From contig CALFRN010000288.1 in assembly GCA_937919085.1 (NCBI GenBank), forward strand, positions 1 to 46,167: 46,167 nt of DNA. The letters run 5' to 3'. The notes under the pieces were generated by a model. It was not told where the DNA came from and did no database searches. It saw nothing but the letters and a program-made list of their open reading frames with translations. The DNA is from an uncultured Reyranella sp. GTDB lineage: Bacteria > Pseudomonadota > Alphaproteobacteria > Reyranellales > Reyranellaceae. The number at the start of each line of letters is the position of its first letter. The first letter of the stretch is position 1. A program made the position numbers and the translations under genes. Positions 1 through 46,167 of this stretch are shown piece after piece.

Positions 1-231
1 CGGACCAATCTGGCGCTCGATATCCGCAAGTATCAGCCGGCGGGCGTGCTGATTACGCCGAACATGACCCAGGTTCTCGATACCGTGGCGCGCTTCGTCG
101 AGCAGGGCGGTACCTTGACGCTCGATGCCCGGCCTGATCCGCCGCTCGGACTTGACCGGCTCGACTATCTCTCAAGGCCAGGCGCGGATCTGGTCGATGC
201 TTTGGCGCTGTCGGCGACGCTCGCCCGTTAG
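1..231 (+). CDS. C-terminal end of an unidentified protein (5' end outside window)
   Basis: An open frame runs from the first base of the window to a TAG at 229-231 and encodes the last 76 residues of a protein whose start lies upstream. Reading from base 1 gives RTNLALDIRKYQPAGVL and later a GGTLTLDARPDPP stretch, then a short hydrophobic-rich tail with no motif I can assign. Prediction tools may call a GTG at 46, but the frame is open throughout, so the gene is simply truncated by the window edge. The GGTLTL...PDPPL pattern is loosely reminiscent of the C-terminus of periplasmic DUF2125-like proteins; that is a weak impression only. Its stop overlaps the stop of the convergent thioredoxin-fold gene by 4 nt. 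Confidence 0.6.
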   Translation, partial: RTNLALDIRKYQPAGVLITPNMTQVLDTVARFVEQGGTLTLDARPDPPLGLDRLDYLSRPGADLVDALALSATLAR

Positions 232-995
232 CGCTTGCGGGCGCTGGCGATCAGCTGCTTCAGCGTATCAGCGTCGACGGCACCGGGCACGAACTGGTCG
301 CCGACCACGAATGCAGGTGTGCCGCGGATTCCCAAGGCGGCAGCCAGCGCCATATTGCGTTCGATGATCTGCTTGAACTTGGGGTCGTCCATGTCCTTTT
401 CGAGACGGGCGACGTCGAGGTCGACGGAAGCCGCGATCTCCAGAATTCGCGCGCGATCCAGTTTGCCGCTGTACTCCATCAACGCTTCGTGGAGCGCAAG
501 GTGCTTGCCCTGTGCGACCGCGGCGAGCGCGGCGAGTGCGGCAATTCGTGAGGTCTCACCCAGGATCGGGAGGTCCTTGTAGACAATTCTGATCTTGCTG
601 TCGGCCGACATCACCGACTTCACCGCCTGATGCGCGCGCTTGCAGTAAGGACATTGATAGTCGTTGAAGTCGACGATGGTGACGTCGCCGCCGGCGTTGC
701 CGCCGGTCGGGCTCTCCGGGTCGCCAAACAGTTCGGCCTTGTGCTCGCGGATCGCCTTTTGGGTGACCGCCTCGCGCTGGCCGTCCTGCTTGCGTTCAAG
801 TACCTGCATCGCCTCGACCAGCACTTCAGGGTTGGCGATCAGGTACTCGCGGATTTCCTTCCCCAGGGCCGCCTTCTCGGCATTCTCGGCCGGCACGGCC
901 GAACTGGCGGTTCGAGCCGGTGTAATGGTGCCGACGGCGAGGAGGGCACCGCCGCCAATCAGGGCCGCACCGAGGACGAGAAGGATCGAACGCAT
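228..995 (-). CDS. DsbA/Com1-family periplasmic thiol:disulfide oxidoreductase
   Basis: A 255-residue exported thioredoxin-fold protein. The N-terminus MRSILLVLGAALIGGGALLAVG is a signal peptide or membrane anchor. It is followed by a helical segment typical of the Com1-like subgroup (KEIREYLIANPEVLVEAMQ, about residues 48-66) and then the thioredoxin domain with the redox motif CPYC at residues 115-118. The cis-proline loop is GIRGTPAFVVG near the C-terminus. The family makes or shuffles disulfides in periplasmic proteins. The frame stays open upstream to 1256, but that extension runs into the neighbouring protease gene and lacks a signal sequence, so ATG at 995 is chosen. It lies 53 nt downstream of the M48 protease on the same strand, so the two may be co-transcribed as an envelope quality-control pair. 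The family call is firm; its partner proteins are unknown. Confidence 0.9.
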   Translation of the reverse strand: MRSILLVLGAALIGGGALLAVGTITPARTASSAVPAENAEKAALGKEIREYLIANPEVLVEAMQVLERKQDGQREAVTQKAIREHKAELFGDPESPTGGNAGGDVTIVDFNDYQCPYCKRAHQAVKSVMSADSKIRIVYKDLPILGETSRIAALAALAAVAQGKHLALHEALMEYSGKLDRARILEIAASVDLDVARLEKDMDDPKFKQIIERNMALAAALGIRGTPAFVVGDQFVPGAVDADTLKQLIASARKR

Positions 996-1048
996 TGTGG
1001 GAACTCCAAAGGTAGCTCGAGGGATCGGCGCCGCGACCGGAGGGGCCG

Positions 1049-2422
1049 CTATCGGCGCGGCCGGCTGTTGATGTAGGCCTTTATGTCCTGCGCGCGCTGC
1101 CACGCCGGGGTACCGGGCGGCAGGGTACGGTCCGCGGTCGCGGCGTGAGATTGCGCTTCGGCGCGTTCGCCCCGAAGGATCGCCATCTCCGCGCGGGCGA
1201 GCGATGTCATTCCGGGGTTGTTCTGCTTGGAATAGCCGGCCGCCAGAAGACGCCACAGCTCGAAGGAGCTGGCTTCCTGCTGGACGGCAAGTTCCAGGTT
1301 GCGGATGGCCTCGCGGTCATTCGCAGGATTGTTGGTGTCGAGCAGGGCTCGGGCAAGGTCGATTTTCAGAATGCCAGCCGACGGCAGCAACTGGACGGCC
1401 CGGCGGTACGACACGACAGCCTCGGCAGCCCGGCCGTTCTCGTACAGCATCTGGCCGCGCACTTCATTGAAGTAGGGGTCGTTGGGATACTCCTTCAACA
1501 GGCCGTCAATGGTGAGCAACGCGGAACCGAGGGCGCCTTTGCGGTAGAGAGCGATGGCACGGGCATAGCGCGCGGGCACCGAACGATCGGCCTCGCTATA
1601 GCGCTGCAGCGCAAGGTCGGGAGCGACGAATCCGTAGAGCTTGGCGACCATGCGTTGATGCATTTCGACGAATTTCGGCGAGTCCGGCGTATTGACGTAA
1701 GGCGAGCGCGCGGCGGCCGCCTCGAACGCCGAGATGCGCTCGGGTGTCAGCGGATGGGTCGACAGATAGGGGTCGCGCCGGGTGATCGCCATGCGCTCTT
1801 CCTTTTGCAGGGTGCGCAGGAACTCGATCGAGCCTTTGGGAGACTGGCCAGTGCGCTGGAGGTAGTTCATCGCCGCCTGGTCGGCGGCAGACTCCTGGGT
1901 TTGCGAGTATTTAAGGAACGAAAGGATCGATCCCGGCGCGCTGGTCGCGCTCCCGGTCGGCCCGCCGCGGCCCGCGCCGCCTCCCGCCATGGAACCACCG
2001 GCCAATGCGCCGCCGGCAAGGATCGTCTCGAGGATCTGCAGGGTCGATAGCGACCGCAATTCTTCCTGCATGCGTGCGAGATGCCCGCCGGCGATATGGC
2101 CGCTTTCGTGGGCAAGCACGCCGATCAGCTGGTTGGGCGTTTCGGTTCGCATGATCAGGCCGGTATTAATGAATATCCGCTGGCCCCCGGCCACGAAAGC
2201 GTTGAGGGAGCCGTCCTGGACGATCATGATCTCGACGGCATTGGGATTCAGCCCCGCAGCCTTCCAGATCGGGACGACGAAGGACCGGATGGTGTTCTCT
2301 ATCTCGGCGTCCCGAACCAGATTGAGCCGTTGACCTTGCTGGGCGGAGGCGGCACGAAGCGGCGCCAGCGCGAGCAGCGAGAGAGATATGAGGATGATGA
2401 TGCGTCTGAGCACGGGCAACAT
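1049..2422 (-). CDS. M48-family zinc metalloprotease with TPR repeats (BepA/YfgC-like)
   Basis: A 457-residue periplasmic protease. Residues 1-28 form a signal peptide (hydrophobic IIILISLSLLALAPL then AASAQ). The catalytic zinc motif HESGH is at residues 105-109 and the third ligand motif ESAAD at about 177-181, as in M48 proteases. The C-terminal half (from about 260) is helical with TPR-like repeats, e.g. ALYRKGALGSALLTIDGLLKEYPNDPYFNEVRGQ. This domain order matches BepA/YfgC, which degrades or chaperones misassembled outer-membrane proteins such as LptD. The DsbA-like gene follows on the same strand, and BepA's client LptD needs disulfides, so joint envelope maintenance is a reasonable inference. 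A glycine/serine-rich linker (GGALAGGSMAGGGAGRGG) between catalytic parts is a lineage-specific oddity. Start at ATG 2422 because the signal peptide begins there. Confidence 0.92.
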   Translation of the reverse strand: MLPVLRRIIILISLSLLALAPLRAASAQQGQRLNLVRDAEIENTIRSFVVPIWKAAGLNPNAVEIMIVQDGSLNAFVAGGQRIFINTGLIMRTETPNQLIGVLAHESGHIAGGHLARMQEELRSLSTLQILETILAGGALAGGSMAGGGAGRGGPTGSATSAPGSILSFLKYSQTQESAADQAAMNYLQRTGQSPKGSIEFLRTLQKEERMAITRRDPYLSTHPLTPERISAFEAAAARSPYVNTPDSPKFVEMHQRMVAKLYGFVAPDLALQRYSEADRSVPARYARAIALYRKGALGSALLTIDGLLKEYPNDPYFNEVRGQMLYENGRAAEAVVSYRRAVQLLPSAGILKIDLARALLDTNNPANDREAIRNLELAVQQEASSFELWRLLAAGYSKQNNPGMTSLARAEMAILRGERAEAQSHAATADRTLPPGTPAWQRAQDIKAYINSRPRR

Positions 2423-3803
2423 GGGTGATAGGCAAGCTAGGAATGCACTGCGGCTGCGTCAATTGTGCAGCTTGGTGCTTGTTCCAGTCTTTTTGCTGTC
2501 GGCTTGTGGCCAAAGTGAGACAGACAGGGTGACCGACCGGGATGCTAACGCGGCAAACCCGACCGGACGATCGCCCGGCAGGACCTTCCTTTCTCCCCTT
2601 GTTCGTAGCGCGACATTCGCAGCGGTCTCGGCCGACGAGAGCCGGGCGGCGGAAGTAGGGCGCGAGACGCTGCTGAACGGCGGCAACGCCACCGACGCCG
2701 CGATCGCCATGTATTTCGCCCTTGCCGTCACTTTGCCGTCGGCGGGCGGGCTCGGCGCTTCGGGCGCCTGTATTGTGCACAACAGCAAGAAATTGGTCAC
2801 GGAATCGTTCGTCTTTGCGCCAGCCGCCGCACCCGGCCCGGTCAACGGAGTAGCCTTCACGGTCCCAGTTGGCGTTCGTGCCATGACCCTGATGCATGTG
2901 CGCCACGGTCAGGCGCGGTGGGAACAGGTGGTCGCGCCCGGCGAGAGGCTGGCCCGGTTCGGTGCGCCCGTATCCCGGGCCTTGTCCAGGGACCTCCAGG
3001 CCGGTGCTGCACTCCTCGGTGCGGACCGTGAAGCTCAGCGCATCTTCAGCGGACCCGGCGGCGCGCCGCTGGCCGAGGGTGACAACTGGGTACAGCCTGA
3101 ATTGGCCGCGACATTGGGCATCGTTCGTTCGCGCGGCGGAGTCGATTTCTTCCAGGGAACGTTCGCGCGCACCCTGTCCGATCAGATCTCACAGATGGGC
3201 GGCAGCCTGCCCCTCGCTTCGCTGCGCAACGCCGTGCCACAGGCAGGGCCGCCTGTGAGTGAAGGTACCGGCGCTTTTGGCCGTCTGCGTGTCTATGTGG
3301 CGCCACCGCCGATGGCCGGTGCCGCAGCGCTGGCGGGGTGGCGCGGCCAGGCGCCGGGCGGAGCTGCGCCGGCCAACTCGGGCGGCTTCTCCGGCCTGGC
3401 CGCGGTCGATGATAAAGGTAATGCTGCGGCGTGCAGCCTTTCCATGGGCCAGCTGTTCGGTGCCCGCATGGCCGTCCCGGGGACCGGCATGCTGCTCGGC
3501 TCGCCGACACCGGACGCAGCGTCGGTGAGCCCGATGATCATCGCCTATCCCGGCAGCGGCGAATTCGTCTTCGCCGGCGCCGGCGGCGGAGCGGCAACTG
3601 CCTCCCAGGCAACCGGGGCCGTGGCAAGGGCAACGGTGGAGGACGGACAGAAAGTGGCCGCAGTGCTGGCGGCGCGTCGCGGACAGGGCGGCTACGTCAA
3701 TGCCATTGTTTGCCCGGAGGGCCTGCGCGGCGGTGCCGAGGCCTGCCAGACCGCGATCGATCCTGCGGGAGCCGGGCTCGCGCTTCTGGCTATCAGCCGT
3801 TAA
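2421..3803 (+). CDS. Gamma-glutamyltransferase-like lipoprotein, probably lacking the catalytic threonine
   Basis: A 460-residue protein (471 if started at ATG 2388) with a type II signal peptide: hydrophobic CSLVLVPVFLL followed by the lipobox LSAC, so the mature protein should be lipid-anchored. The N-terminal region matches gamma-glutamyltransferases (SADESRAAEVGRETLLNGGN then ATDAAIA, like the AseaGleiLkkGGNAvDAA core), and the C-terminal half keeps DDKGNAAACS, FGARMAVPGTGML and a Gly-rich FAGAGGG loop. GGTs self-cleave at a Thr in a TTHxSV motif. Here the aligned stretch (about bases 3378-3410) reads SGGFSGLAAVDD with no Thr-Thr-His, and no Arg is visible in the glutamyl-binding loop. 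It is also about 100 residues shorter than usual. It may be a non-catalytic homologue. Its stop is 10 nt before the aminotransferase start, suggesting co-transcription. Confidence 0.75.
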   Translation: MGDRQARNALRLRQLCSLVLVPVFLLSACGQSETDRVTDRDANAANPTGRSPGRTFLSPLVRSATFAAVSADESRAAEVGRETLLNGGNATDAAIAMYFALAVTLPSAGGLGASGACIVHNSKKLVTESFVFAPAAAPGPVNGVAFTVPVGVRAMTLMHVRHGQARWEQVVAPGERLARFGAPVSRALSRDLQAGAALLGADREAQRIFSGPGGAPLAEGDNWVQPELAATLGIVRSRGGVDFFQGTFARTLSDQISQMGGSLPLASLRNAVPQAGPPVSEGTGAFGRLRVYVAPPPMAGAAALAGWRGQAPGGAAPANSGGFSGLAAVDDKGNAAACSLSMGQLFGARMAVPGTGMLLGSPTPDAASVSPMIIAYPGSGEFVFAGAGGGAATASQATGAVARATVEDGQKVAAVLAARRGQGGYVNAIVCPEGLRGGAEACQTAIDPAGAGLALLAISR

Positions 3804-3813
3804 GAGCGGCGTG

Positions 3814-4965
3814 ATGTCGGGCAAGATTTCGCGCCGTTCCGGCGCGGTCGATCCGTTCATCGTCATGGATGTCATGGCGGCGGCCGCCGAGAAGGAAGTC
3901 GCTGGCGACACGGTCATTCATCTCGAGGTCGGCCAGCCCAGCACGCCGGCTCCCAAGGGCGCGCTTTGCGCCGCCCATGCCGCGCTCGATGCCGATCGCA
4001 TCGGCTATGTCGCGGCACTCGGCATTCCGGCGCTGCGGGAGCGCATCGGGCGGCACTACCGTGAAGTCTACGGCGCCGATGTACCGGCGGAACGGGTAAT
4101 CGTGACGACCGGGTCGTCGGGCGGGTTCCCGTTGGCGTTCCTCGCCAGTTTCGACGCCGGCGACCGTGTGGCACTGGCGGCGCCGGGTTATCCCGCTTAC
4201 CGCAACATCCTGGCGGCCCTCAGTCTGGAGGTAGTTGATCTGCCGACGTCGGCCGCCGATCGCTTTCAGCCGACCATTGCCGCACTCGAGAAGGCCGGCC
4301 GGATCGACGGGCTGATCCTGGCCAGCCCCTCCAATCCCACGGGCACGATGGTGAGCCGCAGCGAACTCAAGGAGTTGGCCGGTTGGTGCGACCGGAACGG
4401 CGTGCGGCTGATTTCCGACGAAATCTATCACGGCATCGTCTACGAGGGTGAGACCGCGTCGGCGGCCGAAGTGTCGGGCACCGCAATCGTCGTCAACAGT
4501 TTCTCGAAGTACTTCTCCATGACCGGCTGGAGGGTCGGCTGGCTGGTCGTGCCGTCCGACCTGGTCCGGCCGATCGAGCGGCTGGCGCAGAATTTTTTCA
4601 TCTCGGTGCCGACCTTGTCGCAGTACGCCGCACTGGCCGCCTTCGAGTGCCGCGACGAGCTCGACGGCCATGTCCGGCGCTATCGCACCAACCGAGACCT
4701 GCTGATGGCCGGATTGCCGGCCACGGGCCTCGATCGCCTGACTCCGGCACAGGGTGCCTTCTATATTTATGCCGACGTCTCACATCTCACGAACGACAGC
4801 CGGGAGTTCTGCAGCCGCATGCTGCGCGAGACCGGTGTGGCGACGACACCCGGCATCGATTTCGACCGTGCGCGAGGTGCCGGGACGTTGCGCATCTCGT
4901 TTGCCGGTTCGACCGCGGAAATGGACGAGGCCGTGCGGCGGCTGAAAGCATGGAGGCGGGTGTGA
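3814..4965 (+). CDS. PLP-dependent class I/II aminotransferase
   Basis: A 383-residue fold-type I aminotransferase of the AspB/AlaA-like group. Visible signatures are the N-terminal VGQPSTPAP substrate loop, TGSSGGFPLAF for cofactor phosphate binding, ASPSNPTGTM (the NPTG motif), SDEIYHGIVY, and the cofactor lysine K232 in SFSKYFSMTGWRVGW, followed by the conserved Arg-x-Gly. The C-terminal Arg that binds the substrate carboxylate is likely in GTLRISFAGS. The substrate cannot be told from sequence; aspartate, alanine or another 2-oxo acid are possible. ATG 3814 is preferred over the upstream frame, which overlaps the preceding gene. The downstream LprI-like gene begins inside its stop codon, so three genes (2421-5948) form one operon. 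Confidence 0.9.
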   Translation: MSGKISRRSGAVDPFIVMDVMAAAAEKEVAGDTVIHLEVGQPSTPAPKGALCAAHAALDADRIGYVAALGIPALRERIGRHYREVYGADVPAERVIVTTGSSGGFPLAFLASFDAGDRVALAAPGYPAYRNILAALSLEVVDLPTSAADRFQPTIAALEKAGRIDGLILASPSNPTGTMVSRSELKELAGWCDRNGVRLISDEIYHGIVYEGETASAAEVSGTAIVVNSFSKYFSMTGWRVGWLVVPSDLVRPIERLAQNFFISVPTLSQYAALAAFECRDELDGHVRRYRTNRDLLMAGLPATGLDRLTPAQGAFYIYADVSHLTNDSREFCSRMLRETGVATTPGIDFDRARGAGTLRISFAGSTAEMDEAVRRLKAWRRV

Positions 4966-5948
4966 GGTCGTTCGCAATAGCACTTGTCGTCTGCGCCATG
5001 CCCGTGGCGGCGCTGGCGCAGGGCGGACCCAGTTTCGACTGTGCCAAGGCGACGAGCCCCGTGGACCATGCGATCTGCAAGGCGCCGGAAGTTGCCAAGG
5101 CCGACCGTGAAATGGCCGCGGTCTACGCAGCGCTTGCTGCCAGACTGCCGGCGCAGGCAAGAGCGGATCTGGCCAAGGACCAGGTCCGCTGGATCGCCAA
5201 TCGCAACCAGGTCTGTTCCGGCGATGCGGGAGTCGTCGCGAACTGTCTCAAGGCGCGTTACGCCACGCGCACGGCCAACCTCAGGGCCCTGGGCGAGGGC
5301 GTCTATCCGTTCGTGGGCGGGCAGGCGATCTACAGCAGCGGCAAGGTCGGCAAGACCAGATTTATGATCGACATCAGCTATCCGCAGTTCAATGGCACGG
5401 CGGCTGATTTTTCGGCAGCCAACCGGCGCTATGCCGACGATGCAGGCAAGAGCGCCAGTGACGCGACGCCCGCGACGGATTCCAGCGCCGACAATGAGCA
5501 GGAATGGAGTTACGAGCAGAGTTTCACGCTCCATCGGCCGGGCACCAATGCCGTGACGATCGACCTCGAATTCTACGGCTACAGCGGCGGCGCGCACGGG
5601 TTCGGCGGTACGATCTGTACTCTCGTCGATCTGCGCAGCGGCCGGTTGACCGGTCCGGACGGCGTGTTCGTCGCGGGTGATCAGTGGCTGAAGGTCATGG
5701 TTGCGACGGTGGGGGCCGCCCTCAGGAAACAATTCGTCAAGAATCCTGGTTTCGACGATGCGCTCGAGCCGGCGACCCTGGGCAAGATGTTGAGCGATGC
5801 GTCTCACTATTGCTGGCGAGCGGACAGACTTGAATTAATCTTCAATGCATACGACGTCGGGCCTTTCTCTGCCGGCCCCTACAGCGTCGAGATCTCCTAT
5901 TCCAGGCTGAAGCCTCTTCTGCGTACCGACGGCCCGCTCGGCCGCTAG
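4962..5948 (+). CDS. Exported protein with LprI (DUF1311) and DUF3298 domains
   Basis: A 328-residue secreted protein. I choose GTG 4962 as start because GGAGG at 4952-4956 sits at ideal spacing and the GTG overlaps the previous stop as GTGA. It then begins directly with the signal peptide (RSFAIALVVCAMPVAALAQ). An upstream ATG at 4950 would add four residues. Mature residues about 25-90 match the LprI/DUF1311 domain: FDCAKATSPVDHAICKAPEV, a helical stretch with QVRWIANRNQVC, and paired cysteines. The C-terminal part matches the DUF3298/RsiV-type domain: GYSGGAHGFGG, a strand-rich core and FNAYDVGPFSAGPYSVEISY. LprI homologues bind lysozyme and DUF3298 occurs in the lysozyme-sensing anti-sigma factor RsiV, so envelope or lysozyme interaction is a reasonable but unproven role. 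Confidence 0.85.
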   Translation: MRSFAIALVVCAMPVAALAQGGPSFDCAKATSPVDHAICKAPEVAKADREMAAVYAALAARLPAQARADLAKDQVRWIANRNQVCSGDAGVVANCLKARYATRTANLRALGEGVYPFVGGQAIYSSGKVGKTRFMIDISYPQFNGTAADFSAANRRYADDAGKSASDATPATDSSADNEQEWSYEQSFTLHRPGTNAVTIDLEFYGYSGGAHGFGGTICTLVDLRSGRLTGPDGVFVAGDQWLKVMVATVGAALRKQFVKNPGFDDALEPATLGKMLSDASHYCWRADRLELIFNAYDVGPFSAGPYSVEISYSRLKPLLRTDGPLGR

Positions 5949-6412
5949 TGCAATCGGCCGCGGGTGGGTGCAGGCGTCGCGACGGTCGTCCGCTCGTCTT
6001 CTACCGGGGCGACCGGCCCCGAATGATGGCCGATGATGTACCAACCGTCGCTCAGGCGGGAAAAGGTGTTGGTCGCCATGAGCTGTGCATTTGGCAATAT
6101 CTCGCGGCAGACGACGATGGCGAGGCCGGGTTGGCCGACGATCCATTCGCTCGTGCAGTGGACGCGCGGCGCTTCGGGATGCCGCATGATCGCGCGCCAG
6201 CTTGCCATGATCTCGGCCCGTTCATGCAGTGCGGCCTGGCCCGGGTGCAGGCAGACCATCGCCCCGGTTGGTGCCCACAGAAGATCCATCGCGGCGGGGT
6301 CACGATTGCTGAACGCACGGTAAAAGTTGCGATTGGCGTTCAGAACCGCTTGGCGTTCATCGTCGTCGAAGTCGGATAGCGGCGGGGGCAGGCGAGGGAG
6401 GCGGCGGGGCAT
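5945..6412 (-). CDS. SnoaL/NTF2-like fold protein (DUF4440-type)
   Basis: A cytoplasmic protein of 155 residues with no signal peptide. It has the NTF2-like cone-fold pattern: an opening helix (RQAVLNANRNFYRAFSNRD), then MDLLWAPTGAMVCLHPG, a helix ERAEIMASWRAIMRHP, and a curved sheet ending in GWYIIGHHSGPV. This fits the group of calcium/calmodulin-kinase-association or SnoaL-like proteins that often bind small hydrophobic ligands. No catalytic residues can be assigned. Start at ATG 6412 has GAG-type Shine-Dalgarno sequence upstream; ATG 6433 would add seven residues. Its stop overlaps the convergent LprI-like gene by 4 nt. The role is unknown. Confidence 0.8.
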   Translation of the reverse strand: MPRRLPRLPPPLSDFDDDERQAVLNANRNFYRAFSNRDPAAMDLLWAPTGAMVCLHPGQAALHERAEIMASWRAIMRHPEAPRVHCTSEWIVGQPGLAIVVCREILPNAQLMATNTFSRLSDGWYIIGHHSGPVAPVEDERTTVATPAPTRGRLH

Positions 6413-6517
6413 CTTCGACTCTCGAAACTGCATGGTTGCGCGGCGCAGGATAAGCCGACAGAGATGACGCATCCAACTGCCGCCGGCGTCCGACTGGCGG
6501 AAACCCGAGAAGCGCCA

Positions 6518-7675
6518 ATGTCGATCCCCAAGCTCGAATTCCCCCCATTCCATCTGCCGGCCGACGCCGAGGCCCTGCGCGTCGAGGTCCGGGCCTTTCT
6601 CAAGGAGACGCTGCCGACTGTCAGGACCGAGGACCGCTTCTCGAGCTGGAACACACGGTCCGCGGATTTCAGCAAGGCGCTGGGTCGGCGGGGCTGGATC
6701 GGCATTACGTGGCCCAAGCAGTACGGCGGCAGCGAGCGGTCGTTTCTCGACCGCTACGTCGTCACCGAGGAGCTTCTGGGCAACGGTGCACCGGCCGGCG
6801 CGCATTGGGTGGCCGACCGGCAGTCGGGGCCGCTGCTGCTGCGCTTTGGCAGCGAAGAGCAGCGCCAGGCGATCCTGCCGCGCATCACCGCGGGGGAGTG
6901 TTTCTTTTCGATCGGCATGAGCGAGCCAGATTCAGGTTCTGACCTTGCGTCGGTGCGCACCCGTGCCGAGCCGGTGCCAGGCGGCTTCCGGGTCAACGGC
7001 ACAAAAGTGTGGACCTCGGGTGCCCATAATAACCACTACTGCATTACGCTGGTGCGTACGTCGGGCCAGCATGGCGACCGGCACAAGGGCCTGAGCCAGC
7101 TTCTGGTCGATCTCAAGACGCCGGGCATCACCATCCGCCCGATCATCAACCTCGCCGGCCGCCACGACTGGAACGAGGTGACGTTCAGCGATTGCTTCAT
7201 TCCCGAGAGCGCGCTGATCGGCAACGAAGGCGACGGCTGGCTGCAGGTGACCAGCGAGCTTGCCTTCGAGCGCAGTGGTCCCGAGCGGTTCATGCAGAAT
7301 TTCCACGTCTTGCGGGAGCTGGTGCGCGTGCTTGGACGCCAGCCCGCCAAGCGGGCGAGCGCAGTGCTGGGGCGCGTGGTCGCCAGGCTATGGACGTTGC
7401 GCCAGATGTCGGTGGCGGTGGCGGGAATGATGCAGGGCGGCAAGTCTCCCGCCATCGAGGCCGCGCTGGTGAAGGACCTTGGCACGATCTACCAGCAGGA
7501 CCTGCCGGAGATCGCCCGCGTGCTCGCCGAGTCGGACGCCACCACCGAGGAGGACATGGCCGATTTCCTCGATGTTGCCCAGTACGCCACCATGATGGCG
7601 CCCTCGTACACCATTCAGGGCGGCACCACCCAAGTCCTGCGCGGCATCGTCGCCCGTGGACTGGGTCTGCGCTAA
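6518..7675 (+). CDS. Acyl-CoA dehydrogenase, full-length (alpha-type) subunit
   Basis: A 385-residue flavoprotein with the full acyl-CoA dehydrogenase fold. It starts with the helical domain (ADAEALRVEVRAFLKETLP), then the beta domain with the FAD/substrate loop FFSIGMSEPDSGSDLASVR and VNGTKVWTSGAH, and ends with the C-terminal helical domain and tail YTIQGGTTQVLRGIVARGLG. The enzyme would oxidise an acyl-CoA at C2-C3 and pass electrons to ETF. ATG 6518 is preferred: it gives the normal family length and has GAGAAG upstream, whereas ATG 6464 adds 18 low-complexity residues. The second, shorter dehydrogenase follows after 12 nt. Such adjacent pairs form alpha2beta2 heterotetramers in sterol and bile-acid side-chain catabolism (e.g. 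ChsE1-ChsE2), so a heteromeric enzyme for a bulky acyl-CoA is likely. The true substrate is unknown. Confidence 0.92.
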   Translation: MSIPKLEFPPFHLPADAEALRVEVRAFLKETLPTVRTEDRFSSWNTRSADFSKALGRRGWIGITWPKQYGGSERSFLDRYVVTEELLGNGAPAGAHWVADRQSGPLLLRFGSEEQRQAILPRITAGECFFSIGMSEPDSGSDLASVRTRAEPVPGGFRVNGTKVWTSGAHNNHYCITLVRTSGQHGDRHKGLSQLLVDLKTPGITIRPIINLAGRHDWNEVTFSDCFIPESALIGNEGDGWLQVTSELAFERSGPERFMQNFHVLRELVRVLGRQPAKRASAVLGRVVARLWTLRQMSVAVAGMMQGGKSPAIEAALVKDLGTIYQQDLPEIARVLAESDATTEEDMADFLDVAQYATMMAPSYTIQGGTTQVLRGIVARGLGLR

Positions 7676-7687
7676 CGGAGACCGGAT

Positions 7688-8743
7688 ATGGATCACGATA
7701 CGCGCGAGATGTTGATCGACACCGCTGGCCGCTTTTTCGCCGAGCGTTGCGGCAAGGACATCGTGAACGGTGTCGAGAAGGGCGTTTGGCCTGCCGAATT
7801 CTGGAACGAGATCGAGGAAATGGGCCTCCCTTTGGTCGCCGTGCCTGAGGACAAGGGCGGCGTCGGCGGCAACCTGGCCGACATGATGGCCGTCTTGAGG
7901 CTGGCCGGCGCGAATGCCGTGCCGGTGCCGCTGGCGGAGACGGCGCTGGCCAATCTGCTGATATCGGCGGCCGGCGGCACGCCGTCGCCGGGGCCGGCCA
8001 CCGTAGCTCTTGGCGGCCTGGCATTCAGCAACGGCCGGGTTTCCGGCAAGGTCGATCGCGTGCCTTTCGCCAGTGTCGCCGGCCGCTTCGTCACGGTTGC
8101 GCCGTCTTCCGGCAAGGCGGTCGTCGCCGTGATCGTCAAGGCCAACGCCAAGGTGACGGAAATGCCCAGCCATGCCGGTGAGCCCTATGGTACGGTGGTG
8201 TTCGACAACGCCGCCTGCGAGGTCTCGGCCGCATCGGCTGTGAGTGCGGATCGCGCCCTCGAGCTCGCGGCGCTGGCCAGGGCGATGCAGATGGCGGGGG
8301 CCGCCGACAAGGTTCTGGCCACGACGGTGGAATACTCCAAGCAGCGGGTTCAGTTCGGCCGGTCGATCTCGACCTTCCAGGCTATCCAGCACATGCTGGC
8401 CGAACTGGCGAGCTGCGTGGCCGCCACCATCGCCTCTGCCGAGGCGGCGTCACGCGACGCCGACGAGGGCGGACTGGCCGATGGCGGCAGCTTCTCGATC
8501 GCCGCGGCCAAGACCCAGGCCTCCGACTTCGCCCAGCGCATCGCCGCCATCTCGCACCAGTCGATGGGCGCGATGGGCTTCACCCACGAACACATCCTGC
8601 ACCATTACACGCGCAGGCTCTGGGTGTGGCGGCGCGATTTCGGCAGCGAAAGCTTCTGGGGCGAGAAGATCGGCGCCGCCGTCGCCAAGGCCGGCCCGCA
8701 GGCGCTGTGGCCGTCGCTGACATCGAGCAAGTACGCAGCGTAG
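7688..8743 (+). CDS. Acyl-CoA dehydrogenase, short (beta-type) partner subunit
   Basis: A 351-residue acyl-CoA dehydrogenase homologue. It has the N-terminal helical domain (DTAGRFFAERCGKDIVNGV; EEMGLPLVAVPEDKGGVGG) and the C-terminal helical domain (QFGRSISTFQAIQHMLAEL; SHQSMGAMGFTHEHILHHYT). The middle beta domain is reduced, and I see no counterpart of the SEPxSGSD flavin loop found in the upstream subunit. This pattern is typical of the beta partner of two-gene heterotetrameric enzymes, in which FAD sites are completed between unlike subunits. Translation is probably coupled to the 12-nt-upstream gene. A 7-bp inverted repeat (8739-8745 / 8755-8761) overlaps its stop and might be a weak terminator. 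Homotetrameric function on its own seems unlikely. Confidence 0.88.
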   Translation: MDHDTREMLIDTAGRFFAERCGKDIVNGVEKGVWPAEFWNEIEEMGLPLVAVPEDKGGVGGNLADMMAVLRLAGANAVPVPLAETALANLLISAAGGTPSPGPATVALGGLAFSNGRVSGKVDRVPFASVAGRFVTVAPSSGKAVVAVIVKANAKVTEMPSHAGEPYGTVVFDNAACEVSAASAVSADRALELAALARAMQMAGAADKVLATTVEYSKQRVQFGRSISTFQAIQHMLAELASCVAATIASAEAASRDADEGGLADGGSFSIAAAKTQASDFAQRIAAISHQSMGAMGFTHEHILHHYTRRLWVWRRDFGSESFWGEKIGAAVAKAGPQALWPSLTSSKYAA

Positions 8744-8818
8744 CAGCCTTTCGATGCTACGGTTGACGACCTGACGCCGGAGTCGCGCGCGAAACCGGCC
8801 GACATGCTAGTGTGCGCA

Positions 8819-8832
8819 CCGAAAAATTTCGG
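8819..8832. promoter_or_regulatory. Palindrome CCGAAAAATTTCGG abutting the ribosome-binding site of the class V aminotransferase
   Basis: A near-perfect palindrome (arms CCGAAA and TTTCGG around AA) overlaps the first two bases of the GGAGGG Shine-Dalgarno sequence at 8831-8836, 14 nt before the ATG at 8846. It could be a protein operator or, in RNA, a small hairpin limiting ribosome access. No regulator is identified. Confidence 0.3.
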
Positions 8833-8845
8833 AGGGTGGTGACGA

Positions 8846-10030
8846 ATGAGCGTGCGTGCGGGACGTGAATTCCTGGCGATTCCGGGGCCGACGACGGTGC
8901 CGGACGAGGTGCTGCGGGCGATGCACCGCCCGGCAGTGGATATTTATTCCGGCCCGCTGCTGGCCCTGACCGACGGCCTGCTGCGCGACGTGGCCCGTGT
9001 GTTCAACACCAAGGGCCGCGCCTACATCTATATCGCCAACGGCCACGGCGCCTGGGAGGCCGCACTTACCAACGTGCTCAGCAGGGGCGACAAGGTCCTC
9101 GTGCTGGAGAGTGGCCGGTTTGCGATCGGTTGGGGCGACAATGCCGGCCGCATGGGCGTTGACGTCGAAGTGCTGAAGGGCGACATGCGCCGCGCCGTGC
9201 GGCCGGCCGAAGTCGAGGCACGACTCAGGGCCGACAAGGCCGGTGCCATCAAGGCCATATTGGTCGCGCAGATCGACACGGCGTCCGGCGTGGTGAACGA
9301 CATCGAAGCGATTGGAAGGGCGATGCGTGCGACCGGACACGACGCACTTCTCATGGTCGACGCGGTGGCCTCGCTCGGCTGCATGCCGTTCGAAATGGAT
9401 GCCTGGGGCGTCGACGTGGCTATGTCGGGTTCGCAGAAGGGCATGATGACGCCGCCGGGCCTGGGCTTTGTCGTGGCCAACGATCGCGCGCGCGAAGTGC
9501 ACAAGAAGGCAGGGCTCCGTACGCCCTACTGGGACTGGACGGACCGTGAAGGCGCGCAGCACTACCAGAAGTACGCCGGCACGCCGCCCGAGCATCTGTT
9601 GTTCGGCCTGCGCCAGGCCCTCGATATGCTGTTCGAGGAAGGCCTCGACAACGTGCACCGGCGCCATCGGCTGCTGGCCGAGGCCGTGCGCCGGGCAGTT
9701 GGCATCTGGGCGGAAGGACAGGCGATCGGGTTCAACATTATCGAGCCCCAGGAGCGTTCCGACTCCGTGACATGCGTGCTGATCAACGGCCACGATCCCG
9801 AGGCACTGCGCGCCTATTGCGACAAGCAATGCGGCGTAATCCTCGGCCATGGCATCGGCGATCTCTCCGGCAAGGCCTTCCGCGTCGCCCATATGGGCCA
9901 CGTCAACGCGCCCATGGTTCTCGGCACACTCGGCGTGATCGAGATGAGCCTTGGCGCGCTCGGTGTTCCCCATGGCAGAGGCGGTGCGCAGGCCGCGATC
10001 GACTGGCTGAGCGGTCAGGTGAAAGCCTAG
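8846..10030 (+). CDS. Class V aminotransferase (serine/alanine-glyoxylate aminotransferase family)
   Basis: A 394-residue PLP enzyme. It opens with the family signature REFLAIPGPTTVPDEVLRAM and shows IANGHGAWEAALTNV for cofactor binding and LLMVDAVASLGCMPFEMD, the Asp contacting the pyridine ring. The cofactor lysine is K198 in SGSQKGMMTPPGL. These are features of serine-glyoxylate / alanine-glyoxylate aminotransferases, which transfer an amino group to glyoxylate; ureidoglycine-glyoxylate aminotransferase (PucG) is a close alternative. It has a strong Shine-Dalgarno (GGAGGG, 8831-8836). It stands alone between the acyl-CoA dehydrogenase pair and a strong terminator. No serine-cycle or purine-catabolism gene lies nearby to fix the substrate. 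Confidence 0.88.
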   Translation: MSVRAGREFLAIPGPTTVPDEVLRAMHRPAVDIYSGPLLALTDGLLRDVARVFNTKGRAYIYIANGHGAWEAALTNVLSRGDKVLVLESGRFAIGWGDNAGRMGVDVEVLKGDMRRAVRPAEVEARLRADKAGAIKAILVAQIDTASGVVNDIEAIGRAMRATGHDALLMVDAVASLGCMPFEMDAWGVDVAMSGSQKGMMTPPGLGFVVANDRAREVHKKAGLRTPYWDWTDREGAQHYQKYAGTPPEHLLFGLRQALDMLFEEGLDNVHRRHRLLAEAVRRAVGIWAEGQAIGFNIIEPQERSDSVTCVLINGHDPEALRAYCDKQCGVILGHGIGDLSGKAFRVAHMGHVNAPMVLGTLGVIEMSLGALGVPHGRGGAQAAIDWLSGQVKA

Positions 10031-10053
10031 ACTTTGCTGCCGGCCAGAAACGG

Positions 10054-10081
10054 AAAGAGCGCCTCGGCGGAGGCGCTCTTT
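10054..10081. terminator. Bidirectional hairpin terminator between the class V aminotransferase and rne
   Basis: Arms AAAGAGCGCCTC (10054-10065) and GAGGCGCTCTTT (10070-10081) pair perfectly over 12 bp around a GGCG loop. It lies 23 nt past the aminotransferase stop and 25 nt past the rne stop on the other strand. The A/T ends of the stem give short U-runs in both directions, so it can serve both convergent genes. Confidence 0.85.
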
Positions 10082-10106
10082 GATGTCAGGAAGATCAAGT
10101 CCTCAG

Positions 10107-13004
10107 TCAGCGTCTCCACCAGCCGCGCTTGGGCTTCTCCGGCGGAATGTCCGCCACCGGGATCACCGGAATGACGGGCGCCGGCGGCGGCTCAGGTACA
10201 TAGGCGGCCACAGGCTCGGGCGCAGGCGGCGGTATGTAGGATACTTCCGGCTGCGGTGCGGGCAGCGGCGAAGTCGGCGGCGCTGCCTCGACGTTTACCG
10301 GCGGGCCGGGATCGTACGGTGCCTGTTCGCTCGGCACCGACACCGGCTCGGCGGCATGCTCGGGGTGTTCGCGCGTTGCCGGCGCATCTGAAGCGAACTT
10401 CTCCGAAGTGTAGTCGCTCTCTTGCGTCGCATGCTCGCCGTTGGGCTCGGCCTCACCGGGCTCGCGGCGCCGGCGACGACCGCCGCGGCGGCCACGGCGG
10501 CGACGGCGATCACCGTCGCCTTCGCCACGATCTCCCGAGGGACGACGCCCGCCCTCGGTGCTGACGCCTTCGGCGTCGACTGACTCGCCATCCACGTCAT
10601 CACGTGGCGCCGGGTCATGGCCGTTCTCCGCGGCGCCATTCGGGCCGCGGTCGTCGGCGGGCAATTCCTCGCCGACGGCACGCGGAGGCCGGTCGGCACC
10701 ATCGCCTTCGCCCCGGCGGCGGCGGCGGCGGCGGCGGCGGCCACGGACGCCATCGCGGCTTTCGCCGTTTTCTTCGTCGCCGCTGCGTTCGCTGCGTTCG
10801 GCGGGATCGCCAGCTTCGCGGTCTTCAGCCTCATCGGGCTCGTCGTCAAACGGAGCTTCGCGGGCGATTTCGTCGTAGTTCGCACGCGCCAGTTCCTGGG
10901 CCGGGCGCTCGCCGCGGTCGTCGCGGCGGGTCCTCACGCGCTCGATCTCGCAATCGGCGGCGTTAAGCTCGTCGTCGGCTTCGATCGACACCATGAAGCC
11001 GTAGCGCTTCTCGATGTCGGAAAGTGTGTGGCGCTTCTGGTTGAGCAGGTAGAGAGCGACCTTCGGCGGCACGTTGACGAGGATCTCGGTCGCCCGGCGG
11101 CGCACGCCTTCCTCTTCGATGGCGCGCAATGCATGCAACGCCGCCGACTCGATAGAGCGGATTCGGCCGATGCCGGCACAGTGCGGGCAGACCTCCGTCG
11201 AATGTTCGAGCAGGCTGGGGCGCAGCCGCTGACGCGACATTTCCAGCAAACCGAACGCACTGATGCGTCCGATCTGGATACGAGCGCGATCTGTGCGCAT
11301 CGCGTCCTTTACCTTGTGCTCGACCTGACGCTGGTGCCGCGTCTCCTCCATGTCGATGAAGTCGATCACGATCAGCCCGGCGAGGTCGCGAAGGCGGACC
11401 TGGCGCGCGATCTCCTCGGCCGCCTCGATGTTGGTGCGCACCGCCGTCTCTTCGACGTTCCGCTCTTTGGTCGAGCGGCCCGAATTGACGTCAATGGCGA
11501 CCAGCGCCTCGGTCGGATTGATGACGATGTAGCCGCCGCTGCGCAACTGCACTGTCGGTGAATGCATGGCGTCGAACTGCGCTTCCACCTGGTAGCGGTG
11601 GAACAGCGGAATCGGTTCCTTGTAGAGTTCGACCTTGTTGGCCTGGTGCGGCACGAGCTGGCGCATGAAGCCGCTCGCCGCCTCGAAGCCGGCTTCGCCC
11701 TCGACGAGAACCTGCGCGATGTCGGTGTCGTAGATGTCGCGCAGCGAACGCTTGATGAGATCGCCTTCCTCATAGATCAGCGCCGGCGCGGTCGAGCGCA
11801 TGGTGAGTTCGCGGATGCTGTCCCACAGGCGCGACAGGTATTCGTAGTCGCGCTTTATGTCGATGTTGCTGCGCTCGAGGCCGGCGGTTCGCAGGATCAC
11901 GCCCATGCCCTGGGGCACGTCGAGCTCGCTCAGGATTTCCTTCATGCGCTTGCGGTCGGCGGGATTGGATATCTTGCGCGAAATGCCGCCGCCACGTCCG
12001 GCATTGGGCATCAGCACGCAATAACGGCCGGCCAACGACAGGTAGGTAGTCAGAGCCGCACCCTTGTTGCCGCGTTCTTCCTTGACGACCTGCACCAGAA
12101 GGATCTGCCGGCGCTTGATGACTTCCTGGATCTTGTAGTGGCGGATCGGATTTCGACGGCGGCGCTCGCGCGTCTCGCGCTCCTCCCCAGCATCGTCGCC
12201 GCCCAGCGTCTCGACCGTTATGTCCGGTTGCGGTGCCTCGGTTGGATCGATCGGATGATCCATCGTCTCAGGTGCGGCGTCGCCTGCAGCCTCGGGCGCG
12301 GCGTCTGCCAAGTCGACCGGGGCGGACGCTTCCGACGTTTCCGTCAGCACGGGACCGTCGAGGCGTTCGCTCGGGATGGAGGCCGGTTGGGCCTGTGGCT
12401 CCGGCTCGGTAACTTCGAGAGCAGGGGCCACGGCAGGAGCGGGCGGCTCCGCCGGTGCGGGTTCGCCCGAAGCCTCGATCTGTGCCTCGGCCGGTGCGGT
12501 CTCCGCGACCATGCTTTCAACAGCCGGAGCCTGGAGCGCGTCTTCCCCGGCCTGGCCATTATCCTCGGGTGCGGCTGCATCCTCGGGCAAGGCGGCCTCA
12601 TCGGTGCCATTCTCGGCGACCGGTTCTTCGTCACGGGCGGCTCGGGCGTCTTCGATGTCCGACCGGTCGACGCGTCGGCGTCGGCGCGGTTCGGGATCCT
12701 CGTCGGCTTCGGCATGCAGTCGCTGCTGCTCGGCGATCAGCCGTTCGCGATCGGCGATCGGGATCTGATAGTAGTCGGGATGTATTTCAGAGAAGGCGAG
12801 GAAGCCATGGCGGTTGCCGCCATACTCCACGAACGCCGCTTGCAGCGACGGTTCGATGCGAATGACTTTCGCGAGGTAGATGTTGCCCTTGAGGGCCTTG
12901 CGTGACGCGGTTTCGAAGTCGAATTCTTCAAGTCGTGTTCCATCGACAACGACCACCCTGGTCTCTTCAGGGTGACTCGCATCAATGAGCATGCGCCTTG
13001 CCAT
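10107..13004 (-). CDS. rne: Ribonuclease E/G
   Basis: A 965-residue endoribonuclease, the core of the RNA degradosome. It begins MARRMLIDASHPEETRVVVVDG, followed by the S1 RNA-binding domain (GNIYLAKVIRIEPSLQAAFV). The S1 domain is interrupted at about residues 95-285 by an acidic, Pro/Ala-rich, probably disordered insertion, resuming with HYKIQEVIKRR at 289. The catalytic metal-binding motifs are AIDVNSGRSTKE (Asp505) and IVIDFIDME. The zinc-link CPHCAGIGR joins protomers of the tetramer. The C-terminal roughly 250 residues are disordered, with Arg-rich tracts and a Pro-rich end finishing KPKRGWWRR, as expected for a degradosome scaffold. ATG 13004 is chosen for the family N-terminus; the frame continues upstream without homology. 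A roughly 500-nt leader precedes it, fitting the known autoregulation of rne through its 5' UTR. Confidence 0.96.
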   Translation of the reverse strand: MARRMLIDASHPEETRVVVVDGTRLEEFDFETASRKALKGNIYLAKVIRIEPSLQAAFVEYGGNRHGFLAFSEIHPDYYQIPIADRERLIAEQQRLHAEADEDPEPRRRRRVDRSDIEDARAARDEEPVAENGTDEAALPEDAAAPEDNGQAGEDALQAPAVESMVAETAPAEAQIEASGEPAPAEPPAPAVAPALEVTEPEPQAQPASIPSERLDGPVLTETSEASAPVDLADAAPEAAGDAAPETMDHPIDPTEAPQPDITVETLGGDDAGEERETRERRRRNPIRHYKIQEVIKRRQILLVQVVKEERGNKGAALTTYLSLAGRYCVLMPNAGRGGGISRKISNPADRKRMKEILSELDVPQGMGVILRTAGLERSNIDIKRDYEYLSRLWDSIRELTMRSTAPALIYEEGDLIKRSLRDIYDTDIAQVLVEGEAGFEAASGFMRQLVPHQANKVELYKEPIPLFHRYQVEAQFDAMHSPTVQLRSGGYIVINPTEALVAIDVNSGRSTKERNVEETAVRTNIEAAEEIARQVRLRDLAGLIVIDFIDMEETRHQRQVEHKVKDAMRTDRARIQIGRISAFGLLEMSRQRLRPSLLEHSTEVCPHCAGIGRIRSIESAALHALRAIEEEGVRRRATEILVNVPPKVALYLLNQKRHTLSDIEKRYGFMVSIEADDELNAADCEIERVRTRRDDRGERPAQELARANYDEIAREAPFDDEPDEAEDREAGDPAERSERSGDEENGESRDGVRGRRRRRRRRRGEGDGADRPPRAVGEELPADDRGPNGAAENGHDPAPRDDVDGESVDAEGVSTEGGRRPSGDRGEGDGDRRRRRGRRGGRRRRREPGEAEPNGEHATQESDYTSEKFASDAPATREHPEHAAEPVSVPSEQAPYDPGPPVNVEAAPPTSPLPAPQPEVSYIPPPAPEPVAAYVPEPPPAPVIPVIPVADIPPEKPKRGWWRR

Positions 13005-13514
13005 GGGCTCGCTCCCGAGGCGGTCGGTCCCAGCTGGCGCGAGCAACCAGCGGCCAAGTCGCCTCTCTGGCGCGAGGGGGGCGGTGCGCCATCGACCCGT
13101 CGAACGGCCCAACGTGGGCCAAGACGGGGAAGCATCGCGCCGCCGGACCGCAACCGGGTCCTGCCAACCTCGAGGTTCCTGAATAGCCACCGCCTGTCTA
13201 ACAATCCCTTGGCGGACCTGCCGCGCCCATTCCTGCGATGCAAAAAGGGGCGTCAACTCTGTTCCGGCTCGGGACTGCCGCCGGAGCGCTGTCCCCCCAA
13301 ATCCTGAGACCAAGAGGGGCGCTACGAACGACGGCGACTGCTCGCGGGCCGCAACATACGGGGTTCATCGCGGTGCCACAATCAAAACATTGTATAGGGT
13401 GAGAAAATCCAATTAACTAATTGATAATACTTGAAATTACTTCCAGACTTATGCTATCGGATGAGGATATAAAAGCAATAATACCCCCCTTTTGACATAG
13501 AATTGGCGTTTGCC
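13005..13514. promoter_or_regulatory. Divergent control region between rne and the amidase, with an AT-rich island
   Basis: About 510 nt without a convincing gene. The rne-proximal half is GC-rich and probably forms the rne 5' leader. Bases about 13376-13484 are only about 30% GC by hand count, in strong contrast to the rest of the window. This island holds a palindrome CAATTA-AC-TAATTG (13410-13423) and a possible minus-strand -10 element TATACAAT (13396-13389) for rne, without a good -35. For the amidase I see no clear -35/-10 pair; TTGACA at 13492-13497 is too close to the ATG at 13515. Promoters for both genes are likely here, but individual elements are uncertain. Confidence 0.45.
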
Positions 13515-14423
13515 ATGTCTGCGCTGTCGCGCCGCGATCTCCTTTCCATTTTGACGGGTCTGACGGCTTTTGGCGTCGGAACGACCGAGGCGTGGGCGGC
13601 ACCTGGGAAGCGCAGCATCGCGACATCGAATTCGGGCCCGGCATCTTCGGGCTCGGCATCAAAGTCACCCAGGTCCCCCAAATCGGCGACGAAGCCGGCA
13701 ACGAAGCCGACGGTGCAGGTCAAGCCGAAGCTGGTCTTCCTCGACCCGGGCCACGGCGGCAAGGATTCCGGCGCCCTGGGGGTGCGCGGCACGCGAGAGA
13801 AGGCGGTGGTCATGATGATCGCCCGCCTGTTGCAGAAGGAACTTCAGGCCGGCGGTCGCTATCGCGTCATGCTGACCCGGCGCAACGACAGCTTCGTGCC
13901 CTTGCGTGAGCGGGTCGCTCGGGCCCAGGCCGCCAGGGCCGACTTGTTCCTGTCATTGCATGCCGATTCGCATCCCGACGCGGATATTCGCGGGGCTTCC
14001 GTCTATACCTTGTCGGAAGATGCTACCGACCGCGAGACGGCAGCACTTGCCGCCCGCGAAAACCGGGCCGACGGCGTGATCGCAGGATTGCGGCTGGCCG
14101 ACCAAACCGACAATGTCGCCAGCACGCTGGTTGCCATGACCCAGCGCAGTACGGTGAACGACTCGCGCCGGCTGGCGGAAACCATCGTGCAAACACTCAG
14201 TCGTAACGGCGTCCGGCTGCTTCGGAGATCCCACCGACAGGCTGGATTTGCCGTGCTGACCTCGCCCGACATCCCGGCGGCCCTGGTCGAACTTGGCTAC
14301 CTCTCGAACCGCCAGGATGAGAAGCTGTTGACGGTTCGTCAGCACCAGACCGCGCTGGCACGTTCCCTGCGGGCCTCGGTTGACGCCTATTTTGCGGCAG
14401 GAGCCGCCACAAGAAAGGCATAA
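13515..14423 (+). CDS. N-acetylmuramoyl-L-alanine amidase (AmiC-type, Tat-exported)
   Basis: A 302-residue periplasmic zinc amidase that cleaves the bond between MurNAc and the stem peptide during septum splitting. The N-terminus SALSRRDLLSILTGLTAFG is a twin-arginine signal ending near AWA. A Ser/Pro/Lys-rich linker (to about residue 73) precedes the Amidase_3 domain. Expected zinc ligands and catalytic residues are present: H80 in DPGHGGKDSG, E95 in GTREKA, H149 in SLHADSH, and E259 in ALVELGYLSN. No AMIN domain is present, so it is shorter than E. coli AmiC. ATG 13515 is chosen over the in-frame TTG 13503 because it starts the Tat signal. PBP1A follows 54 nt downstream on the same strand, giving a cell-wall pair common in alphaproteobacteria. 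Confidence 0.94.
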   Translation: MSALSRRDLLSILTGLTAFGVGTTEAWAAPGKRSIATSNSGPASSGSASKSPRSPKSATKPATKPTVQVKPKLVFLDPGHGGKDSGALGVRGTREKAVVMMIARLLQKELQAGGRYRVMLTRRNDSFVPLRERVARAQAARADLFLSLHADSHPDADIRGASVYTLSEDATDRETAALAARENRADGVIAGLRLADQTDNVASTLVAMTQRSTVNDSRRLAETIVQTLSRNGVRLLRRSHRQAGFAVLTSPDIPAALVELGYLSNRQDEKLLTVRQHQTALARSLRASVDAYFAAGAATRKA

Positions 14424-14477
14424 GTCACGGCCATTCTCCCCGTTGCTGCCCCCAAAAGTGCCGCGTAGAAGAAGACC

Positions 14478-16937
14478 GTGCTCAATCTAGTCAAAATCCT
14501 GCTGGCCTTTGCCACCGCCGCGGCGATCGTGGGTACCAGTACAGTCGCCGGTCTGTTCTGGCATTTCAGCCATGGACTGCCGGATCACAAGCAATTGGCC
14601 GACTACCAGCCCGCCACCGTGTCGCGCCTGTACGCGGCCGACGGTCGGCTGCTGGCCGAGTATGCCCGTGAGAAGCGCGTCTTCGTCCCGGTCGCGGCGA
14701 TGCCGAAGCGCGTCCCCGAGGCGTTCGTGGCTGCTGAAGACCAGCGCTTCTTCACGCATCCGGGCATCGACTTCATCGGTGTCGTGCGTGCGATCATTTC
14801 CAACCTCGCCAATCCCGGCAAGCGGATGGAGGGAGCTTCCGGCATTACCCAACAGGTGGCCAAGAACTTCCTTCTCACCAACCAGGCAACGCTGGCCCGC
14901 AAAATTCGCGAAGCCATCCTCGCTTTCCGCATCGAGGAGACCTACTCCAAGGAGCGCATCCTCGAGCTCTATCTCAACGAGATCTATCTCGGCTCGGGCA
15001 ACTACGGTGTGGCTCAGGCGGCGATCAACTATTTCGACCGCTCGCTGGGTGAACTCTCCCTGTCGGAGATCGCCTATCTCGCGGCACTGCCCAAGGCACC
15101 TAATCGCTACAACATCCTGCGGAACGAGAAGGAAGCCTACATTCGGCGCGACTATGTGCTGAACCGCATGCAGGAGGACGGCTACATCACCGCCGCCGAG
15201 GCCAAGGCGGCGAAGGCCGAGAAGTTGCAGCTGCGCCGGCGCGGCGCCACCGAAACGGCGCAGGCCGATTTCTTCGCCGAAGAAGTGCGGCGCAACCTGC
15301 TCGCGGCCTATGGCGAAAAGGGTCTCTATGAAAGCGGCCTGACCGTCAGCACGACCCTCGATCCCGCCATACAGGCCGCCGCCGACGATGCGCTGCGCAA
15401 CGGATTGATCGCCTACGACCGCCGCCATGGCTGGCGTGGACCGCATGGCAAGATCGCCGACATGAGTTTGTGGGAAGAGGAATTCGCTCGCATTGCCCAG
15501 CGCCGCCCGTTGTTCGGGCCGCCGTCCTGGCAACTCGCGGTCGTCACCAAGGTTGACGCGCAGTCGGTGCAGATCGCCGGCCTGCATGGCGGCGATGGCG
15601 CGGGCGAGGGCACGATACCTTTCGCCGAAATGACCTGGGCGCGGCCAACCTTGTCGGACCAGCGCGTCGGCAACCCGCCGCGCGCACCGCGCGACGTCGT
15701 CAGCGTGGGCGAGGTCATCGTCGTCGAGAAGGTGGAGAAGGGCGCCAACAACAAGCCCTATCCGCCCAGGACATATGCCCTGCGCCAGGTGCCCAACGTC
15801 GAGGGCGGCGTGGTGGTGATGGACACCCAGGCCGGCCGAGTGCTCGCCATGGCCGGTGGCTGGTCTTTCGGGCGGAGCCAGTTCAATCGTGCCGTCCAGG
15901 CGGCGCGCCAGCCCGGCTCGGCGTTCAAGCCGTTCGTATACCTGGCCGGAATGGATGCCGGCTTCACGCCTGCCAGCATCGTGCTTGACGAGCCGTTCAG
16001 CTACGACCCCGGCCATGGCCAGCCGATCTGGTCGCCGCGCAACTACGGCGGCGACTATCTCGGGCCGACCAGCATTCGGCGCGGGCTCGAGCTGTCGCGC
16101 AACCTGATGAGCGTGCGCGTGGCCCAGCAGGTCGGCATGAAGAGTGTCGTCCAGGTGGCCAAGGAATTCGGCGTGTCCGACAACATGGGCGCCTATCTGC
16201 CGATGGCGCTCGGCGCCGGCGAGACGACGCTGCTGCGCATGACCATGGCCTATGCCATGCTGGCCAACGGCGCGCTCGAGATCACGCCGAGCCTGATCGA
16301 CCGGGTGCAGGATCGCAACGGCAAGACGATCTACCGGCACGAGCCGCGAACCTGCAAGGGCTGCGGCGAGGCCGCGGCAGGAGCCCGGCCTGCGCCGCCC
16401 GAACTGGTCGATCCGCGCAAGCCGTTCCATGACCCGGCCTCGGTCTATCAGGTCGTTCACATGATGCAGGGCGTGACGACACGCGGCACGGCGGGACGGC
16501 TGGCGGCACTGGGCCGGCCGATCGCCGGCAAGACCGGCACCACCAACGACGCCCGCGACAACTGGTTTCTGGGGTCCACGCCCGACATCACGATCGGCGT
16601 CTACATCGGGTTCGATGAGCCGCGCACCCTGGGCGCCCAGGAGACCGGCGGTGGCAATGCCGCGCCGATCTTCGAAGCGGTGGCGCGTGAGATATTCAAG
16701 GACAAGGCGCCGACGCCGTTCTGCATCCCGCCTGGCCTTCGCATGGTCCGCACCAGCTACGAAGGCGGCGCGATCGACGAGGTCTTCAAGCCCGGGACGG
16801 AACCCGGCTCGGAAGGCTATATGGTCACGCCGCTTGACGGGTCCGCCCCGTATTCCGGTATAGACCCCGCCGGCGGCCCGCTTCAGGCGGGCGGCACACG
16901 GCGCCCGGGCCTTTCCGGCACCGGCGAGACCTACTGA
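14478..16937 (+). CDS. mrcA: Penicillin-binding protein 1A, bifunctional transglycosylase/transpeptidase
   Basis: An 819-residue class A PBP that polymerises glycan strands and cross-links peptides at the inner membrane. A single N-terminal membrane anchor (VKILLAFATAAAIVGTSTVAG) is followed by the GT51 domain with catalytic E87 in AAEDQRFFTHPG, GASGITQQVAKNFLL, and ETYSKERILELYLNEIYLG. A middle OB-like insertion (about 310-420) is typical of PBP1A (MrcA/PonA). The transpeptidase domain has the nucleophile S481 in QPGSAFKPF, SRNLMS as the SxN motif and K685 in GKTGTTND. The start is GTG 14478 with AGAAGAAG just upstream. The C-terminal tail is Gly/Pro-rich and disordered. It lies between the amidase and prfB in a widely conserved order; prfB begins 15 nt after its stop. 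Confidence 0.95.
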   Translation: MLNLVKILLAFATAAAIVGTSTVAGLFWHFSHGLPDHKQLADYQPATVSRLYAADGRLLAEYAREKRVFVPVAAMPKRVPEAFVAAEDQRFFTHPGIDFIGVVRAIISNLANPGKRMEGASGITQQVAKNFLLTNQATLARKIREAILAFRIEETYSKERILELYLNEIYLGSGNYGVAQAAINYFDRSLGELSLSEIAYLAALPKAPNRYNILRNEKEAYIRRDYVLNRMQEDGYITAAEAKAAKAEKLQLRRRGATETAQADFFAEEVRRNLLAAYGEKGLYESGLTVSTTLDPAIQAAADDALRNGLIAYDRRHGWRGPHGKIADMSLWEEEFARIAQRRPLFGPPSWQLAVVTKVDAQSVQIAGLHGGDGAGEGTIPFAEMTWARPTLSDQRVGNPPRAPRDVVSVGEVIVVEKVEKGANNKPYPPRTYALRQVPNVEGGVVVMDTQAGRVLAMAGGWSFGRSQFNRAVQAARQPGSAFKPFVYLAGMDAGFTPASIVLDEPFSYDPGHGQPIWSPRNYGGDYLGPTSIRRGLELSRNLMSVRVAQQVGMKSVVQVAKEFGVSDNMGAYLPMALGAGETTLLRMTMAYAMLANGALEITPSLIDRVQDRNGKTIYRHEPRTCKGCGEAAAGARPAPPELVDPRKPFHDPASVYQVVHMMQGVTTRGTAGRLAALGRPIAGKTGTTNDARDNWFLGSTPDITIGVYIGFDEPRTLGAQETGGGNAAPIFEAVAREIFKDKAPTPFCIPPGLRMVRTSYEGGAIDEVFKPGTEPGSEGYMVTPLDGSAPYSGIDPAGGPLQAGGTRRPGLSGTGETY

Positions 16938-16952
16938 TGAACGGACAACGCA

Positions 16953-18069
16953 ATGCGTGCTGAAGCCCAGGCGATGGTGAACGAGATCGAGGAGTCGCTG
17001 GTTCTCCTCAGGAGGCGTCTTTGACTACGATCTTGCGGTCGTCCGTCTGGAAGAGCTGAACGCGCGCGCCGAGGATCCGGCGCTGTGGAGCGATCCGAAG
17101 CAGGCCGAGGCCGTTATGCGCGAGCGTACGCGCCTTGAGACCGCCATCGCCACCATCAAGCGCCTGCGCGCCACCATCGACGACAATGTCGGCCTGATCG
17201 AGATGGCCGAGTCGGAGAAGGACGAGGCGATGATCGCCGATGCCGAGCGGGCGCTGGGTGAGGCGCGCGCCGAAGCCGCCAAGGCGCGGCTGGAAACCCT
17301 GCTGTCGGGCGAGGCCGATCCCAACAACGCCTATTGCGAGATCAACGCCGGTGCCGGCGGCACCGAGGCGCAGGATTGGGCCGAGATGCTGGCGCGCATG
17401 TACACGCGCTGGGCCGAGCGTCGCGGCTTCAAGGTAAGCTGGCTGGAGGAAAGCGCGGGCGAAGAAGCTGGCATCAAATCCTGTGCCTTCAAGGTCGAGG
17501 GCCCCAATGCCTATGGCTGGCTGAAGACCGAATCGGGCGTGCACCGCCTCGTGCGCATCTCGCCGTTCGACGGCAATGCCCGGCGACAGACCAGTTTCGC
17601 CTCGGTCTGGGTCTATCCCGAGGTCGACGACAACATCGAGATCGAACTTTTAGACAAGGACCTGCGCGTCGACACTTATCGTGCCTCGGGCTCCGGCGGC
17701 CAGCACGTCAACAAAACGGATTCGGCCGTCCGCATAACGCATCTACCCAGCGGCATCGCTGTCGCAGTGCAGCAGGAACGTTCACAGCATCAGAACCGGG
17801 CCAAGGCGCTGGAGATGCTGAAGGCCCGCCTCTACGAGGTCGAGTTGCAGAAGCGCGAGGCCGAGCGCCTGGAGGTCGAGGCCAACAAGACCGACATCGG
17901 GTGGGGTCACCAGATCCGCTCCTACGTGCTGCAGCCCTATCAGATGGTGAAGGATCTGCGCACCAATGTAGAGCGCTCCGACCCGCAGAAGGTTCTTGAC
18001 GGCGACCTCGACGATTTCATGGCAGCGTCGCTGGCCGCCCGTGTGGGCGAAGGCAAGGAAGCCGCGTAA
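16953..18069 (+). CDS. prfB: Peptide chain release factor 2 (programmed +1 frameshift at codon 24)
   Basis: Encodes RF2, which recognises UGA and UAA stop codons and triggers peptide release. Translation starts at ATG 16953, reads 23 codons to CTT (17019-17021), then meets TGA at 17022-17024. A +1 shift resumes at GAC 17023 and continues to TAA 18069, giving 371 residues, the normal family length. The codon-recognition tripeptide SPF is at about residues 203-205 and the hydrolysis motif GGQ at 248-250 within SGSGGQHVNKTD; both identify RF2 rather than RF1. The in-frame TGA is therefore the autoregulatory switch and not a mutation. Automated callers may start the gene at ATG 17116, losing the N-terminus. 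It may be co-transcribed with mrcA. Confidence 0.95.
17010..17025 (+). promoter_or_regulatory. prfB programmed +1 frameshift signal
   Basis: An internal Shine-Dalgarno AGGAGG (17010-17015), 3 nt of spacer, then the slippery CTT (17019-17021), the in-frame TGA (17022-17024) and a following C. This is the canonical RF2 layout (E. coli has AGGGGG, TAT, CTT TGA C). When RF2 is scarce, ribosomes pause at UGA and slip +1 from CUU to UUU. The spacing is identical to the classic site and the downstream frame is intact, so the element should work. Confidence 0.95.
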
Positions 18070-18085
18070 GCGGCCTCCGCTGTGT

Positions 18086-18784
18086 CTAGGTCGTAGCGGC
18101 CGGCGAGGGGACCACCGACACCTGGGATACCATCCAGCGCGTGAACCATCGGATCGTCCACGGGATCGGTACGATGAGGACGGTCAGCAGCCCGAACACC
18201 AGCACCCTCCACAGGATCTGCCAGCCTGTCGCCGTGAAGTCGAATTTCAGGGTCCCCTGCACGTTGCGACAGATCCACTGCATCACGAACTTCCCGACCC
18301 AGGCCCAGCCGATGATCGTCACGAACGACAGGATCAGGAGCAGGGTCCAGCCGAGGTAGGCCAGCGGCTCTCCCCCGAAGCTGAGGTCCACGCGCCCGTC
18401 CTCCGATTTCACGTTGGCGCAGGCCCATCGGTACATCAGAACCGTGAGATAAGCCCCGATCAGCAGCCCGAGCAGGCCGGCGGAACGATGCACGCCGAGA
18501 TGGTTGGCGGCTTCGTGAAACCATGACAGCGCCGCGATCGCGATGAAGAGGTACCAGATGTCGCCGGGTTGGCCGGTGAATTTCAGGCGCCGGCCGTCGG
18601 GTAGCGCCGTTTGCTCGACGAGAAACCTGTAGAGCATCGTGCTGGTCCACGGTGACGGCACTATGAATGCGTGACCGATGCCGGCCAACAAGACTCGCCA
18701 AAACAACGGCCAGACGGGCATCTCAACCTGCAGCGGTTCGGCTGGCGAAGAAACGGGAAGGTTGAGGTCGGGCATCGACGTCAT
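18086..18784 (-). CDS. Polytopic membrane protein of unknown function
   Basis: A 232-residue integral membrane protein with about five hydrophobic helices (around WPLFWRVLLAGIGHAF, IWYLFIAIAALSWF, SAGLLGLLIGAYLTVLMY, LGWTLLLILSFVTIIGWAWV and LWRVLVFGLLTVLIVPI). Two similar strand-like stretches precede helices (RLKFTGQPGDIWYLF and TLKFDFTATGWQILWRVL), suggesting an internal repeat of the DUF898/YjgN-like or DUF4389-like kind; I cannot assign the family with confidence. It has a short polar N-terminus and no signal peptide. ATG 18784 has AAGGGA upstream; ATG 18775 is an alternative. It is convergent with prfB and divergent from the MscS-MgtE operon. No catalytic residue is evident. Confidence 0.75.
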   Translation of the reverse strand: MTSMPDLNLPVSSPAEPLQVEMPVWPLFWRVLLAGIGHAFIVPSPWTSTMLYRFLVEQTALPDGRRLKFTGQPGDIWYLFIAIAALSWFHEAANHLGVHRSAGLLGLLIGAYLTVLMYRWACANVKSEDGRVDLSFGGEPLAYLGWTLLLILSFVTIIGWAWVGKFVMQWICRNVQGTLKFDFTATGWQILWRVLVFGLLTVLIVPIPWTIRWFTRWMVSQVSVVPSPAATT

Positions 18785-19180
18785 CGGTGCATCCCTTGCA
18801 GCGGCGTTTTTCTACCCATCACAGACGCACGCGTCGCATTCCGCCTGCGGCCCCGAGTGCGGGCAGTTCATGTCGACAGGACGATAGCATCGCGTTTTCG
18901 ATTCGGTCACTTGGTGCGATAGGCCCATCTGGGAACAAGAGGCGACCGGCAATGACGTCCCGGTACCCTTACTCCCGCTTCGGTCATGCTCGCGGGTGAC
19001 GGGATCACGATGCTCCGGCCGTGGCAAAGGATCGTGGTGCGCCGATGTGTTCCGGGAACGAGTCGATACTCGTCGCGACGCCAGCTTGGCAGCACGCGAC
19101 GTTGCAGATAGGCTCGGCAAGCCATCGCTCAGCACACTCGCGTGCGCAATCCTCGAAGCCTTGTTCGACTGGAGACCACG
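18785..19180. other. Intergenic region without a recognisable gene
   Basis: About 400 nt between divergent genes. Short frames exist on both strands, but none has a signal sequence, family motif or plausible codon pattern. The mechanosensitive-channel ribosome-binding site (GGAG, 19171-19174) is at its right end. Promoters for both flanking genes presumably lie here, but I see no convincing -35/-10 pair. Confidence 0.5.
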
Positions 19181-20020
19181 ATGGACGAAATATCGGCAAT
19201 TCTCGAGAACGCTCGGCGCGCCACCCTCCGCGCAGGCCTTGAAGCCATCGACTATCTGCCGACGCTCCTCGGTGCGGGGATTCTGCTGCTTGTCGGTTGG
19301 ATCGTCGCACGGCTACTGCGCGCCGGCACTCAGCGCGCTGGCGATCACGTCAATCGCCTTCTCGATCGCGCCTTCAGAACCGGGCGGCTGGTCGAATACA
19401 GGCTGTCGCCGCGCATCCTTGCCGTGCTCTCCCAAGTCATCTTCTGGCTGACGTTGTTCGTCTTCGCCTCGATTGCGGCGCGTGCTGCCGGCTTCGCCAA
19501 GGTTGGCAACTGGCTCGATCGCGCCGTCGCGAGTCTTCCCAACCTGATCGCCGGCATCCTGGTGATCGTCGTCGGCCTCCTGCTGGCGGCCGTTGCGCGC
19601 GACTTGACGGCGGCTGCCACGCCGGCCAAGGGAACGGCTCGGAACCTGTTGGCCGGACGCGCGGTGCAGCTCGCGGTCATCGTCATTGCCTTCATCGTCG
19701 GTTTCGACCAGATCGGCATCAACGTCACCTTCATCGTAACAGCCCTGGCGATCGCCGGCGGCGCGTTGCTCGGCGGCTTTGCGATCGCGTTCGGCTTCGG
19801 CGCACGCGCCTATGTCGGAAACCTTATCGGCGCACGTGAGCTGGGCCGCGAAATCGAACCGGGCCAGATTATTCGCTTCGGGAACACCGAGGGCGAGGTC
19901 GTCGGCATCACCTCGACGGCGCTCGTGCTCGCGACCAAGGAGGGCCGACTGCGTATTCCCGCCGGCACCTTCGCGATGGAAAGCATGACCATCGTCGATG
20001 CGGATTCACCGCATGACTGA
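19181..20020 (+). CDS. MscS-family small-conductance mechanosensitive channel
   Basis: A 279-residue inner-membrane channel. Three to four hydrophobic segments (YLPTLLGAGILLLVGWIVA, VIFWLTLFVFASIAARAAG, LIAGILVIVVGLLLAAVA, AVIVIAFIVGFDQIG) lead to the pore-lining TM3-like helix, rich in Ala/Gly (ALAIAGGALLGGFAIAFGFG). A short beta domain EIEPGQIIRFGNTEGEVVGI follows, then ATKEGRLRIPAG corresponding to the usual PNs motif. The large C-terminal alpha-beta cage is missing, so this is a compact MscS. Such channels release solutes under hypo-osmotic shock. ATG 19181 has GGAG seven nt upstream; the open frame from 19142 lacks such a site. Its last 8 nt overlap the next gene, so it is translationally coupled to two Mg2+-transport-related genes, which is unusual. 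Confidence 0.9.
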   Translation: MDEISAILENARRATLRAGLEAIDYLPTLLGAGILLLVGWIVARLLRAGTQRAGDHVNRLLDRAFRTGRLVEYRLSPRILAVLSQVIFWLTLFVFASIAARAAGFAKVGNWLDRAVASLPNLIAGILVIVVGLLLAAVARDLTAAATPAKGTARNLLAGRAVQLAVIVIAFIVGFDQIGINVTFIVTALAIAGGALLGGFAIAFGFGARAYVGNLIGARELGREIEPGQIIRFGNTEGEVVGITSTALVLATKEGRLRIPAGTFAMESMTIVDADSPHD

Positions 20021-20870
20021 GGTGCCACCGCTCACCATCGCCTATCTCGACCGGTTGCCGGGCTCGGCTGCCCAGGTGATCGAGAGCCTGCAATCGGCGG
20101 ATGCTGCCGCGCTTTTCGAAGTGGTGCCGACGCGGATTCTCGTGCCGGTCGTCGAGAGGATGGAGAAGTGGCCGGCCGCCCTGTGCCTCCAGCTTCTCCC
20201 AAGCGAGCGGGCGGCGGCGATCGTTGCGGGGGTGTCCTACCAAAGTGCCACGGTGCTGTTGCGGCTGGCGACCGCCGGGCGACGCGACGCGATCCTCGAA
20301 CAACTGCCTGCGGCACTGGCACGTGATCTGAAGGAATCGCTGCGATATCCGCGCAACACTGTCGGCGCTTGGATGGACCTGTCGGTCCCCACTCTGTCGC
20401 TGGCCACCACCGTCGAGGCCGCGATCGTCGTGCTGCGCGCAGCGAACGGGCGGATGGCCGACCCGATCTTCGTGGTCGACGAAGACCAGCGCCTGGCCGG
20501 CGTGCTGCGCGCCGAAGCCCTGCTGCGGCATGCCGGAACCACGGGCATCGCTGACCTCATCGAAACCGGACTCACCCCCCTGTTTGCCCGCACCTTGTTG
20601 CGCGACGCGGCCGAGATGGCGGCCTGGGATGACCATTCGTGCCTGCCGGTGGCGAGCCGGCTTGGGCAGATGCTCGGTACCCTGGCGCGTAGCGACCTGA
20701 AGAGGGGGCTGGCGACCATATCGGCTGCCTCCACACCGACCGAAACCAGTGCTTCCATCTGGTCGAACGCCGGGGAGGCGATGCTGGTCAGCATGGCAGG
20801 GCTGCTGGATCTGATCGGCGACGACGGTCTCGGACGAAATGCGCGAAAGGAGAAACATCATGGCGGCTGA
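20013..20870 (+). CDS. Soluble MgtE-N/CBS-domain protein (MgtE regulatory half without a channel)
   Basis: A 285-residue protein with the cytoplasmic architecture of MgtE but no membrane segment. Residues about 1-115 resemble the MgtE N superhelix (AAALFEVVPTRILVPVVERM; LLPSERAAAIVAGVS; ATVLLRLATAGRRDAILEQL). The junction YPRNTVGAWMD parallels the YPExSAGxLM motif before the CBS domains, and a CBS-like pair follows (ADPIFVVDEDQRLAGVLRAE; DDHSCLPVASRLGQMLGTL). The protein ends in a short tail. In MgtE these domains bind Mg2+ and close the pore. It overlaps the MscS gene by 8 nt and full mgtE by 11 nt, so the three should be made together. It may hetero-associate with MgtE or MscS; that is inference. 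Confidence 0.82.
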   Translation: MTEVPPLTIAYLDRLPGSAAQVIESLQSADAAALFEVVPTRILVPVVERMEKWPAALCLQLLPSERAAAIVAGVSYQSATVLLRLATAGRRDAILEQLPAALARDLKESLRYPRNTVGAWMDLSVPTLSLATTVEAAIVVLRAANGRMADPIFVVDEDQRLAGVLRAEALLRHAGTTGIADLIETGLTPLFARTLLRDAAEMAAWDDHSCLPVASRLGQMLGTLARSDLKRGLATISAASTPTETSASIWSNAGEAMLVSMAGLLDLIGDDGLGRNARKEKHHGG

Positions 20871-22167
20871 CCCGGCCCGGGCCATCGCGCTTCTCGACGG
20901 GCGTTTCATGCTCGACCATCCGGTCGACGCCGCCATCGAGATCGAGCGTCATCCGGCAGAATCCGTTGCGGCAACCTTGAGCGCCCAGTCTGCGCAGGCC
21001 CTGGTGCCGGTATGGCGCAGGCTTCTGCCCGAAACCGCGGCGCGCCTGCTTGCCGTGCTGCCGGACGCGACCGCGGACTCTCTGCTGGCCGAGCTGCCGC
21101 CAGCCGAAGCCGTGCAGCTTGTGGGGCAGATGTCCACCGAGGAGCGTGCGCGCCGGCTCGACCGGCTCGACCCGGCGGTCAAGCGCGAACTGGAAGAGCT
21201 CATGACATTCCCGGAGGGAAGCGCGGGGCGCCTCATGGATCTACGGGTCGACGCATACCGCGGAACCATGACGGTCGCCGATACGCTCGATGTACTGAGA
21301 CAGAAGCGGATGAAGACGGCGAGGAGCCTCTATCTCGTCGACCCGGGCAGGCGCCTGATCGGCCGCGTCTTTCTCCAGGACCTTGCCATCGCCTCGCCAC
21401 AGCAGAGCCTGAGCGAACTGATGCAGCCTATCGCGGCGTCGGTCGAGCCGACGGCGTCGCAGGAGGAGGTGACGGAAATTCTCAACCGCGAACGCCTTAT
21501 CGACCTTCCCGTCGTCAACTACGACGGCGTCCTGGTTGGTATGGTGACCCATGCCAGATTGATCCAGGCCGTACAGGAGGACGTGACCAGCGATATCCAG
21601 ACGATGGTGGGCGCCAGCCGCGACGAGCGCGCCCTGTCGAGCGCGATGTTTGCGGTGCGCAAGCGGATGCCGTGGCTTCAGATCAACCTGCTGACGGCAT
21701 TCCTTGCCGCCTCGGTGGTCGGGCTCTTCGAATCGACGATCGCGAAGTTCACGGCGCTGGCCGTGCTGCTGCCGGTCGTCGCCGGCCAGTCCGGCAATGC
21801 CGGCGCGCAGGCCCTCGCCGTGACCATGCGCGGACTGGCGCTGCGCGAGATCACGGCGCGCGACTGGTTGCGCGTGATGCGCAAGGAGATCGAGGTCGGC
21901 CTGCTGAACGGCATCGCCATAGCCGTCACCTGCAGTCTCGCGGTGTATCTGTGGAGCGGATCGCTGGGACTTGTCCTGGTGATCGCGGTTTCCATGGTGC
22001 TGGCGATGATCGTCGCGGGTTTTGCCGGCGCCGTCGTTCCCGTGGCGTTGGTTAAGCTGGGGCAGGACCCGGCGCAGTCTTCGTCGATCGTCCTGACCAC
22101 GATCACCGACGTTGCCGGCTTCTTTTCCTTCCTCGGCATAGCAAGTGCCCTGAGCTCGTTTCTCTAA
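20860..22167 (+). CDS. mgtE: Magnesium transporter MgtE
   Basis: A 435-residue Mg2+ channel. The N domain (about 1-125, e.g. LPDATADSLLAELPPAEAVQL) ends in FPEGSAGRLMDLR. Two CBS domains follow (ARSLYLVDPGRRLIGRVFLQD and IDLPVVNYDGVLVGMVTHARL), then the plug helix, then a five-helix pore domain beginning PWLQINLLTAFLAASVVG. Family pore motifs are LPVVAGQSGNAGAQALAVTM and DPAQSSSIVLTTITDVAGFF, including the conserved Asp that coordinates Mg2+. Mg2+ bound to the cytoplasmic domains keeps the pore shut. ATG 20860 has AGGAGA upstream; the frame from 20839 adds seven residues without a ribosome-binding site. It is the third gene of the MscS / MgtE-N-CBS / MgtE operon. Confidence 0.94.
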   Translation: MAADPARAIALLDGRFMLDHPVDAAIEIERHPAESVAATLSAQSAQALVPVWRRLLPETAARLLAVLPDATADSLLAELPPAEAVQLVGQMSTEERARRLDRLDPAVKRELEELMTFPEGSAGRLMDLRVDAYRGTMTVADTLDVLRQKRMKTARSLYLVDPGRRLIGRVFLQDLAIASPQQSLSELMQPIAASVEPTASQEEVTEILNRERLIDLPVVNYDGVLVGMVTHARLIQAVQEDVTSDIQTMVGASRDERALSSAMFAVRKRMPWLQINLLTAFLAASVVGLFESTIAKFTALAVLLPVVAGQSGNAGAQALAVTMRGLALREITARDWLRVMRKEIEVGLLNGIAIAVTCSLAVYLWSGSLGLVLVIAVSMVLAMIVAGFAGAVVPVALVKLGQDPAQSSSIVLTTITDVAGFFSFLGIASALSSFL

Positions 22168-22256
22168 GCAGGAGACCGGGCGCACCAATTGGAAATTGCG
22201 CATTTCCGCAGGGTGCGCCAACTTGGTCGCATCAACAGTGAGCGTGGCCAAGCCTG

Positions 22257-22499
22257 ATGTTAAGAATCGTATTGAAAAGTGCCGCCTACGGGCTGGTGGG
22301 CTTGATCGTCACGCCGATCGTGGTGTCCATCGTCGTGCTGATTGCCGCCCATCTGCTTGATCCCCGCTGCGGAACGCCGGGCGACTCCGGCGGCTGCGAG
22401 ATGGGCGCCGTTGGCATCGGCATGCTCTCGGCGTTGCCCGGCTTGGCCATAGGCGTCGCCTTTGCGCTCTTACAGACTTACCGCCGCCGGACGAAGTGA
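22257..22499 (+). CDS. Small two-helix membrane protein
   Basis: An 80-residue protein with two clear hydrophobic helices (YGLVGLIVTPIVVSIVVLIAAHLL and GIGMLSALPGLAIGVAFALLQTY) joined by a Cys/Gly-rich loop (DPRCGTPGDSGGCEMG) whose two cysteines could form a disulfide on the periplasmic side. It ends in a basic tail, RRRTK. I recognise no family. The well-formed topology and codon pattern suggest it is real, although no strong Shine-Dalgarno precedes ATG 22257. It lies 89 nt after mgtE on the same strand and could be co-transcribed with it. Confidence 0.6.
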   Translation: MLRIVLKSAAYGLVGLIVTPIVVSIVVLIAAHLLDPRCGTPGDSGGCEMGAVGIGMLSALPGLAIGVAFALLQTYRRRTK

Positions 22500-22621
22500 C
22501 CGGCCGTCAGGTAGCCCCTCTGAACCCGTCCTGAGAACGTCATCGGCATCTATTTTCAGTCGATCGGAACCTGCCTTCCATGGTAGATGAATATGGCATT
22601 TATTCAACCTTGGAGCAGAGA

Positions 22622-23065
22622 ATGGCGTTCGCGAAACTTGCAGGTGTATTTCTTCTCGCTGCAGGCTTTGGCATCGCTGGCGTCGAGGCTCAGCAGGGCA
22701 ATACCATCTCGGTGCCGGTCACCGGATTGCGCAACAACAACGGCGACGTCCGCTGCGGCCTCTACAATTCCGCCGCGACCTTTCCCAAGAGCGGCCAGGA
22801 ATTCAAGGGCGTGGTGGCGCCGATCTCGGGCCAGCAGGCGACGTGCACTTTCACCGACGTGGCGCCGGGCGTCTATGCCGTGGCACTGTTCCATGCCGAG
22901 AAGGGCGAGACGAAAATGAGGACCGGCTTCTTCGGCCAGCCCGAGGAAGGCTACGGCTTTTCGCGCGACGCCAAGGGCAGCATGGGGCCGCCTTCCTTCA
23001 ACGCCGCCGCCTACACCTTCGCGGGCGGCGCCACGAGCTGGCCGGTGACGATCACCTATCCCTAA
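22622..23065 (+). CDS. DUF2141 family exported protein
   Basis: A 147-residue protein. Signal peptide [23 protein letters not shown] is followed by a beta-sandwich-like DUF2141 domain: [40 protein letters not shown], and the closing [20 protein letters not shown] with [20 protein letters not shown]2141 proteins are periplasmic or surface proteins of unknown function. ATG 22622 is chosen because it starts the signal peptide and has GGAG/AGAG just upstream; the longer frame from 22580 adds 14 unrelated residues. Its stop overlaps the convergent GMC oxidoreductase stop by 4 nt. Two cysteines (in DVRCGL and ATCTF) may pair. Confidence 0.88.
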
Positions 23066-24684
23066 GCCGCCTGAGTGGCAGCCGCGCGCACCATGTCGGC
23101 GCATTTCTCGCCGATCATGATCGAGGGGGCGTTGGTGTTGCCGGCGACGATCGAGGGCATGATCGAGGCGTCGGCGACGCGCAGGCCCGCGATGCCATGG
23201 ACCCGGAGCTGCGGGTCGACCACCGCATCGGGCTCGCGGCCCATGCGGCAAGTCCCGACCGGATGAAGGTTGGAGACACCGGTCTCGCGCAGATAGTCGC
23301 GGAGCGCGCCGTCCTCGGTGACCGAGGCGCCAGGCATGATTTCCTCGACCACGAACGGCTTCAGCGCCGCCTGTTTGCCGATCTCGCGGCAAATCGCCAT
23401 GCCTTTCAGCATAGCTTCCCAGTCGCTGGCGGTTTTCAGGAAGTTGAAGCGGATCTCGGGTGCGGCCAGTGGATCGGCCGACTTCAGCCGCACCGTGCCG
23501 CGGCCGTCGGGCCGCAGATGCACCGGCGAGAGGCCGAAGGCGGAGAAGGGCTGGGCGACCACGCCGTGGCGGTTACGTTCCTTGATCGCCCAGGCGAACA
23601 TGTTGATCTGCAGGTCCGGTCGCTCGAGCCGCTTGTCGCTGCGCACCATGGCGCCGACGAAGAGGCCCATCGAGGCAAGGGGCCCGGTGCGGCCGAAGGC
23701 ATACATCATGCCGGCCAGGATGCGCCGCGGCAGGCTGTTCGCCAGATCGTTCATGGTGACGGGCTGGCTGCACTTGTAGGCGATGTAGGTGTTGAAGTGG
23801 TCGTGCAGGTGGCTGCCGACTCCCGGCATGTCCTTCACGACCGCGACGCCGTGTTGCTGCAGGTGCTGAGCCGGCCCGAGGCCGGAGAGCATGAGGAGCT
23901 GTGGCGATCCGTAGACGCCGCCCGAGACGATGACCTCGCGCCTGGCCTTTGCGACCTGCAGGCCGGCGGGCGTGCGGTACTCGACGCCGACGGCGCGGCC
24001 GTTCTCGATCAGCACCCGGGTGGCATGCGCCGACGTGGCGATCGTCAGATTCTTGCGCTGCTTGGCGTCCTTGAGGTAGGCCCGCGCGCTCGACCAGCGG
24101 CGCGAGTTGTTGATCGTGGTCTGGTAGTAGCCGACGCCTTCCTGGGTGGCGCCGTTGAAGTCGGGATTGTCGGGAATGCCAGCTTCGACCGCGGCGTCGT
24201 GCATGGCCTTGGCGAGCGTCGGCTTCCACGCATGGTCCTGCACCTTGAGCGGCCCGCCGGTGCCGTGGAAATCGTCGCCGCCGCGCGCATTGTCCTCGGC
24301 GCGCTTGAAGTAGGGCAGCACCGAGTCGTAGTCCCAGCCTTCGCAGCCGCGCTGCCGCCACTCGTCATAGTCGGCGGCATTGCCGCGCATGTAAACCATG
24401 CCGTTGATCGAACTGGTGCCGCCCATCACCTTGCCGCGCGGCTGGTACATGACACGGTTGTTCAATTCCGGTTCCGGCTCCGAATCGAACATCCAGTTCA
24501 CCTTCGGATTGTTGAAGGTCTTGTGATAGCCGAGCGGGACGTGGATCCAGGGATAGGAATCGCTGGGGCCGGCCTCGAGCAGCAGCACGGAGAACCGGCC
24601 GTCCTCGCTCAGCCGTCCGGCGACGGCGCAGCCGGCCGAGCCGGCGCCGGTGACGATGAAATCGTAGGAAGCGTCGCCTTGCAT
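23062..24684 (-). CDS. GMC-family FAD oxidoreductase (choline/alcohol dehydrogenase-like)
   Basis: A 540-residue FAD enzyme. It starts with the Rossmann dinucleotide motif [19 protein letters not shown] and the acidic ribose-binding EAGPSD. GMC signature 1 is [20 protein letters not shown], and signature 2 is around [19 protein letters not shown]. The catalytic pair is H474 in [11 protein letters not shown] and N518 in [14 protein letters not shown], with the 44-residue spacing seen in choline oxidase. The family oxidises primary or secondary alcohols. No betaine-aldehyde dehydrogenase or BetI-like regulator is nearby, so a choline role is not supported; some alkanol or polyethylene-glycol dehydrogenases look similar. 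It is divergent from an aldo/keto reductase across 61 nt. Confidence 0.92.
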
Positions 24685-24745
24685 TCCACCCTCGCTCTTT
24701 TGCCGGAGCGTAGAGCGATTTGACCTGGCGTGCTAGAAAAGTCCG

Positions 24746-25720
24746 ATGAAAACCAAACTCCTCGGACGTACCGGCGTTTCCGTTTCCGAACTCTGCTTCG
24801 GAACCATGTCTTTCGGCGGCGATGCCGATGAGACCATGTCCGCTGCCATGTACAAGGCCGTGCGAGACTCCGGCATCAACTTCTTCGACTGCGCCGATGA
24901 GTACAACAAGGGCAGGTCGGAGGAGATTCTCGGCCGCCTGGCGAAAGGCCACCGCGACAATCTCATCCTCACCACCAAGTGCTTCAGCCCCCACAGCGAC
25001 GACATCAACGCACGCGGCAGTTCGCGCCGCCATGTGGTGCGCGCGGTGGAGCGCAGCCTCCGGCACCTGCAGACCGACCGCATCGACGTGCTGTTCCTGC
25101 ACAAGTTCGACAGCCTGACGCCGATCGAGGAGATGATGCGCGGGCTGGAGGACGTGGTGCGCACGGGCAAGGTGCTCTATCCCGCCGTCAGCAACTGGTC
25201 GGCATGGCAGACCCAGCGCGCCGTCGACATCCAGGAACGCCACGACTGGGCGCGGCTGCAGGTGATCCAGCCGATGTACAATCTGGTGAAGCGCCAGGCC
25301 GAGGTCGAGATCCTGCCGATGGCCGAGGCCAACGGCATCGGCGTCATTCCCTACAGCCCTGGCGCGGCGGGCCTGCTTTCGGGCAAATATCTCGGTCAGG
25401 CCACGGGCCGGCTGAAGACCAACAAGATGTACGAGGCACGCTATGGCGAGGCTTGGACCTTCGAGGTCGCGGAGAAATTCGTTGCCTTCTGCAAGCAGAG
25501 GAGCCTGCATCCGGTCAGCGCCGCCATCGCCTGGGTGGGCGCCCATCCCGGCATCACCGCGCCCATTATCGGCGCGCGCAACCTCGACCAGCTCAAGGAC
25601 TCGCTGGCGTCGGTGAAGATCGACATGACGCCGGCGCTGCGTGCCGAGATCTCCGACCTTTCCCATACTCCGCCGCCGGCCACCGACCGGCTGGAGGAAC
25701 AGAAGGCCGCGAGACCCTAG
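24746..25720 (+). CDS. Aldo/keto reductase
   Basis: A 324-residue NAD(P)H-dependent TIM-barrel oxidoreductase that reduces aldehydes and ketones. The catalytic tetrad is complete: D48 in FFDCADEYNKGRSEE, Y53, K78 in LTTKCF and H119 in LFLHKFDS. Cofactor-binding loops IPYSPGAAGLLSGKYLG and, near the C-terminus, IIGARNLDQLKDSLA are present. It resembles the YajO/IolS-like group (AKR11/12) by the N-terminal LGRTGVSVSELCFGTMSFGG. It is divergent from the GMC oxidoreductase; a shared carbonyl/alcohol substrate is possible but unproven. The MFS gene starts 60 nt downstream, so the two may be co-transcribed. Confidence 0.92.
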   Translation: MKTKLLGRTGVSVSELCFGTMSFGGDADETMSAAMYKAVRDSGINFFDCADEYNKGRSEEILGRLAKGHRDNLILTTKCFSPHSDDINARGSSRRHVVRAVERSLRHLQTDRIDVLFLHKFDSLTPIEEMMRGLEDVVRTGKVLYPAVSNWSAWQTQRAVDIQERHDWARLQVIQPMYNLVKRQAEVEILPMAEANGIGVIPYSPGAAGLLSGKYLGQATGRLKTNKMYEARYGEAWTFEVAEKFVAFCKQRSLHPVSAAIAWVGAHPGITAPIIGARNLDQLKDSLASVKIDMTPALRAEISDLSHTPPPATDRLEEQKAARP

Positions 25721-25780
25721 GGGACTGATCACACTCGCCGGAGCCTGAAGATCTTCAATCTCTACCTCGCGCTTGGCGCC

Positions 25781-26938
25781 ATGACGGTGCAGCAGGCCTT
25801 CGCGACGCTGGGCCGCTCGACGGTGCCGCTGATCGCCGCCGCCATCGTCCTCGATCTCGGTGTCGATCCGGCGCTGGTCGGCGTCTATCTTGCCATCGGC
25901 TCGGTCGCGGGCTTCCTGACGACGCTGGGCTGCGGCGGCTTTATCCTGCGCTACGGTGCACTCCGCATGACACAGGTCGGCATGGCGGCGCTCGGCGTGG
26001 GCCTTGCCATCACCACCGCGGGCTGGCTGCCGCTTTTCGCCGCCGGCGCCTTCATCGGCGGCCTCGGCCAGGCGATCTCGACGCCGTCGAGCTCGCATCT
26101 GCTCGGCCGGCTGTCGCCCCGGCACCTGGCACCGCTGATGTTCTCGATCAAGCAAACCGGCGTACCGGCCGGCCTGATGCTGGCGGGTGTCGTGGCGCCG
26201 GTTCTGGCCGTCGAGGCGGGATGGCGCGCCGCGCTCCTGGTCATCGCCGGTCTTTGCGCGCTTACGGTGGTGGCGCTGCAGCCGTTGCGCGCGCGCTTCG
26301 ACACCGACCGCAATCCCGCCCAGCCGCTGTCGCCGGCCGACATCCGCGCCAATGTCGCCGGCGTGGTGCGCGACCCGGCGCTGCGCACCCTTTGTGTCGC
26401 GATGTTCAGCTTCGTCGGCCTTCAGACGCTCTTCACCGGCTTCTTCGTGCTCTATCTCGTCCGCGGCCTGGGCTACGACCTCGAACGCGCCGGCTACGTG
26501 TTCGCCATCGCCGTGGCCGTCGCCGTTCCCGCCCGCATCGGCTGGGGCTGGCTCGCCTCCCGTCTGGTGAAGCCGGCGACCCTGCTTGCGCTACTAGGCG
26601 TTGCCATGGCCGGGGCGGCGGCCTTGGCCGCGATCATCGGGCCGGGCTGGCCGACCTGGGCGGCCACCGCCGTCGCCATCGCCTTCAGCGCCACCGCGGT
26701 GAGCTGGCATGGCGTGCTGCTGGCCGAGGTTGCCAGGCTCTCGCCGGCCGGCCGCATCGGCGCCACCACCGGCGCGGTGCTCGCCTTCGGCGATGCCGGC
26801 GCGCTGATCCTGCCGCTGCTGTTCAGCGCCGCGCTGGCGCTCACCGGCGGCTACGCCACGGGCTTCCTGATCGGCGGGGCGCTGGCGCTGGGCGTCGGAC
26901 TGTTCGGCTTGTGGCGGCGGGCCAATCGCGGCACCTGA
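25781..26938 (+). CDS. MFS transporter (12-TM)
   Basis: A 385-residue secondary carrier with 12 predicted helices. The MFS motif-A region between TM2 and TM3 is only partly conserved (GGFILRYGALRMTQVG). TM5 has the antiporter-like stretch SIKQTGVPAGLMLAGVVAP, and the central loop is RARFDTDRNPAQPLS. The sequence resembles CynX/NimT- or oxalate/formate-type MFS carriers, but the substrate is undetermined. The start is uncertain: homologous-looking residues (KIFNLYLALGA) precede ATG 25781 in the same frame, yet no ATG/GTG/TTG occurs between the in-frame stop at 25718 and 25781, and the ATG lacks a Shine-Dalgarno. It is followed 64 nt later by an IlvD/Edd-family dehydratase, so import of a sugar acid or related substrate is possible. 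Confidence 0.85.
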   Translation: MTVQQAFATLGRSTVPLIAAAIVLDLGVDPALVGVYLAIGSVAGFLTTLGCGGFILRYGALRMTQVGMAALGVGLAITTAGWLPLFAAGAFIGGLGQAISTPSSSHLLGRLSPRHLAPLMFSIKQTGVPAGLMLAGVVAPVLAVEAGWRAALLVIAGLCALTVVALQPLRARFDTDRNPAQPLSPADIRANVAGVVRDPALRTLCVAMFSFVGLQTLFTGFFVLYLVRGLGYDLERAGYVFAIAVAVAVPARIGWGWLASRLVKPATLLALLGVAMAGAAALAAIIGPGWPTWAATAVAIAFSATAVSWHGVLLAEVARLSPAGRIGATTGAVLAFGDAGALILPLLFSAALALTGGYATGFLIGGALALGVGLFGLWRRANRGT

Positions 26939-27002
26939 GATGCAATCGACCAACCTCGAATAATCTCACCGACATCCAATCAGCCACGCGAGCGGAGGCC
27001 TC

Positions 27003-28721
27003 ATGACGCAGGACAGCAGCACCTTCTGGAAGAAGTCCCGGACCGAACTCAGGGCTGCCGGTTTCGAGCCGGATCGCGCCGCCGGAACCAATGCCGTCGT
27101 GACGATCGCCAGCGCCTGGACCAATGCCCATCGCTGCAACAACCGGGTGCGCACGATCAGCGACCTGCTGGTCGAACTGCTGGCCGAGCGCGGCGGGCAG
27201 GGACTTGTCGTCGGCGCGCCGGCTGTTTCCGACGCGTTGACCCAGGGCACACCCACGGCAGGCTACAGCTTGGTGTCGCGCGACGTCGTGGCCGACTGTT
27301 TCGAGATCGGCCACTACGCGCACCACGGCGACGCCATGATCGTGATCTCGGGCTGCGACAAGACCGGCGCGGCCGCTTTGATGCCGCTTGCCCGCACCAA
27401 CGCCTTCGGTCTGGTGCTTTATCCCGGCACCAGTTCGCCCGGCCGCGTCTCCTTCGGCGCCTGGGCGGCCAAGGGCAACAATCTCACCATCATGGATTAC
27501 GTCGAAGGCCGCGCCGCCAACGAGGCTGGCCGCATCTCCGGCGAGGAACTGCTCGAGCTCGAACGCAACGTCATGCCCGGCAGCGGTACCTGCGGCGCCA
27601 TGTTCACCGCCAACACCATGAGCACCATCGCCGAGGCGATCGGCATGATGCTTCCTCGCGGGGCCTCGCATCCCGCCGACTACGACGCCAAAAGCGACAT
27701 CCACGCCGACGTCCGCGCCCAGGCGCTGGCCTCGGTCGAAGCGCTCTATCGGTTGATGGAAGCCGGCATCCGGCCACGCGACATCATGACGGAACGCGCC
27801 TTCGAGAACGCCATCACCACTGTCTATGCCATGGGTGGCTCGACCAACATGTATCTCCACCTGCTGGCCATCGCCCGCGAAGCGGGCGTGCCGATCGGCA
27901 TCGAACGTATCCAGCAGGTCGGCGAACGCGTGCCGTTGATTTCCAACCTGCAGCCGCACGGACCCTACGCCATGGTGAGTCTGCACGAGATCGGCGGCGT
28001 ACCGGTCGTGATGAAGGAGCTGCTGCGTGCAGGCCTGCTGCATGGCGATGTCATGACCGTCACCGGCTGCACACTGGCGGAAAACCTCGAAGCGGTGCCG
28101 ACACTGGACAAGCTCGGCAAGCAGGACATCGTCGTTGCGGTGACGAAGCCGATCGCGTCACCCAACAACCACATCAGCGTGCTCAGGGGCAATCTGGCGC
28201 CAGAGAGCTGCCTGCTGAAGCTCTCGGGCAAGACCCTGGAGAAGGGCGAATTCCGAGGGACGGCCAGGGTATTCGAGTCCGAGGCCGACACGATGAAGGC
28301 GATCCGCGCGGGCGAGATCAAGCCGGGCAACGTCGTGGTGGTGCGCAATGTCGGTCCGGTCGGCGGACCCGGCATGCCCGAGATGGTGATGCTCACCATC
28401 CAGCTTCAGGGACGGGGCCTCGGCGAGGACGTGGCCCTGATCACCGACGGCCGCTTCTCGGGCGTGAGCCACGGCATCCTGATCGGCCACATTTCGCCGG
28501 AGGCGGCGCGCGGTGGCCCGATCGCGGCGGTGCGCGATGGCGACACGATCGTCATCGATCCGGGCGCCCGGACGCTCAACCTCGATGTGTCGGATACGGA
28601 AATCGCCAAACGCATGGCGGCGTGGCGCGCGCCCGACCTCAAGGACCGCGTCCGCACGGGTTCGGTGCACGACAAGTACACCCGCCTCGTCTCGTCGGCG
28701 CACTACGGCTGCGTGGTCTGA
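27003..28721 (+). CDS. IlvD/Edd-family dehydratase (dihydroxy-acid or sugar-acid dehydratase)
   Basis: A 572-residue Fe-S dehydratase. Three candidate cluster cysteines are in the expected places: C45 (AHRCNNRV), C118 (SGCDKT) and C197 ([15 protein letters not shown]). Other family landmarks are [49 protein letters not shown] and [14 protein letters not shown]. The family removes water from 2,3-dihydroxy acids (valine/isoleucine synthesis), 6-phosphogluconate, or pentonates/hexonates. The sequence departs from housekeeping IlvD: AHRCNN replaces the usual PCNxH context and [11 protein letters not shown] replaces GCDKxxPGxLM. With an MFS gene immediately upstream, a catabolic sugar-acid dehydratase is at least as likely as IlvD. 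Strong Shine-Dalgarno GGAGG upstream of ATG 27003. Confidence 0.88.
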
Positions 28722-28731
28722 CACGCAGCCG
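28706..28731. terminator. Hairpin overlapping the dehydratase stop codon
   Basis: Arms CGGCTGCGTG (28706-28715) and CACGCAGCCG (28722-28731) pair perfectly over 10 bp around the loop GTCTGA, which contains the TGA stop. It lies between convergent genes (dehydratase and Liv-type binding protein). There is no U-run, so it may terminate weakly, protect mRNA 3' ends, or block read-through. Confidence 0.5.
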
Positions 28732-28749
28732 CTGGTTGGCGGGACCGCG

Positions 28750-29976
28750 CTATTTGCGGTCCTTGAAGGGCGGCACCGGATAGACAGCTTTCGCGGTGAC
28801 GACTTCGGGCGGATAAATCACCTCCGGCCCGCCCGGCATGTTCTGCAGAACGGCGAACTCGTTCTTGAACTGCTTGCCGGTGGCATCGATCTGATACGGG
28901 CCGGTGATCGTGACGATCTTGTCGCTGAGCTTGACCGCCGCGTCCTTGAGTTTGGCGGCATCGAGCGACTGGGCCTCTGTAATGATCTGTTCGACCACCG
29001 CGCCCGCGCCGTAGGCCAGTGCGGTCTGGAAGTCGGCGGCATACTGGGCGTTGGGGAAGAGCTTGGCGTAGCGTTCCATCACCTGTGCCCGGTTGAGGCC
29101 GCTGGTGACCTTCCAGTTGATCTTGTCGTTCAACAAGGTCTGGCTGAAAAGATACTGCGCGTCCTTGCCGATAGCGAGGAACTGCGGCTGCGAGGCGTAG
29201 ACGAAGTACACTCCCTTGAAGTCGGCATTGGTCTCGCGCAATTGGCGCGCGATGATCATCTGGTCGCCTTCGTAGGCAGTCGGCATGAAGACGTCGGCGC
29301 CGCTGGCCTTGGCCTTCTGGATCAGGATGTTGAAGTCCTTGGTGCCCTTGGCGAATTTCTCGTTCATGGTGACTTCCATGCCGAGGCTCTTTGCCTCTTC
29401 GATCGCGCCGTTGGTCAGAGCGGCCGGAAACGGCTCGTCAAGATAGGCGAAGGCGATCTTCTTGACGCCGAGCTTGGCGAAGGCCTTGACGCCCGGCCGG
29501 CCGAGCAGGGTGCCGGCCTGCTGCGTCGCAGATACGACGTACTTGTAGCCTTGCTGGTAGATCGAATCGGCCGAGGCCGACCAGATCACCATGAACTTGT
29601 TGTTCGTCTCGGTGGTGTTGACGGCGGCGGCCGTCAGCGTCGAGCCGAACGGTCCGAACAGGAGATCTACCTTCTCATCCTTGATCAGCGTTTCGTAGAC
29701 CTTGGGCACGGTGGTCTTGTCGCTGCGGTCGTCGAGTTTGACGAGCTCGACCTTGCGCCTGACGCCGCCGATCGGAATACCGCCGCGGCTGTTCACGTCG
29801 TCGACCCAGATCTCGGCGCCGCGCAGACCCGACTGGGCGGCAAGCGCGAACGCGCCGGTCGACGACACCGTCATGCCGATGCGGATGGGTTTGGCGTCCT
29901 GCGCCCGCGCGCCGCCGGCGGCGATCGCGCTGCCGGCCGTTACGATGAGAGCTCTTCTGGGTAATTTGATAGCCAT
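28750..29976 (-). CDS. ABC transporter substrate-binding protein, branched-chain amino acid (LivK) type
   Basis: A 408-residue periplasmic type I binding protein. The signal peptide ends near GGARAQ. The mature protein opens with IRIGMTVSSTGAFALAAQSG, the usual LivK-family start, followed by VELVKLDDRSDKTTVPKVYE, FGPFGSTLTAAAVNTTETNN and a second lobe with ADVFMPTAYEGDQMIIARQL. This subgroup binds branched-chain amino acids, amides, urea or aromatic acids; the pocket cannot be read without a model. It is the last gene of the five-gene importer operon, 48 nt after the LivF-like ATPase. Its 3' end carries a 7-bp inverted repeat (28742-28748 / 28756-28762) that may aid termination. Confidence 0.92.
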   Translation of the reverse strand: MAIKLPRRALIVTAGSAIAAGGARAQDAKPIRIGMTVSSTGAFALAAQSGLRGAEIWVDDVNSRGGIPIGGVRRKVELVKLDDRSDKTTVPKVYETLIKDEKVDLLFGPFGSTLTAAAVNTTETNNKFMVIWSASADSIYQQGYKYVVSATQQAGTLLGRPGVKAFAKLGVKKIAFAYLDEPFPAALTNGAIEEAKSLGMEVTMNEKFAKGTKDFNILIQKAKASGADVFMPTAYEGDQMIIARQLRETNADFKGVYFVYASQPQFLAIGKDAQYLFSQTLLNDKINWKVTSGLNRAQVMERYAKLFPNAQYAADFQTALAYGAGAVVEQIITEAQSLDAAKLKDAAVKLSDKIVTITGPYQIDATGKQFKNEFAVLQNMPGGPEVIYPPEVVTAKAVYPVPPFKDRK

Positions 29977-30024
29977 CTCGATCCTCCGTTGCTGCCAAAA
30001 TCCTAGCCGTGGTCACGCCGGCCG

Positions 30025-30792
30025 TCACGCATCGATGCGATAATCGACCCATTCGGCGATGAGGTCGCGCAGGCCGGAGTCCTTCTGGAAATCGGCAGCC
30101 GCGCCGTCCACCTTGTTCTGGCCGAGTTCCAGTACGTAGAGGTGATCGGAGATGCGCACGCACTGGCGTACGTTCTGGTCGACCAGCAGGACGGTGATGC
30201 CCTGAGCCGGCAAGCCAGAGATGAATTCGTAGATCTCGGCGCTGATGCGCGGTGCGATCATCGCCGTCGGTTCGTCGAGCAGCAGGACGCGCGGCTGCAG
30301 GGCCAGAGACCGTCCGAGTTCGAGGAAGCGTTGCTGGCCGCCGCTCATCGACCCGGCCATGTCGCGGCGCTTGTCGCGCAGCATAGGAAACTGGGCGTAG
30401 GCACGCTCCATGGCGGCCTCGACCCGGGCGCGGTCACGGCGAAACGACCAGCAGGCAAGCCGAAGATTGTCATCTACAGAAAGTTCGTTGAACAGGCTGC
30501 GGTGCTGCGGCACCAGTGCCACGCCATGGTCGATGAATTTCCAAGGCGGCAATCCGGTGACCTTCTTGCCGTCGATCAGTACGTCGCCCGCGACCGGCTT
30601 CAGCAGTCCGTAAAGCGCCTTCAGTGCCGTCGACTTGCCGGCGCCGTTGGGGCCGATCACGCCGGTGATCATGCCCGGCCGGATCCGGAGCGAAAGCCCG
30701 CGCAGGATGCGGATGTCGCCATGGTAGGCGACATCGACCCCGACAAGTTCCATGGCCGCCGGAACGTCCTGCGTCTGCTGGGCCATCGTCAT
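30025..30792 (-). CDS. livF: ABC transporter ATP-binding protein, LivF type
   Basis: A 255-residue ATPase subunit of the Liv-type importer. Walker A is GPNGAGKST, the Q-loop is LVPQHRSLF, the signature SMSGGQQRFLELGR, and Walker B VLLLDEPT. The switch residue falls in VDQNVRQC, the Gln-for-His variant typical of LivF. Its start overlaps the livG stop as ATGA (30789-30792), so translation is coupled. A second ATG six nt further in (MAQQTQ) is an alternative start. It energises uptake together with LivG. Confidence 0.93.
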   Translation of the reverse strand: MTMAQQTQDVPAAMELVGVDVAYHGDIRILRGLSLRIRPGMITGVIGPNGAGKSTALKALYGLLKPVAGDVLIDGKKVTGLPPWKFIDHGVALVPQHRSLFNELSVDDNLRLACWSFRRDRARVEAAMERAYAQFPMLRDKRRDMAGSMSGGQQRFLELGRSLALQPRVLLLDEPTAMIAPRISAEIYEFISGLPAQGITVLLVDQNVRQCVRISDHLYVLELGQNKVDGAAADFQKDSGLRDLIAEWVDYRIDA

Positions 30793-31502
30793 GTTCCCAG
30801 GTACGCTTCGATGACGGCGGGATTGCCGCGGATGTCGTCGACGCCGCCTTCGGCGATGATCTTGCCCTGGTTGAGGGCGACGACCCTGGTCGAGAGCCGG
30901 TAGATCGATGTCAGGTCGTGGCTGATCAACAGGACGGCCTTGCCCGCGTCGGACATTTCCTCGATGCGCTCGATCATGAACTTGCAGAGCACGGGATGAA
31001 CGCCGGCGAACGGCTCGTCGAGCATGACGATCGGCGGATCGGGCATCAGCATGCGTGCCATCTCGAGCAGCTTCTGCTGGCCGCCCGAGAGCTCCTCGGC
31101 GTAGTTGTGGCGAAGGTCGATCAAGTGCATACGTGCGAGCATGCCCTCTGCGCGCTCAGTGAGTTCGGCGTCGGTGGCGTGCTGGTCCAGCACCGGCACC
31201 AGCAGGTTGTCGATCAGCGACATCTTGCGAAAGACGCGCGGTACCTGGAAAGTGCGGCCGATGCCTTTATGGGCAACGACGTGCGGCGGCTGACCGGTGA
31301 CGCGCGTGCCCGAAACGAACACATCGCCGCCGTCGGGACGGTAGAGGCCGCAGATGCAGTTCATCAGGGTCGTCTTGCCGGCGCCGTTGACGCCGATGAT
31401 TCCCAGTGTTTCGCCGGCCCCGGCTCGCAGGTCGACCCCATCCAGCGCGACAAGGCCGCCAAAGCGCTTGGTGAGTCCGCGGGTTTCGATCGCGACGGTC
31501 AT
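30789..31502 (-). CDS. livG: ABC transporter ATP-binding protein, LivG type
   Basis: A 237-residue ATPase subunit. Walker A is GVNGAGKTT, the signature LSGGQQKLLEMAR, Walker B PIVMLDEPFAGVHP and the H-loop ISHDLTSIYRLS, with the GIGRTFQVPRVF Q-loop characteristic of LivG. It overlaps the upstream livH gene as ATGA (31499-31502) and the downstream livF by 4 nt. The Liv-type importer needs one copy each of LivG and LivF, both present here. Confidence 0.93.
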   Translation of the reverse strand: MTVAIETRGLTKRFGGLVALDGVDLRAGAGETLGIIGVNGAGKTTLMNCICGLYRPDGGDVFVSGTRVTGQPPHVVAHKGIGRTFQVPRVFRKMSLIDNLLVPVLDQHATDAELTERAEGMLARMHLIDLRHNYAEELSGGQQKLLEMARMLMPDPPIVMLDEPFAGVHPVLCKFMIERIEEMSDAGKAVLLISHDLTSIYRLSTRVVALNQGKIIAEGGVDDIRGNPAVIEAYLGT

Positions 31503-32380
31503 TTCCGGGCACTCGTGCCGAGGAGGCCGGACGGCCGCAGGAAGATCGTGCCAACCAGGATCGCGAATCCCACGATCTGGGCCAGCGCCTGCGGCAGGAA
31601 CACCGTCGCCATCTGCTCGGCCAGGCCGAAGACCACGCCCGCCAGCAGGGCACCCACGGGATTGCCGAGTCCACCCAGCACGACGACGATGAAGGCGATG
31701 ATCGTGTATTCGGTGCCGGAAAAGGCATTAAATGCCGGAAACACGAGGGCCACCAGCACACCGGTGATACCGGCCAGCGCCGTCGCCAGCGCAAAGGCGA
31801 AGGCCGAGAGGCGCACGATGTCGACGCCCACGATCTGGATCGCCTCGGGGTTCATGATCGCCGCGCGCAGTGCCTTGCCGGGAAGGGTGCGGAAGAGAAA
31901 CACTGCCAGGGCGGCCGAGATCGCCACGGTGATTGCCAGCGCCACCAGCCGCGCTGTCGAAACGTAGATCGGTCCAACCTGCAGTGAGATCGGCGTGAAA
32001 CTGTAATCGATGGAGTGCGAATCGGCTTCGAACAGCAGCAGCATGAGAGCCGCCGCCGTGATCGACACACCGTAGAACATCAGGAACGACATCAGCTCGG
32101 GGTCGTCGCTGCGCGACAGGCGGGGAATCAGTACGTAATAGAGCCCCCAACCGGCCGCGAAGAAGGCGATCGCCGCCACCGGAAGGGCGAGCAGGGGCGG
32201 TACGCCCAGGCCGGTGAACAGGACATAGGCGAAGAAGGAGCCGGCGATCACAAACTCGCCATGGGCGAAGTTCACCACGCGCAGCACGCCGTAGAGCAGG
32301 GTAAGGCTGACGCCGATCAGGGCGTAGACGCTGCCGACGATCAGGCCGTTCACGATGCCATTCAGGATCAACAGTTCCAT
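31499..32380 (-). CDS. livH: ABC transporter permease, LivH type
   Basis: A 293-residue inner-membrane permease with about eight hydrophobic helices. The N-terminus ELLILNGIVNGLIVGSVYAL then LTLLYGVLRVVNFAHGEF is the LivH signature. The EAA-like coupling loop is GKALRAAIMNPEAIQIVGVD, which contacts the ATPases, and the tail VGTIFLRPSGLLG is typical. ATG 32380 has AGGGG upstream; the frame continues to 32410, but that would overlap livM and lacks homology. It begins 8 nt after the livM stop and forms the heterodimeric pore with LivM. Confidence 0.92.
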   Translation of the reverse strand: MELLILNGIVNGLIVGSVYALIGVSLTLLYGVLRVVNFAHGEFVIAGSFFAYVLFTGLGVPPLLALPVAAIAFFAAGWGLYYVLIPRLSRSDDPELMSFLMFYGVSITAAALMLLLFEADSHSIDYSFTPISLQVGPIYVSTARLVALAITVAISAALAVFLFRTLPGKALRAAIMNPEAIQIVGVDIVRLSAFAFALATALAGITGVLVALVFPAFNAFSGTEYTIIAFIVVVLGGLGNPVGALLAGVVFGLAEQMATVFLPQALAQIVGFAILVGTIFLRPSGLLGTSARK

Positions 32381-32388
32381 GGTAGCCC

Positions 32389-33351
32389 CTATGGCACGTA
32401 GCGGCGCCATTGCGGCTTGCGCCGCAATATGCTGCCCACGATCCCGCGCGGCAGGAACAGCACCAGGGCCACCGTGGCCACGCCCAGGATCAGGAGGTTG
32501 AGAAGCGGAAACTGCCGCCAGATGAGTTCGTCGAGCCAGACCATGACGACCGCTCCGATGATCGGGCCGGTAACCGTTCCCAGTCCGCCCGCAACGGCGT
32601 AGATCACCGTCTTGGCGGTGATCAGCGTGTTGAAGGCGGTCTCGGTGTCGACGACATTTGTGTACCAGGCCTCGACGCCGCCGCAGACCGCCGGGAAGAA
32701 GGCTGCGATCATCCAGCCGTAGAGCCGCACGCGCGGCACGTTGATTCCCATCATGTCGGCCGCGTCGGCGTCATCGCGCGTCGCGCGGAGTGCCTTGCCC
32801 AGTCGCGAGCGCGACAGCCACAGGATGGTGGCAAGAGCCACGACCATCACCCCCATCATGACGTAGAAGCTCTGCACCGGATGAGCGCGGCTGCCGAGCT
32901 GAATGCCGAAACTACCGCCGGTGATCTCTTCCGGCATGTTGGTGATGACCAGGCGGCAGATGCCGGCGAGGGCCAGGCTGACGATACCGAAATAGATGCC
33001 CGAAAGACGCAGCGTCGGCGCGAACAGCAGCGCCAGAACCAGGCCTGCGAGGCCGGAGAAGGGAAGGGCGAGGAACACCGGGAAAGCTGCCTTCTTGACC
33101 AGGATTGCCGTCGTAAAGGCGCCGATCCCGTAGAATGCCACATAGCCGAAGGGCAGGTAGCCAGAGAACCCGGAGGAAACGTTGAAAGCTGACGCCATGG
33201 TGATCCACAGCATCAGGTAGAAATGGAAGGCGACGTTGAGGCCGAAGACCGGGACCAGCGCGAAATAGATCAGTAGCGCGCCGCCGATCAGTGTCACGAG
33301 GGTGAAGTAGATGTGGTTGGCTGGATCTCGCGGACGGGACGTAACGGGCAT
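32389..33351 (-). CDS. livM: ABC transporter permease, LivM type
   Basis: A 320-residue permease with about eight to nine helices. Family features are FNVSSGFSGYLPFGYVAFYG, FGIVSLALAGICRLVITNM with NMPEEITGG, the coupling loop SRLGKALRATRDDADAADMMG, and GGLGTVTGPIIGAVVM. It is the first gene of the importer operon in transcription order (livM-livH-livG-livF-binding protein). The 112 nt upstream hold two hairpins and presumably its promoter. The presence of all five parts indicates a working importer for a branched-chain amino acid or related amide/aromatic solute. Confidence 0.92.
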   Translation of the reverse strand: MPVTSRPRDPANHIYFTLVTLIGGALLIYFALVPVFGLNVAFHFYLMLWITMASAFNVSSGFSGYLPFGYVAFYGIGAFTTAILVKKAAFPVFLALPFSGLAGLVLALLFAPTLRLSGIYFGIVSLALAGICRLVITNMPEEITGGSFGIQLGSRAHPVQSFYVMMGVMVVALATILWLSRSRLGKALRATRDDADAADMMGINVPRVRLYGWMIAAFFPAVCGGVEAWYTNVVDTETAFNTLITAKTVIYAVAGGLGTVTGPIIGAVVMVWLDELIWRQFPLLNLLILGVATVALVLFLPRGIVGSILRRKPQWRRYVP

Positions 33352-33369
33352 CGGAATTTAGTACCTTAG

Positions 33370-33450
33370 GTCGTGCCGCGTTACCAGAGTGCGGCGCGAC
33401 TGTGGCCGCCGCCATTCTGCCGCCGTGGGCCGGTAAAGTCGTACCCGGCC
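33370..33450. terminator. Two hairpins between the DHA2 exporter and livM
   Basis: Hairpin one pairs GTCGTGCCGC (33370-33379) with GCGGCGCGAC (33391-33400), with one G-U pair. Hairpin two pairs GGCCGGTA (33428-33435) with TACCCGGCC (33442-33450), with a one-base bulge. Both lie just past the exporter stop on the minus strand and before livM. They could end exporter transcription or form the livM leader; neither has a U-run. Confidence 0.35.
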
Positions 33451-33463
33451 ACGCAAGACACGA

Positions 33464-34957
33464 TCAGCGCCTCTGCCGCGAGTGAACCGCAAACAACAAC
33501 GCCAGCGGCATCGTCAGCAGCGGCACCACGGTCATCAGGTAGAAGGCGTTGATGTAGCCGATCATGGCCGCCTGGCGCTGGATCTCGGTGGTCAACCGCG
33601 CTTCGACCTGGCCGCCGGTCCGGCCGAAGGCGTTGATCCAGGGCGCGATCAGATCCTGCGTGAAGATGGTTATGCCACTGGCCAGATTGACGTGGGCCTC
33701 GGCGTTGGCATGGGCGAAAACAACCAGGGTCAGGGAAATGAAGAAGCTGCTGCCCAGCATGCGCACGAGGGCGAAGATGGCGTTGCCCTGGGTCAGTAGC
33801 GGGCCCGGCATCGTCGAGAAGGCGAGGACGGCCATGGGCGTGTAGCACAGCCCGAACCCGAAGCCGTGCATGATATTGGTCCACATCACGTCGTTGGCGG
33901 TGAGATTGATGTCGAGCGATGCCATCTGGAAGCCGGCGAAAGCCTGGATGGCCAGTCCGAGGAACAGGCAGAAGCGGGCGTTGATCCTTGTGAGCTGGGC
34001 GACGACGCAGAACGAGGCGAGATTGCCCAGTCCGCGGGCGGCGATCAGGTAACCGATCGCGGTGTCGGGATAGCCCAGCAGTTCCTGCAGGAGCGGCGGG
34101 AACAGGACCATGGGCGTATATTGCAGCATCCCCATGATCAGGGCGACGCCGATGCCGACGCTGAAGTTGCGGTCACGGAAGGTCGCAGCATCGAACAGCG
34201 GTGCTCGTGCCGTCGCCATGTGAATGGCGAACATGACGGCGAACAGCGCGGCGATGACGCATTCGGCGACGATCTCGAGCGAATCGAACCAGTCGTTGCG
34301 CTGGCCGCGGTCGAACACGAGCTGAACCGCCGCAATCGCAATGGCGATGAATGCATAACCGACGTAGTCGAAGCGCCGTGCGGTTCCCTTCTCGCGATCG
34401 GTCAGGGCCAGCAGCACCGCAATAAGGCTGATGGTGCCGAGCGGCAGGATCAGGAAGAACGTCCAGCGCCAACTCATGTACTCGGCGACCAGCCCGCCGA
34501 AGGTCGGTCCGAGGATCGGCCCCATGACGCCGCCGACCCCCCACATCATGATGATGAAGGGATGCTGGCTGCGGGTGAAGCTCGCGAGCAGGATGGTCTG
34601 GCCCATCGGAAAGATCGGCGCGCCGAACGCGCCCTGAACCACCCGCAGCGCCAGCATCGCTTCCAGTGACTGGACGAGGCCGCACAGCATCGAGGCCGCA
34701 GTGAAGCCGACCACCGAGCACGCCATCAGGGTCCGCCAGCCGAGCTTCGCGGCGAGCCAGCCGGTGAGGGGAGTGGCGATGGCCGTTGCAACGAGGTTGA
34801 AGGTAAGCACCCAGGATATCTGTTCCTGGGTAGCCGACAGGGCGCCCTTGAGCTGGGGCAGGATGACGGTGACGCTGGTAGCCGTAAGACCGAATAGAAT
34901 CGTCGTGAACTGCACGCACAGAAGGATCAGCCACTGTCGCGCCGTGATGTTGCCCAT
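33464..34957 (-). CDS. DHA2-family MFS drug exporter (EmrB/QacA-like, 14-TM)
   Basis: A 497-residue H+-coupled exporter with 14 predicted helices. Landmarks are TM1 LFGLTATSVTVILPQLKGAL, QISWVLTFNLVATAIATPLTG, motif A GWLAAKLGWRTLMACSV, and GPILGPTFGGLVAEYMSWRW, the DHA2 motif C and following Trp-Arg-Trp. The helix-rich C-terminal half matches EmrB-like permeases. ATG 34957 is preferred; the frame to 35026 adds 23 hydrophilic residues. No EmrA-type membrane-fusion protein or MarR/TetR regulator is adjacent, so it may act alone or with a remote partner. Substrate unknown. Confidence 0.9.
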   Translation of the reverse strand: MGNITARQWLILLCVQFTTILFGLTATSVTVILPQLKGALSATQEQISWVLTFNLVATAIATPLTGWLAAKLGWRTLMACSVVGFTAASMLCGLVQSLEAMLALRVVQGAFGAPIFPMGQTILLASFTRSQHPFIIMMWGVGGVMGPILGPTFGGLVAEYMSWRWTFFLILPLGTISLIAVLLALTDREKGTARRFDYVGYAFIAIAIAAVQLVFDRGQRNDWFDSLEIVAECVIAALFAVMFAIHMATARAPLFDAATFRDRNFSVGIGVALIMGMLQYTPMVLFPPLLQELLGYPDTAIGYLIAARGLGNLASFCVVAQLTRINARFCLFLGLAIQAFAGFQMASLDINLTANDVMWTNIMHGFGFGLCYTPMAVLAFSTMPGPLLTQGNAIFALVRMLGSSFFISLTLVVFAHANAEAHVNLASGITIFTQDLIAPWINAFGRTGGQVEARLTTEIQRQAAMIGYINAFYLMTVVPLLTMPLALLFAVHSRQRR

Positions 34958-35082
34958 GTCGCCGAAACCTGCGCTGCGCTGCCGTCCGCCGTCAACGATT
35001 CTGATGACTGCGGCTCGGCAATCCACCAGGCGGTATGGGCGTCAGATGCCCGTCGCCTCGCGAACGTCGCGTCTGTCCGTGG

Positions 35083-35178
35083 TCAGGCGGTGTAGAGCCG
35101 CAGCACGCCGTAGGCCACGGTACTGCCGAGCATCACCGCGGCAATGATCGTCAAGGCGACGAGTTGGGCGCGATTCAT
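35083..35178 (-). CDS. 31-residue single-helix membrane peptide downstream of the TRAP permease
   Basis: ATG 35178 to TGA 35083 encodes MNRAQLVALTIIAAVMLGST followed by VAYGVLRLYTA: a short basic N-terminus, one hydrophobic helix and a short tail. The start lies 4 nt after the TRAP permease stop, and a GGAG motif (inside the last permease codons) sits about 8 nt upstream, so translational coupling is likely. The frame has normal codon use for this DNA. It is too short for routine calling. It may be a small accessory subunit stabilising the permease; I know of no named family, so function is inference. Confidence 0.55.
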   Translation of the reverse strand: MNRAQLVALTIIAAVMLGSTVAYGVLRLYTA

Positions 35179-35182
35179 GGGC

Positions 35183-37060
35183 TCACTCCGCCGGTCTCGG
35201 CTGCGCCACCGACCGGAATTTCTGGCTGAGAAGGGCGATGACCAAGATGCCGACACCGATGGCGTCGGTGACCATGCTGGGGTCGATCAGCATCAGCGCC
35301 CCGATAAACAGGGGCACCCTTTCGTACCAGGTCGCGCGGCGCAGGAAGTAGCCCTCCAGGCTCGCCGCCAGGGCTATGACGCCGATGGAGCCGGTCACGA
35401 TCGCCCGCAGTACTTCGTCCCAGCTTCCGATGAACAGCAGCGACGGATTGAAGATGAAGAAATAGGGCACGACGAATCCGGCTGCGGCGAACTTCACGGC
35501 ATGCAGGCCGGCCATCCACAGACTGCCGCCGCTGATGGTGACCGCGGCATAGACCGCCAGTGCAACCGGCGGCGTCACCGCCGACAGGCAGGAAAAGTAG
35601 AAGGCGAACATGTGGGCGGCGATGGGCTCGACGCCGAGCTTGACGATCGCCGGAACCAGCAGGGCAGCCTGCATGATATAGGCCGGAGTGGTCGGCATGC
35701 CCATGCCGAGAATGATGCTGGCCATCATCGTGATCATGAGCGCCAGCACGAGCGAGCCTTCGGTGAAACTGACCAGAAACCCGGTGAAACGCAGCGCCAG
35801 CCCGGTCTGCAGCACGATACCGATGACGATTCCGGCGCAGGCGCAGGCCATGGCCACAGGCACGGTATGAATCGCGCCATCGCGGAGCGCTTCCAGGCAG
35901 GCCTTGGGGCGCAGGCCGGTGGCAGGGCGCAACCAGGAAATCGCAATCAGTCCGCCGGTGGCGATGATGGCGCCGTAGGTCGGCGTGAAGCCCATGAAGA
36001 GGAGCGCCAGCAGGACGATCACCGGCAGGAAGAGATGCGCCTGCGCGATCATGATGTGGCGCAGGATCGGCAGTTCCTCGCGCGCCAAGCCTCTCAGCCC
36101 GCCGCGCGCGGCGTTGAAGTGGATCGCCGCGAACAGCGCGCCGTAATAGAGAAAGGCCGGAATTGCCGCGGCGATCATGACCTCGGTGTAGGTGGCACCC
36201 AGAAACTCGGCCATGACGAAGGCTGCCGCGCCCATGATCGGCGGCATGATCTGTCCGCCGGTCGAGGCCACGGCCTCGATGGCGGCGGCGGCCTCCGGCT
36301 TGAAGCCGGTCTTCTTCATCAGGGGAATGGTGAGCCAGCCGGTGGTCATGACGTTGGCGACCGCCGAGCCGGAAATGGTGCCGAACAGGCTGGACGACAC
36401 GACCGCCACCTTGCCGGGACCGCCGCGCGCGCCGCCGGCGATGGCATTGGCGAAGTTCATGAAGAACGAACCGGCCCCCGATTTTTCCAGGAACGCGCCG
36501 AAAATGATGAACAGGATGACATAGGTGCCGGCCACACCCAGCGGTACGCCGAACACGCCCTCGGTGGTGAACCAGCTCTGGTCGATCGTGATCTCGGTGG
36601 TGAGTCCACGATGATGCAGGAATCCGCCCATCCATTGGCCCATCAGCGCGTAGGCCAGGAATATGATCGCCACGATGGGCAATGCGGCGCCGATCGTGCG
36701 CCGGGTGCCCTCCAGAACCAGCAGGATACCCACGATACCCACGGCCATGTCCGTGGCCGTCAGGGGATGCGCCGTCGGGAAGCGGTTCACGACATAGTCG
36801 TACTTCACGAACATGTAGCCGATGCAGGCCAACGACACGATGGTCAGACCGAGATCGAGCCAGGGAATGCGGTCCGGCGTTGAGTCCTTGCGGGCCGGCC
36901 ACAGCAGGAAGGCGAGCACCAGGCTGAAGGCCAGCGTGATGAACAGCAGGGCGTACTGGTCGGGCGCGTAGATCGTCAGCCGCGCGTAGATGTGGTAAAC
37001 TGACATGGCGATAGCCACCACGCCGACGACGAGGCCTGCATATCCCGTGAGCGCACGCAC
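35183..37060 (-). CDS. TRAP transporter, fused permease subunit (DctQM-type, TAXI system)
   Basis: A 625-residue permease fusing the small 4-helix DctQ-like part (about 1-150: YAGLVVGVVAIAMSVYHIYA; YALLFITLAFSLVLAFLLWP; VVNRFPTAHPLTATDMAVGI) with the large 12-helix DctM-like part. TAXI-type fused permease motifs include LGVAGTYVILFIIFGAFLEKSGAG, GGARGGPGKVAVVSSSLFGTISGSAVANV, GGQIMPPIMGAAAFVMAEFLG, and GMGMPTTPAYIM. TRAP systems use an ion gradient and a periplasmic receptor to import organic acids or other anions. It begins 15 nt after the TAXI binding-protein gene and is followed by a 31-residue membrane peptide. Confidence 0.94.
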   Translation of the reverse strand: MRALTGYAGLVVGVVAIAMSVYHIYARLTIYAPDQYALLFITLAFSLVLAFLLWPARKDSTPDRIPWLDLGLTIVSLACIGYMFVKYDYVVNRFPTAHPLTATDMAVGIVGILLVLEGTRRTIGAALPIVAIIFLAYALMGQWMGGFLHHRGLTTEITIDQSWFTTEGVFGVPLGVAGTYVILFIIFGAFLEKSGAGSFFMNFANAIAGGARGGPGKVAVVSSSLFGTISGSAVANVMTTGWLTIPLMKKTGFKPEAAAAIEAVASTGGQIMPPIMGAAAFVMAEFLGATYTEVMIAAAIPAFLYYGALFAAIHFNAARGGLRGLAREELPILRHIMIAQAHLFLPVIVLLALLFMGFTPTYGAIIATGGLIAISWLRPATGLRPKACLEALRDGAIHTVPVAMACACAGIVIGIVLQTGLALRFTGFLVSFTEGSLVLALMITMMASIILGMGMPTTPAYIMQAALLVPAIVKLGVEPIAAHMFAFYFSCLSAVTPPVALAVYAAVTISGGSLWMAGLHAVKFAAAGFVVPYFFIFNPSLLFIGSWDEVLRAIVTGSIGVIALAASLEGYFLRRATWYERVPLFIGALMLIDPSMVTDAIGVGILVIALLSQKFRSVAQPRPAE

Positions 37061-37075
37061 GGCCGGGGCCTGCCG

Positions 37076-38062
37076 CTACTTGAGCAAGCCGACTTCGCGA
37101 TAGTACTTCTCGGCTCCAGGGTGATAAGGCATGCCGAAATTCTGCGCCATCTCGGCCGGAGCGATGTCCTTCATCGTCTTGACGACGTTGGCGAATTCGC
37201 CTCGTCCTTCGATGATCGCCTTGGTGATCTTGTAGACGGTCTCCGGCGAAGCGCCCGACGACGCCATCAGGACGGTCGGCGACTGGAAGGTGAGGACATC
37301 CTGGGTGATGCCCTGTTCCTTGTAGGTGCTGGCCTTGACCGTATGGCGTACGAACCCGGCATTCAGCTTCTTCAGTTCGGCGAACTCCGCGTCGCTGACC
37401 TGGATCATGCGCAGCGGCATCGCAGAGCCGAGATCGAGGACGAACGAGGCGGGCACCACCGTAAACCAGCCGCTCGCCACCGCCTGCCGGTTCTTCACCG
37501 CATCGGCGTTCGACGAGACGGGGCCGTAGCTCTTCGGCCCGAGATCGGCCAGCGTCATGCCGTTAACCTTGAGCAGGTACTCCCAGCCGGCGGCCAGGCT
37601 GGTGTTGCCGCGCGCCGGCAGCGCCACGGGCTTGCCCTTGAGATCCTTGATGTTCTTGATGTCACTGCTTTCGGGAACCACGAGCTGCCACACGTTGGGA
37701 TAGAAGTTTGCGACGAACAGCGCCTTGTCGGTCGGCTTGCCGGCGAACTGGCCCTTGCCCTCGCGCGCATCCGCCACGACCGTGGTCATGGACCAGCCGA
37801 GGTCGGCCTTGTCCATGCGGATCTTCTCCATGTTCACCAAGGCGGCGCCCGGCTCGACCGCGACGTTCAGGTCGGGAACCCGGGAATTGACCACCTGGGA
37901 CACCGAGGCGGCCAGCGGCGTCCAGCTGCCGCCGGTGGGGCCGGCACTGAAGATGACTTCGGTCTTGGTCTGCGCCTGGGCAAGGCCGGCTGCCGCAAGC
38001 GTCAGGCCTGCAGCGAGAAGAACACGCGTGACACCCTTCGGACTCGCTGATGCGATCGTCAT
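37076..38062 (-). CDS. TAXI-family TRAP transporter substrate-binding protein
   Basis: A 328-residue periplasmic receptor. The signal peptide (VTRVLLAAGLTLAAAGLAQAQ) is followed by the TAXI start EVIFSAGPTGGSWTPLAASVSQVVNS. Other landmarks are DADLGWSM-like KADLGWSMTTVV, ELQLVV-like WQLVVPESSDIKNIKDLKG, ARGNTSLAAGWEYLL, and a C-terminal MPYHPGAEKYYREVGL. ATG 38062 has a strong GGGAGG upstream; the longer frame to 38251 lacks a signal and runs into the divergent promoter region. TAXI receptors bind compounds such as glutamate or 2-oxoglutarate; the ligand here is unknown. It heads the operon with the fused permease. Confidence 0.93.
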   Translation of the reverse strand: MTIASASPKGVTRVLLAAGLTLAAAGLAQAQTKTEVIFSAGPTGGSWTPLAASVSQVVNSRVPDLNVAVEPGAALVNMEKIRMDKADLGWSMTTVVADAREGKGQFAGKPTDKALFVANFYPNVWQLVVPESSDIKNIKDLKGKPVALPARGNTSLAAGWEYLLKVNGMTLADLGPKSYGPVSSNADAVKNRQAVASGWFTVVPASFVLDLGSAMPLRMIQVSDAEFAELKKLNAGFVRHTVKASTYKEQGITQDVLTFQSPTVLMASSGASPETVYKITKAIIEGRGEFANVVKTMKDIAPAEMAQNFGMPYHPGAEKYYREVGLLK

Positions 38063-38191
38063 TGTTGCCTCCCTGTGGTTGCACTTTCCTCGCCGCCTTG
38101 AAGCGCCGGGAAGTACTTTCTTCGTTGCGATCAAGGCTACCGGCTGCGCAGGGACGCTGTCAAACGGCGTGGTGCGGGTAGCGACGGCGGC

Positions 38192-38220
38192 TTGAACACG
38201 GAGTCTGTGACCTCTAGCTT
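38192..38220 (+). promoter_or_regulatory. Candidate sigma-70-type promoter for the amidohydrolase
   Basis: TTGAAC (38192-38197) and TAGCTT (38215-38220) are separated by exactly 17 nt, 29 nt before ATG 38250, in the 187-nt divergent region shared with the TAXI receptor gene. The -35 is good and the -10 is weak, so this is tentative. Confidence 0.3.
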
Positions 38221-38249
38221 CGGCGGCAAGCGAGTGGGAGGAAACATTC

Positions 38250-39089
38250 ATGCCGACAATCGATGCCCAGGTTCACTGTTATGAGCGCAACCATCCCGGC
38301 CGCCCATGGGTCGCGGTGCTCGCCGGACCACCGGAAGTCACGGCCGACGACATGATCAAGGCCATGGACGCAGTCGGCGTCGACGGCGCACTGCTGGTCT
38401 CGGTCTATACGATGTACCGCTGGGACGAGAGCTATGCCGTCGGGGTGCAGAAGGCGCATCCCGGCCGCTTCGGCGTCATCAAGCCGGTCAATGCCAACGA
38501 CCCCAAGGTGGCCGATACGATCGCGGCCTGGGCGGCGATGGACGGCACTGTCGCCATCCGCATCATGATGACGCCGGAGGTATCGACCGATGCGGCCGAC
38601 CCCGGCATCAACCGCGTGCTGGCCGCCGCCGCCAAGCACGGCCTGCCGGTCAACCTGCTGGCGCGCGACCGGCTGGAGCAGGTGGCCGAACTCGCCCGGC
38701 GCAACCCGAACACGCAGATCGTCATCGACCATCTCGGCCTCGAACAGCCCTTCGTGCCGCCGGTGCCGAAGGACCCGTGGCACGAACTGCCCAAGGTGCT
38801 GGCGGTCGCGGCGCAGAAGAACGTCGCCATCAAGATTACCGGTGCCTGCACCCTCAGCCACGAGAAGTTCCCCTTCAAGGACATCTGGGATCCGCTGGGC
38901 CGAATCTTCGATGCCTACGGTCTCGACCGTTGCATGTGGGGCACCGACTGGACCCGCGCCGTGAACCTGCTCACCTATAAGGAAGGCGTCGAGTCCTTCC
39001 GAGTCACCGATCGCCTGTCCGACAGCGACCGCGCCACGCTGATGGGCGGCTCCCTGCAGAAGATCTACGGCTGGTCGCCGAAGAAGTAG
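38250..39089 (+). CDS. Amidohydrolase family 2 (TIM-barrel metal-dependent hydrolase)
   Basis: A 279-residue cytoplasmic enzyme of the Amidohydrolase_2 family, which includes decarboxylases and lactonases acting on aromatic or sugar acids. The N-terminal metal motif is IDAQVHCYERNHPG. Other likely active-site elements are the His of QIVIDHLGLEQ, the Lys/Thr strand VAIKITGAC, and the late Asp of CMWGTDWTR. A strong GGGAGG precedes ATG 38250. It is divergent from a TAXI TRAP transporter, so it may process the imported substrate, for instance a lactone or carboxylate. Which reaction it catalyses cannot be decided from sequence. Confidence 0.9.
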   Translation: MPTIDAQVHCYERNHPGRPWVAVLAGPPEVTADDMIKAMDAVGVDGALLVSVYTMYRWDESYAVGVQKAHPGRFGVIKPVNANDPKVADTIAAWAAMDGTVAIRIMMTPEVSTDAADPGINRVLAAAAKHGLPVNLLARDRLEQVAELARRNPNTQIVIDHLGLEQPFVPPVPKDPWHELPKVLAVAAQKNVAIKITGACTLSHEKFPFKDIWDPLGRIFDAYGLDRCMWGTDWTRAVNLLTYKEGVESFRVTDRLSDSDRATLMGGSLQKIYGWSPKK

Positions 39090-39290
39090 TGGCTCGTTCG
39101 GGCACAGCGCCAGTGACAGAAAGTAGGTAAAATCCTATACTTCCTGTTGAGGGCCAGCCGTGCCCGATCGGTGGATGCGGTCGGAACGGGAAGCGGGATT
39201 TCAGCATTGCACGCTTCTGCCGCGCACACGGTGACACCTGGCATCGGCCGAAAGGCGAGGGAAAACAGGTGCTTGGATCCCGCTGTGGCG

Positions 39291-39330
39291 GACACCCGAC
39301 CTCCACGGGTCGTGGAGGTCGGGAAGTGTC
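39291..39330. terminator. Long hairpin terminator after the sugar-type GMC gene
   Basis: Arms CCCGACCTCCAC (39295-39306) and GTGGAGGTCGGG (39312-39323) pair perfectly over 12 bp around GGGTC. An outer GACAC/GTGTC pairing (39291-39295 / 39326-39330) extends the stem with a small bulge, as an alternative to the basal C-G pair. It directly follows the TGA of the minus-strand GMC gene and faces the amidohydrolase on the other side, so it can serve as a shared terminator. There is no strong U-run. Confidence 0.65.
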
Positions 39331-40825
39331 ACTTGGCAGTGGCCATCGTCTCCGCCAGCCGAGCGGCGTTGCGCAGCGCCAGTGCGGTGATGGTGAGGTA
39401 GGAGTTGGCGCTGCCCTGCTGCGGCCAGATCGCGGCGTCGGCACAGCCTAGGTTGCCGATACGCCAGAAGCGGCCGTCGGGATCGGTCACCGACGCCGAC
39501 GGGTCGAGGCCCATGCGCAGGCCGCCGTATTCGTGCAGCGCCGCGCCGGGGCCGTTCTCCTCAGTACGGACCAGTTCGGCGCCGAGGGCCGCGGCGACGT
39601 CGGTGGTGAAGGTCGACATGGCGGCGAGCGCGGCGAGGTCGCCGGGGCTGCGGTCGTTGACCACGTAGTAGTCGGCCATGGCGCCCGCGTCGTCGCGCAG
39701 GACGAGGCGGCCTTCGCGTTCGGCCTTGCTGACGCCGAAGCAGTAGAACAGCACGAACCGGCCGCTGGCGTTGCCGTTGAGCCAGACCGTGGCATGCAGC
39801 GGGCTGTACCAGGTCTCGGGGAACATGCCCTGCATCTGGACATGGAAAGGCCGCTCCGCCGTGGGCGGGATGAAGATATAGAGTGCCTTCTCGCCGATCG
39901 GCTCGGGCAGGCAGAACACGGCCTGGCGGAACAGATGGTCGCCCATGTAGCGCCCGACCAGCGGGTCGCCATCGCCCAGCCCGGAGGCCAGTGCGAGCCG
40001 GGTCGACTGCACGGCGCCACCGGCCAGGACGACCTGGCGTGCGGGAATGTCGAAGGTCCGGCCGGTGGCGCGGTCGCGCACCGCGAGCCTGCGAACGAGC
40101 CCGCCGTCGACGACCAGCTTCGTCACCTCGGTTTCGGCGGCCAGCGACAGGCGGGCACCGTTTTCGATCCGGCCGAAATGCGGGCAGCGCAGCAGGCGGG
40201 AGACGGAGGAGTCGAAGCCGCGCGACATGTGTCCGTCATGGACCGCGAGCGTGTCGATACCGAGCGGTGCGTTGGTCGCGGGGATGCCCTTGGCCCCGAG
40301 CCGCGCCAGCAGCCGGTCCTGTGCGGCATGGTGCATGAACGGTGCTGCCGCACCGGTCGCGGAGCCGCCCGACGCGCCGATCAGCTTCTCGGCGCGCTCG
40401 TACCATGGCCGCATTTCGTCAGCGTCATGCGGCCAGTCGGCGAAGTCGCTGTCGAGGAAGCGCGGCGTAAAGCCGCCCCAGAACAGGGTGCGACCGCCGA
40501 CCACCGACCAGGCATTGTTGTTGGTCTCGACCTTGCCGGCATGGGCCTTGGCCGCCTCGGCGCCGGAAGTCCAGACAGTGCGGTAGCGCACGAGGTCGTG
40601 GATGCCGGGGACGATGTCCTCGCGATTGGCGAAGGGGCCGGAGCCGACATGCTCGGTCAGGACCAGCGGCCCGGCCTCGAGGATGGCCACCCGCAGGCCG
40701 CGATCGGCCAGCTCTATCGCCGTGGTCACGCCGGCGGTGCCGCTGCCGATCACGAGGCAGTCGACGTCGGCCGTGGCGATCGCGCGCGGGTCGCTCAGCA
40801 GAAGGGGGGCAATCGGACTTTTCAC
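39329..40825 (-). CDS. GMC oxidoreductase of the sugar-dehydrogenase/pyranose-oxidase type
   Basis: A 498-residue FAD enzyme, starting at GTG 40825, which overlaps the aminotransferase stop as GTGA and has GGAGG upstream. The Rossmann motif is VIGSGTAGVTTAIELADRG with acidic EAGPL. WSVVGGRTLFWGGFTPRF replaces the choline-dehydrogenase signature, and VLAGGAVQSTRLAL marks the second FAD segment. The catalytic pair is H431 in LHEYGGLRMG and N474 in SANSYLTITALALRNA. The N...LTxxALAxR ending is that of pyranose oxidase, gluconate/fructose dehydrogenase and relatives, unlike the other GMC enzyme at 23062. It probably oxidises a sugar or cyclitol hydroxyl to a ketone. No signal peptide is visible. 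It is the last gene of a sugar-related operon. Confidence 0.9.
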   Translation of the reverse strand: MKSPIAPLLLSDPRAIATADVDCLVIGSGTAGVTTAIELADRGLRVAILEAGPLVLTEHVGSGPFANREDIVPGIHDLVRYRTVWTSGAEAAKAHAGKVETNNNAWSVVGGRTLFWGGFTPRFLDSDFADWPHDADEMRPWYERAEKLIGASGGSATGAAAPFMHHAAQDRLLARLGAKGIPATNAPLGIDTLAVHDGHMSRGFDSSVSRLLRCPHFGRIENGARLSLAAETEVTKLVVDGGLVRRLAVRDRATGRTFDIPARQVVLAGGAVQSTRLALASGLGDGDPLVGRYMGDHLFRQAVFCLPEPIGEKALYIFIPPTAERPFHVQMQGMFPETWYSPLHATVWLNGNASGRFVLFYCFGVSKAEREGRLVLRDDAGAMADYYVVNDRSPGDLAALAAMSTFTTDVAAALGAELVRTEENGPGAALHEYGGLRMGLDPSASVTDPDGRFWRIGNLGCADAAIWPQQGSANSYLTITALALRNAARLAETMATAK

Positions 40826-42168
40826 CGTGCCGCCTCCGGGCGCGATGCGAAGGCATTGCCGACCTTCTTGAAGGCGGCAATGATGTCGTCGACGTCCTGA
40901 TCGGTCAGCACCGATGCGATGCTGAGGAGCGCACCGCGCTCCGACATGTCGTCGCAAACCGGCAAGGCACCGCGGGCGTAGCTGTAACCGGCGGCGAAGG
41001 CGTTGGAAGGATGGGTCCAGGGGAAGCCGTCCCTGGCGTTCGACCGCTTGTTCACAAGGCTCGGGATGTTGAAGTACCAGTGCATCCCCCAGTCGCACAT
41101 TGGCACGCAGGTCAGGCTGCCTTCCGGCCCGCGCACACCTTCGGCCTGCAGTGCCGCGGTGAAGCGCTGGCAGATGTCGGCCGTCGGATAGATGGTCATC
41201 AGGAACGGGCCGGTATCGCCGGCGGGATCGCCGACCTCGCGGAACGAGATGCCGGGAATACCCTTGATCGCCTCGCGGATCTTCCATTTGGCATCTCTCA
41301 TGTGGCCGGTGATCTTGCGGACCTTCCGCATCTGTCCCAGCGCCATCGCGCCCGACAGTTAGGACATCCGGCTGCCGGTTCCCCAGAACTGGTAGCGTTC
41401 GTCGGACGGATCGAGCCGGCCGTGTTCGTTGCGGGCATAGCCGAGGTCGTGCAGGGCGGAGCAGCGCTTGAACAGGTCCTCGTTTTCGGTGACGAGCAAT
41501 CCGCCTTCGCCACTGGTCATGTTCTTGTTGAGCTGGAAGCTGTAGATGCCGATGTCGCCGAACGAGCCGGAGGGGCGCCCCTTCACGCTGGCACCGATCG
41601 CCTGGGCACAGTCTTCCAGCAGCCACAGGTCATGCTTTTCGCAAACCTCGGCGATGCGGTCGTTGTGGCCCATCGCGCCGCTCATGTTGACCGTCAGTAC
41701 AGCGCGGGTGTGCGGGCCGATCTTGCGCTCCAGATCGGCGGGATCCATGCAGAAGGTGGCGTCGATATCGACCAGGCGGGGAATTGCGCCGGTCCTGACG
41801 ATCGCGCTCATGCAGCTCACCCACATGTAGCCGGGTACCATCACCTCATCGCCCGGCCCGACGCCGAAGGCGGCCAGGGCGATATGTAGCGCCGAGCTGC
41901 CGCTGTTCACGCCGAGCGCATGCTTGTGGCCGAAGGTGGAGCACCATTCGGCTTCCAGCCGGTCCACCATGCCTTTTGCGTCGAGCCCGTAGAAGCGAAA
42001 GGGACTGCGCGCGTCGATCACCTGGTCGACGAGGTGCTTTTCGTCGTCGTCGATGTAGTGAGCGCCGGGCAGTTCCCACGGCAGCGGCGTGTCGCGAACC
42101 GGCGTGCCGCCTTCGATGGCTAGGCGATTGGCTAGGTGACGTGAGGTACCTGACAAGTGATTCTCCAT
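40822..42168 (-). pseudogene. DegT/DnrJ/EryC1/StrS-family PLP aminotransferase interrupted by an in-frame TAA
   Basis: Reads as one 448-residue protein except for a TAA at 41361-41359 (codon 270), in the conserved stretch WGTGSRMS-stop-LSGAMALGQ where relatives carry an acidic Glu. A single G-to-T change (GAA to TAA) explains it. The frame is otherwise intact on both sides: 41359-42168 (269 residues) holds EGGTPVRD, VNSGSSALHIAL, LLEDCAQAIGAS and cofactor K215 in SFQLNKNMTSGEGG; 40822-41346 holds the C-terminal substrate domain. The family aminates keto-sugars or keto-cyclitols (AHBA synthase, scyllo-inosose aminotransferase, NtdA). Each half alone should be inactive. ATG 42168 lacks a clear ribosome-binding site. 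Its end overlaps the GMC start. Recent inactivation, sequencing error or stop read-through cannot be told apart here. Confidence 0.85.
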
Positions 42169-42244
42169 GAATTGGGAAAAGCTGGGACAAACGCGCCGTG
42201 CCGGCAGCGGTGCCGCCGGACGATACGCGGAGGAGGAAGTGCAG

Positions 42245-43216
42245 CTAGGCGGAAGCGGCTGATTTGGAAGCCAGCCAGGCAAGGCCGAGAAAAGCCGGAT
42301 CGGGACGTATGATGACAGCGGTCGGAATGCGCGCCAGATATCCCGACATCGGTCCCTTGGATTCGAACCGTTCCCGGAAGGCCGAGCGCTGCAGGAAGTC
42401 GGTAAAGTGGGGAGTGACGCCGCCGCCGATGAACAGCCCGCCGCGCGCACCCAGGGTGAGAGCCACGTTGCCGGCGACGCTACCCAGGAAGGCGCAGAAC
42501 ATGTCCAGGGCCTGGCGGCTGGCCGGGCAGTCTCCCGCCAGAGCGTGCTTGACGATGTCGGCGCTGGTCCGTTCCGGCACGGTCAGGCCATCGACCATCG
42601 CAATGGCGTGGTAGAGTTGCACCAGGCCGGGGCCCGACAACACGCGCTCGACCGAGACATGGTGAACCTGGGCGCGCAGCGCCAGGATGACTGCGTCCTC
42701 GCGCCGGTTCTCGCTCGACAGCGTGGCGTGGCCGCCTTCGGTGACCAGCAGGGTTTCGCTGCCTGCGCCGAAGGCGATGGCCGCAAGCCCGAAGCCCGTG
42801 CCCGGTCCCATCACCGCCATGGTGCCGCGCTCGAGCGGCGTGCCGTCGCCCAGAGCGAACAGGTCTTCGCTGCGCAGGGCCAGCAGGGCCCAGCCCAGTG
42901 CCTCGAAGTCGTTCAGCACCTGGACATTCTCCAGGCCGAGCCGTTGGCGGATGCGCTTCGTATCGACTGTCCAGGCAGCGTTGGTCATGTTGACGCGGCC
43001 ATTCACGACCGGGCCGGCGGCGGCTATCAGCGCCCGGTCCGGTGTATGTCCCGTCGCGGGGCCGGCCAGGAAGGCACGGGCGGCGTCGATCGGCGAGTCA
43101 TAGTCTGCGACGGCATAGGTGGTCGACGCACTGATGTCGCCGTCGACCAGCAGCGCGAAGCGAGCGTTGGTCGCGCCGATATCGGCCAGGATCGCGGAAG
43201 AGGCGGATTTTGTCAT
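42245..43216 (-). CDS. glk: Glucokinase
   Basis: A 323-residue hexokinase of the bacterial Glk (ROK-independent) family, which phosphorylates glucose to glucose-6-phosphate with ATP. Family motifs are LADIGATNARFAL (phosphate 1), the catalytic D103 in VLNDFEALG, GPGTGFGLAAIAFG, and the sugar-binding EGGHATLSSENRRED. The adenosine motif is in ARGGLFIGGGVTPHF. Length is normal for the family. It lies 36 nt after the first sugar porter and 76 nt before the aminotransferase on the same strand, so imported hexose would be phosphorylated by this enzyme. Other hexoses (mannose, 3-keto- or amino-glucose) are possible substrates. Confidence 0.93.
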   Translation of the reverse strand: MTKSASSAILADIGATNARFALLVDGDISASTTYAVADYDSPIDAARAFLAGPATGHTPDRALIAAAGPVVNGRVNMTNAAWTVDTKRIRQRLGLENVQVLNDFEALGWALLALRSEDLFALGDGTPLERGTMAVMGPGTGFGLAAIAFGAGSETLLVTEGGHATLSSENRREDAVILALRAQVHHVSVERVLSGPGLVQLYHAIAMVDGLTVPERTSADIVKHALAGDCPASRQALDMFCAFLGSVAGNVALTLGARGGLFIGGGVTPHFTDFLQRSAFRERFESKGPMSGYLARIPTAVIIRPDPAFLGLAWLASKSAASA

Positions 43217-43252
43217 GGCGTCATCTCCTCTCTGTCGTTGGCTTCGTTCGGC

Positions 43253-44674
43253 TCACGTGCGGCCGCCGGGAGTGGTCGCGGCTGCGGCGAGGGGGAGGCC
43301 GAGGTCGCGCACGGATCGGCCGCGTGCCAGGTTGGCTTCGATCAGCTCGAGCGACCGGCCACGGGTCTCCGGGACCAGCACGACCACGAAGACCAATGCG
43401 GCAACGCTCACCAGCCCATAGAGACCGAACACCAGCGCAATGCCCATGGCTTCGACCAGAACGGGAAATGTCAGCGAGACAAGCACGTTCACGCCCCAGG
43501 CGGTGGCCGACGCGATGCCCATGCCGACGCCGCGCAGGGCAAGGGGAAACAATTCCGACATCAGTACATACGGTAGTGGGCCGAGGCTGACGGCGAAGGC
43601 CATGACGAACAGGCACAGGCACACCACAGCGAACATGTTGGCCCAGTCCGAACCTCGTCCGCCCAGCAGCGCAAGGGCAAGGGCGATCAGGCTGAGTGCC
43701 ATCAGCACCAGGCCGGCGATCAACAACGGACGTCGCCCGAGCCGATCGATGAGCCCAATGGCGATGATCGTTGCAATCACGTTGACCGTGCCGATGCCGG
43801 CGGTGGCCAGAATAGGACCGAGCGCGCCACCGATGCCGACGTGGGCGAAGATCACCGGGGCGTAGTAGAGGATCGCGTCGATGCCGCTCAGGTTGGCGAA
43901 GGCAAAGAGGCCGGCGGCAACGATCAGGACCACGCGGGTCCGGCCGCGAAAGAGGTCGCGCCAATTGCCGTCCGGCGAAGCGTCTATGCGCAGCGGCAGT
44001 TCCTCGCCCTGGCCGCCGGTCAGGCGTGCGTGAGCGCGCGCCGCGTCGGCGTGCCGGCCGTGGAGCAGATACCAACGCGGACTCTCCGGCAGGGCGGCGA
44101 CGCTGGCGACAATCAGCACCCCGGGAAGGGCGCCGACGCACAGCATGGCTTGCCACCAGCCAGAAGGTGTCCAGGCGGCGCCCGTCAGGTAGGACAGCAG
44201 AATGCCAACCGTAATGGCGAGCTGGATAACAGAGACCAGCGCGCCGCGCAGCCGGGCCGGCGCGGTCTCGCTGACATAGAGCGGCGCGACCATGGTGGCG
44301 GCGCCGACGCCTAGGCCGGTCACGGTGCGCCAGATCAGCAACGAGGAGACCGATTCGGCAAGTGCGGCTCCGACTGGGCCCACTATGAACAACAGGGCCG
44401 TGAGAAGAAGCACGGACCGTTCGCCCAGGCGGTGGATCAGTGTGCCGGCGATGAGCGAACCGACCAGTCCACCCAGCAGTACCGAAGAGACGACAACGCC
44501 CTGCATGACAGGATCGAGTCCAAAATCCGCAGTCACGAAGTCGAGAACAGGGGCGATCACCGCCGTGTTGTAGCCGACGAGCAGGCCGGAGAGTGCGGCC
44601 AGTATGGCGATGAGCGCGATCATCGGCCTGATCCGGTGTTGGCGCAGGTTTCGAAGTGAACTGGCATCCGTCAC
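43253..44674 (-). CDS. Sugar-porter MFS transporter (XylE/GalP-like), copy 1
   Basis: A 473-residue sugar:H+ symporter with 12 helices, starting at GTG 44674, which overlaps the upstream porter's stop as GTGA. Sugar-porter signatures are GGLVGSLIAGTLIHRLGERS, LYVSETAPARLRGAL after TM4, ALPESPRWYLLHG, GLIDRLGRRPLLIAG and VPETRGRSLELIE. Helix 7 reads FANLSGIDAILYYAPVIF, where most porters have QQxSGINxxxYY; here the double Gln is absent, which may alter sugar binding. It is paired with a second porter 44671-46059; the two share motifs but differ in helix 7, so they may take different sugars. Confidence 0.92.
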   Translation of the reverse strand: MTDASSLRNLRQHRIRPMIALIAILAALSGLLVGYNTAVIAPVLDFVTADFGLDPVMQGVVVSSVLLGGLVGSLIAGTLIHRLGERSVLLLTALLFIVGPVGAALAESVSSLLIWRTVTGLGVGAATMVAPLYVSETAPARLRGALVSVIQLAITVGILLSYLTGAAWTPSGWWQAMLCVGALPGVLIVASVAALPESPRWYLLHGRHADAARAHARLTGGQGEELPLRIDASPDGNWRDLFRGRTRVVLIVAAGLFAFANLSGIDAILYYAPVIFAHVGIGGALGPILATAGIGTVNVIATIIAIGLIDRLGRRPLLIAGLVLMALSLIALALALLGGRGSDWANMFAVVCLCLFVMAFAVSLGPLPYVLMSELFPLALRGVGMGIASATAWGVNVLVSLTFPVLVEAMGIALVFGLYGLVSVAALVFVVVLVPETRGRSLELIEANLARGRSVRDLGLPLAAAATTPGGRT

Positions 44675-46059
44675 TCAGCCGGAACTTCACGACGCAACGA
44701 GGCGAAGGGCTTGCCGGAATTGAGGTGGTCCTCAATGGCCTCGAGCGAGTGCCCGGTCGTCTCCGGCACCCGCGTCAGGGTAAAGATGATACCGCCAAGG
44801 CAGATGACCGAGAAGAGCGTGAAGGTAAAAGCGAGGCCAGGCCCGGCCAGCATCAGCGGGAAGGTGAAGACCACCACGAAATTGAAGCCCCAGTTGCTGA
44901 TCGAGGCCATGCTCATGCCCGGTCCGCGCGCCCGCAGTGGGAAGATCTCCGACATCAGCACGTGCGGCAGTGGCCCGATGCTGATGGCAAAGGAGGCGAT
45001 GTAAAGCATGAGTGCCACGATGATGACCCACGACGGCACGAGGGTGGGATTGATCACTGCAAGGGCGATCGTGAGCATCGTCGCGGAAGTGCCGACAAAG
45101 CCCAGGATCAGCAGGGGACGCCGCCCGATCTTGTCGATGAGGTACATCGCCAGGATGGTCGTCAGCAGGTTGACCGTTCCGATGCCGACGGTAGCAAGAA
45201 TCTGGGTGCTTGTGCTGTCGAAGCCCGCGTGGTTGAAGATTTCCGGCGCGTAGTAGATCACGGCGTTGATGCCGCTGAGCTGCTGGAGGAAAAAGAGGCC
45301 GGCTCCGACGATCACCGCCGGCCGAATCTTCGGTTCCAGCAACGCCTTGTAGCCCGACTTTTTGCCGACTTCGGCGCGCGCCGTGCTGACCATCTCATCG
45401 AATTCACCTTCGACCGGCGAGGCAGCACCACGCAGGCGCTGCAGGCTGGTCCGTGCCTCGGCAGCAAATCCCTTGAGGATCAGCCAACGGGGTGATTCCG
45501 GCAGAAAGACGAGCCCGGCGAAAAACAGAACGCCCGGCAGGGCCCCGAGCGCGAACATGAGGCGCCACATCCCGTCGTCGTTCCATGGGATGTCGGCATC
45601 GGAATCGATGGCCAGGCCAGTCAGGTAGGATGCCAGGATGCCGACGGTGATCGCGAGCTGATAGGTGGAGACCAGTGCGCCGCGAATGCGAAGTGGAGCG
45701 GATTCCGAGATGTAGAGCGGCGCCGTAACCGCAGCGAGCCCAATTGCCAGCCCCAGGATGAGACGCGCCACGATGAGCATCCAGACCGCGGTGATGCCGG
45801 CGGCCATGAGAGAGCCCACCGTAAACAGCGCGGCGGCCGCCATCAGTGCGCGCCGGCGGCCGAACCGGTCGGTGATGCGGCCCGCGATGCTGGCGGCGAC
45901 AAGGGCCCCGAGCGGGACTGCCGCCGTCATGAAGCCGCCGACCAGCGGATCCATCGGGAAGTCCTTGTCGAGAAGCGGGCGCGCTACCGCGATGATGCCT
46001 TCGTCATAGCCGAAGAGGAATCCGGCGATGGCTGCAATGGCGGCGAGAAAGTAAATCAT
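44671..46059 (-). CDS. Sugar-porter MFS transporter (XylE/GalP-like), copy 2
   Basis: A 462-residue sugar:H+ symporter, first gene of the minus-strand operon. It starts IYFLAAIAAIAGFLFGYDEG, the canonical sugar-porter TM1 motif. It continues with GRITDRFGRRRALM, LYISESAPLRIRGAL, LPESPRWLILKG, FLQQLSGINAVIYYAPEIF (the intact QQxSGIN helix-7 sugar-binding motif), LIDKIGRRPLLILG and VPETTGHSLEAIE. AGAGGA precedes ATG 46059. It overlaps the next porter by 4 nt. The promoter should lie in the 108 nt between 46059 and the window end or beyond. Confidence 0.93.
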   Translation of the reverse strand: MIYFLAAIAAIAGFLFGYDEGIIAVARPLLDKDFPMDPLVGGFMTAAVPLGALVAASIAGRITDRFGRRRALMAAAALFTVGSLMAAGITAVWMLIVARLILGLAIGLAAVTAPLYISESAPLRIRGALVSTYQLAITVGILASYLTGLAIDSDADIPWNDDGMWRLMFALGALPGVLFFAGLVFLPESPRWLILKGFAAEARTSLQRLRGAASPVEGEFDEMVSTARAEVGKKSGYKALLEPKIRPAVIVGAGLFFLQQLSGINAVIYYAPEIFNHAGFDSTSTQILATVGIGTVNLLTTILAMYLIDKIGRRPLLILGFVGTSATMLTIALAVINPTLVPSWVIIVALMLYIASFAISIGPLPHVLMSEIFPLRARGPGMSMASISNWGFNFVVVFTFPLMLAGPGLAFTFTLFSVICLGGIIFTLTRVPETTGHSLEAIEDHLNSGKPFASLRREVPAE

Positions 46060-46167
46060 GCGGCAGTCCTCTTGAGCATCATCGTTCGGCAGAACGACCT
46101 GATCGTGAGCAGGTCAGCCGGCGTTGACGGGGCCACCGACCCTTTTGAGATCACTATGGGATGGATA

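Follow-up and report, generated by a model that had tools for sequence, protein, structure and literature searches.

A conserved aminotransferase and GMC flavoenzyme gene pair in Reyranella and its relatives and a predicted amino-sugar route

A DegT/StrS-type aminotransferase (AT) gene and a GMC flavoenzyme gene, lying in a five-gene cluster of an uncultured Reyranella sp., form a unit that is kept across distantly related bacteria, and we consider it reasonably probable that the module makes an amino sugar without nucleotide activation, as a flavin-dependent analogue of the kanosamine/neotrehalosadiamine route whose product is sometimes aminoacylated and exported. Found in places beside a nonribosomal peptide synthetase (NRPS), the pair suggests a small, so far undescribed group of amino-sugar products.

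The cluster and its interrupted aminotransferase gene

The window is the whole stretch of 46,167 nucleotides that was analysed. All five genes of the module were confirmed on the minus strand inside positions 39329-46059:

44671..46059, minus strand: MFSa, sugar porter (MFS, SP family), 462 aa; PF00083 406.9 bits, TIGR00879 396.5 bits (cut-off 237.8)
43253..44674, minus strand: MFSb, second sugar porter, 473 aa; PF00083 356.3 bits, TIGR00879 349.2 bits (cut-off 237.8)
42245..43216, minus strand: glucokinase, 323 aa; PF02685 348.3 bits, TIGR00749 266.0 bits (cut-off 225.45)
40822..42168, minus strand: DegT/StrS-type aminotransferase (AT), KdnA-like, interrupted; PF01041 231.3 bits across one TAA
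41359..41361, minus strand: in-frame TAA stop within the AT gene, from the reading of the frame; open in relatives
39329..40825, minus strand: GMC flavoenzyme with a pyranose/glycoside oxidase fold; PF05199 and PF00732, fold nearest PsG3Ox

The earlier note had described five co-directional genes with overlapping or short junctions, which is borne out by the Pfam calls and coordinates: MFSa and MFSb overlap by 4 bases, gaps of 36 and 76 bases separate the porter from the glucokinase and the glucokinase from the AT (whose start was assumed to be the ATG at 42168), and the GMC gene, which starts with GTG (40825), shares 4 bases with the AT gene at the AT stop codon. The GC content is 0.653 for the window and 0.663 for the cluster. 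MFSa scored below the cut-off of the GlcP model NF052357. No Gfo/Idh/MocA NAD-dependent dehydrogenase (NtdC-type) was found in the window's cluster or among the chosen part of the neighbours scanned in relatives.

The AT of the window lacks an uninterrupted reading frame, being split by a single in-frame TAA at 41361-41359, and nine other AT sites in the family are open frames of 448-593 aa; 15 intact ATs of relatives were aligned at full length. The finding of the earlier note does not state this stop, and its word 'repaired' implies that the stop was noticed. In the window's strain the module may be a set of pseudogenes in decay, or the stop may come from an assembly error, either of which is compatible with the other readings for the relatives. 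We hold this to be somewhat unlikely: the TAA itself and the draft state of the genome (525 contigs) speak for it, but the AT stretch past the stop is under constraint (dN/dS ~0.19) like intact pairs of relatives (~0.14 and ~0.26). Since this constraint is retained, any decay would be recent. At most, the window's strain makes a free amino sugar, and possibly nothing, because the AT frame is broken and its genome holds neither a porin match (in a search without a positive control) nor an ortholog of the NRPS described below, for which the best match, 36% identical, lay on another contig in a frame of 1482 aa.

Conservation of the pair and its gene neighbourhoods

AT and GMC occur in the same 9 of 75 genomes of the family and adjoin each other in all 18 clear loci, with both AT-GMC and GMC-AT orders seen; the pair also appears in Acidocella and Nitratireductor, and in the genus of Mycobacterium BK086 two genomes carry it. 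The type strain Acidocella aminolytica 101 (L048) has the order AT-GMC-MFSb-MFSa. Pairwise distances of AT and GMC were closely correlated (r 0.974, 0/5000 permutations) for 15 of the 18 loci, a value to which shared descent contributes; the near-duplicates L040 and L044 and the locus L053, cut by a contig end, were left out. The pairing is not chance. Adjacency of GMC, DegT and glucokinase genes, which the earlier note had suggested searching for, was upheld for the first two and not for the third: glucokinase is present in 8 of the 18 loci, all from Reyranella, and absent from 10. It is only a Reyranella addition and was dropped as a part of the chemistry.

Seven of 23 loci (L054-L060) were dropped because their GMC matches were weak or incomplete (27-51% across 37 to 284 residues); at E 1e-20 they contained no match to AT, glucokinase, porter, porin, exporter, NRPS or the sucrose-phosphate-synthase (SPS)-like enzyme. 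The second GMC copy of genome G045 (L037/L046) was entered as a shortened sequence. Plasmid records gave no match to the GMC protein at E 1e-40, and among 385 genomes of the class the window's own genome was the sole match for GMC (E 1e-80) and AT (E 1e-110), with at most four candidates per genome scored among the matches shown, a depth that may have passed over rare copies. The Pfam scan covered a chosen subset of the neighbours, where 'unseen' differs from absent. The Reyranella locus L033 has a xylose-isomerase-like TIM-barrel protein (PF01261, a fold also found in C-glycoside lyases) 307 bases past GMC on the same strand; L034 has a GH16-type protein ~0.9 kb upstream of MFSb, and regulators of the GntR/FCD type (L047) and the AraC type (L050) adjoin AT. 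A nucleotide-sugar lipopolysaccharide cluster was considered and dropped, as a dehydratase and a nucleotidyltransferase were seen nearby in L033 and in no other locus among the scanned proteins.

Four of the ten Reyranella loci extend into an OprB porin, an exporter and a one-module NRPS (adenylation-carrier-condensation, A-T-C); the other six are without an NRPS. Reyranella massiliensis is one species with such an A-T-C protein. These genes lay beyond the view of the earlier note and alter the product that would be likely. An NRPS also adjoins the pair in Mycobacterium BK086 (L049), where the T (64%) and C (61%) domains of the Reyranella NRPS are retained and the A domain is a different one (33%). 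When 297 genomes of that genus were searched (2 candidates scored per genome), an ortholog (66%) of the Reyranella NRPS was found in just one, the very genome that holds the NRPS-linked pair, with an exporter (62%) adjoining the NRPS. Of ten genomes with NRPS matches, six matched at 31-36% identity and were counted as unrelated, and a search at E 1e-100 for relatives of the Mycobacterium NRPS found none in the five whole genomes of other pair-bearing alphaproteobacteria. In place of the usual HHxxxDG, the C domain of the Reyranella NRPS has HELVTDA, which makes its activity uncertain; in Mycobacterium, the two C domains read HHLINDG and HHLISDA. Read by motif, at positions that we take to match the GrsA sites, the Reyranella A-domain code is V D W I T S L A D K, which, set against a putative beta-alanine code, may select beta-alanine; a literature search for VDWVISLADK or a beta-alanine code returned no match. 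A second type of locus couples GMC-AT to a fused sucrose-phosphate-synthase/phosphatase-like enzyme.

Relatives of the two enzymes

The GMC protein belongs to the GMC superfamily, scoring above the cut-offs of PF05199 (GMC_oxred_C, 56.5 bits) and PF00732 (32.2 bits) and carrying the FAD glycine motif VIGSGTAG. Of the sugar-type C-terminal signature read in the earlier note, the catalytic pair was confirmed as H431/N474 (counting the GTG at 40825 as residue 1), and the fold is that of sugar oxidases. The His is conserved in 15 of 15 loci and the Asn in all 14 with a letter at that column. The nearest fold is PsG3Ox with mangiferin (Z 33.9, rmsd 2.9, 423 aligned); pyranose and glycoside oxidases fill the top matches, choline oxidase follows slightly lower (Z 30.5), and it and HMF oxidase, both aldehyde-making GMC enzymes, are among the relatives. 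By profile, GMC is nearer to glucose dehydrogenase (93.1 bits) than to PsG3Ox (75.9 bits), and it falls far short of the pyranose oxidase equivalog TIGR02462 (58.8 bits vs 544.9). The pair H440/N484, given as the catalytic residues of PsG3Ox in the excerpted text of PMC10646112, is conserved in GMC. The same excerpt describes PsG3Ox as oxidising free glucose poorly, at C2, and as serving a two-step C-deglycosylation. GMC thus has the fold, the FAD motif and the catalytic His and Asn in common with PsG3Ox, the C-glycoside oxidase 7dve and DaCGO1, but is only ~20-25% identical to its solved fold relatives, and PsG3Ox works in C-deglycosylation without amination. We regard GMC as fold kin of the glycoside 3-oxidase/pyranose oxidase group rather than a member of it, and as a predicted sugar oxidase.

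The AT matches the DegT/DnrJ/EryC1/StrS profile with 231.3 bits (cut-off 19.8), and the part before the stop alone reaches 212.4 bits with DegT_DnrJ_EryC1. The Lys of its SFQLNK motif (alignment column 211), presumably the PLP lysine, is present in all 15 loci of the alignment. Kinship was ranked by profile and fold among solved structures. KdnA, the 8-amino-Kdo transaminase of Shewanella (5k8b), came out nearest by profile (264.5 bits, next 179.7) and by fold (Z 40.7, next 38.4), matching nearly the whole AT; BtrR and RbmB scored 163.6-165.7 bits, KabA 118.3 and NtdA 112.0, so that NtdA is not the closest relative. With a mean pLDDT of 69.8 the AT structure model is of middling quality, so its ranking by fold depends on support from the profile search. 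AT differs from KdnA in sequence (34% identity), in being ~40-50 residues longer and in its flavin partner. The possibility raised in the earlier note, that AT groups with enzymes of lipopolysaccharide nucleotide-sugar pathways, is half answered: KdnA, its best relative by profile and fold, serves lipopolysaccharide but acts on a free sugar acid rather than a nucleotide sugar.

A predicted route and its alternatives

Gene content, linkage, fold kinship and conserved catalytic residues were observed directly; the substrate, carbon position, order of steps, product, aminoacylation and export are what we infer. The porters would import (or export) a free sugar. GMC, probably a cytosolic FAD enzyme, would convert a single hydroxyl of the sugar or glycoside into a ketone, the likeliest position being C3, where bacterial glycoside 3-oxidases act. 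AT, with its likeness to KdnA, would then swap the ketone for an amine to give a kanosamine-type 3-amino-3-deoxy sugar. In the loci with an NRPS (4 of 10 in Reyranella and one Mycobacterium genome), the A-T-C module is predicted to load an amino acid, which the terminal C domain would transfer to the sugar's amine, and the drug-efflux-type MFS protein would export the product. In the second form of the locus, the sugar would first be built by the SPS/phosphatase-like fusion. The oxidation-then-amination logic proposed in the earlier note gains from the conserved unit and the sugar-oxidase fold and loses glucokinase as a defining member.

One close precedent is the ntdABC/KabA kanosamine route, in which a glucose carbon is likewise oxidised and then aminated by an enzyme of DegT/StrS fold; it differs from the present case, where the oxidase is a flavin GMC enzyme and AT is distant from both NtdA and KabA. 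The Bacillus kanosamine route involves NAD-dependent oxidation of glucose 6-phosphate and the phosphatase NtdB. In the paromamine 6'-oxidase/aminotransferase pair NeoQ/NeoB of neomycin-type aminoglycosides, a GMC-type flavoenzyme is followed by a PLP aminotransferase, NeoB being of class III and an aminoglycoside the substrate. A possible antibiotic with alanine attached to 3-amino-3-deoxyglucose did not appear among the papers listed in a literature search and carries no weight here. The excerpt of PMC5349653 offers a precedent for the association of a glucose symporter with amino-sugar genes, as the Bacillus neotrehalosadiamine operon ntdABC lies with glcP.

KdnB and KdnA make 8-amino-Kdo by terminal amination, and the natural position of KdnA is the terminal carbon, so C6 is conceivable for amination by AT as well. 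GMC might then oxidise a primary hydroxyl to an aldehyde and AT give a 6-amino (or 8-amino, Kdo-type) sugar. The KdnA likeness of AT in sequence and fold, the transaminase that an 8-amino-Kdo route calls for, and the aldehyde-making choline and HMF oxidases among the relatives of GMC favour this, but the top fold matches of GMC attack ring carbons, and the chosen part of the neighbours scanned held no Kdo or lipid A gene; we think it unlikely. No KdnB partner dehydrogenase was seen among those scanned neighbours. Literature on Kdo8N with Shewanella and aminotransferase was searched without a match.

Slightly less probable still is a breakdown role, with porters and porin importing an amino sugar or glycoside, AT removing the amine and GMC acting on a hydroxyl. 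Two porters, porin and glucokinase do resemble an uptake system, and the regulators beside AT and the enzyme-like neighbours in L033 and L034 would fit, as would the part played by glycoside 3-oxidases in C-glycoside breakdown (excerpt of PMC10646112). Those neighbours, however, occur in one locus each, and elsewhere the pair adjoins an NRPS and efflux-type MFS or, in the second locus type, the synthetic SPS-like enzyme. Least probable, and in our view quite improbable, is oxidation and amination of inositol or a related cyclitol to an inosamine. SP-family porters include inositol carriers, and AT also resembles BtrR and RbmB, but it scores ~100 bits higher with KdnA than with BtrR, and the glucokinase, the OprB carbohydrate porin and the SPS-like partner suggest glucose-type sugars.

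We favour a 3-amino-sugar route, which would depart from described pathways. The earlier note did not recognise an FAD GMC enzyme with a StrS aminotransferase and glucokinase as a known set, and a full-text search of open-licence PMC agrees, finding no paper on such an amino-sugar route under kanosamine with GMC and aminotransferase or under GMC oxidoreductase with DegT and amino sugar. Among the matches listed for Reyranella biosynthetic gene clusters, none named the cluster in its title or the start of its abstract. To our knowledge, the known routes to kanosamine-type sugars, which are antibiotics and precursors, use NAD dehydrogenases. If the prediction is true, flavin oxidation and a transaminase acting on an unactivated sugar would make a short two-enzyme amino-sugar route useful for enzyme chemistry. 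More tentatively, Reyranella and mycobacteria may possess a family of aminoacyl amino-sugar (or amino-sucrose) products, formed by a flavin-dependent sugar 3-oxidase, a KdnA-like transaminase and a stand-alone A-T-C cap whose A domain would be exchanged, altering the amino acid, and whose acceptor-binding C domain would be kept; Acidocella, Nitratireductor and other alphaproteobacteria would have simpler members. The NRPS and sucrose-synthase-like variants are defined, testable clusters in little-studied genera, and a natural A-domain exchange on a kept C domain would, if true, be a clean case of tolerance to recombination within an NRPS module.

Cluster genes and the enzymes of the pair

The window, contig C288 of a 4.9 Mb draft in 525 contigs, carries the five minus-strand genes that an earlier note had described, and our analysis confirmed them as two MFS sugar porters (MFSa and MFSb, with MFSa preceding MFSb near the contig end), a glucokinase, a DegT/StrS-type aminotransferase (AT) and a GMC flavoenzyme, with overlapping or short junctions. 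GMC residues H431 and N474 lie where that note had placed them, counting from the GTG start codon. Features of the window are as follows.

16953-18069, prfB-like release factor with PCRF and RF-1 domains
23062-24684, second GMC oxidoreductase (Pfam 190.1 and 137.4 bits)
28750-39089, parts of a branched-chain-type ABC transporter, an MFS protein, a fused TRAP permease and a TAXI-type solute-binding protein
38250-39089, Amidohydro_2 protein adjoining these transport genes
40825, minus strand, GTG start codon of the cluster's GMC

The second GMC oxidoreductase is clearly of another type than that of the cluster. In the prfB-like gene the main part lies in a different frame from a short leader, which terminates in CTTTGA at 17019; we take this arrangement to be the classic context of programmed frameshifting.

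The AT gene of the window is interrupted by a single in-frame TAA (41361-41359). Past this codon, comparison with the Reyranella locus L038 gave a dN of 0.146 and a dS of 0.789, and two intact control pairs gave dN/dS values of 0.130/0.963 and 0.182/0.707; constraint is thus the same as in intact pairs, so the interruption either arose recently or reflects an assembly error. Nine other AT places in relatives are in open frames of 448-593 aa, and 15 ATs could be aligned over their full length.

In the profile search the AT matched KdnA best, at 264.5 bits across profile positions 29-433 against 179.7 for the runner-up, with BtrR/RbmB at 163.6-165.7 bits, AHBA synthase at 148.1, KabA at 118.3 and NtdA at 112.0. 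KdnA was also the best fold for the predicted AT model (mean pLDDT 69.8; Z 40.7, rmsd 3.0, 372 aligned, 34% identity; next 38.4). The closest fold to the GMC model (mean pLDDT 81.9) was PsG3Ox with mangiferin (Foldseek E 1.3e-29; Z 33.9, rmsd 2.9, 423 aligned, 23% identity), fungal pyranose oxidases following close behind, with Z reaching 32.7, and choline oxidase scoring Z 30.5; in the profile search Burkholderia glucose dehydrogenase ranked first (93.1 bits), ahead of pyranose oxidase (87.6) and PsG3Ox (75.9). PsG3Ox requires H440 and N484, oxidizes C3 of the mangiferin glucosyl group, and acts on free glucose weakly, at C2 (PMC10646112). Judged by these likenesses, the carbon position favoured by the GMC relatives would be C3, and that favoured by KdnA a terminal carbon. 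By eye, the FAD motif of GMC begins ~22 residues after the start codon, leaving little space for a signal peptide, which suggests that the enzyme is probably cytosolic.

Distribution and linkage of AT and GMC

Besides Reyranella massiliensis, a GMC search of named genomes returned two Reyranella-named bins and four further ones (L038-L044, 71-75% identity), all placed in the window's genus by whole-genome search. AT was found in 9 of 75 family genomes (E 1e-60) and GMC in the identical nine; one family genome, G045, holds two copies. Outside the family the pair is rare: among the matches listed for 385 genomes of the class (at most four candidates scored per genome) it occurred in the window's own genome only, and in the genus of Mycobacterium sp. 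BK086 in 2 of 297 (up to five candidates scored per genome).

AT adjoined GMC in all 18 loci counted (the window, L038-L053 and L078); glucokinase was present in eight, all Reyranella. Seven further loci from the GMC search (L054-L060) had weak or partial GMC matches without any cluster gene. Type I loci, with AT then GMC, occur in Reyranella, three Rhodospirillales bins, Acidocella aminolytica, Nitratireductor aquimarinus, Mycobacterium BK086 and a Rhodospirillaceae bin. Type II loci, ordered SPS-like (sucrose-phosphate synthase-like), MFS, MFS, GMC, AT, were seen in L051 (G042, window's genus) and L078 (G668, genus of BK086); their SPS-like proteins, 74% identical, are fused glycosyltransferase and sucrose-phosphate-phosphatase domains scoring below the best NCBIfam cut-offs. 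A sugar-porter relative lies close by in every locus except L046, where the pair stands alone. The pair is thus retained while gene order and accompanying genes vary. AT and GMC distance matrices were correlated (r 0.974 over 15 of the 18 loci; 0 of 5000 permutations as high), part of which is accounted for by common descent. Directly 3′ of the type II cluster in L078, on the same strand, lie a histidine kinase and a LuxR-type response regulator (5841-7740), possible control genes for that cluster.

The adjoining NRPS genes

Four of the ten Reyranella loci (L038, L039, L040 and L044) carry an extended cluster of MFSb, glucokinase, AT, GMC, an OprB porin, MFSa, an efflux-type MFS and an NRPS. 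In L041 and L043 GMC is followed by OprB and MFSa, and no NRPS match was reported in their whole genomes (G023 and G028; E 1e-100); on the L042 contig OprB and MFSa lie ~5 kb past MFSb. The NRPS is a single module of AMP-binding, carrier and C-terminal condensation domains. Four of the 75 family genomes hold orthologs of it (87-100%), and each of these four bears the pair; six other family genomes gave matches at 31-36% only, the top match of the window genome (36%) falling in this group. A search of the window genome for the OprB porin, run without a positive control, gave no match.

In Mycobacterium BK086 an NRPS of adenylation, carrier and condensation (A-T-C) domains adjoins AT-GMC-MFSb, with 33% (A), 64% (T) and 61% (C) identity to the Reyranella NRPS. 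A second one is found on a separate contig, in a stretch without sugar genes.

L077, 9695-14058, second BK086 A-T-C NRPS and exporter

Its domains are 68% (A), 74% (T) and 62% (C) identical to the Reyranella NRPS, and the adjoining exporter 62%; this Reyranella-like type was found in 1 of 297 genus genomes, BK086 itself (E 1e-200; two candidates scored per genome). Hen1/Pnkp RNA-repair genes and an AurF-type protein lie nearby. No relative of the Mycobacterium NRPS was found in five other alphaproteobacterial pair-bearing whole genomes (L045, L047, L048, L050 and L052; E 1e-100).

Reading of the pair

Oxidation by flavin oxidases is practically one-way, and the pair therefore most likely runs oxidation, then amination. 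It is accompanied by carriers for sugars, by an enzyme that builds a sugar or by an aminoacylating module. The nearest described logic is ntdABC with glcP, a glucose symporter that accompanies that operon (PMC5349653), but the oxidase here, a flavin GMC, is unlike that of the ntdABC route; no amino-sugar route by a GMC enzyme and an aminotransferase was found in the open-licence literature. Counting against synthesis are a xylose-isomerase-like TIM-barrel protein just 3′ of GMC in one Reyranella locus (L033, 2847-3761), a hint of keto-glycoside breakdown there, and a GH16-type protein close to the cluster in one locus, L034. The remaining neighbours in the same scan were two regulators, transport, hydrolase, oxidase and general enzymes, or proteins of no family.

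Capping of the amino sugar by the NRPS is a tentative proposal that we consider rather doubtful. The low A and high C identity between the pair-linked BK086 NRPS and that of Reyranella indicates that the C domain was kept and the A domain exchanged; the acceptor of the kept C domain should be a small molecule common to both clusters. The BK086 C domains carry HHLINDG and HHLISDA; against this reading counts HELVTDA, in place of the usual active-site motif HHxxxDG, in all four Reyranella orthologs (for example L029, 15875-19075). That AT and GMC themselves make an amino sugar without nucleotide activation is the reading we hold to be reasonably probable.
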